DNA of 64,000 bases from assembly GCF_022965805.1 (NCBI RefSeq), contig NC_133117.1:12982183-13046182 (forward strand), in the 5' to 3' direction. This document shows positions 1 through 64,000 of the stretch, piece after piece; positions within the stretch are counted from its first letter, which is position 1, and each line of letters starts with the position of its first letter. The notes beneath the pieces were generated by a model, which was given only the letters and a program-made list of their open reading frames with translations, made no database searches and had not been told where the DNA came from. This DNA is from Primulina eburnea (Eukaryota; Streptophyta; Magnoliopsida; Lamiales; Gesneriaceae). The translations under genes were made by a program, and so were the position numbers.

Positions 1-2300
1 CTCAGGGATGGGGAGTGGCTTAACCAATCCTGCTGGCCTCTGATGTTCAGCTTTTACTTGCTGGCAAGTGAGACATTCGGACACGAACCTGCGGATGTCT
101 CGCTTCATCCCTGGCCACCAATACAAAAGCTGGAGATCCTTATACATCTTGGTACCTCCTGGATGGATAGAATACGGAGATGCGTGTGCCTCTGTCAAAA
201 TATCTTGTCTAATCGAGTCACCCCTAGGCACCCACATTCTACCTCTGTACCTCACTATCCCATCTGACACTGTATAAAGAACACTGCCTTTGGCCTCATC
301 TCTCAATCTCCATTTCTGTAGCTGCTTGTCTGAATATTGTCCTGCCCGGATACGGTCTAGCATATCAGATTTGACTGTCAGATTAGACAGCTTAGGATCT
401 CTGCCCTCACGATAAATCTCTAGACCAAACTTCTGAATCTCAGATTGAAGAGGTTTCTGCACTGACAACTGAGCTACAACTGCCACTTTCCTGCTCAATG
501 CATCCGCGACAACATTAGCCTTTCCCGGATGATAGCTAATTTCGCAGTCGTAATCCTTCACAAGTTCCAACCATCGTCTTTGTCTCATATTCAACTCCTT
601 CTGCGTGAAGAAATATTTGAGACTCTTATGATCGGTGAAAATCTGATATTTCTCGCCGTATAGGTAGTGTCTCCAAATTTTCAGTCCGAAGACAACGGCG
701 GCTAACTCTAGGTCGTGAGTCGGATAGTTCTTCTCGTGCACTTTCAGTTGCCTGGAAGCATAGGCTATGACCCGACCCCGCTGCATCAATACTGCGCCTA
801 ACCCGAGCTTAGATGCATCGGTATATAACACAAAGTCTCCTTGCCCGGATGGCATGGCTAGCACTGGCGCTGAAAGAAGAGCTTGCTTCAACGTATCGAA
901 GCTCTTCTGGCATTCTTCGCTCCACACGAATTTGGCATGCTTCTTGGTGAGTGACGTGAGTGGCACTGCTATGGATGAAAATCCTCGAATGAACTTACGG
1001 TAGTAACCGGCTAGACCCAAAAAGCTGCGGATTTCAGATGCATTCTTTGGCTCAACCCATTCCTTGACAGCTGCTACTTTAGATGGATCCACTTCAATTC
1101 CACTGCTAGATACAATATGCCCCAAAAATGCTACCTTCTCCAACCAAAATTCACACTTACTGAATTTCGCAAATAACTTGCGACTCTGCAAAGTCTGTAA
1201 TACTGTCCTCAAGTGCTGGTTGTGCTCCTCATGGCTCTTCGAGTATATTAGAATGTCGTCAATAAATACTATGACGAATTGGTCGAGGAACGGCTGAAAT
1301 ACCCGATTCATGAGGTCCATGAAAATTGCTGGAGCATTGGTCAATCCAAATGGCATCACCAAGAACTCGTAATGCCCATATCTGGTCTTGAAAGCTGTCT
1401 TGTGGACATCTGCATCCTTCACTTTCAGCTGATGGTACCCTGATCGAAGATCTATCTTAGAGAACACTGTAGCTCCCTGTAATTGATCAAACAAGTCTTC
1501 GATTCTAGGCAACGGGTACTTATTCTTGATCGTTACCTTGTTCAGTTCGCGGTAATCGATGCACAGTCTCATGCTTCCGTCTTTCTTTTTCACAAAAAGT
1601 ACTGGTGCGCCCCACGGTGAGAAACTCGAGCGGATAAACTCCTTGTCTAAGAGCTCCTGAATCTGCTACTTGAGTTCTAACATTTCTGCTGGAGCTAATC
1701 TGTACGGTGCCTTAGAGATTGGCACTGTGCCTGGCATGAGATCAATAGCAAACTCCACCTCTCTATCTGGTGGAAGACCTGAAACATCGTCTGGGAATTC
1801 ACTGACTACTGGCACTTCAGTTAGAGATGGAGTAGGCGCATCAGGTGCTGAAATAATACTAGCCAAGAAGGCCTGGCACCCCTTGGAAATCAGTCTCCTC
1901 GCCTGCATGCACAAAATCATGCGAGGGAAACTTCTCCATCTGACTGGCTCAAAAAGAAACTGCTCCATACCCAACGGTCTGACTAGTACTGATCTCTTCT
2001 GAAAGTCAATAAGAACTCTGTTCTTAGTCAGCCAGTCCATTCCCAATATGATGTCGAATTCTGGCATCGGCAATAGGATTAAATCTGCATACACTAAGTG
2101 GCCATGCAGTTCTAGATCGATGTCTCTGACCACACTGGTAGCTATCAGCTCTTCCCCTGATGGGACTGTCACTGAAAAGTTCACGTCTAGGCCAATGGAC
2201 TTGAGGTCCAAATGGTTGGCAAAAGTCTCCGATATGAAGGAGTGAGTGGCTCCTGAGTCTATCAGTGCGGTTGTGGATAGTCTCTTAATAAAAATGCTTC
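1..2300 (-). pseudogene. pol: E1 pol (protease, RT, RNase H, start of integrase), one TAG codon
   Basis: Pol of the E1 element, read from the putative splice acceptor leftwards to the window edge. The aspartic protease has a good active site, LIDSGATHSF, near 2255. The linker [18 protein letters not shown] lies near 1730. RT starts near 1660 with [20 protein letters not shown] at about 1555 and has the catalytic F-I-D-D near 1260. RNase H carries [13 protein letters not shown] near 820. The integrase zinc finger (ECLTCQQ) is near 80, and the DDE core lies off the window. The only stop is TAG at 1666-1668, between protease and RT, where relatives have Gln. From 1665 to base 1 the frame has no stop that I can see. 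Residues are well conserved, so the copy was intact until recently, or it tolerates one leaky TAG. Confidence 0.85.
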
Positions 2301-2475
2301 CTGAGACGCGTTAGCACAACACAAACTAACTTATATCCCAAAAATCTTACCAACACTCTCGAGCATAAAAGAACCCAATACTCAAGGTACACAAAATATT
2401 ACTAGCATACTAATAATTCCAAACAAAATCCACATGCACGACAAAGTAATATTGAGCTTAGGTAGAAAAGTTTAC
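2301..2475 (-). other. Putative GT-AG intron between gag and protease of E1
   Basis: The gag frame runs into G^GTAAACTTTTC at 2476/2475 and stops soon after, about 25 codons into this segment. Protease resumes just after CTAACGCGTCTCAG at 2301. Joining G (end of exon 1, 2476) to GA (start of exon 2, 2300) restores one continuous frame from the end of Gag into the strand leading to DSGA, with phase 1. A CTAAC branch-point-like box sits about 10 nt from the acceptor, closer than is usual. E2 and E3 have related segments at the same place. Seen: splice consensus and frame continuity. Inferred: that it is spliced. Confidence 0.65.
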
Positions 2476-3553
2476 CGGCTAGTAATGTCGTTTCTGGGTT
2501 AACCTCTTGTGCATGCATGGCGAACACTCTTCCTTGGGTCGGCTGCTTCCACTGTGGGCACTCTTTCAACATGTGGTCCGTAGCTCCACATTTAAAACAT
2601 TTCCCGGATCCCCATAAGCACTGTCCGGGATGCTGGCGATTGCACTTCTGGCACACTGGGAAGATAGCGGGCTTCTGAGGCGCCCCTTGCTGCTGAATTG
2701 GACCCTTGCCTTTTGGCGGTCCTGGATAAGGCTTTTTCCCAGGCGGCCCCTGAAACGGCCTCTTAAACTGGGATCTCTGCTGTTGTTGGTGTTGCGGCGG
2801 TGCCTGATAGGGCCTCTTGCCCTGTCGGTCCGCCTCTATATCCCTCAGATCCTGTTCTGCCGCCAAAGCCCTAGAAACTGCAACTGCGTAAGTAGTGGGG
2901 CCAGCTAGTCTCACATCGCGGCGTAGGATCGGCTGTAACCCATTCAGAAAATGCCTTAACTTTGCTTGGGCATCGTTTGCAATGAGGGGTACAAAGTAAC
3001 ACCCCCTCTCGAACTTCCTAACAAACTCTGCCACGCTACTACCTCCCTGACGCAGCGTCATAAACTCACTGGTGAGTCTGGATCTTTCCTCCTCAGTGAA
3101 ATATTTGGCGTAGAACGCCTCTTTGAATCCATTCCACGACAGAGTCTGCAAGTTTACTGCCACCGATGCACTCTCCCACCAAAGTCTAGCATCCCCTGAC
3201 AGCAAGAATATAGCACATCTGACCCTGTCAGCGTCCATCAGCTCCATGAAATCGAATATTACTTCGATGGACTTGATCCATCCCTCAGCTACCATCGGGT
3301 CAGTGGTACCCGAAAACTCCTTCGGACTCATCCTCCGGAATCGCTCATATACCGCCTCTGTCCTAGGCCTCTCCTCGGGGCCTGCAGTAGTCTGGTTCCT
3401 CGCAAACTGTGCGAAGAACTGCGTCATACCAGCAAGCATCTAAGCTTGCGTATCTGGTGGTGGAGGTGGAGGTGGAGGATTGGCTCTTTCCTCCTCTCGG
3501 TGCTCCCTGTCCTCAGTCCTAGCTTCCTGGTTAACCATACGTCTAGGAGGCAT
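2476..3553 (-). pseudogene. gag: E1 gag, one TAG codon near the N-terminus
   Basis: Capsid/nucleocapsid gene of the Tekay element. The start is chosen at 3553 (MPPRRMVNQEA), because E2 and E3 begin with the same MPPRR. A proline-rich stretch follows (residues 25-33), then TAG at 3440-3442 where E2 has CAG (Gln). Downstream the frame is open to 2402. It contains the retrotransposon gag domain (EFSGTTDPMVAEGWIKSIE, then RLWWESA, then the YFTEEERSRLTSEFMTLRQG region). The Gln/Pro/Lys-rich tail has two Cys clusters: C-x2-C-x4-H-x4-C (CQKCNRQHPGQC), followed by a classical CCHC knuckle (CFKCGATDHMLKEC). It binds and packages element RNA. If the leader intron is spliced, gag continues into pol; unspliced RNA ends Gag shortly after 2475. 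Confidence 0.85.
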
Positions 3554-3785
3554 ACTGTTCCAATGAATTACCCAACACGTAAACCCAACATGCATGAATA
3601 TAATACCAATATTTTAAGATGCACGTAAATTAGGCTTAAAACATAGACATGCTGAAATCATGACTTAATGCATAGTACACGGCATAACTCAACTTTAAAA
3701 CTTACAGACTTAGGTGTGACTTCGAGAGCTTCTTGCGACTGGCAGTAGGTGTAACCCTTTACAAGAACCTGGCTCTGATACCAAC
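3554..3785 (-). promoter_or_regulatory. E1 leader and tRNA-iMet primer-binding site
   Basis: The bases at 3771-3783 read, on the minus strand, TGGTATCAGAGCC. This is the complement of the 3' end of plant initiator methionine tRNA and the standard primer for minus-strand DNA synthesis. It lies 2 nt inside the LTR end. The remaining 220 bp up to the gag ATG are untranslated leader, with no ORF of note. Confidence 0.85.
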
Positions 3786-6542
3786 TGTAACGAACCGTAC
3801 TCTTTACTACTTAAAATTTGCGGAAGAATTTAAAATTTTCTTTTAAACTAAAAGGAATGCGGAAATGAAATCAAATACGGTCGTCACTACATCCTTCGTC
3901 AGTAAAAATGTTTGAAATCGACATCACTAATAAAATTTGCTAAAAAGAAACACTTGCTCCAAAAGTCTTGAAATGAAACATAACATCAAGAGTATTTTGA
4001 ACTTGCATAAAAAATCGTAAAATAACATGGGCGGTCCTCGGGTTTAGCCTGCCGCTCAGTCCAAGCCTGCTCCTTGGTCACCACCTCCTGTCTCCTCAAC
4101 ATAGTCACCTGCATCGATCAAGTCTAGTGAGTCTAAAGACTCAACACGTATAAACTGGAATAACGAGTACTACATAATAAAATCACATGCAACTTTAAAA
4201 TAGGACATACATAACTTGAAACTTGAACTTGCGTATTAAAACTGGAACATATGTACATACATACTTCGACGTGCCATAACTTAAACTTTTCTTAAACATG
4301 CTGCATACTTGAACATACTTGAACATACATACTTCATCATTTTGCATAGAGGATGTTTCAAAGCAGGTGACCCATACATAATAAACGCCTGATCAGACAA
4401 ACCACAGTACTGGGCTGACAGGGACGTATCCACTGCCACATACATGAGATCCCCGTTCATAATTTAACGGGCTGGTTGGTCCCCGTTCATAATTTAACGC
4501 TTTCCAACCACGATCTAACCCGTTCATAATTTAACGGGGTGGAGAGGTCCTCGGCCACGTTCACCGACTTCCAAACCCATTCAATTTGGTCACAAGACAT
4601 TTAGCATACCTCAAAACTTAAAATATTTTCTTGCACGTCAACATACTTACTTGGTGTTGAAGGGTTCGTTGGACTTCGATCGGGGCCGTTGCTGCAACAT
4701 ACTAACATGAACTTGCATACTTAACTGGCAAAACTTAGACGTAGAAATCATACTTGCTCCTAAGCTCAATCAATACTTAGGACGTTCTAAGTTTTCCCAT
4801 GACTCGACCTTGAAAACATCATATTAAACCTTAGCATACAACCTCAAACCGAATCCTAAGTGATGAAAGAATGTATCCCAAAAAAAATAGGAGGACACGG
4901 ACCCCGTGCCTAGGTTCGGGCTTGGGTCCGTGTAGATACTGCATGGTGTGTGTGTCGAAAAGTAAAGGCACGGACCCCGTCTATAGGTCCGGGTCAGGGT
5001 CCGTGTAGATACTGTGAAGGGAACACTCGGAAAGGAGAGGGGCACGGACCCCGTGCATGGGTCCGTCAAGGGGTCCGTGTAGACTCGGGTTTTGGACACT
5101 ACTGAGGAACAAAGGCACGGACCCCGTGTGGGGGTCAATATGGGTCCGTGTACTCGCGGGACAAGAAAACTCACGAAAATTCTGTACATGTTTTGCTTAA
5201 CATCCTAGACTCGATTACACGGACTATGAAACGACACCCCGAGACCCACCTTAGCATGTCATAACATCAACCAAATTCGTACAAACACCCAAAGCAATAA
5301 GTTCACCTTACAACACATACAATTCAAAGCATAGCAATTGACACCAATTCGTTTCCCACGACTCCTAACGCATTCGAGTGCCTATCGACACTATACGACG
5401 TATCAAATAACATCCCAACATCATACTAATCATACCTAGACGCAGCAACGATCACCCGTCGATCCCAACGAAGCCTGCAACAAAAACTTCAAGAACACAA
5501 TTTTCGTAAAAGTCGCAGTTTGAGCAGTCCCATGAAAAATATCATAATTCACTCAATTTTCATCCACAAATTTCGTATTTTATATCAAATCGAAGGTATC
5601 GAAAATTTCTACAATTGTCTAGTTGAAAGTTTTCTCAAAATCCCGACAGAAAAATCGCAGTTTTTATCAGAACAGTAAGTTACGAGATTTCAGATCTAAG
5701 AAGTATTTCAAACGCCTTCAAACCATTTTCCGCTCAAACGACGAACGTCACACATGGATTTTCACGCATAAAATAACACGACGCATACTATGACAAGATC
5801 GATGCAGAAAGAACAGATTATACGTGCCTTTTGATATTAAAAATACCGTGACGACGATACCAAAGCGGAGACGGTGTGAGGCTCGATCCGGGACGAAAGT
5901 GGAGCTAAAATCCTTAAAGAGAACAAACGAAAATATGCTGGAATAATTCAGAGGAGGGGGCGGCCGTTTCTTTCACAAGAACCCTAGGTTTTCTTTTTTT
6001 TTAAAATCTGAAAATAAACTTGTAGGTGTGTGTTGTGTGTTTTAGTGTGTGTAAAAATGTGTTTAGTGTGTGTGAGTGTAGAAAACGTGTGTGTGATTTA
6101 ATTAGGAGAAATTTAGTGCTAAATTAACTAATTAAAATACTAATTAAAAGTTAACACTCACTAATTTAATCAAACTCTACAATTAAAATGATTACACACC
6201 AATTTTAAAAATTTTAAACTCTTAAATCACTAAATACATAATAATGCTTTAAAATATTAAAACTTAATAACTTATTAAAAATGCCACATCCTCAACTTAA
6301 AATAAAATACCATATTTTAAATCACCAACATCGTCACCGGTCTTTTCCTCGATCCCGTTTCGAAAGTCGCCTGAAACATGAAACTCGAAAATATTTTAAC
6401 GTGCATCACAATGAACATGATTAATTTAAAATAATGCATTTTTCATAAATTATGCATGGCAAAAACTCATTTAAAATTAATCAAATGATTTAATAATAAA
6501 ATGAATGTACAGGTTATACGTGTACTGGATTTGGGCACTACA
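3786..6542 (-). repeat. E1 5' LTR (2757 bp)
   Basis: Bounded on the plus strand by tgtaacgaaccg (3786) next to the primer site and by gggcactaca (6542) at the junction with C1, so the element-strand ends are TGTAGTGCCC...CGTTACA (TG...CA). It shares blocks with both LTRs of E2, for example the caagtctagtgagtctaaagactc block near 4120 and the accggtc...tcgatcccg block near 6340. It contains three copies of a ccgttcataatttaacg motif (4450-4545) and a cluster of GC-rich palindromes (listed separately). No protein is encoded; ORFs in it are fortuitous. Confidence 0.85.
4885..5160. repeat. Four-copy GC-rich palindromic repeat inside E1 LTR
   Basis: Four units of roughly 60-75 bp, each with CACGGACCCCGT at the left, a variable middle, and GGGTCCGTGTA at the right. 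The two arms are reverse complements, so each unit can fold into a hairpin. The short arms are conserved and the spacers are not. A 121-residue ORF across it on the minus strand reflects the repeat, not a gene. Related but decayed units occur in the E2 LTRs near 22010-22120 and 31700-31810. Confidence 0.8.
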
Positions 6543-7420
6543 ATGTACATGAGCAACAGGATGCTCAACAATGATTTCGATAGACATACAATAATCATTG
6601 AAATTCTGGGAAGTAAATTCACCAGCATTATCAAGTCTAATTTTCTTGATTTTATAATCAGGAAATTGATTCCTCAATTTTATTATTTGAGCAGGTAATC
6701 TTGCAAATACAACATTTCGAGTTGACAATAAACATACATGTGACCATCTGCTGGAGGCATCAATCAATACCATAAAATATCTGAATGATCCATATGGTGG
6801 ATGGATTGGTCCACAAATATCACCCTGAATACATTCAAGAAACATTGGTGATTCAGTTTGGATTTTGGCTGGTGATGGTCTTATAATAAGTTTTCCAAGA
6901 GAACATGCTTTACATTGAAACTTATTATTTTGAAATATCTTCTGGTCTTTCAATTGATGACCATGTGTATTTTCTATAATTCTTCGCATCATTGTTGAAC
7001 CAGGATATCCTAATCGATCATGCCAATTGATCAGTATTGAAGAATTATCAACTACCATGTTTGATTCAATAGGACTTATATGTGTATAATGCAATCCAGT
7101 AGGGAGCATTGGTAGTTTTTCAATCACATATTTCTTTCCTGATTTATATGTGATAAGACACATATACTTCTCATTCTCTTCATTCATTGTTTGAGTATCA
7201 TAACCATGGGAATATATATCATTAAAACTCAACAAATTTTTTTTCGATTGTGGTGAATATAAAGCATCATTGATCAAAAATTTTGTACCATTAGGTAACA
7301 AAAATTGTGCTTTACCACATCATTTAATCAAGTCTACAGGACCTGATCGTATTCACCGTTGTTTTTGTTGGTTTTAGTTCCAAGAAATATCATTTATCTC
7401 GGAGAATAGTGTACGTTGTA
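6543..7420 (-). pseudogene. pol: C1 protease end, pre-integrase domain and integrase N-part
   Basis: The frame from 7301 reads through the GAG-pre-integrase region (LPNGTKFLINDALYSP...NLLSF), the zinc-binding H-x-C-C part (WHDRLGYPG...H...CKACSLGKL), and the first integrase catalytic strand (ECIQGDICGPIHPPYG, with the first Asp). It continues to the second block (IRLDNAGEFTSQNFNDYC, with the second Asp). The catalytic Glu block is lost: coding stops at AHVH, exactly at the E1 LTR. Upstream (7320-7430) is a decayed protease with PDSGTTYTILR-like sequence in another frame. Confidence 0.8.
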
Positions 7421-7594
7421 CCACTATCGGGTATGCAAACTTCAGCTTTGCTCATAGCATTTTCCATATTTGAACTTCAAAAAAATATGCAATGAAATAA
7501 AATTACTGACAATACATATGTAAATATAACACATATCATAATTGTACAATAAAACATCATTATATGAATACATAAAAAATAAATTATGATACAT

Positions 7595-8728
7595 TTATAT
7601 TCTACCATTATATTGTTCATTTTCAGAGAAATCATTGAGAAAATCTGTAGCATCAAAATTGTTCATTTCTATCCCACCAACATGTTGATCATTTCCAGAG
7701 AAATCATTCATAAAATCAGCAGCATCAAAATGAGTTGAATCACTCAAACGGTCATTGCATTCAATGAAGTTGGTCTCTTTTTCTTTCCCCTTTATCGATT
7801 CTTTATAGAGCTTGCAAAGGTGCTCAGGGGCTCGACAAATACGAGACCAATGTCCTGGAGTGCCGCATCTGAAACAAGAACTTTCAAATCTTTTCGAGTG
7901 ATTTTCATTAACACTCATGTTCTCATGATGCCTTTTCTGTGGATGGTTCGTGACGCACTTTTGAGATAAGTTATAAAAAAAAATATCTCTATTGTTTTCA
8001 AAACCACGGCCTCAGCCTCGACCACGACCACGACCACGACCAATTCCACGTCCACGACCACGACCTCGACCTCGACCAAAACCTTGTCTTTGAATTTGAT
8101 TTTGGTTTCCAGGTTTAAATTCATTTTTACTTACAGCATTTACTGGAAATGATGTTGATCTAATGGGTCGGGACAAATGATTTCTCGTTAGCAGCTCGTT
8201 GTTTTTTTCCGCCACAAGAAGACAGGCGATGAGTTTAGAATATCTCGCAAATCCACGCACTCTATATTGTTGCTGTAAAGTTATATTTGATGCGTGAAAC
8301 GTGGAAAATGTTTTTTCAAGCATTTCCGATTCTGTAACCTCACAAAATTTTAGCTGTGAGATTATTCGATACATCGCTGAATTATAATCACTGACTTTCT
8401 TAAAATCTTGGAATCTTAACATATTCCATTCATCACGGGCGGTCGGAAGTATAACTTCCCTTATATGTTCAAATCTTTCTTTCAATCCTTTCCACAGAGC
8501 CATGGGATCTTTTTCGACGAGATATTCTCATTTTAAACCTTCATCGAGATGTCGATGCAAAAATATTATAGCTTTTGCTTTTTCTTGTGATGAAGATATA
8601 CCATTTTCTTTAATGGTCTCGCTTAGACCCAATGACTCAAGATGCATTTCTAGATCGAGAGTCTATGGCATATAATTTTTTCCCGTGATGTCGAGCGCAA
8701 CAAATTCGAGCTTTGTCAAATTTGACAT
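7595..8728 (-). pseudogene. gag: C1 gag with Arg-Gly-rich tail and zinc knuckle, frame-broken
   Basis: The start at 8728 (MSNLTKLEFVALDI) opens a copia UBN2-type Gag. There is a TAG within the first 25 codons and another stop near 8528, then an open stretch 8503-8012 (FEHIREVILPTARDEWNMLR, then LEKTFSTFHASN). The C-terminal part is a run of Gly-Arg repeats (8012-8090), encoded by a CCACGA/CCTCGA trinucleotide-pair repeat. A frameshift follows, and 7918-7595 holds the CCHC knuckle (CFRCGTPGHWSRIC) and an acidic tail with a duplicated DATDFLNDFS/DAADFMNDFS motif. The family packages element RNA. Multiple breaks make this copy inactive. Confidence 0.8.
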
Positions 8729-9438
8729 GGTGGTACTAAAAAATTACGATGCATTTTATTAGTTAATGAATATTGCAATACAAAGTAATGGATAAACAAC
8801 AATTACTAGCATTTGTAAAAATAAAGAAACACACGAGGAGGATATTCTCTGATAAATAAAAGACTCGTGAGTATGATTACCAAAATAATTAAAAATAACT
8901 TTGAGAAAGCCATCTTCTTTTTTTCTTCGAAAATTTGATGAAAAATAATTTTTAGAGAAGAAGAGAAAATTGGAGTGATTGAATGTAATTGTGAGATCAT
9001 ATTTATAGGGCAAAAACTAGCCGTTTTGTTACCGTTTATGACCGTTGGTATACAAAAAATAAATGTATGTATTTGTATAATTTCAGAGTAATAATATGAT
9101 GTATATAATATTAGATATATTTAAATAATTATGTATATCATATCATATTATTATAATAATGTGTCATAAGTTATTTTATTAAAAATCTTATAGACTTTTA
9201 TACTTGTTGTATCCCTTACCGAGAGTCTGGGATGTCGTCTTAACATCCTCCCAGGATTTATAACAAGTTTTTGAAAAAATTATTTTTATTATTTCTAATA
9301 ATAACATTATATTGTATATTAAATATATACAGAATAAATAAATAACAGTAAAATAAATATTATTACTTTTGTTACCTTTTTCTTCTGCTTGGAGTTTGGA
9401 AAAGTATGGAGGACTTTTAGAGCTTCGTGCTGATAACG
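8729..9438 (-). other. C1 untranslated leader and primer site
   Basis: AT-rich sequence between LTR and gag, with no credible ORF. Next to the LTR the element strand reads CGTTATCAGCACGAAGC, a primer-site form I associate with many short-LTR plant copia elements. The short ORFs at 8759-9013 do not resemble known proteins. Confidence 0.6.
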
Positions 9439-9721
9439 TGTTGTGAAAAAGTAAAAATTTACGGTAAAAAGTAAAAATCTCCAACTCTCAAAATTACCAA
9501 ACTACACACTTTATAATATTTTTCTCTCTACTCAATTGTGAATTTCTTCACAAATGGTGAGCCTATTTATAGAATTTCTTTACAGATAATCCAAAAATAA
9601 AATACATCATTACCTACATCACAACACACTAATTTTCAATATTTACAACTCTTATTTTCAACATTCAAATATTCAACATTCAAATATTCAATACATACAT
9701 TTTAAATATTATTTTTCAACA
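9439..9721 (-). repeat. C1 5' LTR (283 bp)
   Basis: Plus-strand ends are tgttgtgaaaa and tttttcaaca, giving the TGTTG...CAACA terminal inverted repeat of LTRs. It lies against the primer site. Near its right end there are short ttcaacattcaaatat direct repeats (9655-9690). A TATA-like segment (tataaatagg on the element strand) lies near 9568. Confidence 0.75.
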
Positions 9722-10440
9722 AGAAGCAAATACTACGTGCGCTTGTCAAACTAAAACTTCTTGATGGGGGAATGAGGAAAACGGGAGTCACGGAAGAATT
9801 TATTAAGAAAAAGGGAGTGAATATAATTTACTTTTTTATCCTTTGTTTAAAATTTGTTTAAAAACTAATTTTTTCATTAGTTTATTTTAATTTTATATAT
9901 AATAAAATTTATAATTTAATTAAATAAAAAAACTTACTCGACTAAATTTTTCTCGACTCTTCACAAAATTTTTTTTCCCTCCCAACCTTCCATCCTCTCA
10001 TTTTTTGGCTAACAATTATGTAGAATCCGAAAATCAGATTCCGTATAAGCCATGCATAATTGCTACTATTTAAATTAAAAATGAATATTTTATATAAATA
10101 TGAAGTGTTTGAATTATTTTAATAATTTTAAGTCATGATTATTTATTTTAAAAGTAGATGTTTAGTTTTATCTTTTCATGATAAATACGCGAGGCCGGAC
10201 CGGAGTTTGGAGATTAGAGATAAGGTTAATAATAAGAAAAATATTCCTAAATTTAATTTAAGTCAAAGAATGATTTAATTTAAAGAAATATAATGTTTTA
10301 GGATTCATTTAAATTAATTAGAGCTAAGTTATTAAATAAAATTCTTTAGGTTAATATTTAATTAAAGCTTAAATTAAAATATGTAAACATATGTGGGCGA
10401 ATTAATCTAGATATAAAATATTCAAGAAATTAAATATAAT
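9722..10440. other. AT-rich noncoding DNA
   Basis: No ORF or RNA gene recognised. A short palindrome, gaatccgaaaatcagattcc, lies at about 10023-10042. From about 10180 the sequence (cgcgaggccggaccgg...) resembles the interior of plant gypsy LTRs, but I cannot define ends. Confidence 0.4.
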
Positions 10441-12310
10441 ATTTAAATACTTAAATTGTTAACCATGCAATGCCATACAAGAGTTCCTTTCAAATTAAGG
10501 TGTAAATCCACTAAATTATATAATAGATGTATTAAACCTCAAGCATTTAGAATACAAGATTTAAACAATAAAATACCATGCAAATTAGTAATAATAATTT
10601 TGGGTCCAACATTTAAAATATTTCAAAGGTTGGTAACTCTCAAGTCAAACCATCTCTAATTGCACTTCATGTATTCATTTCCCATATTATTAATTCACTA
10701 AATAGTAGTAAATTAAGTACTAGAACCCACATCATTTTCCTCAAACCATTATCTAAACAAAGTATCGAGCACATGCAGTAGGAATAAGAAACAAGAAAAC
10801 TAAGGCAACAAGGAATGAGAAGACATTCAAAAACCATTCACCTCCTTTACTTGTAACTCCCATTTTAATGTATGTTATGACCCATTTAACACCCCTTATA
10901 ACATTCATCTTCATTACTTACATATCCTACACTAATATGCTCGAAAAATCAGAAGGAAACAACTGACAAAAATCGTGAAAGGCATCGGCTAGCAAGGGAA
11001 GGAGAATCATTTCAAAAATTCTTCAACTTCTTGACTTGTAACTCCCACCTTAATGTATATAATGGCACCTTTAAGACCTCTTGTAACCACCAACTCCATT
11101 ACATAACACTTCTCCATCCCTGTGACCGAAATTATCAGAAGAAACAACAGCTTAAATCGAGCAATAACAGCAGAAACAAAGAAGGGAAAACCAACTCCGA
11201 CTCCGCCGCTCGTTTTCGTCGTATTGATTTGTTTTTGTGTCAAAACAAATTCCAGGCATGTATATATCATTCCTTTGCTCTACAATCAAGTTATATTAGA
11301 TATTTTAAATCAGTATATGATCACAAATCTAGTGACAAACGCATTTTGACAGCAAAATAACTTTCGAAAAATCTGTACAGCACCTTGGCCTTTGATGGTG
11401 CTTCACGGTTGCTGTGTTTTTGTTGGTTTCAGGAATTGTTTCGATTCCAGGCTTTCATGACTGCTTCTAGGCATAATTTAGAATGTGTTAGGGTGTTTTT
11501 GGTTCATTTGTTTCAGTCCATACCCTCACAAAATGAAAGAATGACAGCAGAATTTCCCTTATGTGCAGAATGGGTCTCGGTTTGGCCATTGAGTGGGTAA
11601 GGTGAGTGTGTTCGAATCATGGCTGTCCTGGGGACTGTAGCCATGGTTAGCAACCTACCTTATCATGTCTAGGATGTGACCAAATCAGTTCCTCCAAGCC
11701 TAGTTCATGGATCATTCAGTTTTTTTACAGCAACATGTCAAGTGTCCCACGGTTCTAAAATTCTGTTTTTTTATGAAGGTGGTTTCGGTTTTTGGATGTT
11801 GTATGGATTGTGGTTGGCTTGTAGCCCATAGCCATGGTTCATACAACACTCCATCATGTCTAGATCGAGCCATGGTCAATTAAATGGCCACTGTAACGAC
11901 ACAAGACAATAGAAGAATTCGATACATCTCATTGCACAAGATTGAGTTCTCGGTTGGTATGTTTCGGTGTCCTAGGTATTTTCTTGGGTTGTGTTTGGCC
12001 TTTAGCCCTTAGCCATGGTCCATGCAAATAATTTTCTTGGGTTGTGTTTACCCCACAAACGCACAACCCATGGTCCTTAGCCATGGTCCATGGATCGTGA
12101 AGACTTGGGTCGTGAAAGCCGTGCTTCACGACCCTTGGTTTCACGACCCAGGTAAGACTTGTGCTTCACGACCAAACTTTGGGTGGTGAAGCACTTGCAC
12201 CAAGTGCTTCACGACGCAACTTTGGGTCGTGAAGCACCCAAGACCCAGGGTCGTGGGCTTCATGACCCACTCGGGGTCGTGATGTAAAGACTTCACGACC
12301 CATTAATTTT
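10441..12310 (+). repeat. Unclassified LTR-like repeat with imperfect duplication and GC-rich palindromes
   Basis: No protein is encoded. A block of about 95 bp at 10835-10925 (cttgtaactcccattttaatg) recurs diverged at 11025-11110, about 190 bp downstream. From 11600 there are repeated agccatggt phrases. From 12090 to 12305 there is a cluster of GGGTCGTGAAGC / GCTTCACGACCC inverted repeats. The style (long, noncoding, short palindromic modules) matches the gypsy LTRs elsewhere in the window, so I read it as LTR-derived. I could not find TG...CA ends or a target duplication. Confidence 0.4.
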
Positions 12311-12559
12311 AATTTTTTACAATTAATAACATTTATTTTATTTTAAATGTATACAACTAATAATCTTTTTTTTTTACATGTTTACTTTTCTGCTAAACTA
12401 GGAAGGAATCAATTTTTTGAATGCAAGTTACTTTTAGGAGCAAGATACGTTAAATCTGTAAGAAGATTGTATCATTTTTAAATGAGAAAGAGATAGAATA
12501 TTTGGTGCAGTACAGTCAATTTGGTAATTTAATTTTATAAGCTAAGCATTATAACAATA

Positions 12560-12683
12560 CCAATCAAAACTGGGTCGAGGGTTATGACTTGTCACAATTT
12601 GGATCGAGATTATACTCGACCCAGTTTTGGTGGGTCGCGTGGGTCGAGATGGGTCGAGAAGCATAATTTTGGCTTCTCGACCC

Positions 12684-12740
<57 letters not shown>
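12560..12740. repeat. GGGTCGAG palindromic cluster followed by (AT)n microsatellite
   Basis: The segment 12565-12684 has six copies of GGGTCGA/TCGACCC in both orientations, including a pair of about 14 bp arms around gagaagcataattttggcttctc. It runs directly into a pure (AT)n tract of about 55 bp (12685-12739). Poly Ile-Tyr ORFs here are translations of the microsatellite. Confidence 0.7.
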
Positions 12741-12743
<3 letters not shown>

Positions 12744-12799
12744 TATTGCAAAATCTATATAGATTTTAATATATTGTAATAAATGAGTCGAGAAGCATA

Positions 12800-13160
12800 T
12801 TATTATAAAATTTGTTAAAAATTTTATTATAATTTATAAAAAAATTTATTGTTTATATACAATAAACATTAATTTCATATGCTTTGATATACATTCATTA
12901 CATTAAAGTGAATATATAATGAAACTTTTTATGAATTTTTTTAGTTCTATTATTATAAAATTTGTTAAGAATTTTAGTAGAATTATAAAATTTGTTAATG
13001 TTTATATATGATAAACATTAATTTCATATGCTTCGATAGGCATTCATTAAAGTGAATATATAATGAAATTTGTTATGAATTTTTTTAGTTCTATTATTAC
13101 AAAATTTGTTATGAATTTTAGTGGAATTATAAAATTTGTTAAGATTTTTAGTCGAGTATA
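12800..13160. repeat. Imperfect 145-150 bp tandem repeat, about 2.5 copies
   Basis: The phrase tattataaaatttgtta recurs at 12801, 12951 and 13095 (the last with one change). Each is followed by the gataaacattaatttcatatgctt and attaaagtgaatatataatgaaa blocks. The AT content is very high and nothing is encoded. Confidence 0.75.
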
Positions 13161-13219
13161 AATTCAACCCATATTGTAAGAATAAGAGATATATTCTTCT
13201 ACTTGTTATGAATTTTTTA

Positions 13220-14351
13220 ACTTCGTAGATCATTTTTTAAGCAAACGACAACGGTTTTTATACAACCGTTGTCTTTTGGGGGTCAAAGACAACAATTTTT
13301 AGGGTCAATGACAACGGTTCTGTAAAACTGTTGTCTTTGAACGTTTATAAACGTTTATGACAACGGTTTCATAAACCGTTGTCTATTAGCGTGTTTTTTG
13401 GACAATCGACAACGGTTTTAGAAAAACGTTGTCGATTAGCGTGAGTTAAGAATAGAACACAACGGTATTTAGCGATGGTTACCTTAAAACCGTCGCTAAT
13501 ATTGGCGACGGATATAGAAAATCGTCGCTACTTTCAAATTTGCGACAGTTTATTTCAAACCGTTGGTACAGTTAGCAACAAAATCAAGTACACCCGTCGC
13601 TAATTTGAAATTAGCGACGAAATATTGAAATCTGTCGCTAATATTAGCGACAGTTATTGAAACACCGTCGCTAATTTCAAAAATTCGATCCCGCCTAATT
13701 TTCCCTCCATTTTCTTCCACCACTCTCTATAAATACCTGCAAATTCGCTCCATTTCATTCCACTTCACTTCACAACACTTCAAATTTTTCTCAATTACAC
13801 GATTTTACAACTTCACAAGACTTAAATTTTTTATCTCTTACACGATTTTACCACTTTACAACACTTAAAAATTTTATCTCTTAAATGATTTTACCACTTC
13901 AAAACAATTAAAAATTTTATCTCTTACACGGTTGTACCAATTAACAACAGATTTATTAAATTATTAATTTTTTTTATTTTACCTAAATATTAGCGACGGA
14001 ATTCATGTATAAATCTTCGCTAGGTAGCAACGGTTTATACATGAATTCCGTCGCTATATTTAGGGACAGCTTATGAAAAACTGTCGCTACATGTAGCGAC
14101 GGTTATTGTTAAACTGTCGCTACGTTTAGCGATAAAAAACCGTCGCTATTAGCGACACGTTTTTGTATGAAGTCCGTCGCAAATGATATTTGCGACGGTT
14201 CTAAATACCGTCGCAAATTGTAGCTACAACAACAGAAAAAAAAACCGTTGTCTTTGAGCGAACCATTTAACAATAGTGGCTTTTACAACAGTTTTAAAAG
14301 GGCTACGACAACGGTTAAAAATCGTTGTCGTATTGCTTTTTTCTTGTAGTG
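13220..14351. mobile_element. Non-autonomous CACTA (En/Spm) DNA transposon
   Basis: The right end reads ttttttcttgtagtg, the reverse complement of CACTACAAGAAAAAA, the canonical plant CACTA terminal repeat. The subterminal zones carry dense inverted GACAACGG/CCGTTGTC repeats (13246-13440 and 14235-14330). Inside those are GCGACGG/CCGTCGC repeats (13480-13680 and 13990-14220). The centre (13690-13760) has a TATA-like ctctataaatac preceded by a CCCTCC box, which fits a residual promoter. No transposase ORF is present. The left terminal repeat near 13215-13235 is decayed: only the inner part (aagcaaacgacaacgg) matches the inverted right end. Confidence 0.75.
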
Positions 14352-15578
14352 TATATTTACATTCTAATCATATATAAAGTGAATTATATATTATAAAATG
14401 ATCAAAACTCAAAAATATAAAAAAATTCCGACCCATCTCGACCCAAACGCTAAACACTAAACAAAATCCTAAACCAAACCTCTAACATTATAACTCGACC
14501 CACTCGTCACAAAATTGAAACAATTTACCACCCGCGCGACCCAAATTTAAAAATCTACTACACACATTACAATCTTGTCCATTCGACCCACACCAAAATT
14601 AAAAATTCACCACAAACACATTACATATTAATAAAATCAAATCGATTGTCTTTAAATTCAAACAAATTACATATCATTCAATCTTATCTTCAACCAAATT
14701 CTCTTACAGATGGAAATCTGTTTTGTTTTTTCCTTCCACGTCTTCTCTTGATCACATGTGGTATAACCTACAAAACACAGATAAGATTATTATATTATAG
14801 ACAATAGTATGAATTTAAAAAAAAATATGCTATATTATAAATATGCTATTATATAGACGTATTATGTGGGTCGAGGTGAATGTGATCACCTCGACCCACA
14901 GCTGCATCTCGACCCACAGTGGGTCGAGGTGCTCGAGACAATAGACAGAACTACCACTTTCTACCCGCACTCCACTATCCAGAACTAACACATACGATCA
15001 TACTCGAATCATGCTCCATCCACCTTCTCGACCCACACAATAAACACGTTCCTCGTTTGTAAATATTCACACTAACTCCACTCACAAAAATTCTAAAAAA
15101 AACAATCAGAACTAAATTGAAACAAATCTTGCAATACAGAGCATTCAAGTATATACTCACTTCTTTTTTACAAATCTTTAAATTTTCAAATGATTTTTGA
15201 TTATTTTGTCGTGAACAACACAAAAATAACAGGAATAAATGAAAACTCAAATCGAGGAAAGATATATCAATTAAAAAAATATTTTTTTAAAAAATAAAAT
15301 CTAACCAACTAATTAATGACAGAATAAATGAACTCACCTAATTAACATCATTCAACTCTTTTTTTCGATTTAAAAAAGTCAAAATCCCTTTTATTTAATT
15401 AAATTTAAAATAAGTTGTATATTTTTTATTGTCCCCTTCTTGATGTGTATAAAGCTCATTTTAGAGATAAGTCTAGTAAATAATAAATTAAAAATTAAGG
15501 GATAAAATTACGAGATAATTTATTCATATTATATTTTAAAATTTTAAAAATAATTTGTTTTGGTCAATTAACTTGTTT
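14352..15578. other. AT-rich noncoding DNA with GGGTCGAGGTG palindromes
   Basis: No gene recognised. Several CGACCC phrases are scattered at 14430-14590. A compact inverted-repeat cluster (GTGGGTCGAGGTG / CACCTCGACCCAC) lies at 14866-14935. It is related to the GGGTCGAG cluster at 12565-12684 on the other side of the CACTA element, so the CACTA element may have landed inside one older repeat. Confidence 0.5.
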
Positions 15579-18436
15579 TGAAACGTCCACTACTAATTTT
15601 TTTTTCTTTCTAAATCATAAACTCGAAAATACTAAATAAAACCACTTAACATATTTATAAATCAAACTTAATTTAACAATTTAAATCTCAAATGTATAAA
15701 AAAATATCTAAATCGTCAACTAAGCAAAACTCCTAAATCGACCTTTATAAATATCAACTAACAATACAATAAAGTATAAAACCTCTAATAAAAATCATCA
15801 ACATAATCTTTTAAATCTTTTTATCTAACAAGCTAATGCGGAAAATAAATGTCCCTCGTGAATGTACTGCCTCATTCGATCAACTCAATCGTCAGCGACT
15901 CCCATAATATCACCAAATCATGAATCATACAAACCTAGTGAGTGTAATGACTCAGCACGTTCTAAACATGAATAACAAATAATACATATACATTCACATG
16001 CATTTAAAAATCATATTTTTATTTAAAATAACTTTTAAACATAAATAAACCATTTAAAATAATTTTAAGCATAAATAAATCATAAATCATAAATATAATT
16101 TATCGTAAAACTTTTCATTCTTTATCATTTTGGGTCTTGAAAGTGATTATCCTTTATCCTCTGGTAGATTGATCAGTCTTCAGCTCCACATGGCCCAAGG
16201 GGGCGGGCACTAAGCTCCGCAATGAAAATACGATCGTCGGGCTCCTTAGCGGGTCTTCTCCCATAGACAGGCTCGCTATGGAGCCTTTTCCTATAAATGG
16301 ACTCCCTCTAGGGCCTTCTCCTGTAATTGATCTCAATCTGAGGCCTTTTCCCTCACGACATCTGCACAAAATTGTAAGTTCACTGTTCCTTCTTAAAACG
16401 GATCCCCCATATATCATATATCATTTTTCACAGTCAATTCACATCCTCAAAATAATTTTTTTCCTTTTCTTTTAAAAACATAAAATATTATAACTTTCAA
16501 AAAATAACATTTTAACAGTAAAAATTGCACAACTTTACCATAAATCATAAAATATCATATTTTCATCAAAATCATCATTTTAAATCGTAAAATATCATTT
16601 AACATGCGTTATGATCCTTCGAGACGCTGCCAAGCTTTTACAAAATTCCCAAGTGTATAATGACCGTTTTGCCCCTAGACGTAAAAATTATCGATTTCAA
16701 CTTTTTATTACTTTTAATGATATGGGCTTATCCCAAATAATTATTCATGCTTAAATCTAAATTTTTATATTTTTATTCAGCTAAATTCGAGACTTTTTAA
16801 TTAATTCACTAATTAACAATTATTGAGGAGATTAAATCACGAATAAATTCAAAACTTAATATTTTGATCCCAAATTTTTAACAAACAATTTTTATTACCT
16901 AAAATACCTTTGTGAGCCATGAACCACCCCCGTGGTCCCATGGTTCCAATTTTGTTCATTTAAATTCATTTTTGACCCTTGAACAAGACCACCTAACCAT
17001 CTCTCGATTCCACCGGGCCACGGCCAAGCCACCTTGGGCCAGACCCTAGCTAACCCATCTAGGTACCCTCTTGACCAACCCTAGACCTTAGAACCTGACC
17101 CTAGCTCGCGCACAAGCCCTGCACAGAAGATGCAAAGTTGCGCGTGAATCTTACCTTTATTAGGACTCATAGCCAACCTAGGACTCTTTTACTCGAGCCA
17201 CCACCAAGCTCACCTGACCCTTACCGACCCTGGACCACGCCCACACCCAACCAAGACTAGCCCAAGCCATTTAACAGCGCTGCGAGCCACTTGAACCATA
17301 AGCAGCAGCCACACGCTTGAAGTTGCTGCCCGCACTGCGATCGAGCCAGCAGAGAACCTAGCCGCACCATCCCATGAACAAGCCCTTGATCAACCTCCCT
17401 AGATCCTAATGGACCAACCCTGAACCTCCCTGCCCTATCCGCAAGCCCCCTTGGCTGCTCTCCCATCCCCCACAGCTTGCGCGAGGAGTCCTCACCCTAA
17501 GGGAATCCTCCTAGGCTGCAACCAATGAGTCCTAGCGATGCAAGAACTCTTCCAAGTCCTGACCCGCGTCCAAAACAGGCCCCAACCCAAGCCCTAGCCG
17601 ATCCATGAGCCTCCTTGCACAATCTGAGCCACTTGAAACAAGCCAACATGTAGGAAACCCTAGTTTCTTCTAGCAACTCATGTGTAGCCTCTTGCTTATT
17701 GTCCAGCCCTCGTTTATTCACTTTAAAGTTTCTTTTCCGTCCCTTAAACACGTAATATTGAAAAAGTGTCCGTTGGATTCATAACGTTTTTCATATAAGC
17801 GTAAAATCATCGTATTTTTGAAAATAATCATTCTACCGAAAAAATAATCAAGCACCAATATTTTTCATGCATTAAAAATTAAAACATGTATAATATGATT
17901 TGAATGATGCGTAAAAAAGTTTATAAAACGTGCCTTTGCGTTTAAAACGCTCAAATACGTGATCGTCGGCGAGGAAAGACGAACAGGCGACAAAGAATCC
18001 TAGCTTTTCTCTTCTACTTATTTTTGAAAATTCTAGAGTGCAAGTGTGTGTTTTGGCTGGTTTAAGGTGTGAATTATGGGGTGAAAAACAATTGGTTTAC
18101 TTATTTATAATTTTAATTAACATGTTAATGGACTTGAGTTTTGGGCTTGCAAACTTAGGAGCAATTGAGCCTACTTAATTTAGTTAAATTAAGACCAATA
18201 ACACTTATTTAATTAAATAATAAAATTTTATAAAAATTACTTTTAAAAAATAATGCATTTGATATTTTAAAAGTCTTTTATTTTTGCCCAAAACCGGCTT
18301 CCCGGGTAAAATCGAGCTTGTTTCGTAAAATAATTTGAAATCTACTATTTTAAGAAAAATTAAATAATTTTTGATCATATTAGGAAGCCTTGAAATTATT
18401 TAATGAAAAATATTCATTCTTGTTTAGGTCGTATGT
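15579..18436 (-). repeat. Gypsy LTR, minus orientation, no internal region attached
   Basis: On the plus strand it begins tgaaacgtccactacta, the reverse complement of the LTR end seen at 35363 (...agtagacgtttca), so both belong to one family. It contains the Tekay-LTR landmarks: an agtgagtgtaatgactcagcacg block near 15940, and gcaaaggcacg with gcgttttaaacgc near 17930. A GC-richer central part (16900-17760) is full of accc/ctagcc phrases. No primer site adjoins 15579, so it is a solo or orphan LTR. The right end abuts another LTR without a clean CA. ORFs inside are not credible. Confidence 0.6.
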
Positions 18437-20931
18437 AATGCCCCGAAAAATTAAAGTCCACGCAAACCACATGCATGCAATTATTAAATTCTTTGTGTAT
18501 TTTAATTAAATGTTTTAATTACATAAATTATTTTATGTGGTGCATATTTCCATGTTTAAACTATATTTTCTAGATGGTTGCATTAAAATGTATTTTTAAA
18601 GGTTATTCGAGTTGCGATCGAGGAACGAAGACCAAGGATTGAAAAACATTTTATGTTTTTTATTAAACAATTGCTTTTAATTATTTAAATTATGAGTGAT
18701 GTTTTTCTTATTTTTGAAAATATGGGGTTTTGATGTGATTTTATACGCCAAGACGTAGTTTTTATCGGTGTTTGATTTTTAACAAAAATACGAACGTTTT
18801 GGCAACCCGCCTAATAATTTCACAAACTTATTTAAGCAAAACTATTTTATTATTATAATTAAGCATTAATGGGCCTAATTAAAATGGTTAATGGGCCAAG
18901 GCTTTGATTAATATCTAATTATCTATTTAATATGTAAAGTAGACCCCATAACCTACCATATATGCACGCCACTTTTTCTTGGGCAATTCAAATTATTCCT
19001 TGTAACAATTTACAAAGCCACGGCACACACCTATTTCATCAAGGGAAAGTTTCAAAAATATCTAGAAAAAACATCAAGTTTGCAAGGACTCAAGCCACAG
19101 TCGTTAGTCGCCGTTCTTTGCAATCGTCAACGTTTTCGTGCGTTTAAAACGCAAAGGCACGCCATATTTCTTTGTTTCAAACATTTATCACACCATATAT
19201 TTACTTGATCATGATTTGAAAGAAAACATGACACACAATTTTATTTTCGTAACTATGTGCGTATAGGTTTTAAACTTGTGTTATTTGATTCCAAAATCAT
19301 GTTTTTATGTTGTAAAATGGGCTGCCATGAATTAAGATTATATAGGGCATGTTTTATACGAATTTAAGGGCCTATAATCATGCACAATATGCTGCACACA
19401 CACAAGAACAGAAGCTGAAACCGTAGGAAACTTTCAGAACAAAAACCGTAAGTTGTGTGAATGGTTGTGGTTCATGTGGCTCGATCACTAAGCATGGGGC
19501 TTAGGGGTTCAACCAGGTCTCTAGGAGTGCTCGTGCTGGATGTGGGTCAGGGTCAGGAAGGGTCCTAGCACGGATAGGACCCCGGGTGCGCAGCTTTGGA
19601 GGAGTCCCATGCAGCAGGGACTCCTCGCGCGAGCAGGATCTGGAGTTGCTGATAAAAAAGGGCTCGCGGCTGGCCTGGGGGAGAGCCAGGTGGGCCCTTT
19701 AGGGTCTAAGGGAGTTGGGTAAGGTATGTTATAGGTGCTGGTGCGGCTGGGTCGCTGCTGGCTTGAGGAGAAAGAGGGAACCGTGAGTGAAATCCGTCAA
19801 GAGCGCATGTTGCTGTCATCTGGTTCAGAGCTTCGTGCTTGGGGTTCTGGAGGTTGGGCTGGTTTGGGCATGGTCCAGGGAAGGTTAGGGTCACGAGTGG
19901 TCAAGTGATTAAGGGCTAGAAGTGTCCTAGTTGGGTTAGGAGTCTTACTTAGGCTAGGAGACTCACGCACACACAAGGGCAGAACTTGGGTCAAGTTTCA
20001 GCAGGGATTAATTGAGCTAGGGGCTGGTTCTTAGGGCTGGGCTTGGCCAGTAGGATCCCTAGATGGGTTGGCTAGGTTTTGGCTCGAGGTGGCTCGACCA
20101 TGGCTCGAGTAAATTGGGAGATGGCTCGGGTGGTTCGATAAAGTGTCTAATTCGAAAATTAAAAGCTAAAAATGAATCCATGGGTCCACGGGCGTGACTA
20201 ATAACTTTAAAAGGTAGAATAAATAATAAAAATGTTATGTTTAAAGTTTGGGATCTAAATAATGAGTTTTGGATTTATCTGGGATTTAATCGCCGCAAAA
20301 AACGCTAATTAATGGATTAACAGAAACGCCTATATTTTAGCTTTACAAAACTATGGAAAATTATATTTAAGCTCAAATAATTATTAAAAGTCTAAGCTTT
20401 TAATTTGGGAATTTATATTAAGGTTTGGTTTAATTCGGGGTTAAAACGATGTAATATGCTATATTTAAAAATAAATTAAAAGTCATCGAATTAAGATAAA
20501 TAAAAATATGAGAAAATTTATGTAGGTTTAAATAATTATTTGGAACATATTAGAGTCAACGAAATTAAGAAAAGTCAAAACGTGAAATTTTACGTCTAGA
20601 GGTAAAACGGTAATTTTACAAACAAAAATTAGTAAACGTCATAGCAATGTCCTGAATATTTTTTTACATGCTAATATGATTATTTAAAATGTTTATGAAT
20701 TTTTATGATGTTAATATGTGTAATTTAAATGTTTATGGTTTAAGTTGTCAAAACGTTTATTTTAAATAAATGTTTATGTTTTATTTTAAAAATGTTTATG
20801 GATCGTTATATGTTAAAATGGTTTTTTTAAAACGTTATGGGTCTTTATATGTTAAAATGTTTATAGATTTTACGATTTAATATGTTATGATTTATTATTT
20901 TAAACGTTTATGGGTTTTATGAAGGAGTACT
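18437..20931 (+). repeat. Gypsy LTR, plus orientation, truncated at E2
   Basis: It starts tgtaatgccccg at 18437, a typical Tekay-type LTR start, and shows gcgatcgaggaacgaagacc near 18615 and gcgtttaaaacgcaaaggcacg near 19140, which other LTRs here share. The middle (19490-20120) is GC-rich with ggctcg repeats. It ends at 20931 where E2 LTR homology starts, without a CA end or target duplication. It lies head to head with the preceding LTR but is not its mirror copy; only short blocks match. Confidence 0.6.
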
Positions 20932-23522
20932 CAACCTTCAAAATCCAATGAAAATATACCGTTGATCCAAAATCTTTGCGACAAAAGATGTCAAATAAGT
21001 TGCTAAAGAAAATACTTGTTTCATAAAAATCATAAATCATAACATGAAATAAAATTATTTTGCACATTGCATAAAAACTTCAAAACATGGCGGTCCTCGG
21101 GCTTAGCCTCCTGCTCAGTCCAAGCCAGCTCCTTGGTCTCCACCCCTAGCCTCCTCATAAACATCCTCACCTGCATCGATCAAGTCTAGTGAGTCTAAAG
21201 ACTCGACACATATAAACTGGGAGTAACGAATAAAACGTAATAAAACCACATGCAACTTTAAAATAGGACATACATACTTGAAACTTGAACTTGCACTAAA
21301 CTTGAACATACGTACATAACTTAGACGTGTCATAACGTAAAACTTTCATAAACATGCTTGCATGCTTGTACATACATGAACTTCATTAATTTGCGTAGAG
21401 GCATGTTTCAAAGCAAGTGACCCATAACATAAATCGCCTTATCCGACTAAACCACAGTACTGGCCTGACAGGGAAGAATCCACTGCCACATACATGAGAT
21501 CCCGATTCATGCTTTAACGGGTTGATTGGTCACCGTTCATGCTTTAATGCTTTCCAATCCTGATCTAAACACGTTCATGATTTAATGGGGTGGATTGGTC
21601 CACGTTCATGCTTTAACGTTTTCCAATCCCATACATAAATTTGGTCACAAGACATTTATCATACCTCAAAAACTTGAAATATTTTCTTTGCACGTCAACA
21701 TACTTACTTAGTGTTGAGGGATTCATTGGATCTCACTTGGGGCCGCTACTGGACATACTAACATGAATTTAAATACTTAACTTGCATGTTTTAGACATAG
21801 GTACTCGAGCTCACCACCAAAGTGAATAAATAGCTTATGACATTCTAGTTCGCTCCGGACTTGATCTCGTTTAATCATCGTACTAAACCATGACATAAAA
21901 CCCCAAAACAAATCCTATATTATTACATAAATAAATTTTAACCATCGTACTAAACCATGATATAGAACCCCGAAAAAAATCCTAAATCTTTTTTTTTTTA
22001 AAGAGGGGGGTACATGGACCCCGTGTAGGGGTCCGGGTAGGCACTGGAATTTCGTATTTTTGAAGGAAAACGGACACGGACTCCGTGCTGGGGTCCGGGA
22101 AGGGGTCCGGGTACCTTCTATATTTGGAAATTCACGAAAATTCACGAACTTAATCATCCACCCTTTCAATCCAAGCCTAAGGACTATAAACCAACACCTC
22201 GAGACTCATCCTAAGATGCTATTACATTGATTCAAACTCGTACAAACACCCAAAACGTCCCCAAGCATCAACAAGTAACTTCAATACAACAATAACTCGT
22301 AATTCGGCATCGTTTCGCTTCTTACGACTTCTATTACATCCCAAGCCAATCTCGACCCATACAAACCACTAAATAACACCTAAATACATATCATAACATA
22401 TATAAATGCAGTAGCACAAGCCCGGAGATGCCCAACGAAGCCTGCAACAAATAACTTCAAGAACACCTCAATACATAATTTTCTGAAAAAAGCAGTTTGA
22501 GCAGTCCCACGAAAAACACCATAATTCACTCAATTGTTTTCCAAATAATTCGAGTTTACTGTCAATTCGAAGGTATCAAAAATTTATACAATTTTCATGT
22601 TGAAATTTTTCTCAGAATCACCACAAAAAAATCGCAGTTTTAAAAATGACAGCAAAAACGAGTTTTCAGATCTAAAAAACGTTTCAAAAGTGATCCAACC
22701 ATATTTACTCAAACCCTTACATAACATACACATGATTTCTATACGATAAACATCAAGATATTTACTATGACAAGATCGATGCAGAAACGAAAGAATATAC
22801 ATGCCTTTTGATGGTTAGAAATACCAATATGACGATACCGATGCGAGAAAAGATGCGAGGTTGATGAGGGACGAACGTGGCACCGTTTTCTTCCAATAAA
22901 AATCACCGAAAGATTGCTGGAAATTCAAAAGGGAGGGCGGCTGCTCAGGAGTGGAAGGACCCTAGGTTTTCTCTTTTAAAAATATGAAAATAAAATGTGT
23001 AGGTGTGTGTTGTGTGTTTTGGTGTGTGTAAAAACAGGTAAGTGTGTGTGAGTGTGTGTAACGTGTGTGTGTTTTAATTAGGAGTAATTGGTGCTAATTT
23101 AACTAATTAAAAATGCTAACAAAAGCTAACTCACATTAATTTAATCAAACTCCTCAATTAAAAATAAGTACACACTAATTTTAACTTTTAAAAGCTTAAA
23201 ATCACCTAATAATTAAATTAGGCTATAAAATGTTAAACTTAATAAATCATTTAGAATTCTCCAACCTCAACTCAAAATAAAAATACCGCATTTAAAAATT
23301 GCCAAACTCGTCACCGGTCTCTATTCCTCGATCCCACCTCGAATGATCGCCTGAAAAATTACACTTGAAAAACATTTTAACGTGCATCACATAAACATAA
23401 ACAATTTAAAATAATGCATTTAAATAAATAATGCCCCACTAAGACTCATTTTAAAATTAAATAAATGCTTTAATAATTAAATAAATGCATGAGTTATATG
23501 TGTACTAAATTTGGGCACTACA
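20932..23522 (-). repeat. E2 3' LTR, lacking its last ~55 bp
   Basis: It matches the right LTR from aaggagtactcaac onward. The first ~55 bp on the plus strand (tgtaacgtacc...) are missing, replaced directly by the plus-strand LTR at 20931. It ends gggcactaca at 23522 against the polypurine-like gttcctccccc. It carries ccgttcatgctttaacg repeats (21505-21625) and remnants of the CACGGACCCCGTG palindromes (22005-22125). Confidence 0.85.
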
Positions 23523-25074
23523 GTTCCTCCCCCACTTATATAAATTTTGTCCTCGAAATTGGATCTTACAGAACAACTCCGGGTAGCGAATTCTCATATC
23601 TGCTTCGGTCTCCCAAGTGGCCTCCTGCACTGATTGATTCAGCCACTGGACTTTGACCAGCTTGGTCACCTTGTTTCGAAGTTTGCTCTCCTGTCTGTCT
23701 AGGATTTGGACAGGTCTCTCCTCATAAGACAGGTCTGGAGCCAACTGTAACGGTTCATAGCTCATTATGTGCGAAGGATTAGCTAGGTATTTCCCCAGCA
23801 TTGAGACGTGGAACACATTGTGTACCCTGGCCAGATTCGGCGGAAGGGCAACACGATAAGCTAGTGTCCCAACTTTGTCAAGAATCTCAAAAGGTCCAAT
23901 AAACCTCGGACTCAGCTTGCCTCTTTTCTCAAATCTCATAACAGTCTTCATGGGCGCTATCTTTATAAAAACGTGATCACCTACGGCAAACTAGAGATCT
24001 CTTCTCCTCTTATCGGCATAGCTATTTTGGCGACTCTGGCGGTCTTCATTCTTTCTCGAATCTTGCCCACCACATCTGCAGTCTGCTGAACTATCTCGAG
24101 ACGAAGTTCCGCTCTTTCACCGACTTCATCCCAATGAACCAGCGATCTGCAAATGTTAAACGTAATAAATCATTTATATTTCTCCAACCTCAACTCAAAA
24201 TAAAAATACCGCATTTAAAAATTGTCAAACTCGTCACCGGTCTCAATTCCTCAATCCCACCTCGAATGATCGCCTGAAACATGACACTTGAAAAACATTT
24301 TAACGTGCAACACATAAACATAAACAATTTAAAATAATGCATTTAAATAAATAATGCCCCACTAAGACTCATTTTAAAATTAAATAATGCTTTAATAATT
24401 AAATAAATACATGAGTTATACGTGTACTGAATTTGGGCACTACAGTTCCTCCCCCACTTATATAAATTTTGTCCTCGAAATTGGATCTTACCGAACAACT
24501 CCGGGTAGCGAATTCTCATATCTGCTTCGGTCTCCCAAGTGGCCTCATCCACTGATTGATTCATCCATTGGACTTTGACCAGCTTGGTCACCTTGTTTCA
24601 AAGTCTGCTCTCTTGTCTGTCTAGGATTTGGACAGGTCTCTCCTCATAAGACAGGTCTGGAGCCAACTGTGATGGTTCATATCTCAATACGTGTGAAGGA
24701 TTAGCTAGGTATTTCCTCAGCATTGAGATGTGGAACACATTGTGTACCCCGGCCAGATTCGGCGGAAGGGCAACACGATAAGCTAGTGTCCCAACTCTGT
24801 CAAGAATCTCAAACAGTCCAATAAACCTCGGACTCAGCTTGCCTCTTTTCCCAAATCTCATAACACCCTTCATGGGCGCTATCTTTATAAAAACGTGATC
24901 ACATACGGCAAACTCGAGATCTCTTCTCCTCTTATCGGCATAGCTATTTTGGCGACTCTGGGCGGTCTTCATTCTGTTCCGAATCTTGACCACCACATCT
25001 GCAGTCTGCTGAACTATCTCGGGACCAAGTTCCGCTCTTTCACTGATTTCATCTCAATGAATCGGCGATCTGCA
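23229..25074. repeat. 922 bp tandem duplication across E2 LTR/pol boundary
   Basis: Unit 1 is 23229-24151 and unit 2 is 24152-25074. Each contains the last ~290 bp of the LTR followed by ~630 bp of the 3' end of pol (chromodomain and integrase C-terminus). The breakpoint shows short microhomology: aatgttaaac starts both units. The units have since diverged by point changes, for example Val-Gln versus Val-Asp before EATWETEADM. Confidence 0.9.
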
Positions 25075-27763
25075 CTTCCTTCCATACAGTGCCTCGTAGG
25101 GAGCCATACCTATAGATGCTTGGAAACTGTTGTTGTATGTAAACTCCACTAGAGTTAGGTTAGATTCCCAAGTCCCCTGAAAATCGATCATAGAGACTCG
25201 CAATAGATCCTCCAAAATCTGAATCACTCGCTCAGATTGACCATCTTTCTGCGAGTGAAAAGCTGTACTGAATAGCAACTTCGTCCCCATGGTTGCATGC
25301 AAACTCTTCCAAAAGGACGATGTAAACCTCGGGTCCCTGTCGGATACAATTGAAACTGGGGTCCCATGCAATCGAACTATCTCCTTGATATAGAGCTCCG
25401 CATACTGCATCATGGAGAAAGTCGTCTTCACTGGCAAGAAGTGTGACGACTTAGTTAGTCGATCCACTCTAATCCAAATAGAATTAAATCCTCTGACTGA
25501 ACTTGATAAACCAACTACCAAGTCCATGGCGATATTCTCTCATTTCAACTCTGGGATGGGGAGTGGCTTAAGTATTCCTGCTGGCCTCTGGTGCACTGCC
25601 TTCACCTGTTGACAAGTGAGGCATTCAGACACAAATCTGCGGATGTCTCATTTCATGCCTGGACACCAATACAAAAGCTGCAAGTCTTTGTACATTTTGG
25701 TCCCTCCTGGTGAATGGAATACGGAGATGCATGTGCCTCTGCCAGAATATCCTCTTTGATCGAATCAACACTAGGCACCCACATTCTACCTCTGTATCTC
25801 ACCAAACCATCTGACACTGTGTAGAGTACACTGCCCTTGGCTCCTTCAGCCTGCATTTCTGCAACTGCTCGTCAGAAGGCTGGCCCGCACGATTATGATC
25901 TAGAAAGGAAGATTGGACTGTCAGATTAGACAGCCTTGGAGCTCTGCCCTTCCGATAAACTTCTAAATCAAACCTCTGAATATCATACTGAAGAGGTCTC
26001 AGCACTGACAATTGTGCTACAACAACGACTTTTCTACTCAAAGCGTCTGCGACAACATCGGCTTTCCCCGGATGGTAGCTAATTTCGCAGTCGTAGTCTT
26101 TCACTAACTCCAACCACTGTCTCTGTCTCATATTCAGTTCTTTCTCCATGAAGAAATACTTGAGAATCTTGTGATCAATGAATATCTGAAACTTCTCGCC
26201 TAGTGTCTCCAAATCTTCAACGCAAAGACAACAACGGCTAATTCCAGGTCGTGAGTTGGGTAATTCTTCTCATGCACCTTCAACTGCCTAGAAGCATAAC
26301 CTATAACCCAACCATGCTACATCAACACTGCCCAACCCGAGCTTAGATGCATCGGTGTATAATACAAAATCTCCTTGCCCTAATGATATGGCTAATAAAA
26401 TAAGAGCTTGCTTCAAAGTATCGAAGCTCTTCTGGAAATCGCCACTCCACACGAACTTAGCATTCTTCTTGGTCAGTGAAGTGAGTGGCATTGCTATTGA
26501 CGGAAACCCCTGAATAAAATTACGGTAATAACCGGCCAAACCCAGAAAGCTGCGGATCTCTGATGCATTTTCGGCTCAACCCATTCCTTAACGGCTTCTA
26601 CCTTCGCTGGATCCACCTCAATGCCGCTGTTAGAAATTATATGACCCAAAAATGCTATCTTCTCCAACCAAAATTCACACTTACTGAACTTTGCAAATGA
26701 CTTGCGACTTTGCAAGGTCTGTAGAACTGTCCTCAAATGCTGGTTGTGCTCCTCATGGCTCTTCGAGTAAATGAGAATGTCGTCAATAAACAAACTGATC
26801 GAGATAAGGTTGAAATACTCGTTTCATGAGGTTCATGAAAATTGCTGGAGCATTCGTCAGTCCAAATGGCATCACTAAAAACTCGTAATGACCATATCTA
26901 GTCCTGAAGGCTGTCTTGTGCACATCCGCGTCTTTTGCCTTCAGCTGGTGATACCCTGATGGAAGAGCTATCTTAGAGAACACTATATCTCCCTGCAACT
27001 GATCAAACAAGTCTTCGATTCTAGGAAGTGGGTATTTATTCTTGATCGTTACCTTGTTCAACTCTCGGTAATCGATGCACAGTATCATGCTCCCATTTTG
27101 TTTTTCAGAAAAAGCACTGGTGCGCCCCACGGTGAGAAACTAGGGCGAATGAATTCTTTGTCTAGAAGCTCCTACTGTTTGAGTTCTAGCATCTCAGCTG
27201 CATCTAATCGGTACGGTGGCTTAGAGATTGGCACAGTGCCTAGCATAAGATCGATTGCAAACTCCACCTCTCTCTCTGGTGGAAGACCTGTGACGTCGTC
27301 AGGAAAGACGTCTGGAAAGTCTCTGACTACTGGCACATTTGATAATGACGGAGTGGTTATGTCAGGTGTTGAAATGATGTTGGACAAGAAAGCTTGACAC
27401 CCCTTGGAAATGAGTCTCCACGCCTGCATGCAAGAAATCATGCGAGGAAAACTCCTCCATCTAGCTGGCTCGAAGAGAAACTGCTCCATACCCAAAGGTC
27501 CATTCCTAAAATAATGTCAAACTCTAGCATTGGCAACAGAATCAAATCTGCATACACTAGGTGGCCCTACAGCTCGAGATCGATATCTTTGACCACGCTA
27601 GTAGCCGATAATTCTTCCCCTGATGGGACTGTCACTGAATAGCTCACGTTGAGTCCAATAGACTTGACGTCTAGGTGACTAGCGAATGTCTCTGAAATGA
27701 ACGAGTGGGTGGCTCTTGATTCTATCAGGGCCTTCGTGTCTAATATCTTGATGAAAATATTCC
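23523..27763 (-). pseudogene. pol: E2 pol (protease to chromodomain), multiply broken
   Basis: From right to left: protease near 27720 has the catalytic triad changed from DSG to ESR. RT has [20 protein letters not shown] near 27050 and, after a frameshift, F-I-D-D near 26785. RNase H is in pieces (26540-26290 and 26212-25800). The integrase core (25527-25054) includes IVSDRDPRFTSSFWKSLHA and PYEALYGRKCRSP. The integrase C-terminus and chromodomain (KVQWMNQSVDEATWETEADM) end near 24450. A second copy of the 3' end lies at 23951-23525 owing to the tandem duplication. The chromodomain is the mark of chromoviruses and would target insertion to modified histones. This copy is clearly inactive. 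Confidence 0.85.
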
Positions 27764-27923
27764 CTGAGAGACGTTAGCACCATGCAAATTATATCCCAAA
27801 GTTCTACTAGTACTCTTACGCAACAAAAGGCACCAAAAAAAAATTATCATCTAGCATCCTAATAATCCCAATTTGAATTAACATGCAAGGCGAAAATAAT
27901 ACTGAGCTTAAGTAGAAAAGTTT
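27764..27923 (-). other. Remnant of gag-protease intron in E2, donor lost
   Basis: The acceptor side is kept: GTGCTAACGTCTCTCAG ends at 27764. At the donor side, where E1 has GCCG^GTAAAC, E2 reads ATCGAAAC, so the GT is gone. If joined as in E1, the frame continues from TLLI to the NIFIKILDTKALI strand, phase 1. Segment length (about 160 bp) and internal sequence match E1. Confidence 0.6.
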
Positions 27924-30394
27924 CGATCAGTAAAGTCGTGTCTGGGTTCGCCTCCTGCGCATGCATAGCGAAAACTCTACCTTGAGTCGGCTGCCTCCAC
28001 TGCGGACACTCCTTTAACATGTGGTCACTAGCTCCGCATTTGAAACACTTGCCTGACCCGTATAAACATGGCCCCGGGTGTTGGCGGTTGCACTTCGGGC
28101 ACACCTGGTGTTCTCCCGGCCTCTGTGGCGCCTTCTGCTGTGGCATAGGACCTTTGCTCTTTGACGGTCCTTGATATGGCCTCTTCCCTGATTGCCCCTG
28201 GAAAGGCCTCTTAAACTGTGGTCGTTGTTGCTGCTACTGCTGTGGAGCCTGATAGGGCTTCTTGCCCAGCCTGTCAGCTTCAATATCCCTCTGATCTTGC
28301 TCTGCCGCAAAAGCTCTTGACACGGCAATTGTGTAGGTAGTAGGACCAGCAACTCGGACGTCACGACGCAAGACTGGCCGCAACCCATCCATAAAATGCC
28401 TCAACTTACTCTAGGCATCATTAGCTATCAGGGGCACAAAGTGACACCCCTTTTCGAACTTCCTGACAAAGTTTGCCACGCTACTGTACCCCTGTCGCAG
28501 TGATCGAGCAAAACTTGCACAGTAAATAGTCCCAAAATTTATTTTATAATTGAAAGCTCGATTTAAATATCGCAAGTGCACGATAGTCAAGTTATAATAA
28601 ACGTAAGTGAATACGAATATCGATCCCCAAGGACTGCGTTACACTAATTTTATTTTCAAGTAAAATTCCTTTAGCAACGATAAATTGAGTTGATTATTAA
28701 ACTAATGTAAATTAAACAATTAAAATAATTAAAATGCAAAGAAGATGTGTTCAAGAGAGCAATGATTAAATTGGATTAAATCAAATGAGAAATGAATTTG
28801 TTGGGAAATTATCAGTTCACCTACCACTCGTGTTTAACTAACTACACTCGACTTTTACTTGGGCATTCGACGGAATTCCCTAGACTAATTAATATACTCT
28901 GTCGAGCTATATTAATACTAATCTTAAACATGCAGTACTCAAGTGTCCTCAAATATTTAACAGTTCAAGATTGCATTACATTCTATGGAATCCACTAGCT
29001 TTCATCCGGGTGAACTATCACTATCGACACGTACCCAATTCCGTATATCTACTGAAATTGTAAATCCGTGGTTTATACTGTTTGGTCGTATTGTTAATTA
29101 TTCTATCGAAATCATTAACAACATGAAATAATCAAAGGAAGTTAGCTAGACTTCGATTGAAACAAGAAAGAACAATAGCATAAACAAATCACTAATAAAA
29201 ACGTCGAGAAATAATGTTAAACAACGAGTACGGGGTAGGATCCCCTCAATTCCCAACAAATCTAGAGTTTTAGCTACTGAAATTCATAACAAAAACCACA
29301 ATCAATGTACGAAATAAAATACTGAATAATAAAAATACTAAAGATGACGACGGGTGACGGCCACGACGCGTGGAAATCTCGAGGTCTTTGAAATCTCCTT
29401 TGCTCCTCGCCTTCCTCCCCAGAAAAGTGATGAAAATAATGGTCCCAGACTGAAAAACGGCGCCCCGATCTCGTGTATTAGGTCTAGGTATCTGATAGAG
29501 TCCACAAACTTGGAAACAAATCTTTCCAAATCTCGCGTCTCGCTAGGGCGGTCAAAAGTGTCCGCCCTAGCGAGATACTTCGAATAAGTTTCTCGACCAT
29601 GTCCTTGGTTTCGCTGGGGCGGTCAAAGCGAGAGACTTCGAATAAAACTCCTCGGCAAGACTAAAATGCTCGCTGGGGCGGTCACTTTTGGCCGCCCTAG
29701 CGAGGTACTTCGAATAAGCTGCTCAATTCCAATCCACTTTTTTGGCTCAATTCCTACAAAATAACCACAAAATACACGAGATCAGTCATATGCTACATAA
29801 TGCTAGAAAAATGCACAATTAAACTAAAATAAACTAATATGATGCATGAATGCGACTCAAAACCAATACTAAAAATACGTAAAATCGAGTCCTATCACGC
29901 AGCGTCATAAACTCTCTTTTCAATCTTGATCGTACTTCTTCAGTGAAGTACTTGGAGTAGAATATCTCTTTAAAACCATCCCAAGAGAGGGTCTGTAAGT
30001 TCGCTGCCACTGACGCGCTCTCCCACCACAGTCTGGCATCCCCGGTCAGTAGGAAAGTGGCACACCTGACCCTATCTGCATCTTGCAACTCCATAAAGGC
30101 AAAAAACACCTCGATGAATTTAATCCATCCCTCAGCTAAAATCGGGTCAGTTGTCCCTTAGAACTCCTTTGGGCTCATCCGTCTGAACCTCTCGTATACT
30201 GCTTCTGGTCTGGGCCTCTCTTCTGTATTTGCACCAGCCTGATTCCCCGCAAACTATGCGAAGAACTGAGTCATGCCTGCAAGCATCTGTGCCTGCATAT
30301 CTGGCGGTGGAGGTGGGGGATTGGCCCTCTCCTCATCTCGAGGCTCTTGGCCCTCTTCCTTAGCTTCGCGATTAATTAGACGTCTAGGAGGCAT
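27924..30394 (-). pseudogene. gag: E2 gag, split by a solo LTR
   Basis: The start is at 30394 (MPPRRLINREAKEEG), followed by a Pro-rich stretch. The capsid part (30109-29900, RLWWESASVAANLQTLSW) is interrupted at 29898 by the solo LTR. Coding resumes at 28500 and runs through the basic tail and both Cys clusters (CPKCNRQHPGPC; CFKCGASDHMLKEC) to 27924. A TAG sits in the poly-Gln tract (near 28235) where E1 has Gln codons. Another stop is near 28412. Alignment to E1 gag is continuous once the insertion is removed. Confidence 0.85.
28501..29897. mobile_element. Solo LTR with 5 bp target duplication (1397 bp)
   Basis: Inserted in E2 gag. It begins TGATCGAGCA and ends TCCTATCA (TG...CA), flanked on both sides by CGCAG (28496-28500 and 29898-29902). 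There is no primer site or coding region, so it is a product of LTR-LTR recombination. The phrase atcgatccccaaggactgcg (28620) resembles LTRs of Tat/Athila-type gypsy elements, though the family is not certain. It carries a cluster of CGCTAGGGCGG/CCGCCCTAGCG palindromes at 29540-29710. Orientation is probably plus but is not proven. Confidence 0.85.
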
Positions 30395-30629
30395 ACTGTT
30401 CCTACAATTTACCCAAAACGTAAACCCCAGATGCATGAACATTATATTAATAACATAAGATGCACGTAAATTGAACTTAAAACATAGACATGCTGAAATT
30501 ATGGCTTAATGCTTAGTACATAACATAACTCAAAATTTTAAAACTTACAGACTTGAGGTGTGATTTCGTGAGCTTCTTGCGACTGGAAGTAGGCATAACA
30601 CTTTACAAGAACACCGCTCTGATACCAAT
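30395..30629 (-). promoter_or_regulatory. E2 leader and tRNA-iMet primer-binding site
   Basis: TGGTATCAGAGC on the minus strand at 30616-30627, 2 nt from the LTR end. The rest is leader homologous to that of E1. Confidence 0.8.
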
Positions 30630-33163
30630 TGTAACGTACCGTACTTTTTACTACTAAAAATTTACGGAAAAATTAAAAATTTCTTAAAGGAGTACTCAAC
30701 TTTCAAAATCCAATGAAAATATACCGTTCATCCAAAATCTTTGCGACAAAAGATGTCAAATAAGTTGCAAAAGAAAGTACTCGTTTCAAAAACATCATAA
30801 ATCGTAACGTGAAATAAAAGTGTTTTGCGCATTGCATAAAAAACTTCAAAACATGGCAGTCCTCGGGCTTAGCCTCCTGCTCAGTCCAAGCCAGCTCCTT
30901 GGTCTCCACCCCTAGCCTCCTCATAAACATCCTCACCTGCATCGATCAAGTCTAGTGAGTCTAAAGACTCGACACGTATAAACTGGGAGTAACGAATGAA
31001 ACGTAAAAAAACCACATGCAACTTTAAAATTGGATATACATACTTGAAACTTGAACTTGCATTAAACTTGAACATACGACATAACTTAGACGTGCCATAA
31101 TGTAAAACTTTGATAAACATGATTGCATGCTTGTACATACATGAACTTCATTATTTTGCGTAGAGGCATGTTTCAAAGCAAGTGACCCATAACATAAATC
31201 GCCTGATCAGACTAAACCACAGTACTGGGTTGACAGGAAGAATCCATTGCCACATACATGAGATCCCCGTTCATGCTTTAACGGGTGGATTGGTCCCTGT
31301 TCATGCTTTAACTCTTTCCAATCCTGATCTAAACCCCTTCATGTTTAACGGGGTGGATTTGTCCACGTTCATGCTTTAACGCTTTCCAATCCCATACATA
31401 AATTTGGTCACAAGTCATTTAGCATACCTCAAAAACTTGAATTTTTTTCTTTGCACGTACACAGACTTACTTGGTGTTAAGGGATTAATTGGATCTCACT
31501 TAGAGCTCACCACCAAAGTGAATAAGTAGCTTATGACATTCTAGTTCGCTCCGGACTTGACCTCGTTTAATCATCGTACTAAACCATGACATAAAACCCC
31601 AAAAAAAATCCTATATTATTACATAAATAAATTTTAACCATCGTACTAAACCATAATATAGAACCCCGAAACAAATCCTAAATTTTTTTTTTAAAGAGGG
31701 GGGTACACGGAACCCGTGTAGGGGTCTGTGTACGGGTCCGGGTAGGCACTGGAATTTCGTATTTTTGAAGTAAAACGGATACACATTCCGTGCCGGGGTC
31801 CGGGTACCATCTGTATTTGGAAATTCACGAAAATTCACGAACTTAATCATCCACCCTTTCAATCCAAGTCTAAGGACCATGAACCAACACCTCGAGACTC
31901 ATCCTAGGATGCTATTACATTGATTCAAACCCGTACAAACACCCCAAACATCCCCAAGCATCAACAAGTAACTTCAATGCAACAATAACTTGTAATTTGG
32001 CATCGTTTCGCTTCCTAAGACTTCTATTACATCCCAAGCCAATCCTGACCCAAACTAACCACCAAATAACACCTAAATATATCCCATAACATATCTAAAT
32101 GTAGTAGCACAAGCTCGGTGATGTATTTCCTGAAAAAAGCAGTTTGAGCAGTCCCATGAAAAACACCATAACTCACTCAATTTTTATCCAAATATTTCGA
32201 ATTTACTCTCAAACCAAAGGTATCGAAAAGTTATACAATTTTCATGTTGAAATTTTTTCAGAATCCCGACAAAAAAATCACAGTTTTAATAATGAAAGCA
32301 AAAACGAGTTTTCAGATCCAAAAATCGTTTCAAAAGTGATCCAACCATATTTGCTCAAATCCTTACATAACATACACATGATTTCTATTCGATAAACATC
32401 AAGATATTTACTATGACAAGATCGATGCAGAAACGAAATAATATACATGCCTTTTGATGGTTAGAAATACCAATATGACGATAACGACGCGAGGAAAGAT
32501 GCGAGGTTGATCTAGGACAAACGTGGCACCTTTTTCTTGCAATAAAATTCACCGAAAGCTTGCTGGAAATTCAAAAGGGACGGAGGCTGCTCAAGAGTGG
32601 AAGAACCCTAGGTTTTTTCTTTTAAAAATCTGAAAATAAAATGTGTAGGTGTGTGTTGTGTGTTTTGTTGTGTGTAAAAATGTGTAAGTGTGTGTGAGTG
32701 TGTGTAACATGTGTGTTTTAATTAGGAGTAACTGGTGCTAATTTAACTAATTAAAAATGCTGAGAAAAGCTAATTCACACTAATTTAATCAAACTCCTCA
32801 ATTAAAAATAAGTACACACTAATTTTAACTTTTAAAATCTTAAAATCACTTGATAATTAAATTAGGCTATAAAATGCTAAACTTAATAAATCGTTTAAAA
32901 TTTCCCAACCTCAACTCAAAATAAAAATACCGCATTTAAAAATTGTCAAACTTGTCACCGGTCTCTATTCCTCGATCCCACCTCGAATGATCGCCTGAAA
33001 CATGACACTTGAAAAATATTTTAACGTGCATCACATAAACATAAACAATTTAAAATAATGTATTTAAATAAATCATGCCCCACTAAGACTCATTTTAAAT
33101 TAAATAAATGCTTTAATAATTAATAAAACATCAGTTATACGTGTACTGAATTTGGGCACTATA
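30630..33163 (-). repeat. E2 5' LTR (2534 bp)
   Basis: Begins tgtaacgtaccg at 30630 and ends gggcactata at 33163 (expected ...aca, so the terminal base pair is mutated). It is homologous to the left LTR with indels. It has the same ccgttcatgctttaacg repeats (31265-31385) and GC-rich palindrome remnants (31700-31810). Its last 130 bp were later copied twice into the adjoining tandem array. Confidence 0.85.
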
Positions 33164-34900
33164 AAAGGATTGTGACTAAATTCGATAATATGTTGGAAAT
33201 ATCGTGAGGGTTATGATCTCAGTGAGAGCTCAACGATCGTGTTTCTTTGGATACGGATACGAATACGAATATGTTAATACATTGGCCAAAGCCCAGTTGA
33301 CCGGTGAGAGTGTTTCTGGTGTCCCCGCCGCCCAGTACAGTTGTTTTCTCTAGATGGATCCATCCCCCAATACGTTTAAGAATACGAGTCACAATCACGA
33401 TATGAATTCAACAAAAAAAATATGAATATGTTGATATGAATATGAATATGTTTATATGAAAATGTTTATGCAAAAGTTTATGCATTATGAAAATGTTTTT
33501 ATTTAAAGTATATACATCATGAAAATGTTTACGAAAATGTTTATGTTTAAAGTTTATGCATCTTCATGAACACGATATTTTAAGTACAAGTTTTTTTCAC
33601 TGTTGTATGTGATCTGTATATGTAGTACCCGTTATCAAGAATATGATAACATCGGTTATCATAAACATAAACAATTTAAAATAATGTATTTAAATAAATG
33701 ATGCCCCACTAAGACTCATTTTAAAATTAAATAAATGCTTTAATAATTAAATAAAACATCGGTTATACGTGTACTGAATTTGGGCACTACAAAAGGATTG
33801 TGACTAAAATCGATAATATGTTGGAAATATCGTGAGGGTTATGATCCCAGTGAGAGCTCGACGATCGTGTTTCCTTGGATACGGATACGAATACGAATAC
33901 GAATATGTTAATACATTGGCCAAAGCCCAGTTGACCGGTGAGAGTGTTTCTGGTGTCCCTGCCGCCCAGTACTGTTGTTTTCTCTAGATGGATCCATCCC
34001 CCAATACGTTTAAGAATACGAGTCACAATCACGATATGAATTCAACAAAAAAAAATGAATATGTTTATATGAATATGAATATGTTTATATGAAAATGTTT
34101 ATGCAAAAGTTTATGCATTATGAAAATGTTTTTATTTAAAGTATATACATCATGAAAATGTTTATGAAAATGTTTATGTTTAAAGTTTATGCATCTTCAT
34201 GAACACGATATTTTAAGTACAAGTATTTTTCACTGTTGTATGTGATCTGTATATGTAGTACTCGTTATCAAGAATATGATAACATTGGTTATCATAAACA
34301 ATTTAAAATAATGTATTTAAATAAATGATGCCCCACTAAGACTCATTTTAAAATTAAATAAATGCTTTAATAATTAAATAAAACATCGGTTATACGTGTA
34401 CTGAATTTGGGCACTGCAAAAGGATTGTGACTAAAATCGATAATATGTTGGAAATATCGTGAGGGTTATGATCCCAGTGAGAGCTCGACGATCGTGTTTC
34501 CTTGGATACGGATACGAATACGAATATGTTAATACATTGGCCAAAGCCCAGTTGACCGGTGAGAGTGTTTCTGGTGTCCCTGCCGCCCAGTACTGTTGTT
34601 TTCTCTAGATGGATCCATCCCCCAATACGTTTAAGAATACGAGTCACAATCAAGATATGAATTCAACAAAAAAAAATGAATATGTTGATATGAATATGAA
34701 TATGTTTATATGAAAATGTTTATGCAAAAGTTTATGCATTATGAAAATGTTTTTATTTAATATATATACATCATGAAAATGTTTATGAAAATGTTTATGT
34801 TTAAAGTTTATGCATCTTCATGAACACGATATTTTAAGTACAAGTATTTTTCACTGTTGTACGTGATCTGTATATGTAGTACTCGTTATCAAGAATATGA
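33034..34900. repeat. Three-copy ~628 bp tandem array spanning E2 LTR end and flank
   Basis: Units are about 33034-33660, 33661-34291 and 34292-34900. Each contains ~130 bp of the E2 LTR terminus, then ~500 bp of the neighbouring plus-strand LTR (aaaggattgtgac...ccaatacg...atgtttatg). LTR ends fall at 33163, 33791 and 34418, giving periods of 628 and 627. Units 1 and 2 end with a short filler, aacatcggttat, that copies a segment of the same LTR. Unit 3 runs on into unique flank. Confidence 0.9.
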
Positions 34901-35225
34901 TGTGTTGATTATTTAGATTCACTAGGTGTGATTGATGCAGGTGATATTGATTATGAATATGATAATGGAGGTCTTGATGGATAACTTTGTTGGACTGAAG
35001 GTGCACATAACCCGAGGACCGACACTAGTTTTTCGCACTAGTTTATGATTTATGTCAAGATATTTTTACGACGATCTATTTTTTAGTGGTTTTGAGAGGT
35101 TATAATATGAGCTATATTTTACAAATAATGTTTTTAGGTTTGGTAAAATGTTAGGCGATTTTATACTTTAAATTATTTCCTTTGGATTTTTAAATGATTA
35201 GTTGGTTGTTTTAAAAATGGGGTTG

Positions 35226-35261
<36 letters not shown>

Positions 35262-35505
35262 TATATATATATGTATGTATATTTTCCAATCGGCTGAATT
35301 GTGAGATGTTTGGGAAAAAAAAATTCTAGTACTTTTTGAGCAATAAGATTAGTAGACGTTTCAGTTGATATCAGAGCAATGGTTCTATAAAAGGTTGTGC
35401 CACTATCAGCGCCAGAAAGATCAGTCGTCAAGCCTCAATTTGTAAGTTTAAATGTTTTATATTATTATATGATGTTACCTGCATCATTATATGAATTATA
35501 TTTAT
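33164..35505 (+). repeat. Plus-strand gypsy LTR end, primer site and leader (truncated element)
   Basis: The LTR part ends ...agtagacgtttca at 35363. A mutated primer site, TTGATATCAGAGC, follows at 35365-35377, then a leader (atcagcgccagaaagatcagtcgtcaag...) that matches the E3 leader at 61560-61650 on the opposite strand. So this is the 5' part of an E3-like element in the plus direction. The LTR start was lost or hidden at the E2 boundary. A (TA)n(CA)n(TA)n microsatellite lies at 35226-35276. Coding sequence is absent; the element is cut at about 35505. Confidence 0.7.
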
Positions 35506-35813
35506 CACGCTCCGTGTCCAAAGCGTCGGTGACATTCGACATTGTTTAACAATTTCTTGAAAACAATTAAGCCTCGTATCGAAATGCCAAATAAAGAGTC
35601 ATTTTCATAAATAAAACATTATCTTTACATTGACAATAGAATAAATCATATCAGAGTTGCAAATGTGGAAACTAGACAATGGAAAAGAATAAAAATCTCA
35701 ATTCTTGATCTCGTCTTTCGATCACCATCCCCAGAACGCTTCCTGCTCCTCCTGATTCAGTTGTTCTTCATTTTTATCTGAAATTTGTAAGGGGTAAGTG
35801 TTTTGGGAAACAC
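35506..35813. repeat. Fragment of an unclassified LTR-like repeat
   Basis: Starts near tatcacgctccgtgtcc and ends ttttgggaaacac at the Athila LTR. No ORF. The phrases atctgaaatttgtaaggggt and gtgttttgggaaacac resemble plant gypsy LTR interiors. The other half is not found beyond the Athila element. Confidence 0.35.
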
Positions 35814-36977
35814 TGATAAACATAAAATTGTACATTAATTAAATGTTTTATAATATAAATATATAGTTTTTTTTTTATTAAATTTTTAAATATTATATGT
35901 TTTATAATAAATTGTACAAAATATAAATTGTTGTGTAATTATAAGTTTTTACTATTTTTTACAGGTTTGATAAAACAAGAATAAACTTTGCGTTACAAAT
36001 GGGATTAAGTTGATTCTTGGACATGTAGAAAGTTGATGTTAATATCTCCAATATTGGTGGCAAACATGAGATAAAAATCCTCTCACAATTGGGATCAAAT
36101 TAAGCAACAAATAAATTTACCAAAAGAGTGGAAGTTTTACCATGCTCTAGTATTTTGACCATATCTCTCAAATTACTTGGTCAAATGGTCTGAAAAAAAT
36201 ACCACAACTAGACAACTCAATTATCCACATGTTTCTTTTTATGTGAAGAAGCAAATTCGGAGAAGAAGATTTTCAAAAGTGATGTGTAATATAATATAAT
36301 ATCTGGGACACCAATGAAGACTTATGTGTAAAAAAATAATATTTTATTTTGTGGTTGTCTCCCCAAATTTGGCTATAAATAGGGGTGCATTGTAATGTAT
36401 TGAGATATCCCTCATTCTATGAACAAACCTTTGAGTTCATAATATTTCTCTCTATATTTTTCCTTTATTTCTTCATTTAAATATAATTAGCATGTTAATT
36501 TCATATTCAAAGTTTTACACTTTGAATAATGAATAGCAAACTTCCTAAAGTTGAGATGAAAAGGTGAAACTCTTGGCATGATAATAAGGTTACTAAAAGG
36601 TAAGAATCTATGTTTTATATTATTTAATCATTATTTATTTTTTATGTTATATTTATTTCTTTAAGCATTTTTATACCCTACTTATAAGTGGGAGTTGTGA
36701 TTTATTGTTGCTATAAGTTACACTAAATTCTTGGAACCATTTAAATGTTAGTTTGGTATTACCAACCATTTGAAGTTGATACCTTGATTTATTATATATG
36801 AATATATTATAATATTAAATTACTTGGAACCATTTAAATGTTTGTTTGGTTTTACCAACCATTTAAAGTGGGAACCTTGATTACTATATATAAATATATC
36901 ATAATATTAATTTCTTGGTACCATTTAAATGTTAGTTTGGTTTTACCAACTATTTAAAGTGGGAACCTTGATTTAGT

Positions 36978-37070
<93 letters not shown>

Positions 37071-37447
37071 AATAAATACTTGACAACATTTATAAGTTTT
37101 GGTATATATTATATACTTATAAGATAATAATATATAACATAATATAAATATGATTATTTAATATATTGGAACCATTTTTTTAAGTGGATTTCAATAATGT
37201 TCGTTAATATTAACTTTATTAAAATATCAGGAGTGAATCCTTTAATCTCAACTACTTAAATTAAAATTTGAACAATTAAAAATTACCAATTAAAGATTCA
37301 AACAACTAAAAGAAAAAATAAATAAAAAGACATTGTAGTGGACTTGTAATTACCTTAGCTTCCTCGTAGATACGATATTCGAACTCATCGAATTATACTA
37401 CTTGTGGACAACCTGCTCTTGGGAGTGCAACAATCAAAGTCGCAACA
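35814..37447 (+). repeat. Athila 5' LTR (1634 bp)
   Basis: Begins TGATAAACATAAAATTG and ends AAGTCGCAACA just before the primer site. Contains about three ~85-90 bp degenerate tandem units (36721-36970), each with ttggaaccatttaaatgttngtttggt...accaacc and a ccttgatt tail. A (TA)n tract of ~88 bp (36980-37067) is almost absent from the 3' LTR. The TATA-like ggctataaatagggg near 36370 is the likely promoter. Confidence 0.85.
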
Positions 37448-37449
37448 AG

Positions 37450-37649
37450 TTTTTTGCGCTGTTGCCGGGGAAGTATAATTTAATTTCAATTCTATTTAAT
37501 TTTGTTTATAGTTTATTTTTCTTTATTTGAATTTTTATTGCTTTTGTGTGTTTTTATTCTTTCGCATTTGCATTTGCATTTGCATGAGCATTTGGTCACG
37601 TACACTTAGTGGTCGACTCATTCGAAATAACCTTTTATTTTTACAAAAC
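37450..37649 (+). promoter_or_regulatory. Athila primer-binding site and leader
   Basis: tttttgcgctgttgccgggg at 37451-37470 is a slightly decayed form of the TGGCGCCGTTGCCGGGG primer site used by Athila/Tat elements. The leader up to the gag ATG at 37650 has a gcatttgcatttgcatttgcat run. Confidence 0.85.
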
Positions 37650-39515
37650 ATGGCGGAAGAACCCATCCAAGAAAATGAAGATGAAATTCAATCTCAACAT
37701 GATCATGAAAGACGAAGAACACTTAGAGATCACATGAATCCTGCACGTACTAGTGCACCTTCATGTCTAGTTTTTCCTCTTGATGCATCTCATTTCAATT
37801 TTAAGCCTGGTATTATCCAACTTTTACCCAATTTTCATGGCTTAGATCTGAAAATCCATACATGCATTTACGAGAGTTTGAAGAAGTGTGCAACACATAT
37901 AATGATCTAAATTGTAGCATGAACACCATTCGACTTAAGCTTTTTCCTTTTTCTTTAAAAGATAAAGCTTAAACTTGGCTACAAAATCTTAGATCAAGAT
38001 CCATTCGAACTTGGGATGAATTGCAACAACAATTTTTGAAAAAAAAATTTCCATCTCATAGAACAAATTCTTTCAAAAGGCAAATCATCAATTTCACTCA
38101 AAAAACAAGGAGAAACCTTTTATTAGTGTTGGGATAGATACAAAGAATTGCTTAATCTTTGTCCACATCATGGTTTTGAAATTTGGAGAGTTGTTTCTCA
38201 ATTTTATGAAGGCTTAGCACCTAAAGATAGGCAAATGGTTGAATTTATGTGTAATGGAACATTTGAAGATAAAGATCCAAACGAGGCAATTGAGTATCTC
38301 GATTCATTAGCTGAAAATGCTCAAAATTGGGACACTATAGGTACAATCGAACAATCAAACAAGATTCAATCTCCTACATCTGGTGGAGGTATGTACACTC
38401 TCAAAGATGAACATGATCTTCAAGCTAGATTTACCTTTTTGGCAAGAAAAGTTGAGGCACTTGAATTGAAAAAGAATAGTCAATTAAAATATGTTCAAGA
38501 AATTGCGTGTCACATCTGTGATACAAGTGACCATTTTACAAAAGATTGTTCCACTTTGACCTCTTTTAAAGAATGTCTCCATGAACAAGCCAATGTTTTG
38601 AACAATTTCAAAAGGTCAAATTTTGAACCATTTTCTCAAAATTACAATCCAGGTTGGCGTAATCATCCAAATTTTAGTTGGAGGAATGATAATGCTGCAC
38701 AATTTTCACAACCACATTTCCATAATCAACAAAATTTTCAAAATTATGCACCTTATGTTCCTCCACCTAAAAGGAATTTGGAAGATACATTGAATTCTTT
38801 CATTGCAAAGCAAGAGTCTATCAATACTCAAACTGCTCAAACCATAACAGATTTGAAAGATACTCTTGCTAAATTTGCATCTGCACTTAATGTTCATGAA
38901 AAAAGTAAATTTCCTTCACAACCTCTGCCTAATCCCAAGGATCATCATTCTCAAACTGGAACTTCTGGAACTCAACCGATGGATCAGGTAAAATCTGTTA
39001 TTACCCTTCGAAGTGGTAAGGTTGTGGAAAAATCCATTTTTGAACCTTGTGAAGATAATGATAAATCAACTCCAAAGGATAAGGAAGTGGAAACCATAAC
39101 TTGCGAAGAGGAGGTTCAACAGACAGTGTCACCACCATTCCCTCATGCATTGAAAAATACAAAAAAATCAAATTTGAATTCTGATATATATGATATTTTT
39201 AAACAAGTAAAAGTTAATATTCTTTTATTAGATGCAATAAAACAAGTACCATCATATGCCAAATTTTTGAAAGACTTGTGCACTGTGAAAAGAAAATTGA
39301 ATGTGAAAAAGAAAGCATTTTTAGCCGAACAAGTAAGTGCAATCATTCAAAATAATAATACTTTGAAATACAAAGACCCTGGTTGTCCTACTATTTCATG
39401 TATTATTGGAGAAAGAAAGATTAAAAAAGCCTTGCTTGATCTTGGAGCTAGTGTGAATTTACTTCCATATTCAGTTTATCAAGAACTCAATCTAGGCGAG
39501 TTAAAATCTCGGTAA
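37650..39515 (+). pseudogene. gag: Athila gag (and start of protease), broken
   Basis: The start at 37650 (MAEEPIQENEDE) leads into the conserved Athila Gag N-part (SAPSCLVFPLDASHFNFKPG). A frameshift falls near 37850, and there is a TAA at about 37968 and a further break near 38130. From 38148 the frame is open for 455 codons: MVEFMCNGTFEDKDP, a zinc knuckle CHICDTSDHFTKDC, a Gln/Asn-rich segment, VITLRSGKVV (the LRSGK hallmark near 39000), then the protease strand ALLDLGASVNLLPYSVY near 39430. The protease motif D-L-G replaces the usual D-T/S-G, as is common in plant Athila/Tat elements. The ORF ends at 39515 by frameshift. Confidence 0.8.
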
Positions 39516-41100
39516 TACTTTTACTTGCCGATAGATCTGTTAAGGTGCCAAGAGGTATGGTAGAAGGCGTGTTGGTCCAAGTTGATAACTTTGTATATCC
39601 TGTCGATTTCATAGTTTTAGATACACAACCTATCGAAGCTTGTCATGAAATTCCTGTAATTCTGGGTCGTCCATTTTTAGCAACTTCTAATGCCCTTATA
39701 AATTGCAGGAATGGAATAATGAAGTTTTCATTAGGTAACATGACCTTGGAGCTCAATGTTTTTAATCTTTGTAAGCAACCACATGACAAAGGATATGAAA
39801 GTGAAGATGAAAATCTTATTGAAACTCTTGTGGAAGAAAAAATTCAAAAAAGAAGTACTCGTGATCAGTTAGATATTTGTTCAATTGAAACTGTTAAAGA
39901 AAATATTGAAATTGATCTTGATGAATTTATCAGGTATCACTCGTTACCAGGATCAGAGAAATATTTGATGCAAAATATGAGAACAAAGACGAACCACCCA
40001 TATTGGAGTTAAAACCCTTGCCAGAAATTGAAATATGCATTTCTTGGAGAAGATGAAACATATCCGGTGGTAATTTCTTCCAAACTAGAAAGTGATCAAG
40101 AAGATTATTATCAAATTCCCATTGCACTCGAAGATCAAGAAAAAACTACATTCACATGTCCTTTTCGAACATTTGTATTCAGAAGGATGTCATTTGGTTT
40201 ATGCAATGTCCCAGCAACATTTCAAAGATGTATGCTAAGTATTTTTTGCGACATGGTTGAAAATTGTTTGGAAATTTTCATGGATGATTTAACTGTCTTT
40301 GGGAATACATTTGATAATTGTCTTGAAAATTTGGAAAAAGTTTTAAAAAGATGCGAGGAAAAAGGTCTTATTTTAAATTGGGAAAAATGTCATTACATGA
40401 TTACTTCTGGAATTGTTTTGGGACATGTCGTGTCATTTCATGAAATTGAAGTTGATAAAGCAAAAGTTGATGTAATTGCCAATTTACCCTCTCCAAAAAC
40501 CATTAAAGAAATTCGTTCATTTTTGGGGTATGCTAGATTTTATAGGAGGTTTATAAAGGACTTTAGTTTAATCTCTAAACCCATTTGTAACCTCTTAACA
40601 AAAGACACTGGAGTGGACTCAAGAATGTCAAAATGCTTTTGATAAAAGTATTCGACATTTAACATCATCTCCTATCATGCAACCTCCTGATTGGTCTTTA
40701 CCATTTGAAATCATGTGCGATGCGAGTGATTATGCAGTTGGTGCAGTACTAGGTCAAAGAAGAAACGGTAAGCCTTATGTGATATATTATGCAAGTAGAA
40801 CTTTAAACAATGCTCAAATGAATTACTCCACAACTGAAAAAGAACTACTTGCTGTAATATTTGCATTAGATAAATTTCGTTCTTATTTGATTGGATCAAC
40901 GACTATTGTGTTTACTGATCATTCTGCTATTAGATATTTGTTGACCAAACAAGATGCAAAGCCACGACTGATACGATGGATTTTGTTTCTCTAAGAATTT
41001 GACATTGTGATCAAAGATAAAAAAGGAACCGAGAATGTTGTAGCCGATTATTTATCGAGACTAGTAACAGGATCATCTTGTGAAATGACACCAATTAACG
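39516..41100 (+). pseudogene. pol: Athila protease end, RT (internally deleted) and RNase H
   Basis: The 39545-40012 frame completes the protease (VPRGMVEGVLVQVDNFVYP...IPVILGRPFLATSNALI). The 40028 frame begins with the region before RT (AFLGEDETYPVVISSKLES), then jumps to YYQIPIALEDQEKTTFTCPF. The fingers and first palm strands that should lie between (roughly 150 residues, including the conserved I-D-Y-R-K block) are missing. The rest of RT follows with FMDD near 40285. RNase H (40677-40994) has [29 protein letters not shown] and [10 protein letters not shown]. Frameshift near 40610; TAA at 40992. Confidence 0.8.
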
Positions 41101-41222
41101 ATAATTTTCCTGATGAACATCTATTTTCAGTTACTACTACACCTTGGTTTGCTAACATAGTAAATTTTCTTGTGACATGAAAAATGCCACCGTAATGGAG
41201 TTCCCAAGATAAAAGAAAATTT

Positions 41223-42407
41223 TTGAATGAGGTAAAAAACTTTTATTTGGATGATCCGTATTTGTTCAAGTATTGTCCAGATCAAATTTTTCGACGTTGC
41301 ATACCCGACAATGAGGTAAGTAGTGTCATTAAATTTTGTCATTCAGAAGCATGCGGAGGACATTTTTCTTCAAAGAAAACGGCTGCAAAAATCTTCCAGT
41401 GTAGATTTTATTGGCCCACTTTGTTTAAAGACACCCACAAAATCTGCAAGATCTGTGAAAATTGTCAAAAATTGGTGCGATTTTAAAAAGAAACATGATG
41501 CCTTTGAATCCCATCATTGAAATTGAAATCTTTGACTGTTGGGGAATTGATTTTATGGGACCTTTTCCACCGTCGTTTGGATACTTGTATATTTTAGTTG
41601 CAGTCGATTATGTTTCCAAATGGATAGAGGCAATTCCATGTCGAACAAATGATCATAAAATCGTCATCAAATTTTTAAAAGAAAATATTTTTAGTAGATT
41701 TTGAATTCCTCGAGCCATGATAAGTAATGAGAGAACTCACTTTGTTAATAAACCATTTGCTTCATAATGAAAAAATATTGTATTACTCATAAAGTAACTA
41801 CTCCTTATCATCCTCAAACAAATGGACAAGTTGAATTAGCTAATAGGGAGATAAAGCAAATTTTGGAAAAAACTGTTAACTCAAATAGAAAAGATTGGTC
41901 TCTGAGACTTAATGATGCACTTTGGGCATATCGAACAACTTTTAAAACATCATTGAATATGTCTCCCTATAGGTTGGTTTATGTAAAACATTGTCATTTG
42001 CCTGTGGAATTGGAACATAAAGCTTATTGGGCGATCAAAACTTTAAATTCAAGCATGGATGATGCCAACAAATTGCGTAAATTGCAACTTAATGAATTTG
42101 ATGAACTCAGAAATGACGCGTATAAGAATTCAAGGATTTATAAAGCAAAAATAAAATCATTTCATGATAAAACAATTCTTAGAAAATTTATTGAGATTGG
42201 TAAAAAAGTTTTGCTTTATAATTCTTGACTTCACATATTACCAGATGGACATGCCCATATGTTGTAAAGCATGTGTATACTTATGGAGCTGTGGATATTG
42301 AAAATCCTAAAAATGGTGATATTTTTAAAGTAAATGGACAAAGGCTTAAACCATTTTCAGAAAATGAAATCTTTCAAGAAGAGTTTATTTCCCTTTCTGA
42401 CCCTTGA
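41223..42407 (+). pseudogene. pol: Athila integrase, frame-broken
   Basis: HHCC zinc finger with H...H near 41340-41360 and CKICENCQK at 41443-41470. The catalytic core has [16 protein letters not shown] (first Asp, 41530). A TGA at about 41702 and changed sequence surround the second Asp (MISNERTHF: Asp replaced by Asn). The third block, [20 protein letters not shown] (with the Glu), is near 41810. The C-terminal domain (FKVNGQRLKPF) ends at 42407. At least three frame breaks and the D-to-N change make it inactive. Confidence 0.8.
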
Positions 42408-42593
42408 TTTTTTTAATTAATTTTTTGGTGTTGCATTTAAGTTTGTTTGTTTTTATTTCAGGATTTCTTCATCTTTTTAATTTCCCGATTACATGGCGGA
42501 TAACGGTACTCCGTGACTCTCATCGTCGGTTAAATCAGTTTCCCACAATTGCTGATATAAAAATAAAAAAAAGTCATTTCTTTTATTTTCAAA
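42408..42593 (+). promoter_or_regulatory. Spacer with splice-acceptor-like site before the extra ORF
   Basis: A long T-rich run ends in tttttatttcag at 42450-42461, a strong 3' splice-site match, 130 nt upstream of the ORF at 42594. Plant env-like retroelement ORFs are thought to be made from spliced RNA; this site could serve the same purpose. No expression evidence is available. Confidence 0.4.
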
Positions 42594-43139
42594 ATGGATG
42601 AAATTCTCTCAAAAATTTATAAATATTTTCCCTCTGTTTCTGAAAATATTCTAAGAAAAATTTATGCAGGAATGTGTGAAAGATTGAGATTGCTAATGCA
42701 AAAAGAAATTCCAGAAGATATTTGTCTTGTAATAGAAGCTAAGTTCCGATTAGGAGGAGAAGTTCCACAATCATTGCTCATTCGGTATTTGCCTGGATTA
42801 GAAAAAAGCACTTATGCGAAAAAACGAAGGGCCAAAAGTTTAAGGGTTTGTCATAAGTGTGCAAGATGGACTTGTGACAAACGATGCAGATCTTTGGGAT
42901 GTGTTTCCAATAACAGAGAAGATAAAATTGGTTTCATTAAGAATGGGCTGAGTAAGGAGTCTTTAGATAACATCTTATTGACTCTTGAGACGCATTCTAG
43001 TGGACATGTGCATATTGAACTTCTCCGTTTATGGAAAAAATTCCAAGATGAGAGTCATAGTCTTGGGAATCCGACTAAAAAAGACCCTGTTTGCCAATTT
43101 ATAAGAAAATTGGATGGGAAGCATATCCTCGACTCATAG
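42594..43139 (+). CDS. Unrecognised Cys-rich extra ORF in the Athila 3' region (181 aa)
   Basis: Intact ORF in the place where other Athila elements have an env-like gene, but with no signal peptide or membrane segment. I do not recognise the family. Residues 1-70 are mostly helical in composition (YKYFPSVSENILRKIYAGM...). At about 84-101 there is a compact cluster CHKCARWTCDKRCRSLGC, which could bind zinc. The rest is charged (LETHSSGHVHIELLRLWKKF, then NPTKKDPVCQFIRKLDG). No stop or frameshift in 181 codons contrasts with the decayed gag-pol and suggests it was kept or decayed later. It could be an accessory element protein or a captured host fragment. Its neighbour 165 bp downstream is the LOG gene. 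Confidence 0.55.
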   Translation: MDEILSKIYKYFPSVSENILRKIYAGMCERLRLLMQKEIPEDICLVIEAKFRLGGEVPQSLLIRYLPGLEKSTYAKKRRAKSLRVCHKCARWTCDKRCRSLGCVSNNREDKIGFIKNGLSKESLDNILLTLETHSSGHVHIELLRLWKKFQDESHSLGNPTKKDPVCQFIRKLDGKHILDS

Positions 43140-43280
43140 AAGGCGTTTAAGCCGTTTCTGGACATAAAACCAGAGGAAAATTGTGAGCCACAATCACAGT
43201 ACTGTTTATATGCTGTGACCCATAGTTTTGTCATGATAACATATTACCCCTATAAAATCTCTCATCTTTCTCTCTATTTG

Positions 43281-43304
43281 CAGACAAAAAAAGAAAGTAA
43301 AAAC
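43281..43304 (+). promoter_or_regulatory. Splice-acceptor-like site just upstream of the LOG start
   Basis: A pyrimidine-rich tract, ctttctctctatttgcag, ends at 43283, 21 nt before the ATG at 43305. It fits the plant 3' splice consensus well. It would allow LOG to be translated from a spliced subgenomic RNA; it might also be a relic of a host intron. Confidence 0.45.
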
Positions 43305-43941
43305 ATGGCTGGATCCTCTACACAAAAATTGAAAAATATTTGTGTATTTTGTGGGTCGAGTCCTGGAAAAAATGAAGTGTTTGTAGAAGCAACGAATAAT
43401 TTTGGAAAGATATTGGTTGATAGAAAAATTCACTTGGTATATGGGGGAGGTAATATTGGGTTAATGAGATCTGTTTCAACATCTGCTCATCTTGGAGGTA
43501 GTCAGGTTTTGGGTATTATTCCAACAGCTTTAGCTGAAGGAAATATTACAAGTGTTACGATTTGGGAGGAATTAAAAGTTTTTTCTATCTATGAAAGAAC
43601 CACTCAAATGATTGAAAATTCTGATGCTTTTATCGCACTACCAGGTGGTTTTGGTACATTAGAAGAAATTTTTCACACTGTTTCTTGGCACAACTTAATA
43701 TCCATAATAACCTGTGGGATTGTTGAATATCAATAATTATTATGACATTTTGTTGACATTTCTTGATAAAGCTGTGGAACAGAATTTCATTTCAGAAAAT
43801 TCACGACAGATGCTCATCTGTGCTTCGACTGCCGACCAACTAATTGATGATTTAGAAGCTTTTGTTCATAAGCCTGATCCGATGATAACAAAGATCAATT
43901 GGTCGCAATCAAGCAGTAAGATTAGGAAGTTGGATCATTGA
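43305..43941 (+). pseudogene. LOG: LOG-like cytokinin riboside 5'-monophosphate phosphoribohydrolase inside retroelement, one frameshift
   Basis: LOG enzymes release active cytokinin base from the riboside monophosphate in the cytosol. The start at 43305 (MAGSSTQKLKNICVFCGSSPG) matches the usual LOG N-terminus. Then come the nucleotide-binding VYGGGNIGLM (residues 45-54), a conserved Arg at 98 (IYERTTQM) and the family signature PGGFGTLEE (113-121). At about residue 134 (near 43705) the frame shifts. The C-terminal third (PVGLLNINNYYD...FLDKAVEQNFIS...LEAFVH) continues in the +1 frame to 43941. Total length is about 212 codons, like normal LOG (200-230). Plant LOG genes have several introns; this copy has none, so it was reverse-transcribed. 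It is diverged from typical plant LOGs (for example NIGLM and SIYERTTQM), so the capture is not recent. Identification is firm; activity is unlikely in this copy because of the frameshift. Confidence 0.88.
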
Positions 43942-45172
43942 TTCAAAAGTCGTGGATTGGTTTGCGTTTGTTTCAGTTTGTTATCTTCAATAAAATTCTA
44001 GGTGATATCTCTTTCATTATATACTCTTTATTAATAGTTATTTTGATATTAGGGATAATGTCATATTCTGCTTGGGGGGAGAACAAACTTATAAAAAAAA
44101 ATTAAAAATTTTTTATAAAAAATATATATTATTTTAAAATAAGATCATGTTTATTGTTTGTATCTTAGTAATTTTTGCAAAAATTTATACATTACATGTT
44201 TGAAAGATTTAAATTAGAACATGCATTAATCTACTTAAGAATGTTTAAATTTTTATTTGAAAAAAAAAGTCAATTTTAATATTCTGATCAATATAAAAAT
44301 ATGATTTATGAAATCTTTTTGAGTGATTAACAATTGTGATAAAATCAGGTATTAAAGTATATGGCCCAAGATATACCTTATAAGAGTGCCTAAAATTTTA
44401 AACTCACACATATTTTTTGAGTGAGTGGAGAGGACTGAGAAAACAGCTTTCGAGCCTTTATTGATCATGAGAGAGACTATATATTGTTTAGATCTTGATT
44501 TCTTATTTTGAAAAAAAAATGATATTTTCTGAAAAAAAAGAAAAAAAAGAGAAAAATACAAAAAGAAAGATATTGAAGATCTATGTAATTTTTAAGTTAT
44601 ATGCTATGACCCATATATCTCTCATAAAAAAAAAAGAGAGAGAGAAATTTATTGTACAAATTAAATAAATATGTGGTCAAGAAGCATAAACTTAGTCTCA
44701 TTCTATGATGTTATGAAAAAATAATATATATATCAGGAAAAAATATATAATAAGAACAACTAGATTTTGAATCAATGGATTTTCTATCTTTTGATTAGTT
44801 TGGCTCGTTTGTCTCTCTGCATTCTGTAAACCATTTTTCTGAGCATTTATCTGTATTTCAACTCCATGAGAGAAATCGTTGTCATAAATTGAAACATTTA
44901 TTAACCTGTGAGGATATAGAGTTGAGACTCTTACTAGGAATTTCTGTAGGCCGTGTACATTTAACTACCTGAAATAAGCTTTTAAATTAATAATCTCAAA
45001 TTATTTCATAAATTATAATTATGATGATCTTGATATAACTTTGACAGTTTTCAAATTTAATTTAAACATTTAGATAGTTTTGATTACATTTCTATTTAAA
45101 TTAATCAATATGTTTTGTATTGCTATTACCGCTTAAATTGCTAGGGACTAGTAATAAGCTGGTTGAGAGGTG
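43942..45172 (+). other. Athila 3' untranslated region with polypurine tracts
   Basis: No credible ORF; AT-rich with A-runs. The tract cttggggggagaac at 44071-44084 resembles the internal purine tract found downstream of pol in Athila/Tat elements. The tract ggttgagaggtg (45161-45172) lies directly against the 3' LTR and is the probable plus-strand primer. Confidence 0.6.
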
Positions 45173-46375
45173 TGATAAACATAAAAAATTTACATTAATT
45201 AAATGTTTTATAATATAAATCTATAGTTTCTGTTTTATTAAATGTTTAAATATTATATGTTTTATAATAAATTGTATAAAATATAAGTTGTTGTGTAATT
45301 ATAAGTTTTTACTATTTTTTACAGGTTCGATAAAACAAGAATAAACTTGGCGTTGCAAATGAGATTAAGATGATTCTTGAACCTGTAGAAAGTTGATGTT
45401 AATATCTACAATATTAGTGGCAAGCATGAGATAAAAATTCTCTCACAATTGGGATCAAATTAAGCAACAAATAAAGTTATCAAAGGAGTGACAGTTTTAC
45501 CATGCTCTAGTATTTTGACCATATCTCTCAAATTACTTGGTCAAATGGTCTGAAAAAAATACCACAACTAGACAACTCAATTATCCACATGTTTTTTTTA
45601 TGTGAAAAAGCAAATTCGGAGAAGAAGATTTTAAAAAGTGATGTGTAATATAATATAATATCTGGGACACCAATGAAGACTTATGTGTAAAAAAAATAAT
45701 ATTTTATTTGTGGTTGTCTCCCCAAAATTGGTTATAAATAGGGGTGCATTGTAATGTATTGAGATATCCCTCATTCTATGAACAAACCTTTGAGTTCATA
45801 ATATTTCTCTCTATATTTTTCTTTTATTTCTTCATTTAAATATAATTAGCATGTTAATTTCATATCAAAGTTTTACACTTTGAATTATGAATAGCTAACT
45901 TCCTAAAGTTGAGATGAAAATGTGAAACTCTTGGCATGGTAATAAGGTTACTGAAAGGTAAGAATTTATGTTTATATTATTTAATCATTATTTATTGTTT
46001 ATGTTATATTTATTTCTTTAAGCATTTTTATATCCTACTTAAAAGTGGGAGTTTTGATTTATTGTTGCTATATGTTACACTAAATTCTTGGAACCATTTA
46101 AATGTTAGTTTGGTATTATCAACCATTTAAAGTGGATGCCTTGATTTAATATATATGAATATATTATAATATTAAATTACTTGGAACAATTTAAATGTTT
46201 GTTTGGTTTTACCAACCATTTAAAGTGGGAACCTTGATTTACTATATATAAATATATCACAATATTAATTTCATTGTACCATTTAAATGTTAGTTTGGTT
46301 TTACCAACCATTTAAAGTGGGAACCTTGATTTAGTGTTTACAAATATATATATAGCACAATAAAGTGGGAACCGT
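45173..46375 (+). repeat. Athila 3' LTR, truncated by copia C2
   Basis: Begins TGATAAACATAAAAAA and aligns with the 5' LTR through the ~85-90 bp tandem units to cacaataaa at about 46363. A short extra gtgggaaccg follows, then C2. The last ~350-450 bp of the LTR are absent, and I do not find them on the far side of C2. Confidence 0.85.
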
Positions 46376-48446
46376 AAAGCGGACCGGTTACGGAGGCCGG
46401 AAACGCAACGGAAGTCAAAAATTAAATTTTATAGCTCAAAAATTTTCGGCCCCCTCAAATGTTTTGTGTAATATTTGCAAAAAACTAAAACATACGTAGG
46501 GTGTTAGAAATTTCATTACCTATCAACTTCAAGAAGTTGATGATGGCACCAACTTTGTTGTGAACAACAAAGCTCTTCAAATGGAAGACAAGTCTACAAG
46601 CTCACCTTTTCCTCTTCAAGAATTAGGCCCACCACTTAGCTATGTAAATCCCCTCAAGTTTTGCACTAGAAAAACTCAAGGATTTTTCAAAGAGAAATTT
46701 TGTTCTCAACAAATTGAAGAACACAATGAAGAAAAATTTGAGAGAGAAGAGGGAAGAAGTTTCGGCCAAGAGGAGGAGGGAATGAGGGAGTGAAGTCTAG
46801 ACTTGGGTGTGGGAAAAGTTGGGAGACAAAAGTTGCATGCTTTTGAATTTTTTAATAAAAAAGTATTCCACACCTCTTCACCTCCCAAGCATGCAAACCC
46901 TAGCATGTCATGCATATATAATATGGTTTTTAACACATTAAAAATCATGGACTAAATTTTAATTATCTCAAACACATTTGAGATTAATTAAATACTACTT
47001 GAATTTATTCAAGTCCCACTAGTTAAATAATTATTTTAATTGAGCTCTACTAGACTCAATATTATTAATTCAACACTTGAATTATATTTAATTATTTGGA
47101 CTCTACTAGGTCCACTAGTGTTTAATTAATTCAACACTTGAATTAATTTAATTTAGTCCCCAATAATGTTTATGAAAATCACAATTTTCAACTACATTAT
47201 TTACTTGGCCAAATTTTAATCTTAGGAACACTTCCATAAATTAAAATTTATATTTCTCTCTTAGAAGTCAAACTTCTATTTTTCTTAACGCTTATAAACA
47301 AATTTATAAGCCGTTCAACACATTGAACTATTTTACTTCTCATCGGGATTTACTAAGCAAGTACTTGTGTGGCCCTCAATGGTTCATTGATACAACTAGC
47401 CGTGGGTTCACATCTCTATGTGATTCGGACTAAACATGTCCTTATTCGAGCATACCCCAATTGCTCCATTCTTACTTATCAACTCCTTGATAGTAAGAAC
47501 GTCAGAACTCAAGTCTGATAGTACCCAACCAATCACGTTAAACGCCTAGCAGCATCGCTTACGTGATTCCCTAGGTATCACATGATAGTGCCTGCAAGAA
47601 CCATTCAATTATGGTTAGCGTACAGTACGGTCCCTTCAACTCATATATCCCGACCGATTCGACAACTATTGGTTTATCGAGAGTTGTCAATGAATCGATA
47701 CTATGTGTCATGTCGTAGTTGCATCGATGGTGTAATCTATGAAACCCTTTCATAATTACCACCATACTCTGATCAGAGATTTCAACCTACATACACATGA
47801 TAACACATAGGATATCCATACCCGAAGGTAAGCGGTGAATCCCCGACTACAATGCATCGACTCCTATGTGTTTCGACAGAACACCCAACCTTGCCACCTG
47901 ATGACCCCATGAGAGTCGGTAAACAAGTCAAAGTGTAATTCTTGCACATAGAGTCTCAATGTTGTCCCGGGTCATAAGGACTAATTCTGTACAACCATAA
48001 ACCAGGACTTTTCCACTCGATAAGTGAGAACCACTTGGAAAGTCCTTTTATGGAGGGTTGTTCAGTGCACTCTACAAGGAGCACCTATCTGCATGTTCGG
48101 ACATCACAATGTCCCCTACCAATGAAACATGGTACTCACATCGCAGATACTAGTCTCTAACTCGAGCGGCCTTTATCCTTCTTAGTGGCGGCTGAATCGA
48201 CTAGGAACGGTTTAGAATATACAGTATTCCAAATATGAGTTTCATGATACTCATCATATGAGCATCTCATATTCTTTCTACTATTTGTATATTCAAGGGC
48301 TTTATCTATGCAACTAGCATGGGTATACAGATAAAGATGTGCCATAATAATAATTTCAAATATTATTAAAATAAAGATTGCTTATACATAGAGTTTCATT
48401 GCGAACACTCGGCCAACACTTGGCTCGACGGGCACCTACTCTAACA
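46376..48446 (-). repeat. C2 3' LTR (2071 bp)
   Basis: On the plus strand from aaagcggaccgg to cctactctaaca (element start TGTTAGAGTAGG). ORFs inside, for example 46560-46793 (77 aa) and its antisense 46948-46706, recur unchanged in the other LTR because the LTRs are near-identical; I see no sign that they are genes. Confidence 0.85.
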
Positions 48447-48458
48447 ATCTCCCACTTG
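48447..48458 (-). promoter_or_regulatory. C2 polypurine tract
   Basis: The element strand reads AAGTGGGAGAT directly before the LTR start TGTTAGAG: the plus-strand primer for reverse transcription. Confidence 0.75.
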
Positions 48459-48537
48459 CACTAGAGCCAACTACCCATATGCTTTAATCCCATTGATTCG
48501 CGATGCTTGTCGAATAATGGTCCAGGTAAAGGCTTAG

Positions 48538-50760
48538 CTAGTGGATCAACAACATTATCGACGGAGCCGACTTTGTCAAAGACATTTCTCCTCTTTCCAC
48601 AATCTCTCCGAGGATGTGGTACTTTCTCAATACTAGTTTGGATTTCTGATGAGACCTTGGCTCCTTTGCTTGAGTTAAAGCTCCCGTGTTGTCACACAAC
48701 ACCGGGACAGGAGCAACTCCATTAGGAATGACGCCCAACTCTTGGACGAAATTCCTTATCCAAACAGCCTCCCTTGCTGCATCTGATGCAGCAATGTATT
48801 CGGCCTCTGTGCTGGAATCCGTAATATTGTCTCGCTTGGAACTCTTCCAAGAGACAGCAGCACCATAGAGCATGAATACAAAACCAGAGGTTGACTTCGA
48901 GTCATCGATATCGCTTTGGAAGCTAGAGTCGGTATAGCCTTCCAATTTTAGTTCTCCACCCCATAGACCAAGAACAATTTATTGGTCCTTCTCAACTACT
49001 TGAGGATGTCTTTCACAGCTTTCCAGTGTGAAAGACCAGGGTTCGATTGATATCTACTCACTACACTTAGTGCGAAAGCCACGTCAAGACGTGTAGATAT
49101 CATCCCATACATGATGCTACCAATTGCCGAAGCATACGGAATGCGTGTCATCGCCACTATCTCTGCATCAGTCTTGGGAGACAGACTTGGATAGGGACAC
49201 GCCATGACACATTGGTAGATGTCTTCTCATGGACTCATCCATCGAGAACCGCTTCACGATGGTATCAATGTATGTGGACTGGGTGAGACGAAGCAATCTT
49301 CTTGATCTATCTCTATAGATCTGTATTCCCAATACAAAAGATGCTTCACCCAAGTCCTGCATTGAGAACTTACTTGCTAACCATATCTTTGTTGATTGCA
49401 ACATTCCTACATCATTCCCAATGAGTAGAATGTCATCAACATAAAGAACAAGGAATGTCACAGCACTCCCACTGACCTTCTTATACACACAGGGTTCCTC
49501 AGGATTCTTAGTAAAACCAAACTCTTTGATTGTACTATCGAATCTGAGGTTCCAACTCCTCGATGCCTGCTTAAGACCATAAATAGATCTTTGAAGTTTG
49601 CATACCATATGCTCACTTCCGATAGATGTGAAACCCTCAGGTTGAGACATGTAAATTTCTTCCTTAATATCCCCATTAAGGAAGGCTGTCTTAACATCCA
49701 TCTGCCATATCTCATAGTCATACCATGCAGCTATGGCTAGCAAAATCCTTATGGACTTGAACATTGCGACTGGGGAAAAGGTTTCCTCAAAGTCAACTCC
49801 TTGTCTTTGAGTATATCTTTTTGCCACCAATCGCGTCTTGAAGGTCAACACCTTCCCATCCTCCCCAAGTCCCTGTGGGAACAGTTCCCACAGGTGGATC
49901 CACAAGATCCTACACTTGGTTCGAATGCATGGAATTCAACTCAGATTCCATTGCTTCAAGTCACTTGGATGAATTGGCATCAGATAACGCTTCTTTGAAG
50001 GTCCTTGGATCACATCCAAGATTAGGCTCATCATGGCCCTCTTCAAGAAGCAGACCATACCTCATAGGTGGTCTCGAGACTCTCTCGGTTCTTCTAGGAG
50101 CTTGTATCTCCTCTCTTGGCTCTTCGGGTGTGGGTTCTTCAATTGTGGGTGTCTCTCGAACCTCTTCGAGTTCTATCATCTCCCATTTTCTATCCAATAG
50201 AAATTCCCTTTCCAAAAAGGTCGCATTCCCAGAAACAAACACCTTTGTTTCTTGGGGATGATAGAAATAATATCCAACTTAATTCCTTGGATATCCCACA
50301 AAGTAACATAAAATGGATCAACAATCCAATTTATCTCCCACTACCTGCTTCACATAAGCAGGGCTCCCCATATTCTAAGATGAGAATATTTGGGAGGCTT
50401 ACCCATCCATATCTCATATGGTGTCTGCCTTTGAATGGACATTTAATGGAATATCTTTTAACTTTAAGTTATAGAGATCGTTTTCAAGTTCTCAAGTACC
50501 AATTAAACATTCATTCTTGTAAATGTTGCAAAAACCTTTGCTAAATAAACAAGAATATCCATTTTTATCACAATAGAAATGGAAACAATGTTTTACACCA
50601 AACAGGTACAAACAAAACATCTCTTAAAATTAACTTAAAGTCATTGTTCAACAATAAGTAAACATCCTTAATAGCCTTGGTAGCAACTCTTGCTCCATTG
50701 CCCATCCTCAAGAAGGTCACACCTTCCTTAAGCTTCCTACTTCTTCCCATCACCTGTAAC
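48538..50760 (-). pseudogene. pol: C2 pol: protease remnant, RT and RNase H; integrase core missing
   Basis: From the right, 50753-50568 holds the protease/pre-integrase part (MGNGARVATKAIKDVYLLL). Within only ~330 bp the sequence passes from a pre-integrase phrase (ENDLYNLKLKD) to the post-integrase block (TPYEIWMGKPPKYSHLRIWG, GDKLD, then VFVSGNATFLEREFLLDRK at 50242). The HHCC finger and DDE core should need 750 bp or more there, so they are deleted. RT (49905-49168) is largely open: VDFEETFSPVAMFKSIR, QMDVKTAFLNGDIKEEIYM, SIYGLKQASRSWN and YVDDILLIG. RNase H (48945-48538) has [19 protein letters not shown] and [11 protein letters not shown]. Stops and frameshifts lie near 50240-50470, 49190 and 48960. 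Confidence 0.8.
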
Positions 50761-50834
50761 CCATTACAGAGATGTGAGTCACAACCGGTATCTAATACCC
50801 AAGAAGTAGAGTTAATTGAAATGTTTACTTAAAT

Positions 50835-51695
50835 TTAGAACATACCGTTTCCAGAACACTTCTGGGCCAGATATTCCTTGCAATTTCGCTTCCAATTTCC
50901 AGGCTTCTTGCAGTGATGACAAACATCACCAGTCTTGTCAGCCTTAACTGGTCTGGCTGTCTCAACAAGATTCGGAGATTGCCTCAACAAGGGCACGTTC
51001 CTTTTGGGACGTTGGAAAGAACTCTTCTTTCCCTTCCCATGTGGATCAATCTTCGTACCAGATGAAGAACCCACATAAAGAACCAACTTCTCTTTCTTGA
51101 TGGTGGATTCAAACGTAACAAGCATGTTCACCAACTCCTCAAGGGTCGGTTCCATCTTGTTCATGTTGAAATTCACCACAAAAGGATCAAATGAGCTAGG
51201 CAGCGATAACAGCAACACGTCGGTGGTCAACTCCGAAGGTAAGATCAGATCCATGCCAACGAGCTTGTCCACGAGCCCGATCACCTTTAGGCCATGCTCA
51301 TGGACCGAGGTCCCATCTCGCATACGCAAAGTGATCAGCTCCTTGACGGTAGCATGCCTAAGAGGACGCGTTTGCTCTCCAAAGAGCTCTTTGAGGTGCA
51401 AATGTATGTCAGCAGCATTCTTTGCACCCTCAAAACGCCTCTGCAGCTCATCATTCATAGAAGTCAGCATATAACACCTGGTTATCAAGTCATGGTCACA
51501 CCATTCCTTGTAAGCCTGCAATTCCTCAGGAGTGCAGTCAGTCGGAGCCTCAACAGGGGGCGACTGAGTCAGTGTATATGTTACCCTTTCCGAATTCAAG
51601 ACTATTTTCAAATTTCTTAGCCAAGTGAGGTAATTAGGTCCAGTTAATATGTGTTTGTCGAGTATTACAGATATCGAATTGCGCATCGAAGACAT
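50835..51695 (-). CDS. gag: C2 gag (286 aa)
   Basis: Open UBN2-type copia Gag. The start MSSMRNSISVILDKH is at 51695, with conserved LTGPNYLTWLRNLKIVL, CYMLTSMNDELQRRFE, then LLLSLPSSFDPFVVNFNMNK. The basic tail and a zinc knuckle, CHHCKKPGNWKRNC, come near the end. It stops shortly after the knuckle (QKCSGNGMF). An intact Gag with a defective Pol suggests that this copy can still supply or use capsids. Confidence 0.85.
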   Translation of the reverse strand: MSSMRNSISVILDKHILTGPNYLTWLRNLKIVLNSERVTYTLTQSPPVEAPTDCTPEELQAYKEWCDHDLITRCYMLTSMNDELQRRFEGAKNAADIHLHLKELFGEQTRPLRHATVKELITLRMRDGTSVHEHGLKVIGLVDKLVGMDLILPSELTTDVLLLSLPSSFDPFVVNFNMNKMEPTLEELVNMLVTFESTIKKEKLVLYVGSSSGTKIDPHGKGKKSSFQRPKRNVPLLRQSPNLVETARPVKADKTGDVCHHCKKPGNWKRNCKEYLAQKCSGNGMF

Positions 51696-53484
51696 TGTCG
51701 ATTTGTACTAAAAAGTAAAAACAGATAAATGTTGATGACTATTTTAAATATTTAGTAAGATATGAAGTTTGGACTTTTACTTCATAAATATTTGCTCCCA
51801 CTGTTTTGACATCTTTCACTACCCTCTAGTGAAAACGGGAAACTCCTTTCCTCAGTAGGTACGTAAGGTCCAATTAGCGAATTGTGATCCCGAATAATAT
51901 CAGCCAATCACAATTCCTAAAAGGTAGTTTCCAATTGCATCACAATGCAACCCTCTACGTAAACTTTTGTCTCACGTTTGATTAGGACCCAGTCATATGA
52001 CGTCGTTCATCTTTACGTGTCAAGCCTAACCCATCGATGTTGAACCTTAACGGACGGTCGCCATGAGTTCCCTCAATAATATGAGCCGAAATCATGGGAG
52101 TTCCACGTAGTTCACATCACAATGTCAATGGATGTCACAGCTTTCCGGCACCCAGGGCCCCCTCAATAATATGAGCCGAGCCCCGAGTACGGGTAGCGTT
52201 CATCATGCACCCATTGTCGATGGAAGACAAGGAAATTATAAACAAATTTATAATTCCCTTTTTCGGACTTGATATTAATTTTGAATCTTATTCAAAATGA
52301 GGGTTTTTAATTTTTGAAAGGTCTCATCATTAATTTTATTTTAAAAGCTCGCCATGTTTGATCGTATGTTTGCCGGATTCATGCAACTTTGTTATTATCA
52401 TAATAATAACGCACATACTCATTATTTATAACATATCATGCATATATTATAATAGAAAACAGTACAAGGATGATCAATTGCCCCAATACTAATGGCCCGT
52501 GTGAGCCAAACACGGGCCTAGGTCTAATCCTAGGGTAAATGCAGGGATGCAATGCAACTAAATTATTACATTAGCATCCAATATTACATGTCTTCGATCT
52601 TCATAATCACCAAGGCCACCATCTTCCAATCTTGATCTTCCACTATTCTAATATTTACATTTAAATATCCATGGCACATAGGGATACATCTCATGGGGGT
52701 GGGAACGGACCATAAACCAAGCCCACTTTATAAATTGATAATTATTACAATCATACAACACAAATATCCTAGCATACACCTAGCAAATTGGGCTTGGGCT
52801 TTTGATCATCCTTCATGCATAATATCACATATTATACACCATCAATTAATTATCACTATAATTAATTGATCCAATATTATATATCTTGATCCAATCACTA
52901 ACCGCCACAATTATAAATTAAATCAACAAAGTATACAAACTCCTTTGTCTACTTTCAAATTAATTTATTTATAATCGAATTTCTTGTAAATCACAATTTA
53001 CTATAAATAATTAAAGTCCTACTTCAATTATTTATTTTATGAGAAAATATGTGCAACAATTGTAAATTTAAACTTAAGGGCCCAAAAACCATTTTTCACC
53101 AAAAATATTTTGGCCCATTTAAATTTCACAAATTATGTTGTCCATCCAATGGCCCAACATCTCAAGGTCCATGACACTAAGATTGTCCAAAACACTTTTG
53201 GAAACCCTAGCCGTCATCACCGTCGCCGGAGTTCCGTCGCCGGATTCCGGCAACACAAAATTTTTTTTTTATTTTAAAAATGAAGCATTTCGGGCAGCCC
53301 CTTGGGCTGCCCCTCGGCTGCCCGAAATTTTCGGGCAGCCCCTTCGGGCAGCCCCGAAAAACATTTTTTTTTTTTGTTTTTCAAAATATTTCGGTCCTTG
53401 CATTTTGTTGCACCAACAAATCTCAAACGGTTAGAAATTGATCTCAACATAATATTATGCAAATATTACACAAAAACCGTAACC
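51696..53484 (-). other. C2 long untranslated leader with repeated structured motifs
   Basis: About 1.8 kb without a credible ORF. The phrase ccctcaataatatgagccga occurs twice (52070 and 52150), with a related aataatatcagccaatcac at 51893. Such duplicated motifs suggest RNA structure used for packaging or translation. The part nearest the primer site carries the GGGCAGCCCC palindromes described separately. Confidence 0.6.
53288..53358. repeat. GGGCAGCCCC palindrome cluster in the C2 leader
   Basis: Five GGGCAGCC/GGCTGCCC arms in alternating orientation within 70 bp, including TCGGCTGCCCGAAATTTTCGGGCAGCC, whose two halves can pair. It stands out as a GC island in AT-rich flank. Confidence 0.8.
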
Positions 53485-53485
53485 A

Positions 53486-53499
53486 TAGCTCTGATACCA
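53486..53499 (-). promoter_or_regulatory. C2 tRNA-iMet primer-binding site
   Basis: The minus strand reads TGGTATCAGAGCT, the complement of the initiator tRNA 3' end, 2 nt from the LTR boundary at 53502. Confidence 0.85.
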
Positions 53500-53501
53500 C
53501 T

Positions 53502-55463
53502 TGAAAGCGGACCGGTTACGGAGGCCGGAAACGCAACGGAAGTCAAAAATTAAATTTTATAGCTCAAAAATTTTCGGCCCCCTCAAATGTTTTGTGTAAT
53601 ATTTGCAAAAAACTAAAACATACATAGGGTGTTAGAAATTTCATTACCTATCAACTTCAAGAAGTTGATGATGGCACCAACTTTGTTGTGAACAACAAAG
53701 CTCTTCAAATGGAAGACAAGTCTACAAGCTCACCTTTTCCTCTTCAAGAATTAGGCCCACCACTTAGCTATGTAAATCCCCTCAAGTTTTGCACTAGAAA
53801 AACTCAAGGATTTTTCAAAGAGAAATTTTGTTCTCAACAAATTGAAGAACACAATGAAGAAAAATTTGAGAGAGAAGAGGGAAGAAGTTTTGGCCAAGAG
53901 GAGGAGGGAATGAGGGAGTGAAGTCTAGACTTGGGTGTGGGAAAAGTTGGGAGACAAAAGTTGCATGCTTTTGAATTTTTTAATAAAAAAGTATTCCACA
54001 CCTCTTCACCTCCCAAGCATGCAAACCCTAGCATGTCATGCATATATAATATGGTTTTTAACACATTAAAAATCATGGACTAAATTTTAATTATCTCAAA
54101 CACATTTGAGATTAATTAAATACTACTTGAATTTATTCAAGTCCCACTAGTTAAATAATTATTTTAATTGAGCTCTACTAGACTCAATATTATTAATTCA
54201 ACACTTGAATTATATTTAATTATTTGGACTCTACTAGGTCCACTAGTGTTTAATTAATTCAACACTTGAATTAATTTAATTTAGTCCCCAATAATGTTTA
54301 TGAAAATCACAATTTTCAACTACATTATTTACTTGGCCAAATTTTAATCTTAGGAACACTTCCATAAATTAAAATTTATATTTCTCTCTTAGAAGTCAAA
54401 CTTCTATTTTTCTTAACGCTTATAAACAAATTTATAAGCCGTTCAACACATTGAACTATTTTACTTCTCATCGGGATTTACTAAGCAAGTACTTGTGTGG
54501 CCCTCAATGGTTCATTGATACAACTAGCCGTGGGTTCACATCTCTATGTGATTCGGACTAAACATGTCCTTATTCGAGCATACCCCAATTGCTCCATTCT
54601 TACTTATCAACTCCTTGATAGTAAGAACGTCAGAACTCAAGTCTGATAGTACCCAACCAATCACGTTAAACGCCTAGCAGCATCGCTTACGTGATTCCCT
54701 AGGTATCACATGATAGTGCCTGCAAGAACCATTCAATTATGGTTAGCGTACAGTACGGTCCCTTCAACTCATATATCCCGACCGATTCGACAACTATTGG
54801 TTTATCGAGAGTTGTCAATGAATCGATACTATGTGTCATGTCGTAGTTGCATCGATGGTGTAATCTATGAAACCCTTTCATAATTACCACCATACTCTGA
54901 TCAGAGATTTCAACCTACATACACATGATAACACATAGGATATCCATACCCGAAGGTAAGCGGTGAATCCCCGACTACAATGCATCGACTCCTATGTGTT
55001 TCGACAGAACACCCAACCTTGCCACCTGATGACCCCATGAGAGTCGGTAAACAAGTCAAAGTGTAATTCTTGCACATAGAGTCTCAATGTTGTCCCGGGT
55101 CATAAGGACTAATTCTGTACAACCATAAACCAGGACTTTTCCACTCGATAAGTGAGAACCACTTGGAAAGTCCTTTTATGGAGGGTTGTTCAGTGCACTC
55201 TACAAGGAGCACCTATCTGCATGTTCGGACATCACAATGTCCCCTACCAATGAAACATGGTACTCACATCGCAGATACTAGTCTCTAACTCGAGCGGCCT
55301 TTATCCTTCTTAGTGGCGGCTGAATCGACTAGGAACGGTTTAGAATATACAGTATTCCAAATATGAGTTTCATGATACTCATCATATGAGCATCTCATAT
55401 TCTTTCTACTATTTGTATATTCAAGGGCTTTATCTATGCAACTAGCATGGGTATACAGATAAA
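53502..55463 (-). repeat. C2 5' LTR, outer 111 bp missing
   Basis: Identical by eye to the left LTR apart from two bases. It breaks off after atacagataaa at 55463, where the left copy continues with gatgtgcc. The lost part contains the outer LTR terminus, so there is no target duplication to test. Confidence 0.85.
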
Positions 55464-55975
55464 ACGATACACATCTGATATCACAACTCAATCAAATCAA
55501 CTTAGAAAATCATAAAAATTTTATACGGTATCCGTTCTTCAATCCGATTTCGATTGTACGATGTCTATTATGTCAAGAACACCATATATGAATAATATAT
55601 GGATACGATACCCTCGATATTGTCATTGCCCGATTGAGTACTGACAGGCATTGAATCCAAGACTTCGACAAAATCAGATTTACAAAAGAAAGGTATAAGT
55701 CAATGTCGAACTGGGAGAATGACTCGAGTGTGATATACTTGAGTTTCCCTAAACCACATACTTATTGTTATTATGTGAATTGATTTGGATTGGTATGCTT
55801 GTTCTATTGATACATAGAAAGCATGTATTAGACGTTTTGTCTTGTGACAGAAGGGCCAGATGGTGATGGAATCGTCACTGGCCCATGGCACATTGTCACA
55901 GAATAGTGATTGGCTGAGGTGCCAAAGCCTTTGACGGATATGTCAAGACACTGGATGTTTAAAATCACCTTAAAA
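55464..55975. repeat. Rearranged fragment of the LTR family seen at 62103-63820
   Basis: 55591-55850 matches 62930-63150 in the same direction (tattgtcattgcc..gattgag, then gactcgag..tacttgagtttccc). The preceding 55464-55590 matches 62680-62811 in the opposite direction (gatgtctattatgtcaagaacacc versus ggtgttcttgac...). So the piece contains an inversion next to the broken C2 LTR. The remaining ~125 bp are not assigned. Confidence 0.6.
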
Positions 55976-56265
55976 CCCCTTATTTTCAAAAATATGAAAA
56001 ACCATCAACCATATTTTAAATAATTAAAAATAATTATTTAATAAAAACATTTTACGTTTTCATCCCTCGGTCTCCGTTCCTCGATCGCAACTTGAATATT
56101 CCTTAAAAATACAATTTTATGCATGATGATAATAAAATCCTATTTAACATAAAAATATGTATGTCACATAATCAATTTGCAATTAAAATCAATTAATTGC
56201 TTATTTTTCATATTTCATAGATTTGCTTGCAGTTGGATTACGTCGTCATATTTTTGGACCTTACA
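55976..56265 (-). repeat. E3 3' LTR remnant
   Basis: Ends ttttggaccttaca at 56265 against the purine-rich (element strand) attcctcccccc tract. It contains the ctcggtctccgttcctcgatcgcaac block typical of LTR starts in this window. The rest of the LTR is missing or replaced by the rearranged fragment to the left. Confidence 0.65.
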
Positions 56266-59200
56266 ATTCCTCCCCCCTTTAAATAAAATTTCGTCCTTGA
56301 AATTAGAACTTACCGAATAAATCTGGACAGCGACCCTTCAAGTCCCTCTTGGTTTCCCAAGTAGCTTTCTCTTCCGAGTGATTCATCCACTTGACCTTGA
56401 CCATTGGAATGACTTTGTTTCGCAATCTTCTTTCTTGCCTTGCTAAGATCTGGACAGGTCGTTCTTCATATGTCATATTTAGAGTTAATTGAAGAGGTTC
56501 GTAATTAAGCACATATGACGGATTCGACATGTACTTCCGCAGCATTGAAATGTGGAACACATTGTGAACTCCTGCAAGCACTGGTGGCAATGCCACTCTA
56601 TAAGCTAGTGTCCCAATCCTCTCCAAAATATCAAACGGACCTATAAATCTTGGACTAAGCTTGCCTTTCTTGCCAAAACGCATAACACCCTTCATAGGTG
56701 CTATTTTCACAAATACATGGTCGCTCACTGCAAACTTTAAGTCCCTTCGTCTTTTGTCCGCATAACTCTTTTGTCGGCTTTGTGCAGTCTTCATTCTCTC
56801 ACGAATTTTGACTACAGGCGCGACAGTCTCTTCAATCACATCCGGACCAATATCTATTCTTTCCCCAACCTCGTCCCAATGAATAGGAGATCTACACTTC
56901 CTTCCATAAAGTGCCTCAAAAAGAGCCATTCCGATTTATGGTTGGAAACTGTTATTGTAAGTGAACTCCACTAGATGTAACTTTGGCTCCCAACTGCCTT
57001 GGAAATCAATAACACATGCTCGCAGTAGATCCTCCAAAATCTGTATAACACTTTCTGACTGACCATCGGTCTGAGGATGGAATGTTGTATTGAACAATAC
57101 CTTGGTCCCCATCACTGGATGTAGACTTTTCCAAAAAGATGACGTGAACCTCGGATCTCTGTCAGAAACAATAGACACTGGTATCCCATGCAGACGAAAT
57201 ATTTCTCGAACATACAACTCTGCATACTGAATCATGGTGAATGTCGTCTTAATAGGTAGAAAATGCACTGATTTCGTAAGACGATCAACTATCACCCTAA
57301 TGGCATTCAATCCCTTAACAGTCTTTGGCAATCCCACAACAAAGTCCATAATGATATTTTCCCATTTCCACTGGGGAATAGGTAGTGGCTTCAATTTCCC
57401 CGTTGGTCTTTGATGCTCAGCTTTAACCTGCTGGCAAGTCAAACACTCAGATACAAATCTCAAAATATCCCTCTTCATGCCTGGCCACCAATATAACAAC
57501 TGCAAATTCTGGTACATCTTTGTACTCCCCGGATGGATGGAGTAAGGTGTGTCATAGGCCTCCTTCATAATAAGGATTCTCAAAGAATCGTCGCTAGGGA
57601 CCCATAGACGGTCTCGATAACGAACTAAACCATCCACAACTGAATATAGATTCCGGCCCTTGGCTTCATCTCTAGCTCTCCACTTTTGTAACTGCTCATT
57701 AGTAGAGTGTCCATCACGAATTCTGTCTCTCAAAGTTGACTGTACTGATAATGTGGCAAGATTAAGGGCCTCACCCCTAGCATACACTGTAAGCTCAAAC
57801 CGCTGTATCTCGGATTGCAAGGGTCTTTGAAGTGATAGATGAGTGATAACCGCGGCTTTTCTACTCAAAGCGTCTGCCACGACGTTAGCACTCCCCGGAT
57901 GGTAGCTAATGTCACAGTCATAATCCTTCACTAACTCAAGCCATCTGCGATGTCTCATATTCAACTCCTTTGGGTGAAGAAGTATTTCAAACTTTTATGG
58001 TCGGTGAATATCTTGCACTTCTCCCCATAAAGGTAGTGTCTCCAAATTTTTAGTGCAAAGACTACTGCTGCAAGCTCAAGATCATGAGTAGGGTAGATAT
58101 TTTCGTGAATTTTCAGCTGCCTCGACGCATAGGCAATACCTCGGACGTTTTGCATCAGAACTGCGCCCAAACCAAGTTTAGAAGCGTCGGTATAAAGAAC
58201 ATACTCCCCTTGCCCCGAGGGCATAGATACCACTGGTGCTGATATCAAGGCTTGCTTCAACTTGTCAAAACTGTCTTGACACTCAGGTCCCCAAATAAAC
58301 TTAGCATTTTTCCTTGTCAAGGCGGTCATAGTTACCGCTATAGATGAGAACCCCTGTGTAAACTTACGATAATAACCAGCTAGTCCCAGGAAACTGCGAA
58401 TCTCGGTGACACTCCCATTCTTTCACTGCTTCCACTTTACCTGGATCAACTTCAACACCATCACTAGAAATGATGCGGCCTAAAAATGCCACTCTATCAA
58501 GCCAAAACTCGCACTTGCTGAATTTTGCATAAAGCTTTCTATCTTGCAGTACTTGCAGTGCTGTCCTCAAGTGACGACTATGCTCTCTCTGCTCTTGGAA
58601 TAGATCAATATGTCATCAATGAAGACTATAATGAACTGATCTAGATACGGCTGAAATACGCGATTCATGAGATCCATGAAGATCGCTGGCGCATTGGTCA
58701 ACCGAAGGGCATGAACATAATCTCATAGTGCCCATATCTCGTGCGAAAAGCCGTCTTGTGCACATCTGACTCTTTTACTTTCAATTGATGGTATCCAGAT
58801 CGCAGATCAATCTTAGAAAATACCGATGCTCCTTGCAACTAATCAAATAAATCTTCAATTCTTGGCACTGGATACGTATTTTTGATAGCGACTCTGTTAA
58901 GCTCTCGATAATCAATACAAAGACTCATACTGCTATCCTTCTTTTTCACCAATAACACCGGAGCACCCCTTGGAGAGTAACTAGGGCAAATGAAACCCTT
59001 ATCTAGCAATTCTTGGATTTGATTTTTTAGCTCTTTCATTTCGGCAGGTGCTAGACGATAAGGTGCTTTTGATATAGGAACTGTACACGGCATTAGATCA
59101 ATATAGAATTCTACTTCATGGTCAGGCGGAATGCCAGAAACGTCCTCGGGAAAGACGCTCTGAAAATCTCGCACAATATCAACATCTTCTAACTTCTGAC

Positions 59201-59668
59201 TGATGGATTCATGTGTAGTAGTGACACATGCCAGAAAATATTGACATCCACGCTTAATAAGCTTCCTCGCACATAGACAAGAGATAATGTGTGCCATTTG
59301 CTTGTTTCTTGTCGCCTCGAAGACAAAAGATTTACCACTAGATGGCCTAATATATACCGATCGCTAACGAAAATCAATCAAAGCTCCATTAGTTGGTAGC
59401 CAATCCATCTGAAGTATAATATCGAATTCGGGCATCGGAAGCACGATAAGATCTGCCCGAACAACATCTTTGAATAACCGAAGCTCCAGATTCTTAACAA
59501 TCTTAGACATGAGCATTTGATCACCGGATGGAATAGAAACTTTGAAACCCAAACTCATATCATGAAGAGTAATTCTCAGTCTTTTGATGAAGGTTTCTGA
59601 TATGAAAGAATGTGTAGCTCCTGAATCTAGCAATGCATAGGTAGCTATACCTAGAATGATGATCCTCC
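56266..59668 (-). pseudogene. pol: E3 pol (protease to chromodomain), multiply broken
   Basis: Protease (59633-59364) has an intact MLDSGATHSFISE. A TAG at about 59364 interrupts the linker. RT N-part (59297-58839) has [17 protein letters not shown] and [20 protein letters not shown], and ends at a TAG (58839) in EDLFD-stop-LQGAS. RT continues with frameshifts near 58710 and 58600 and again 58570-58364 ([15 protein letters not shown]). RNase H (58329-57961) has [15 protein letters not shown]. Integrase (57964-56936) has the zinc finger [25 protein letters not shown] and IVSDRDPRFTSSFWKSLHP. After a TAA at 56933 the C-terminus and chromodomain follow (KVKWMNHSEEKATWETKRDL) to 56303. Domain order and chromodomain confirm a chromovirus. 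Confidence 0.85.
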
Positions 59669-60278
59669 CTGCAGCGAAAAATGTCTTTTAAATGTTTTCG
59701 TGTTGAACTTAAGGAGTTACTATCATTAATTTTCCCAAGTTGTATGAAGACTGAGTGTCGAACTGAAGCATTTCATGAAAATTGTATTTTAGCCCTTACA
59801 TTTTCGAACTTTTTGCATTCTAGTCCCAAATTCGGATAATTGCAATTTGGCCCTTCTATTTTCGCAAATTTTCATTTTAGTCCCTGAAGTTTTCGAAAAT
59901 TTCATTCATGGTCCTTAAGAGTTCGGTAATTGCTTTTGGTCCCTTAATTATCGAAAATTACATTTAGACCTCATATTTTCAAAATTGCACTTTTGGTCCT
60001 CAAAATTATCGAAAAGCCTAGAAATCCCTTAGTTATGATTTTCTTTAATTTTGGCTCTAAAATTTTTTATTTGGAATTATTTCATCCTTCACATAAAATA
60101 AGGCACAAAATTCATATCATTTTCTATGGTTTCTAAAATCATAACTTAAATCCAACTAAGTAGAGCATGTAACCTAATTTTTACTTGGTTAACTCCTTTT
60201 CCCAATTCAATTCTAATATCCAATTTAACATTTTATGCAATAATAAGCAATATAAAAATGTTAAATGACTAGGTTAAC
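59669..60278 (-). other. Putative gag-protease intron of E3 (610 bp) with a minisatellite
   Basis: Donor ACG^GTTAACC at 60279/60278; acceptor TTTTCGCTGCAG^GG at 59669. The position is the same as in E1 and E2 (between DTTLIT and the strand before LDSGA). Simple joining leaves the frame one base short, which fits loss of one G at the donor. The interior (59780-60010) contains about six degenerate ~45 bp repeats of the type ttttagtcccnnaattttcgaaaat, which explains its greater length. Confidence 0.55.
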
Positions 60279-61376
60279 CGTGATAAGCGTAGTGTCTGCT
60301 TCCTCCTTCGCTTCTTCAGCATTCATTACATAAGCTCGTCCTACAGTAGGTGCTTTCCTCTTCGGGCAATCAGCAGCTTTGTGCCCATTCTCTTTTCAAT
60401 AGAAACACTTGTATGTCCCCCATTCACACTTGCCAAGATGCGGGCGATTGCACTCCTGGCATAGTTTCCTCTCAGCAGGCTGTGGTGCTCCTAGATTTTG
60501 TGGCCTTTGCTGTCCTTGTTTCTTGTTTTGACCTTGGGGCTTTTGGGGCCCTTGAGGTCTAGAAGGACTTGTATATTGCTTCTTGTTTGGCTGATTGTTA
60601 TTATGGTGTTGTTGCCTCTTGCGCTGAATCTCAAACTCAATATCCCTCATAGCTTGCTCAGACTTGAATGCACATGTAGTAGCAGTAGCATAATCCAATG
60701 GGTGCATCATCATAACATTGTTGCGCAGAGTAGGACGTAGACCATCCATGAAGTATCTGAGTTTCTCCGCAGGCTCTCTTGCAATAAGGGGTAAAAAGTT
60801 ACAACCCCTATCAAATTTCTTTACATAGTCGGCAACAGACAAGTCTCCATGACGGAGGCTCATAAACTCCCTCTTTGGTCGACCTTTAACATCCGCAATG
60901 AAATATTTCTCATAGAAAATCTCTTTGAATTGAGGCCAAGTGATAGTAGCAAGGTTAACACCACGCTCGACTCCTTCCCACCACAATGAAGCATCATCCA
61001 TAAGTAGATAAGTGGTACACCTCACACGGTCAGCATTCCTCATATTTAGATAACAGAAGTGTACCTCAAGTGAACGAATCCAGCTCTCAGCATCAAATGG
61101 ATCGGTGGTGCCAGAAAATTCTTTTGGCCCTAGCCTCCGAAACTGATCATAGATATCTTGTGGTGGCCTAGGCGCCTGCTGTAACTGCTATAACTGTAAC
61201 TGTTGCTGCTGCAACTGGTGTTGCTGTAACTGTTGCTCGAATAGACGAGACATCCCCTCAAGAGCACGAGTAGCAGCATCTGGCGGTGGTGGTGGTCCAT
61301 TCCCTTGGTTATTCCCTTGACGATTCACGCTGTTCTCTTCCTGATTCTCAATAACGGGGACACGTCTAGGAGGCAT
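60279..61376 (-). pseudogene. gag: E3 gag, Gln-rich, two nonsense codons
   Basis: The start at 61376 (MPPRRVPVIENQ) is the same as in E1/E2. A Pro run is followed by a Gln/Leu-Gln repeat (QQLQQHQLQQQQLQL) broken by TAG near 61187. The capsid region is open from 61186 to 60396 (RCTTYLLMDDASLWWEGVERG, then SLRHGDLSVADYVKKFDRGC). A basic Gln-rich tail follows, with Cys cluster CQECNRPHLGKC, then KCFY and a TGA at 60396-60398 that replaces the second Cys of the CCHC knuckle (KENGHKAADCPKRK follows in frame). It ends TTLIT at the intron donor. Confidence 0.85.
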
Positions 61377-61673
61377 TTTATCTGAACATTTTCCAAATTC
61401 TAACGTAACCAACATTCATTTAAATCTACGTTTTCTAATCATGTGACATTTCCTTAATCATTTTAGCAATTTAAGCATGCAAGGCACATATACTTAAAAA
61501 AGCTAGTAAACATGTAACGTCAACATATTATTTATGTCATCAAGCAGGTAATATCATAATGAATCATATAAAGCATGTTAAAACTTACAAATTTGATGCT
61601 TGACGACTGATCTTTCCGGCGCTGATGGTGGCACAATCCTTTACAGGACCCTTGGCTCTGATACCAACTAAAA
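61377..61673 (-). promoter_or_regulatory. E3 leader and tRNA-iMet primer-binding site
   Basis: TGGTATCAGAGCC on the minus strand lies at 61653-61667, about 6 nt inside the LTR end. The leader (gaaagatcagtcgtcaag on the element strand) is shared with the plus-strand remnant at 35380-35460. Confidence 0.8.
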
Positions 61674-62102
61674 TGTCTGTCTTTTTTATTGCTTATTTAT
61701 TTTTCTTAAACATCCCACTTTCGGCCATGCATAATCTCATGAAATATTTTCATAAAATATTTTACCCCTTTAAAATAAAAACATCAAACAACTAGCATTT
61801 TTAAAATCAAATAAAATATTCAAATGTTTTACCACGCCAATGAACGTGAAACATACCATCCTCTCAAAAATAAATCTAAAGCATAAATAAATGGTCTTAA
61901 AAATATTTTAACGTAAAATCGTAATCAAAATCATAAGTGCGGAAATAGTAGAAGCGCTGGTCCTCGGGTTGTGTGCACCGTCAGTCCAGCCAAATCAAGT
62001 CTCAAGTCCTTTTTCAACCTCACCTGCATCCATCACACCTATTGAGTCTAAAGACTCAACACACCATAATCTTCATAGCAAATATACATATAAAATCTCA
62101 TG
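61674..62102 (-). repeat. E3 5' LTR, part 1
   Basis: On the plus strand starts tgtctgtcttttttattgc after the primer site. Holds the cctcgggttgtgtgcaccgtcagtcc and attgagtctaaagactcaacac blocks shared with other Tekay LTRs here. Interrupted at 62102 by the solo LTR; continues at 63821-64000 (after the TCATG duplication), which has no ORF. Confidence 0.8.
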
Positions 62103-63820
62103 TGTAATGCCCTAGATTTTATATCATGTTAAGCGAAGATTATTGAAATTGAATTGATGTGATTATAATCGGGCTATTACGAAATCAAATTGGGCCAAAC
62201 ATATGAATTACACAATTTGGGGACAGAACTGTTGGCGCCCGAGCGGTAATTGTTGACCGCCCGAGCGTCAATGTGCATCAAATTTATGTTGCGGGCAGGA
62301 GAGGTGGCTCCCGGGCGGTAGTTTGTGACCGCCCGAGCGCCAATGTGGAATTCGAAAAAGCTGAGCAGAACATTCCACTCCCGGGCGGTGAATCTCGACC
62401 GCCCGAGCGCCGACCTAAATATGGAAAATTAGCCACTTTGCTTTACATGCAAAGTAGGATATATATATAAGTTAAATTCCTTCAGAATTCATTAAGAAAA
62501 AAAAAAAAGGAAGCACGAGAAAATCTCCAAAAAATCCTTACGCCTTTTGTGAGAAATTCGTCCTTCCGATTTTGAATCTGACTGCAGTACCGTGTTCCTA
62601 GCAACGACAGCTACTACAGGACGTAAGTTTTATTACGTTTTGTTAAGATTTGAAATTATGCTATGTCCAGAATCAGATACGATTCATATATAGTGTTCTT
62701 GACATAGTAGACATCATAGAATCAAAGTCAGATTAAGAAACAGATTGATTATGAATTGTTATGAATTTCAGAGTTAAATTGACTGAGATGTGATGTCAGA
62801 TTTGTACGGTGGTTGATTATAAGTTAATGGAATTGGTATAGACTGATATGGTATCACCAGTATTGCAAGATTGTACTGTTGTATCGTCAGAATCTGATAA
62901 GACAGAGATGTCTTGATTTTAATAGAATATTGATACAGTATATTGATATTTTCATTGCCAGATTGAACAGTGACAGACTTTGAGTCAAGACTTCGATTGT
63001 ATCAGAGCGACATCAAGAAAGGTATAAATAAATGTTGATTCGGGATTGCACAACTCGAGTTAGGTTTGACTTGAGTTTCCCAAAATCACATACTTTATTT
63101 TATTGCATTGATATTTGCAGATTTATCAGATTGATATGTTTAGTCTATTGAATTATAGCAGAGCCAGAGTTTGAGTCTCGGGAAGATCAGCCTAGCTAGG
63201 GCAGAACCGCCGAGTCTCTGACAGAACCGCGAAGACTCTAGACTTACGGTGTATCGATGAGCTTAGATGTAGATCGACGTCTATTCTAGACATTCGATAC
63301 AGCATACCAAAGCCTAAATTAGATTGGGATCCCTAGATTAGAAATGAGTCCTAGATTTAGGTACAGATTTGTATTGACTCATATGGTCAGATTAGATACA
63401 TGTTTCGATGTTTATTATGCTTTTATATATGTTTTATATGATTGCATTGATACATTGTTTATACTGGGATATGTATATCTCACCGGAGTTATCCGGCTGT
63501 TGTCGTGTTTGTATGTGTGCATGGCAACAGGTGGGACAGGTTCAGGGTCACAGAGGTGAAGAAAGATCGAGATTAGAGTGGTGATTCCGGACTTGGACTA
63601 GAGATAGGGTTTAAACATTTGTTATATAGTTGTTAAACCTTAGTCGAGACTGATTGTATATAGTACGAGATGTGTACTTTATTTTATACTGAGATGTATA
63701 TACGTTTTATTTCACTACGTTCCGCATTTTAAAAAAAAATATTTTAGACCCTGTTTATTCTAATTGATTAAATTAGTCCCAATGAAGATTAAGAAGATGA
63801 TTAGCGTCCGGGTCCCCACA
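62103..63820 (+). mobile_element. Solo LTR with 5 bp target duplication (1718 bp)
   Basis: Begins TGTAATGCCCTAG, ends GGGTCCCCACA, flanked by TCATG on both sides (62098-62102 and 63821-63825). No internal region. The start TGTAATGCCC and interior (for example gcaacaggtgggacaggttcaggg near 63523, tatactgagatgtatatacg near 63690) fit a plus-oriented Tekay-type LTR. It carries CCCGAGCG/CGCCCGGGCGG palindromes at 62235-62410. Confidence 0.85.
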
Positions 63821-64000
63821 TCATGCAACAGTGAAAATATCTTTTACATAAAAATAACATTTTCATGAAATGCATAACGTAAACCTTAATATTTTTCCTC
63901 AATCATAACATGACATAATACCTTTTTTCATGATCATAAAACCTTATCCTTTGCTTTAGTGAATTCAGATCGTTAATTGTGACTTTCATCAATCCTCAAA
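63821..64000 (-). repeat. E3 5' LTR, part 2, runs off window
   Basis: Resumes with tcatgcaacagtgaaaatatc after the solo LTR. AT-rich, no ORF. Confidence 0.65.

What the first reader, a model, noticed from the sequence alone, without database searches (positions are those of the whole stretch)
43305..43941. Cytokinin-activating LOG gene captured by an Athila-like retrotransposon
Between integrase and the 3' LTR, in the usual env position, lies a LOG-like gene without introns. It keeps GSSPG, VYGGGNIGLM, a conserved Arg at 98 and PGGFGTLEE. Only one frameshift breaks ~212 codons, while the gag-pol of the same element has many breaks and a big deletion. It is diverged from ordinary plant LOGs, so it may have travelled with the element for a long time under selection. 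An element that makes active cytokinin could favour division of the cells it replicates in. That role is inference.
Basis: partly seen in the sequence, partly recalled or inferred. Interest (0 to 1): 0.88.

Follow-up and report, generated by a model that had tools for sequence, protein, structure and literature searches.

The report
Retrotransposon with virus-like and hormone genes
A family of plant jumping genes carries, beside a gene for an enzyme that switches on a growth hormone, a second gene resembling a plant-virus protein known to block RNA silencing; the copy here is broken, but related intact genes occur in several plants.

Summary
The LOG gene is real: an intronless cytokinin-activating-enzyme gene with one frameshift, between integrase and 3' LTR of a decayed Ty3/gypsy element. 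LOG in gypsy elements is in print, so that part is not new. One frameshift is what neutral decay gives; this copy shows no selection. The family does: relatives form one clade apart from the host LOGs sampled, with LOG-like site constraint.
(1) The ORF just upstream, 42594-43139, belongs to the flexivirus cysteine-rich/nucleic-acid-binding family, known silencing suppressors. Equal contig lengths suggest that both genes sit together elsewhere; L001 has it without LOG in view. (2) 67 of 77 long LOG relatives end in a basic cluster plus LxLxL (EAR-like) tail, against 0 of 119 LOG3-type host sequences; the window's subclade keeps only the basic part. (3) Strong splice-acceptor-like sites precede each gene.
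Most likely a two-gene host-manipulation cassette: silencing suppressor/nuclear regulator plus cytokinin activation. Activity and splicing are inferred. The window's own genome could not be searched.

The parts
35814..37453 (+). 5' LTR; start from the LTR alignment, end inferred from the PBS-like motif
37454..37473 (+). primer-binding-site-like motif; its likeness to the Athila/Tat PBS is recalled
37512..42407 (+). decayed gag-pol: gag-like, protease-like (by eye), RT, RNase H and integrase pieces in several frames
42441..42461 (+). 3' splice-acceptor-like site before the NABP gene (rank 1 of 1385 scored AG sites on the + strand)
42494..42545 (+). conserved leader; 42494-42519 identical to L001 in 26 of 26 bases
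42594..43139 (+). intact 181-codon ORF: cysteine-rich nucleic-acid-binding protein (NABP/CRP) of flexivirus type
43095..43205 (+). block conserved with L001 across the NABP stop; hairpins predicted in both
43262..43283 (+). 3' splice-acceptor-like site 21 nt before the LOG ATG (rank 3 of 1385)
43305..43736 (+). LOG, first frame; leaves the family sequence shortly after PGGFGTLEEIFHTVSW
43711..43941 (+). LOG, second frame, to the stop; ends in a basic stretch without LxLxL
44071..44081 (+). G-rich tract after LOG, similar by eye to one after NABP in L001
45173..46373 (+). 3' LTR, cut short by the neighbouring repeat that starts at about 46376

Best explanation
The window holds a dead copy of an Athila-type LTR retrotransposon from a lineage that carries two accessory genes after integrase. 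The first encodes a cysteine-rich, basic, zinc-finger-like nucleic-acid-binding protein homologous to those of carla-, allexi- and related flexiviruses, which are RNA-silencing suppressors and in one case a transcription factor tied to cell size and proliferation. The second encodes a LOG enzyme, which makes active cytokinin. L001 shows the first gene with no LOG in view, so LOG was probably added to (or lost from) elements that have it. Each gene follows a strong 3' splice-acceptor-like site, so both are probably made from spliced subgenomic RNAs, as env is in retroviruses. Likely working: the NABP blunts silencing of the element's RNA and/or reprograms nuclear transcription; LOG raises cytokinin, and in most lineages its basic plus LxLxL tail would take it to the nucleus and to TOPLESS-type corepressors. 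Together they would favour dividing, meristem-like cells from which new insertions can reach the germ line. Shown: anatomy, homology, clade, conserved active-site residues, tail, NABP constraint. Inferred: splicing, localisation, enzyme and suppressor activity, benefit to the element.
For: LOG identity. NABP: the window ORF is below the cut-offs of Carla_C4 (18.6 bits, cut-off 20.9) and Viral_NABP (18.5, cut-off 23), but 91 of 101 aligned sequences match each family at E 0.01, and of 10 relatives scanned singly 9 pass the Viral_NABP cut-off (best 34.1 bits, up to about 90 residues) and 9 the Carla_C4 cut-off. Viral structure library: the first three of 8 listed matches are flexivirus silencing-suppressor/NABP proteins, none significant alone (E 0.77, 1.2, 3.3). 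Integrase next to NABP in L001 and, by eye, an integrase end fused to NABP in P0052 of Rhamnella. NABP and LOG relatives lie on contigs of equal length and source type, 8723 and 4511 bases; chance of two such 0.0006 by length jitter. NABP dN/dS window v L001 0.27, bootstrap 0.16-0.43. LOG column variability follows outgroup conservation, rho -0.60. R98 and E121 invariant in the 22 rows aligned, 21 of them element-type. Tail 67 of 77 v 0 of 119. Acceptors rank 1 and 3 of 1385; the one before NABP in L001 ranks 1 of 80. Viral CRP functions: passages of PMC12172455 and PMC8742542.
Against: This copy is broken. No expression, splicing or enzyme data. The window's LOG subclade (P0121, P0122, P0158, P0170) lacks LxLxL. 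LOG dN/dS not computed. Of 77 long LOG relatives 10 lack PGGxGTxxE and 7 the Arg pattern. Most LOG relatives were not shown to sit inside an element, and contig sharing rests on equal lengths, not names. Five of 1380 minus-strand sites score as high as the lower acceptor, and one other plus-strand site ranks between the two. The first NABP model gave no flexivirus hit and the PDB none. In the last 45 codons of NABP pN is not below pS. Function is by homology only.
Confidence: 0.6

Rival explanations
1. LOG and NABP are passengers: caught once, copied with the element, with no role in its life cycle.
For: The window copy decays at a neutral-looking pace. L001 shows no LOG. Some LOG relatives have lost motif residues: 10 of 77 lack PGGxGTxxE and 7 of 77 lack GGGxxGLM.
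Against: LOG-type site constraint among 20 representatives that are 55-78% identical to each other; NABP dN/dS 0.27; 16 of those 20 keep the LxLxL tail.
Confidence: 0.15
2. LOG reached the element recently as a retroposed host mRNA in this one copy.
For: Intronless frame.
Against: The window LOG nests in the element-type clade, 90% identical to P0121, itself 52% identical to Arabidopsis LOG3; no flanking repeat of 10 bases or more.
Confidence: 0.02
3. The flow was the other way: flexiviruses took their cysteine-rich suppressor from this retrotransposon lineage or from a shared plant source.
For: The non-viral family is large: 265 proteins at E of 1 or better, 120 listed, with plant names on several.
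Against: No viral sequences could be put in one tree with them here, so direction is untested.
Confidence: 0.2
4. The LxLxL tail is a general feature of some host LOG subfamily not sampled here, so the tail came with the captured gene.
For: The host control was drawn with a LOG3 query, and only AtLOG8, without its tail, was added.
Against: 0 of 119 of those sequences has it, from names that span monocots, eudicots and a conifer.
Confidence: 0.2

Closest known systems
Gypsy elements with a LOG (YgdH) extra domain in Citrus and Populus (PMC9289625 section 12; Steinbauerova et al. 2011, Athila-like with LOGL4 similarity, recalled)
   Same: LOG domain as an extra in a gypsy element
   Different: Neither a NABP neighbour nor a basic/LxLxL tail is mentioned in the section read; the listing here adds Diplodiscus, Reevesia, Parasponia and Primulina
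Flexivirus cysteine-rich nucleic-acid-binding proteins (PF01623, PF05515)
   Same: Basic stretch followed by a Cys cluster; up to about 90 residues of profile match
   Different: Encoded by a retrotransposon, with a long C-terminal part of its own that is conserved among the relatives
Plant LONELY GUY enzymes (At2g37210, At5g11950)
   Same: Family, R98, E121, YGGG and PGGxGT motifs
   Different: 46-55% identity to AtLOG3 in ten relatives compared, separate clade, basic plus LxLxL tail in most
Orchid gypsy elements with an AlkB-type m6A demethylase (PMC9289625 abstract)
   Same: Element with an acquired gene that may counter host control
   Different: Other gene, Phalaenopsis only

Membership tests
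LOG (cytokinin riboside 5'-monophosphate phosphoribohydrolase) | Profile match PF03641 | tested here: met
   both pieces above cut-off
LOG (cytokinin riboside 5'-monophosphate phosphoribohydrolase) | PGGxGTxxE motif and conserved Arg (catalytic roles recalled) | tested here: met
   window sequence; family
LOG (cytokinin riboside 5'-monophosphate phosphoribohydrolase) | Enzyme activity | not testable with these tools
   none
Athila lineage | Ty3/gypsy pol with LTRs and extra 3' ORF, without chromodomain or aRH, placed by RT/INT phylogeny | tested here: inconclusive
   RT, RH and INT found and no chromodomain hit in the seven pieces scanned; no tree with reference elements was made
Flexivirus NABP/CRP (PF05515, PF01623) | Profile match above the curated cut-off, for the family | tested here: met
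   9 of 10 single relatives for each model; L001's passes PF05515
Flexivirus NABP/CRP (PF05515, PF01623) | Profile match above the curated cut-off, for the window ORF by itself | tested here: not met
   18.6 of 20.9 and 18.5 of 23 bits
Flexivirus NABP/CRP (PF05515, PF01623) | Basic stretch next to a Cys cluster | tested here: met
   window and alignment; strict pattern in 92 of 120 relatives
Flexivirus NABP/CRP (PF05515, PF01623) | RNA-silencing suppression | not testable with these tools
   none
EAR-motif (LxLxL) protein | LxLxL in the protein's tail | tested here: not met
   Met by 67 of 77 long relatives but not by the window copy or its subclade

The most novel reading that the evidence does not exclude
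A widespread plant retrotransposon lineage carries a two-gene host-manipulation cassette, a virus-type silencing suppressor/transcription regulator plus a nuclear cytokinin-activating enzyme that docks on TOPLESS corepressors through a C-terminal EAR tail, both made by alternative splicing, to keep its cells silencing-poor and dividing.
Probability: 0.35. Interest if true: 0.9.

Novelty: new variant of a known kind. Interest (0 to 1): 0.7.

Why it matters
It would be a plant retrotransposon armed like a virus: a suppressor of the defence that silences it, together with a hormone enzyme. How plant LTR elements escape silencing in the cells that feed the germ line is open, and the two genes make it testable with ordinary assays. 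It also links a flexivirus suppressor family to transposons, so the direction of gene flow can be asked. And some genes annotated as LOG in plant genomes may be element genes.

Tried and rejected
Own genome: the genome search with where=own did not complete, so copy number and LOG dN/dS in the source plant are unknown, and the plant was not identified.

IMG/VR scans with NABP, LOG or the conserved leader found nothing. The prokaryote collection gave one locus, L001, a plant-type element contig filed in a bacterial MAG.

First NABP model: pLDDT 56, no flexivirus hit; a second, of P0022 with 101 sequences, reached 72.9. PDB: no match.

NABP-TAG-LOG as a read-through fusion: both frames are in register with one TAG between, but the conservation past the stop is at base level and P0064 reads on only to a short end, so an RNA element is the simpler reading. 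Folding of the leader gave no support for structure (z -0.55 and 0.73).

Contig sharing: a pair of equal length 2128 (P0081, P0125) also fits both genes but was outside the 4000-base limit that I set for the test after seeing the lists; equal lengths of 1006, 950 and 905 bases were set aside because both genes do not fit on them.

Literature: the searches (listings seen) showed no paper on a carlavirus-type NABP in a plant LTR element, nor on an EAR tail in LOG; they cover open-licence PMC papers only. Seen: PMC9289625 outline, passages and section 12; passages of PMC6317226, PMC8742542, PMC12172455 and PMC3136472 (the last reports a flexivirus replicase-like insert in cucumber, no NABP in the passages). 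Not held: the DOI tried for Steinbauerova 2011 and PMC3634699, Lukhovitskaya 2013, which I know only as cited. Supplements were not open to me.

Full report
OBSERVATION. From the ATG at 43305 one frame runs to 43736, and a second frame carries on to the stop at 43941. Both pieces pass the Pfam cut-off for PF03641, and the first hits Arabidopsis At2g37210 in the PDB at E 1.6e-34. P0121 (212 aa) is 89% identical to the first piece over 92% of it, and its C-terminus closely follows the second, so one frame break is enough to explain the window copy.

THE ELEMENT. The LTRs align from 35814-36996 to 45173-46354 at 95.0% over 1186 columns, 52 mismatches and 7 gap openings. A PBS-like motif lies at 37454-37473, and RT, RNase H and integrase pieces lie between, in seven ORF pieces of 90 aa or more. 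The 3' LTR is cut at about 46373 by another repeat. The Athila assignment rests on the recalled PBS and on recalled literature for LOG-bearing elements; no RT tree was made.

IS THIS COPY UNDER SELECTION? No sign of it. Half of 7 gap openings over 1186 columns is about 2 indels per 636 bp per lineage (my arithmetic), so one frameshift is expected. The window's end branch is 0.12 changes per column against 0.012 for P0121.

WHAT LIES NEXT DOOR. The ORF 42594-43139, intact, is the main thing missed. Its best 120 relatives (of 265 at E of 1 or better) all carry a precomputed PF01623 label, the carlavirus nucleic-acid-binding protein, and many also PF05515. The window ORF itself scores below the cut-offs. 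In my own scans 91 of 101 sequences match each family at E 0.01; these 101 are 100 of the 120 relatives, near full length, and the window. Of 10 scanned singly, 9 pass the PF05515 cut-off (P0102 fails) and 9 the PF01623 cut-off (P0010 fails), over up to about 90 residues. The alignment of 33 shows a basic stretch and a Cys cluster; a strict pattern for the two together is found in 92 of 120. A model of P0022 (pLDDT 72.9) has as its first three of 8 viral matches the silencing suppressors or NABPs of Chrysanthemum virus B, Grapevine Kizil Sapak virus and Garlic virus A, none significant by itself; an earlier, poorer model gave no such hit. Named hosts include Populus, Xanthoceras, Acer, Rhamnella and Orobanche.

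THE TWO GENES LIKELY TRAVEL TOGETHER, BUT NOT ALWAYS. Relatives of both lie on contigs of equal length, 8723 (P0022, P0123) and 4511 bases (P0019, P0139). Contig names are not given, so 'same contig' is inferred; jittering lengths gives two such coincidences in 0.0006 of trials, using the 16 NABP and 15 LOG contigs of 4000 to 100,000 bases in the listings. P0052 of Rhamnella looks by eye like an integrase end fused to NABP. L001, a 3330-base contig in a bacterial MAG, has an integrase (rve, E 2.4e-16) and an intact NABP (PF05515, 34.2 bits). None of 240 LOG sequences finds more than a chance match in it (best E 0.008, minus strand, inside the integrase region). The contig ends 983 bases after the NABP stop, so a LOG further on is not excluded; with one such locus, gain or loss of LOG cannot be told apart.

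SELECTION ON NABP. Window against L001: dN/dS 0.27, bootstrap 0.16-0.43 over 180 codons. Synonymous difference falls from 0.5-0.7 in the first two thirds to 0.06-0.28 in the last third, and near-identity goes on past the stop. In the last 45 codons pN is not below pS (for codons 135-165 0.26 against 0.18), so constraint on the bases, or recombination, confounds that part.

THE LOG CLADE. 104 rows: 77 relatives of 205 aa or more (of 120 listed out of 7819 at E 1e-10; 43 shorter ones left out), the window's first piece, 24 host rows (23 and AtLOG8) and 2 bacterial. Element-type LOGs are one side of a branch at 100/99. The window sits with P0121, P0122, P0158 and P0170. Named hosts are rosids and an asterid (lineages of three looked up). 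Twenty representatives below 80% identity average 64% (55-78%); their column entropy falls with conservation in the outgroups, rho -0.60, p 6e-22. R98, G114, G117 and E121 are invariant in the 22 rows aligned, 21 element-type and one host. Against this, over all 77, 10 lack PGGxGTxxE, 7 GGGxxGLM and 7 the Arg pattern, as expected if some copies are dying; 12 of 114 host sequences lack PGGxGTxxE too.

THE TAIL. LxLxL in the last 14 residues: 67 of 77 element-type, 0 of 119 LOG3-query host sequences. Basic cluster: 74 of 77 against 1 of 119. Typical: KKRKLDLTLRL. Among the 20 representatives 16 have LxLxL; P0121, P0158 and P0170, of the window's subclade, and P0193, whose tail is altered, do not. 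The resemblance to plant EAR motifs is recalled. The host control is of LOG1/3/4 type only, by the names listed.

SPLICE ACCEPTORS. By a simple score set up after I had noticed the sites, the AG at 42460 ranks 1 and that at 43282 ranks 3 of 1385 on the + strand; 5 of 1380 minus-strand sites score as high as the lower of the two. In L001 the site before NABP ranks 1 of 80. In P0128 the residues FFIFIQ just before the LOG start imply a similar T-rich tract ending in CAR. No donor was tested.

FUNCTION. Flexivirus cysteine-rich proteins suppress silencing and set symptoms; [quoted passage not shown] the primary paper not seen). LOG regulates cytokinin activity (PMC9289625 section 12). Both point to dividing cells; that is inference.

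NOVELTY. LOG (YgdH) in gypsy elements of Citrus and Populus is in print (PMC9289625 section 12). That section, on 121 genomes, names no NABP. My searches listed none either; they cover open-licence PMC papers only. New here, as far as those searches go: the virus-type partner, the tail, the acceptors.

Noticed in passing
43095-43205 and L001 2300-2405: Base-level conservation across the NABP stop with hairpins predicted in both (z -1.4 and -1.7) and one compensatory change (CUGG/CCAG against CUAG/CUAG, by eye); maybe a cis-acting RNA element.
   Followed up: partly
42494-42545: Leader before NABP conserved with L001, 26 of 26 bases at 42494-42519; Rfam gave only one chance-level match in the region, elsewhere (E 0.4).
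   Followed up: partly
43137-43139: NABP and LOG are in one frame, parted by a single TAG and 55 open codons.
   Followed up: partly
46376-55463: Young LTR-type element: 1960-base repeats 99.9% identical at its ends, copia-like pol ORF on the minus strand at 49168-49935 (by eye).
   Followed up: no
33034-34901: About 627-base direct repeat in three copies.
   Followed up: no
L001 1-3330: Plant-type retrotransposon contig filed in a Candidatus Nomurabacteria MAG (DAIEQH010000041.1), most likely contamination.
   Followed up: yes
P0170, P0151, P0169, P0174: Genes annotated 'LOG3-like' or 'LOGL10' in Primulina and Populus fall in the element-type clade, so they may be element genes annotated as host genes.
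   Followed up: partly
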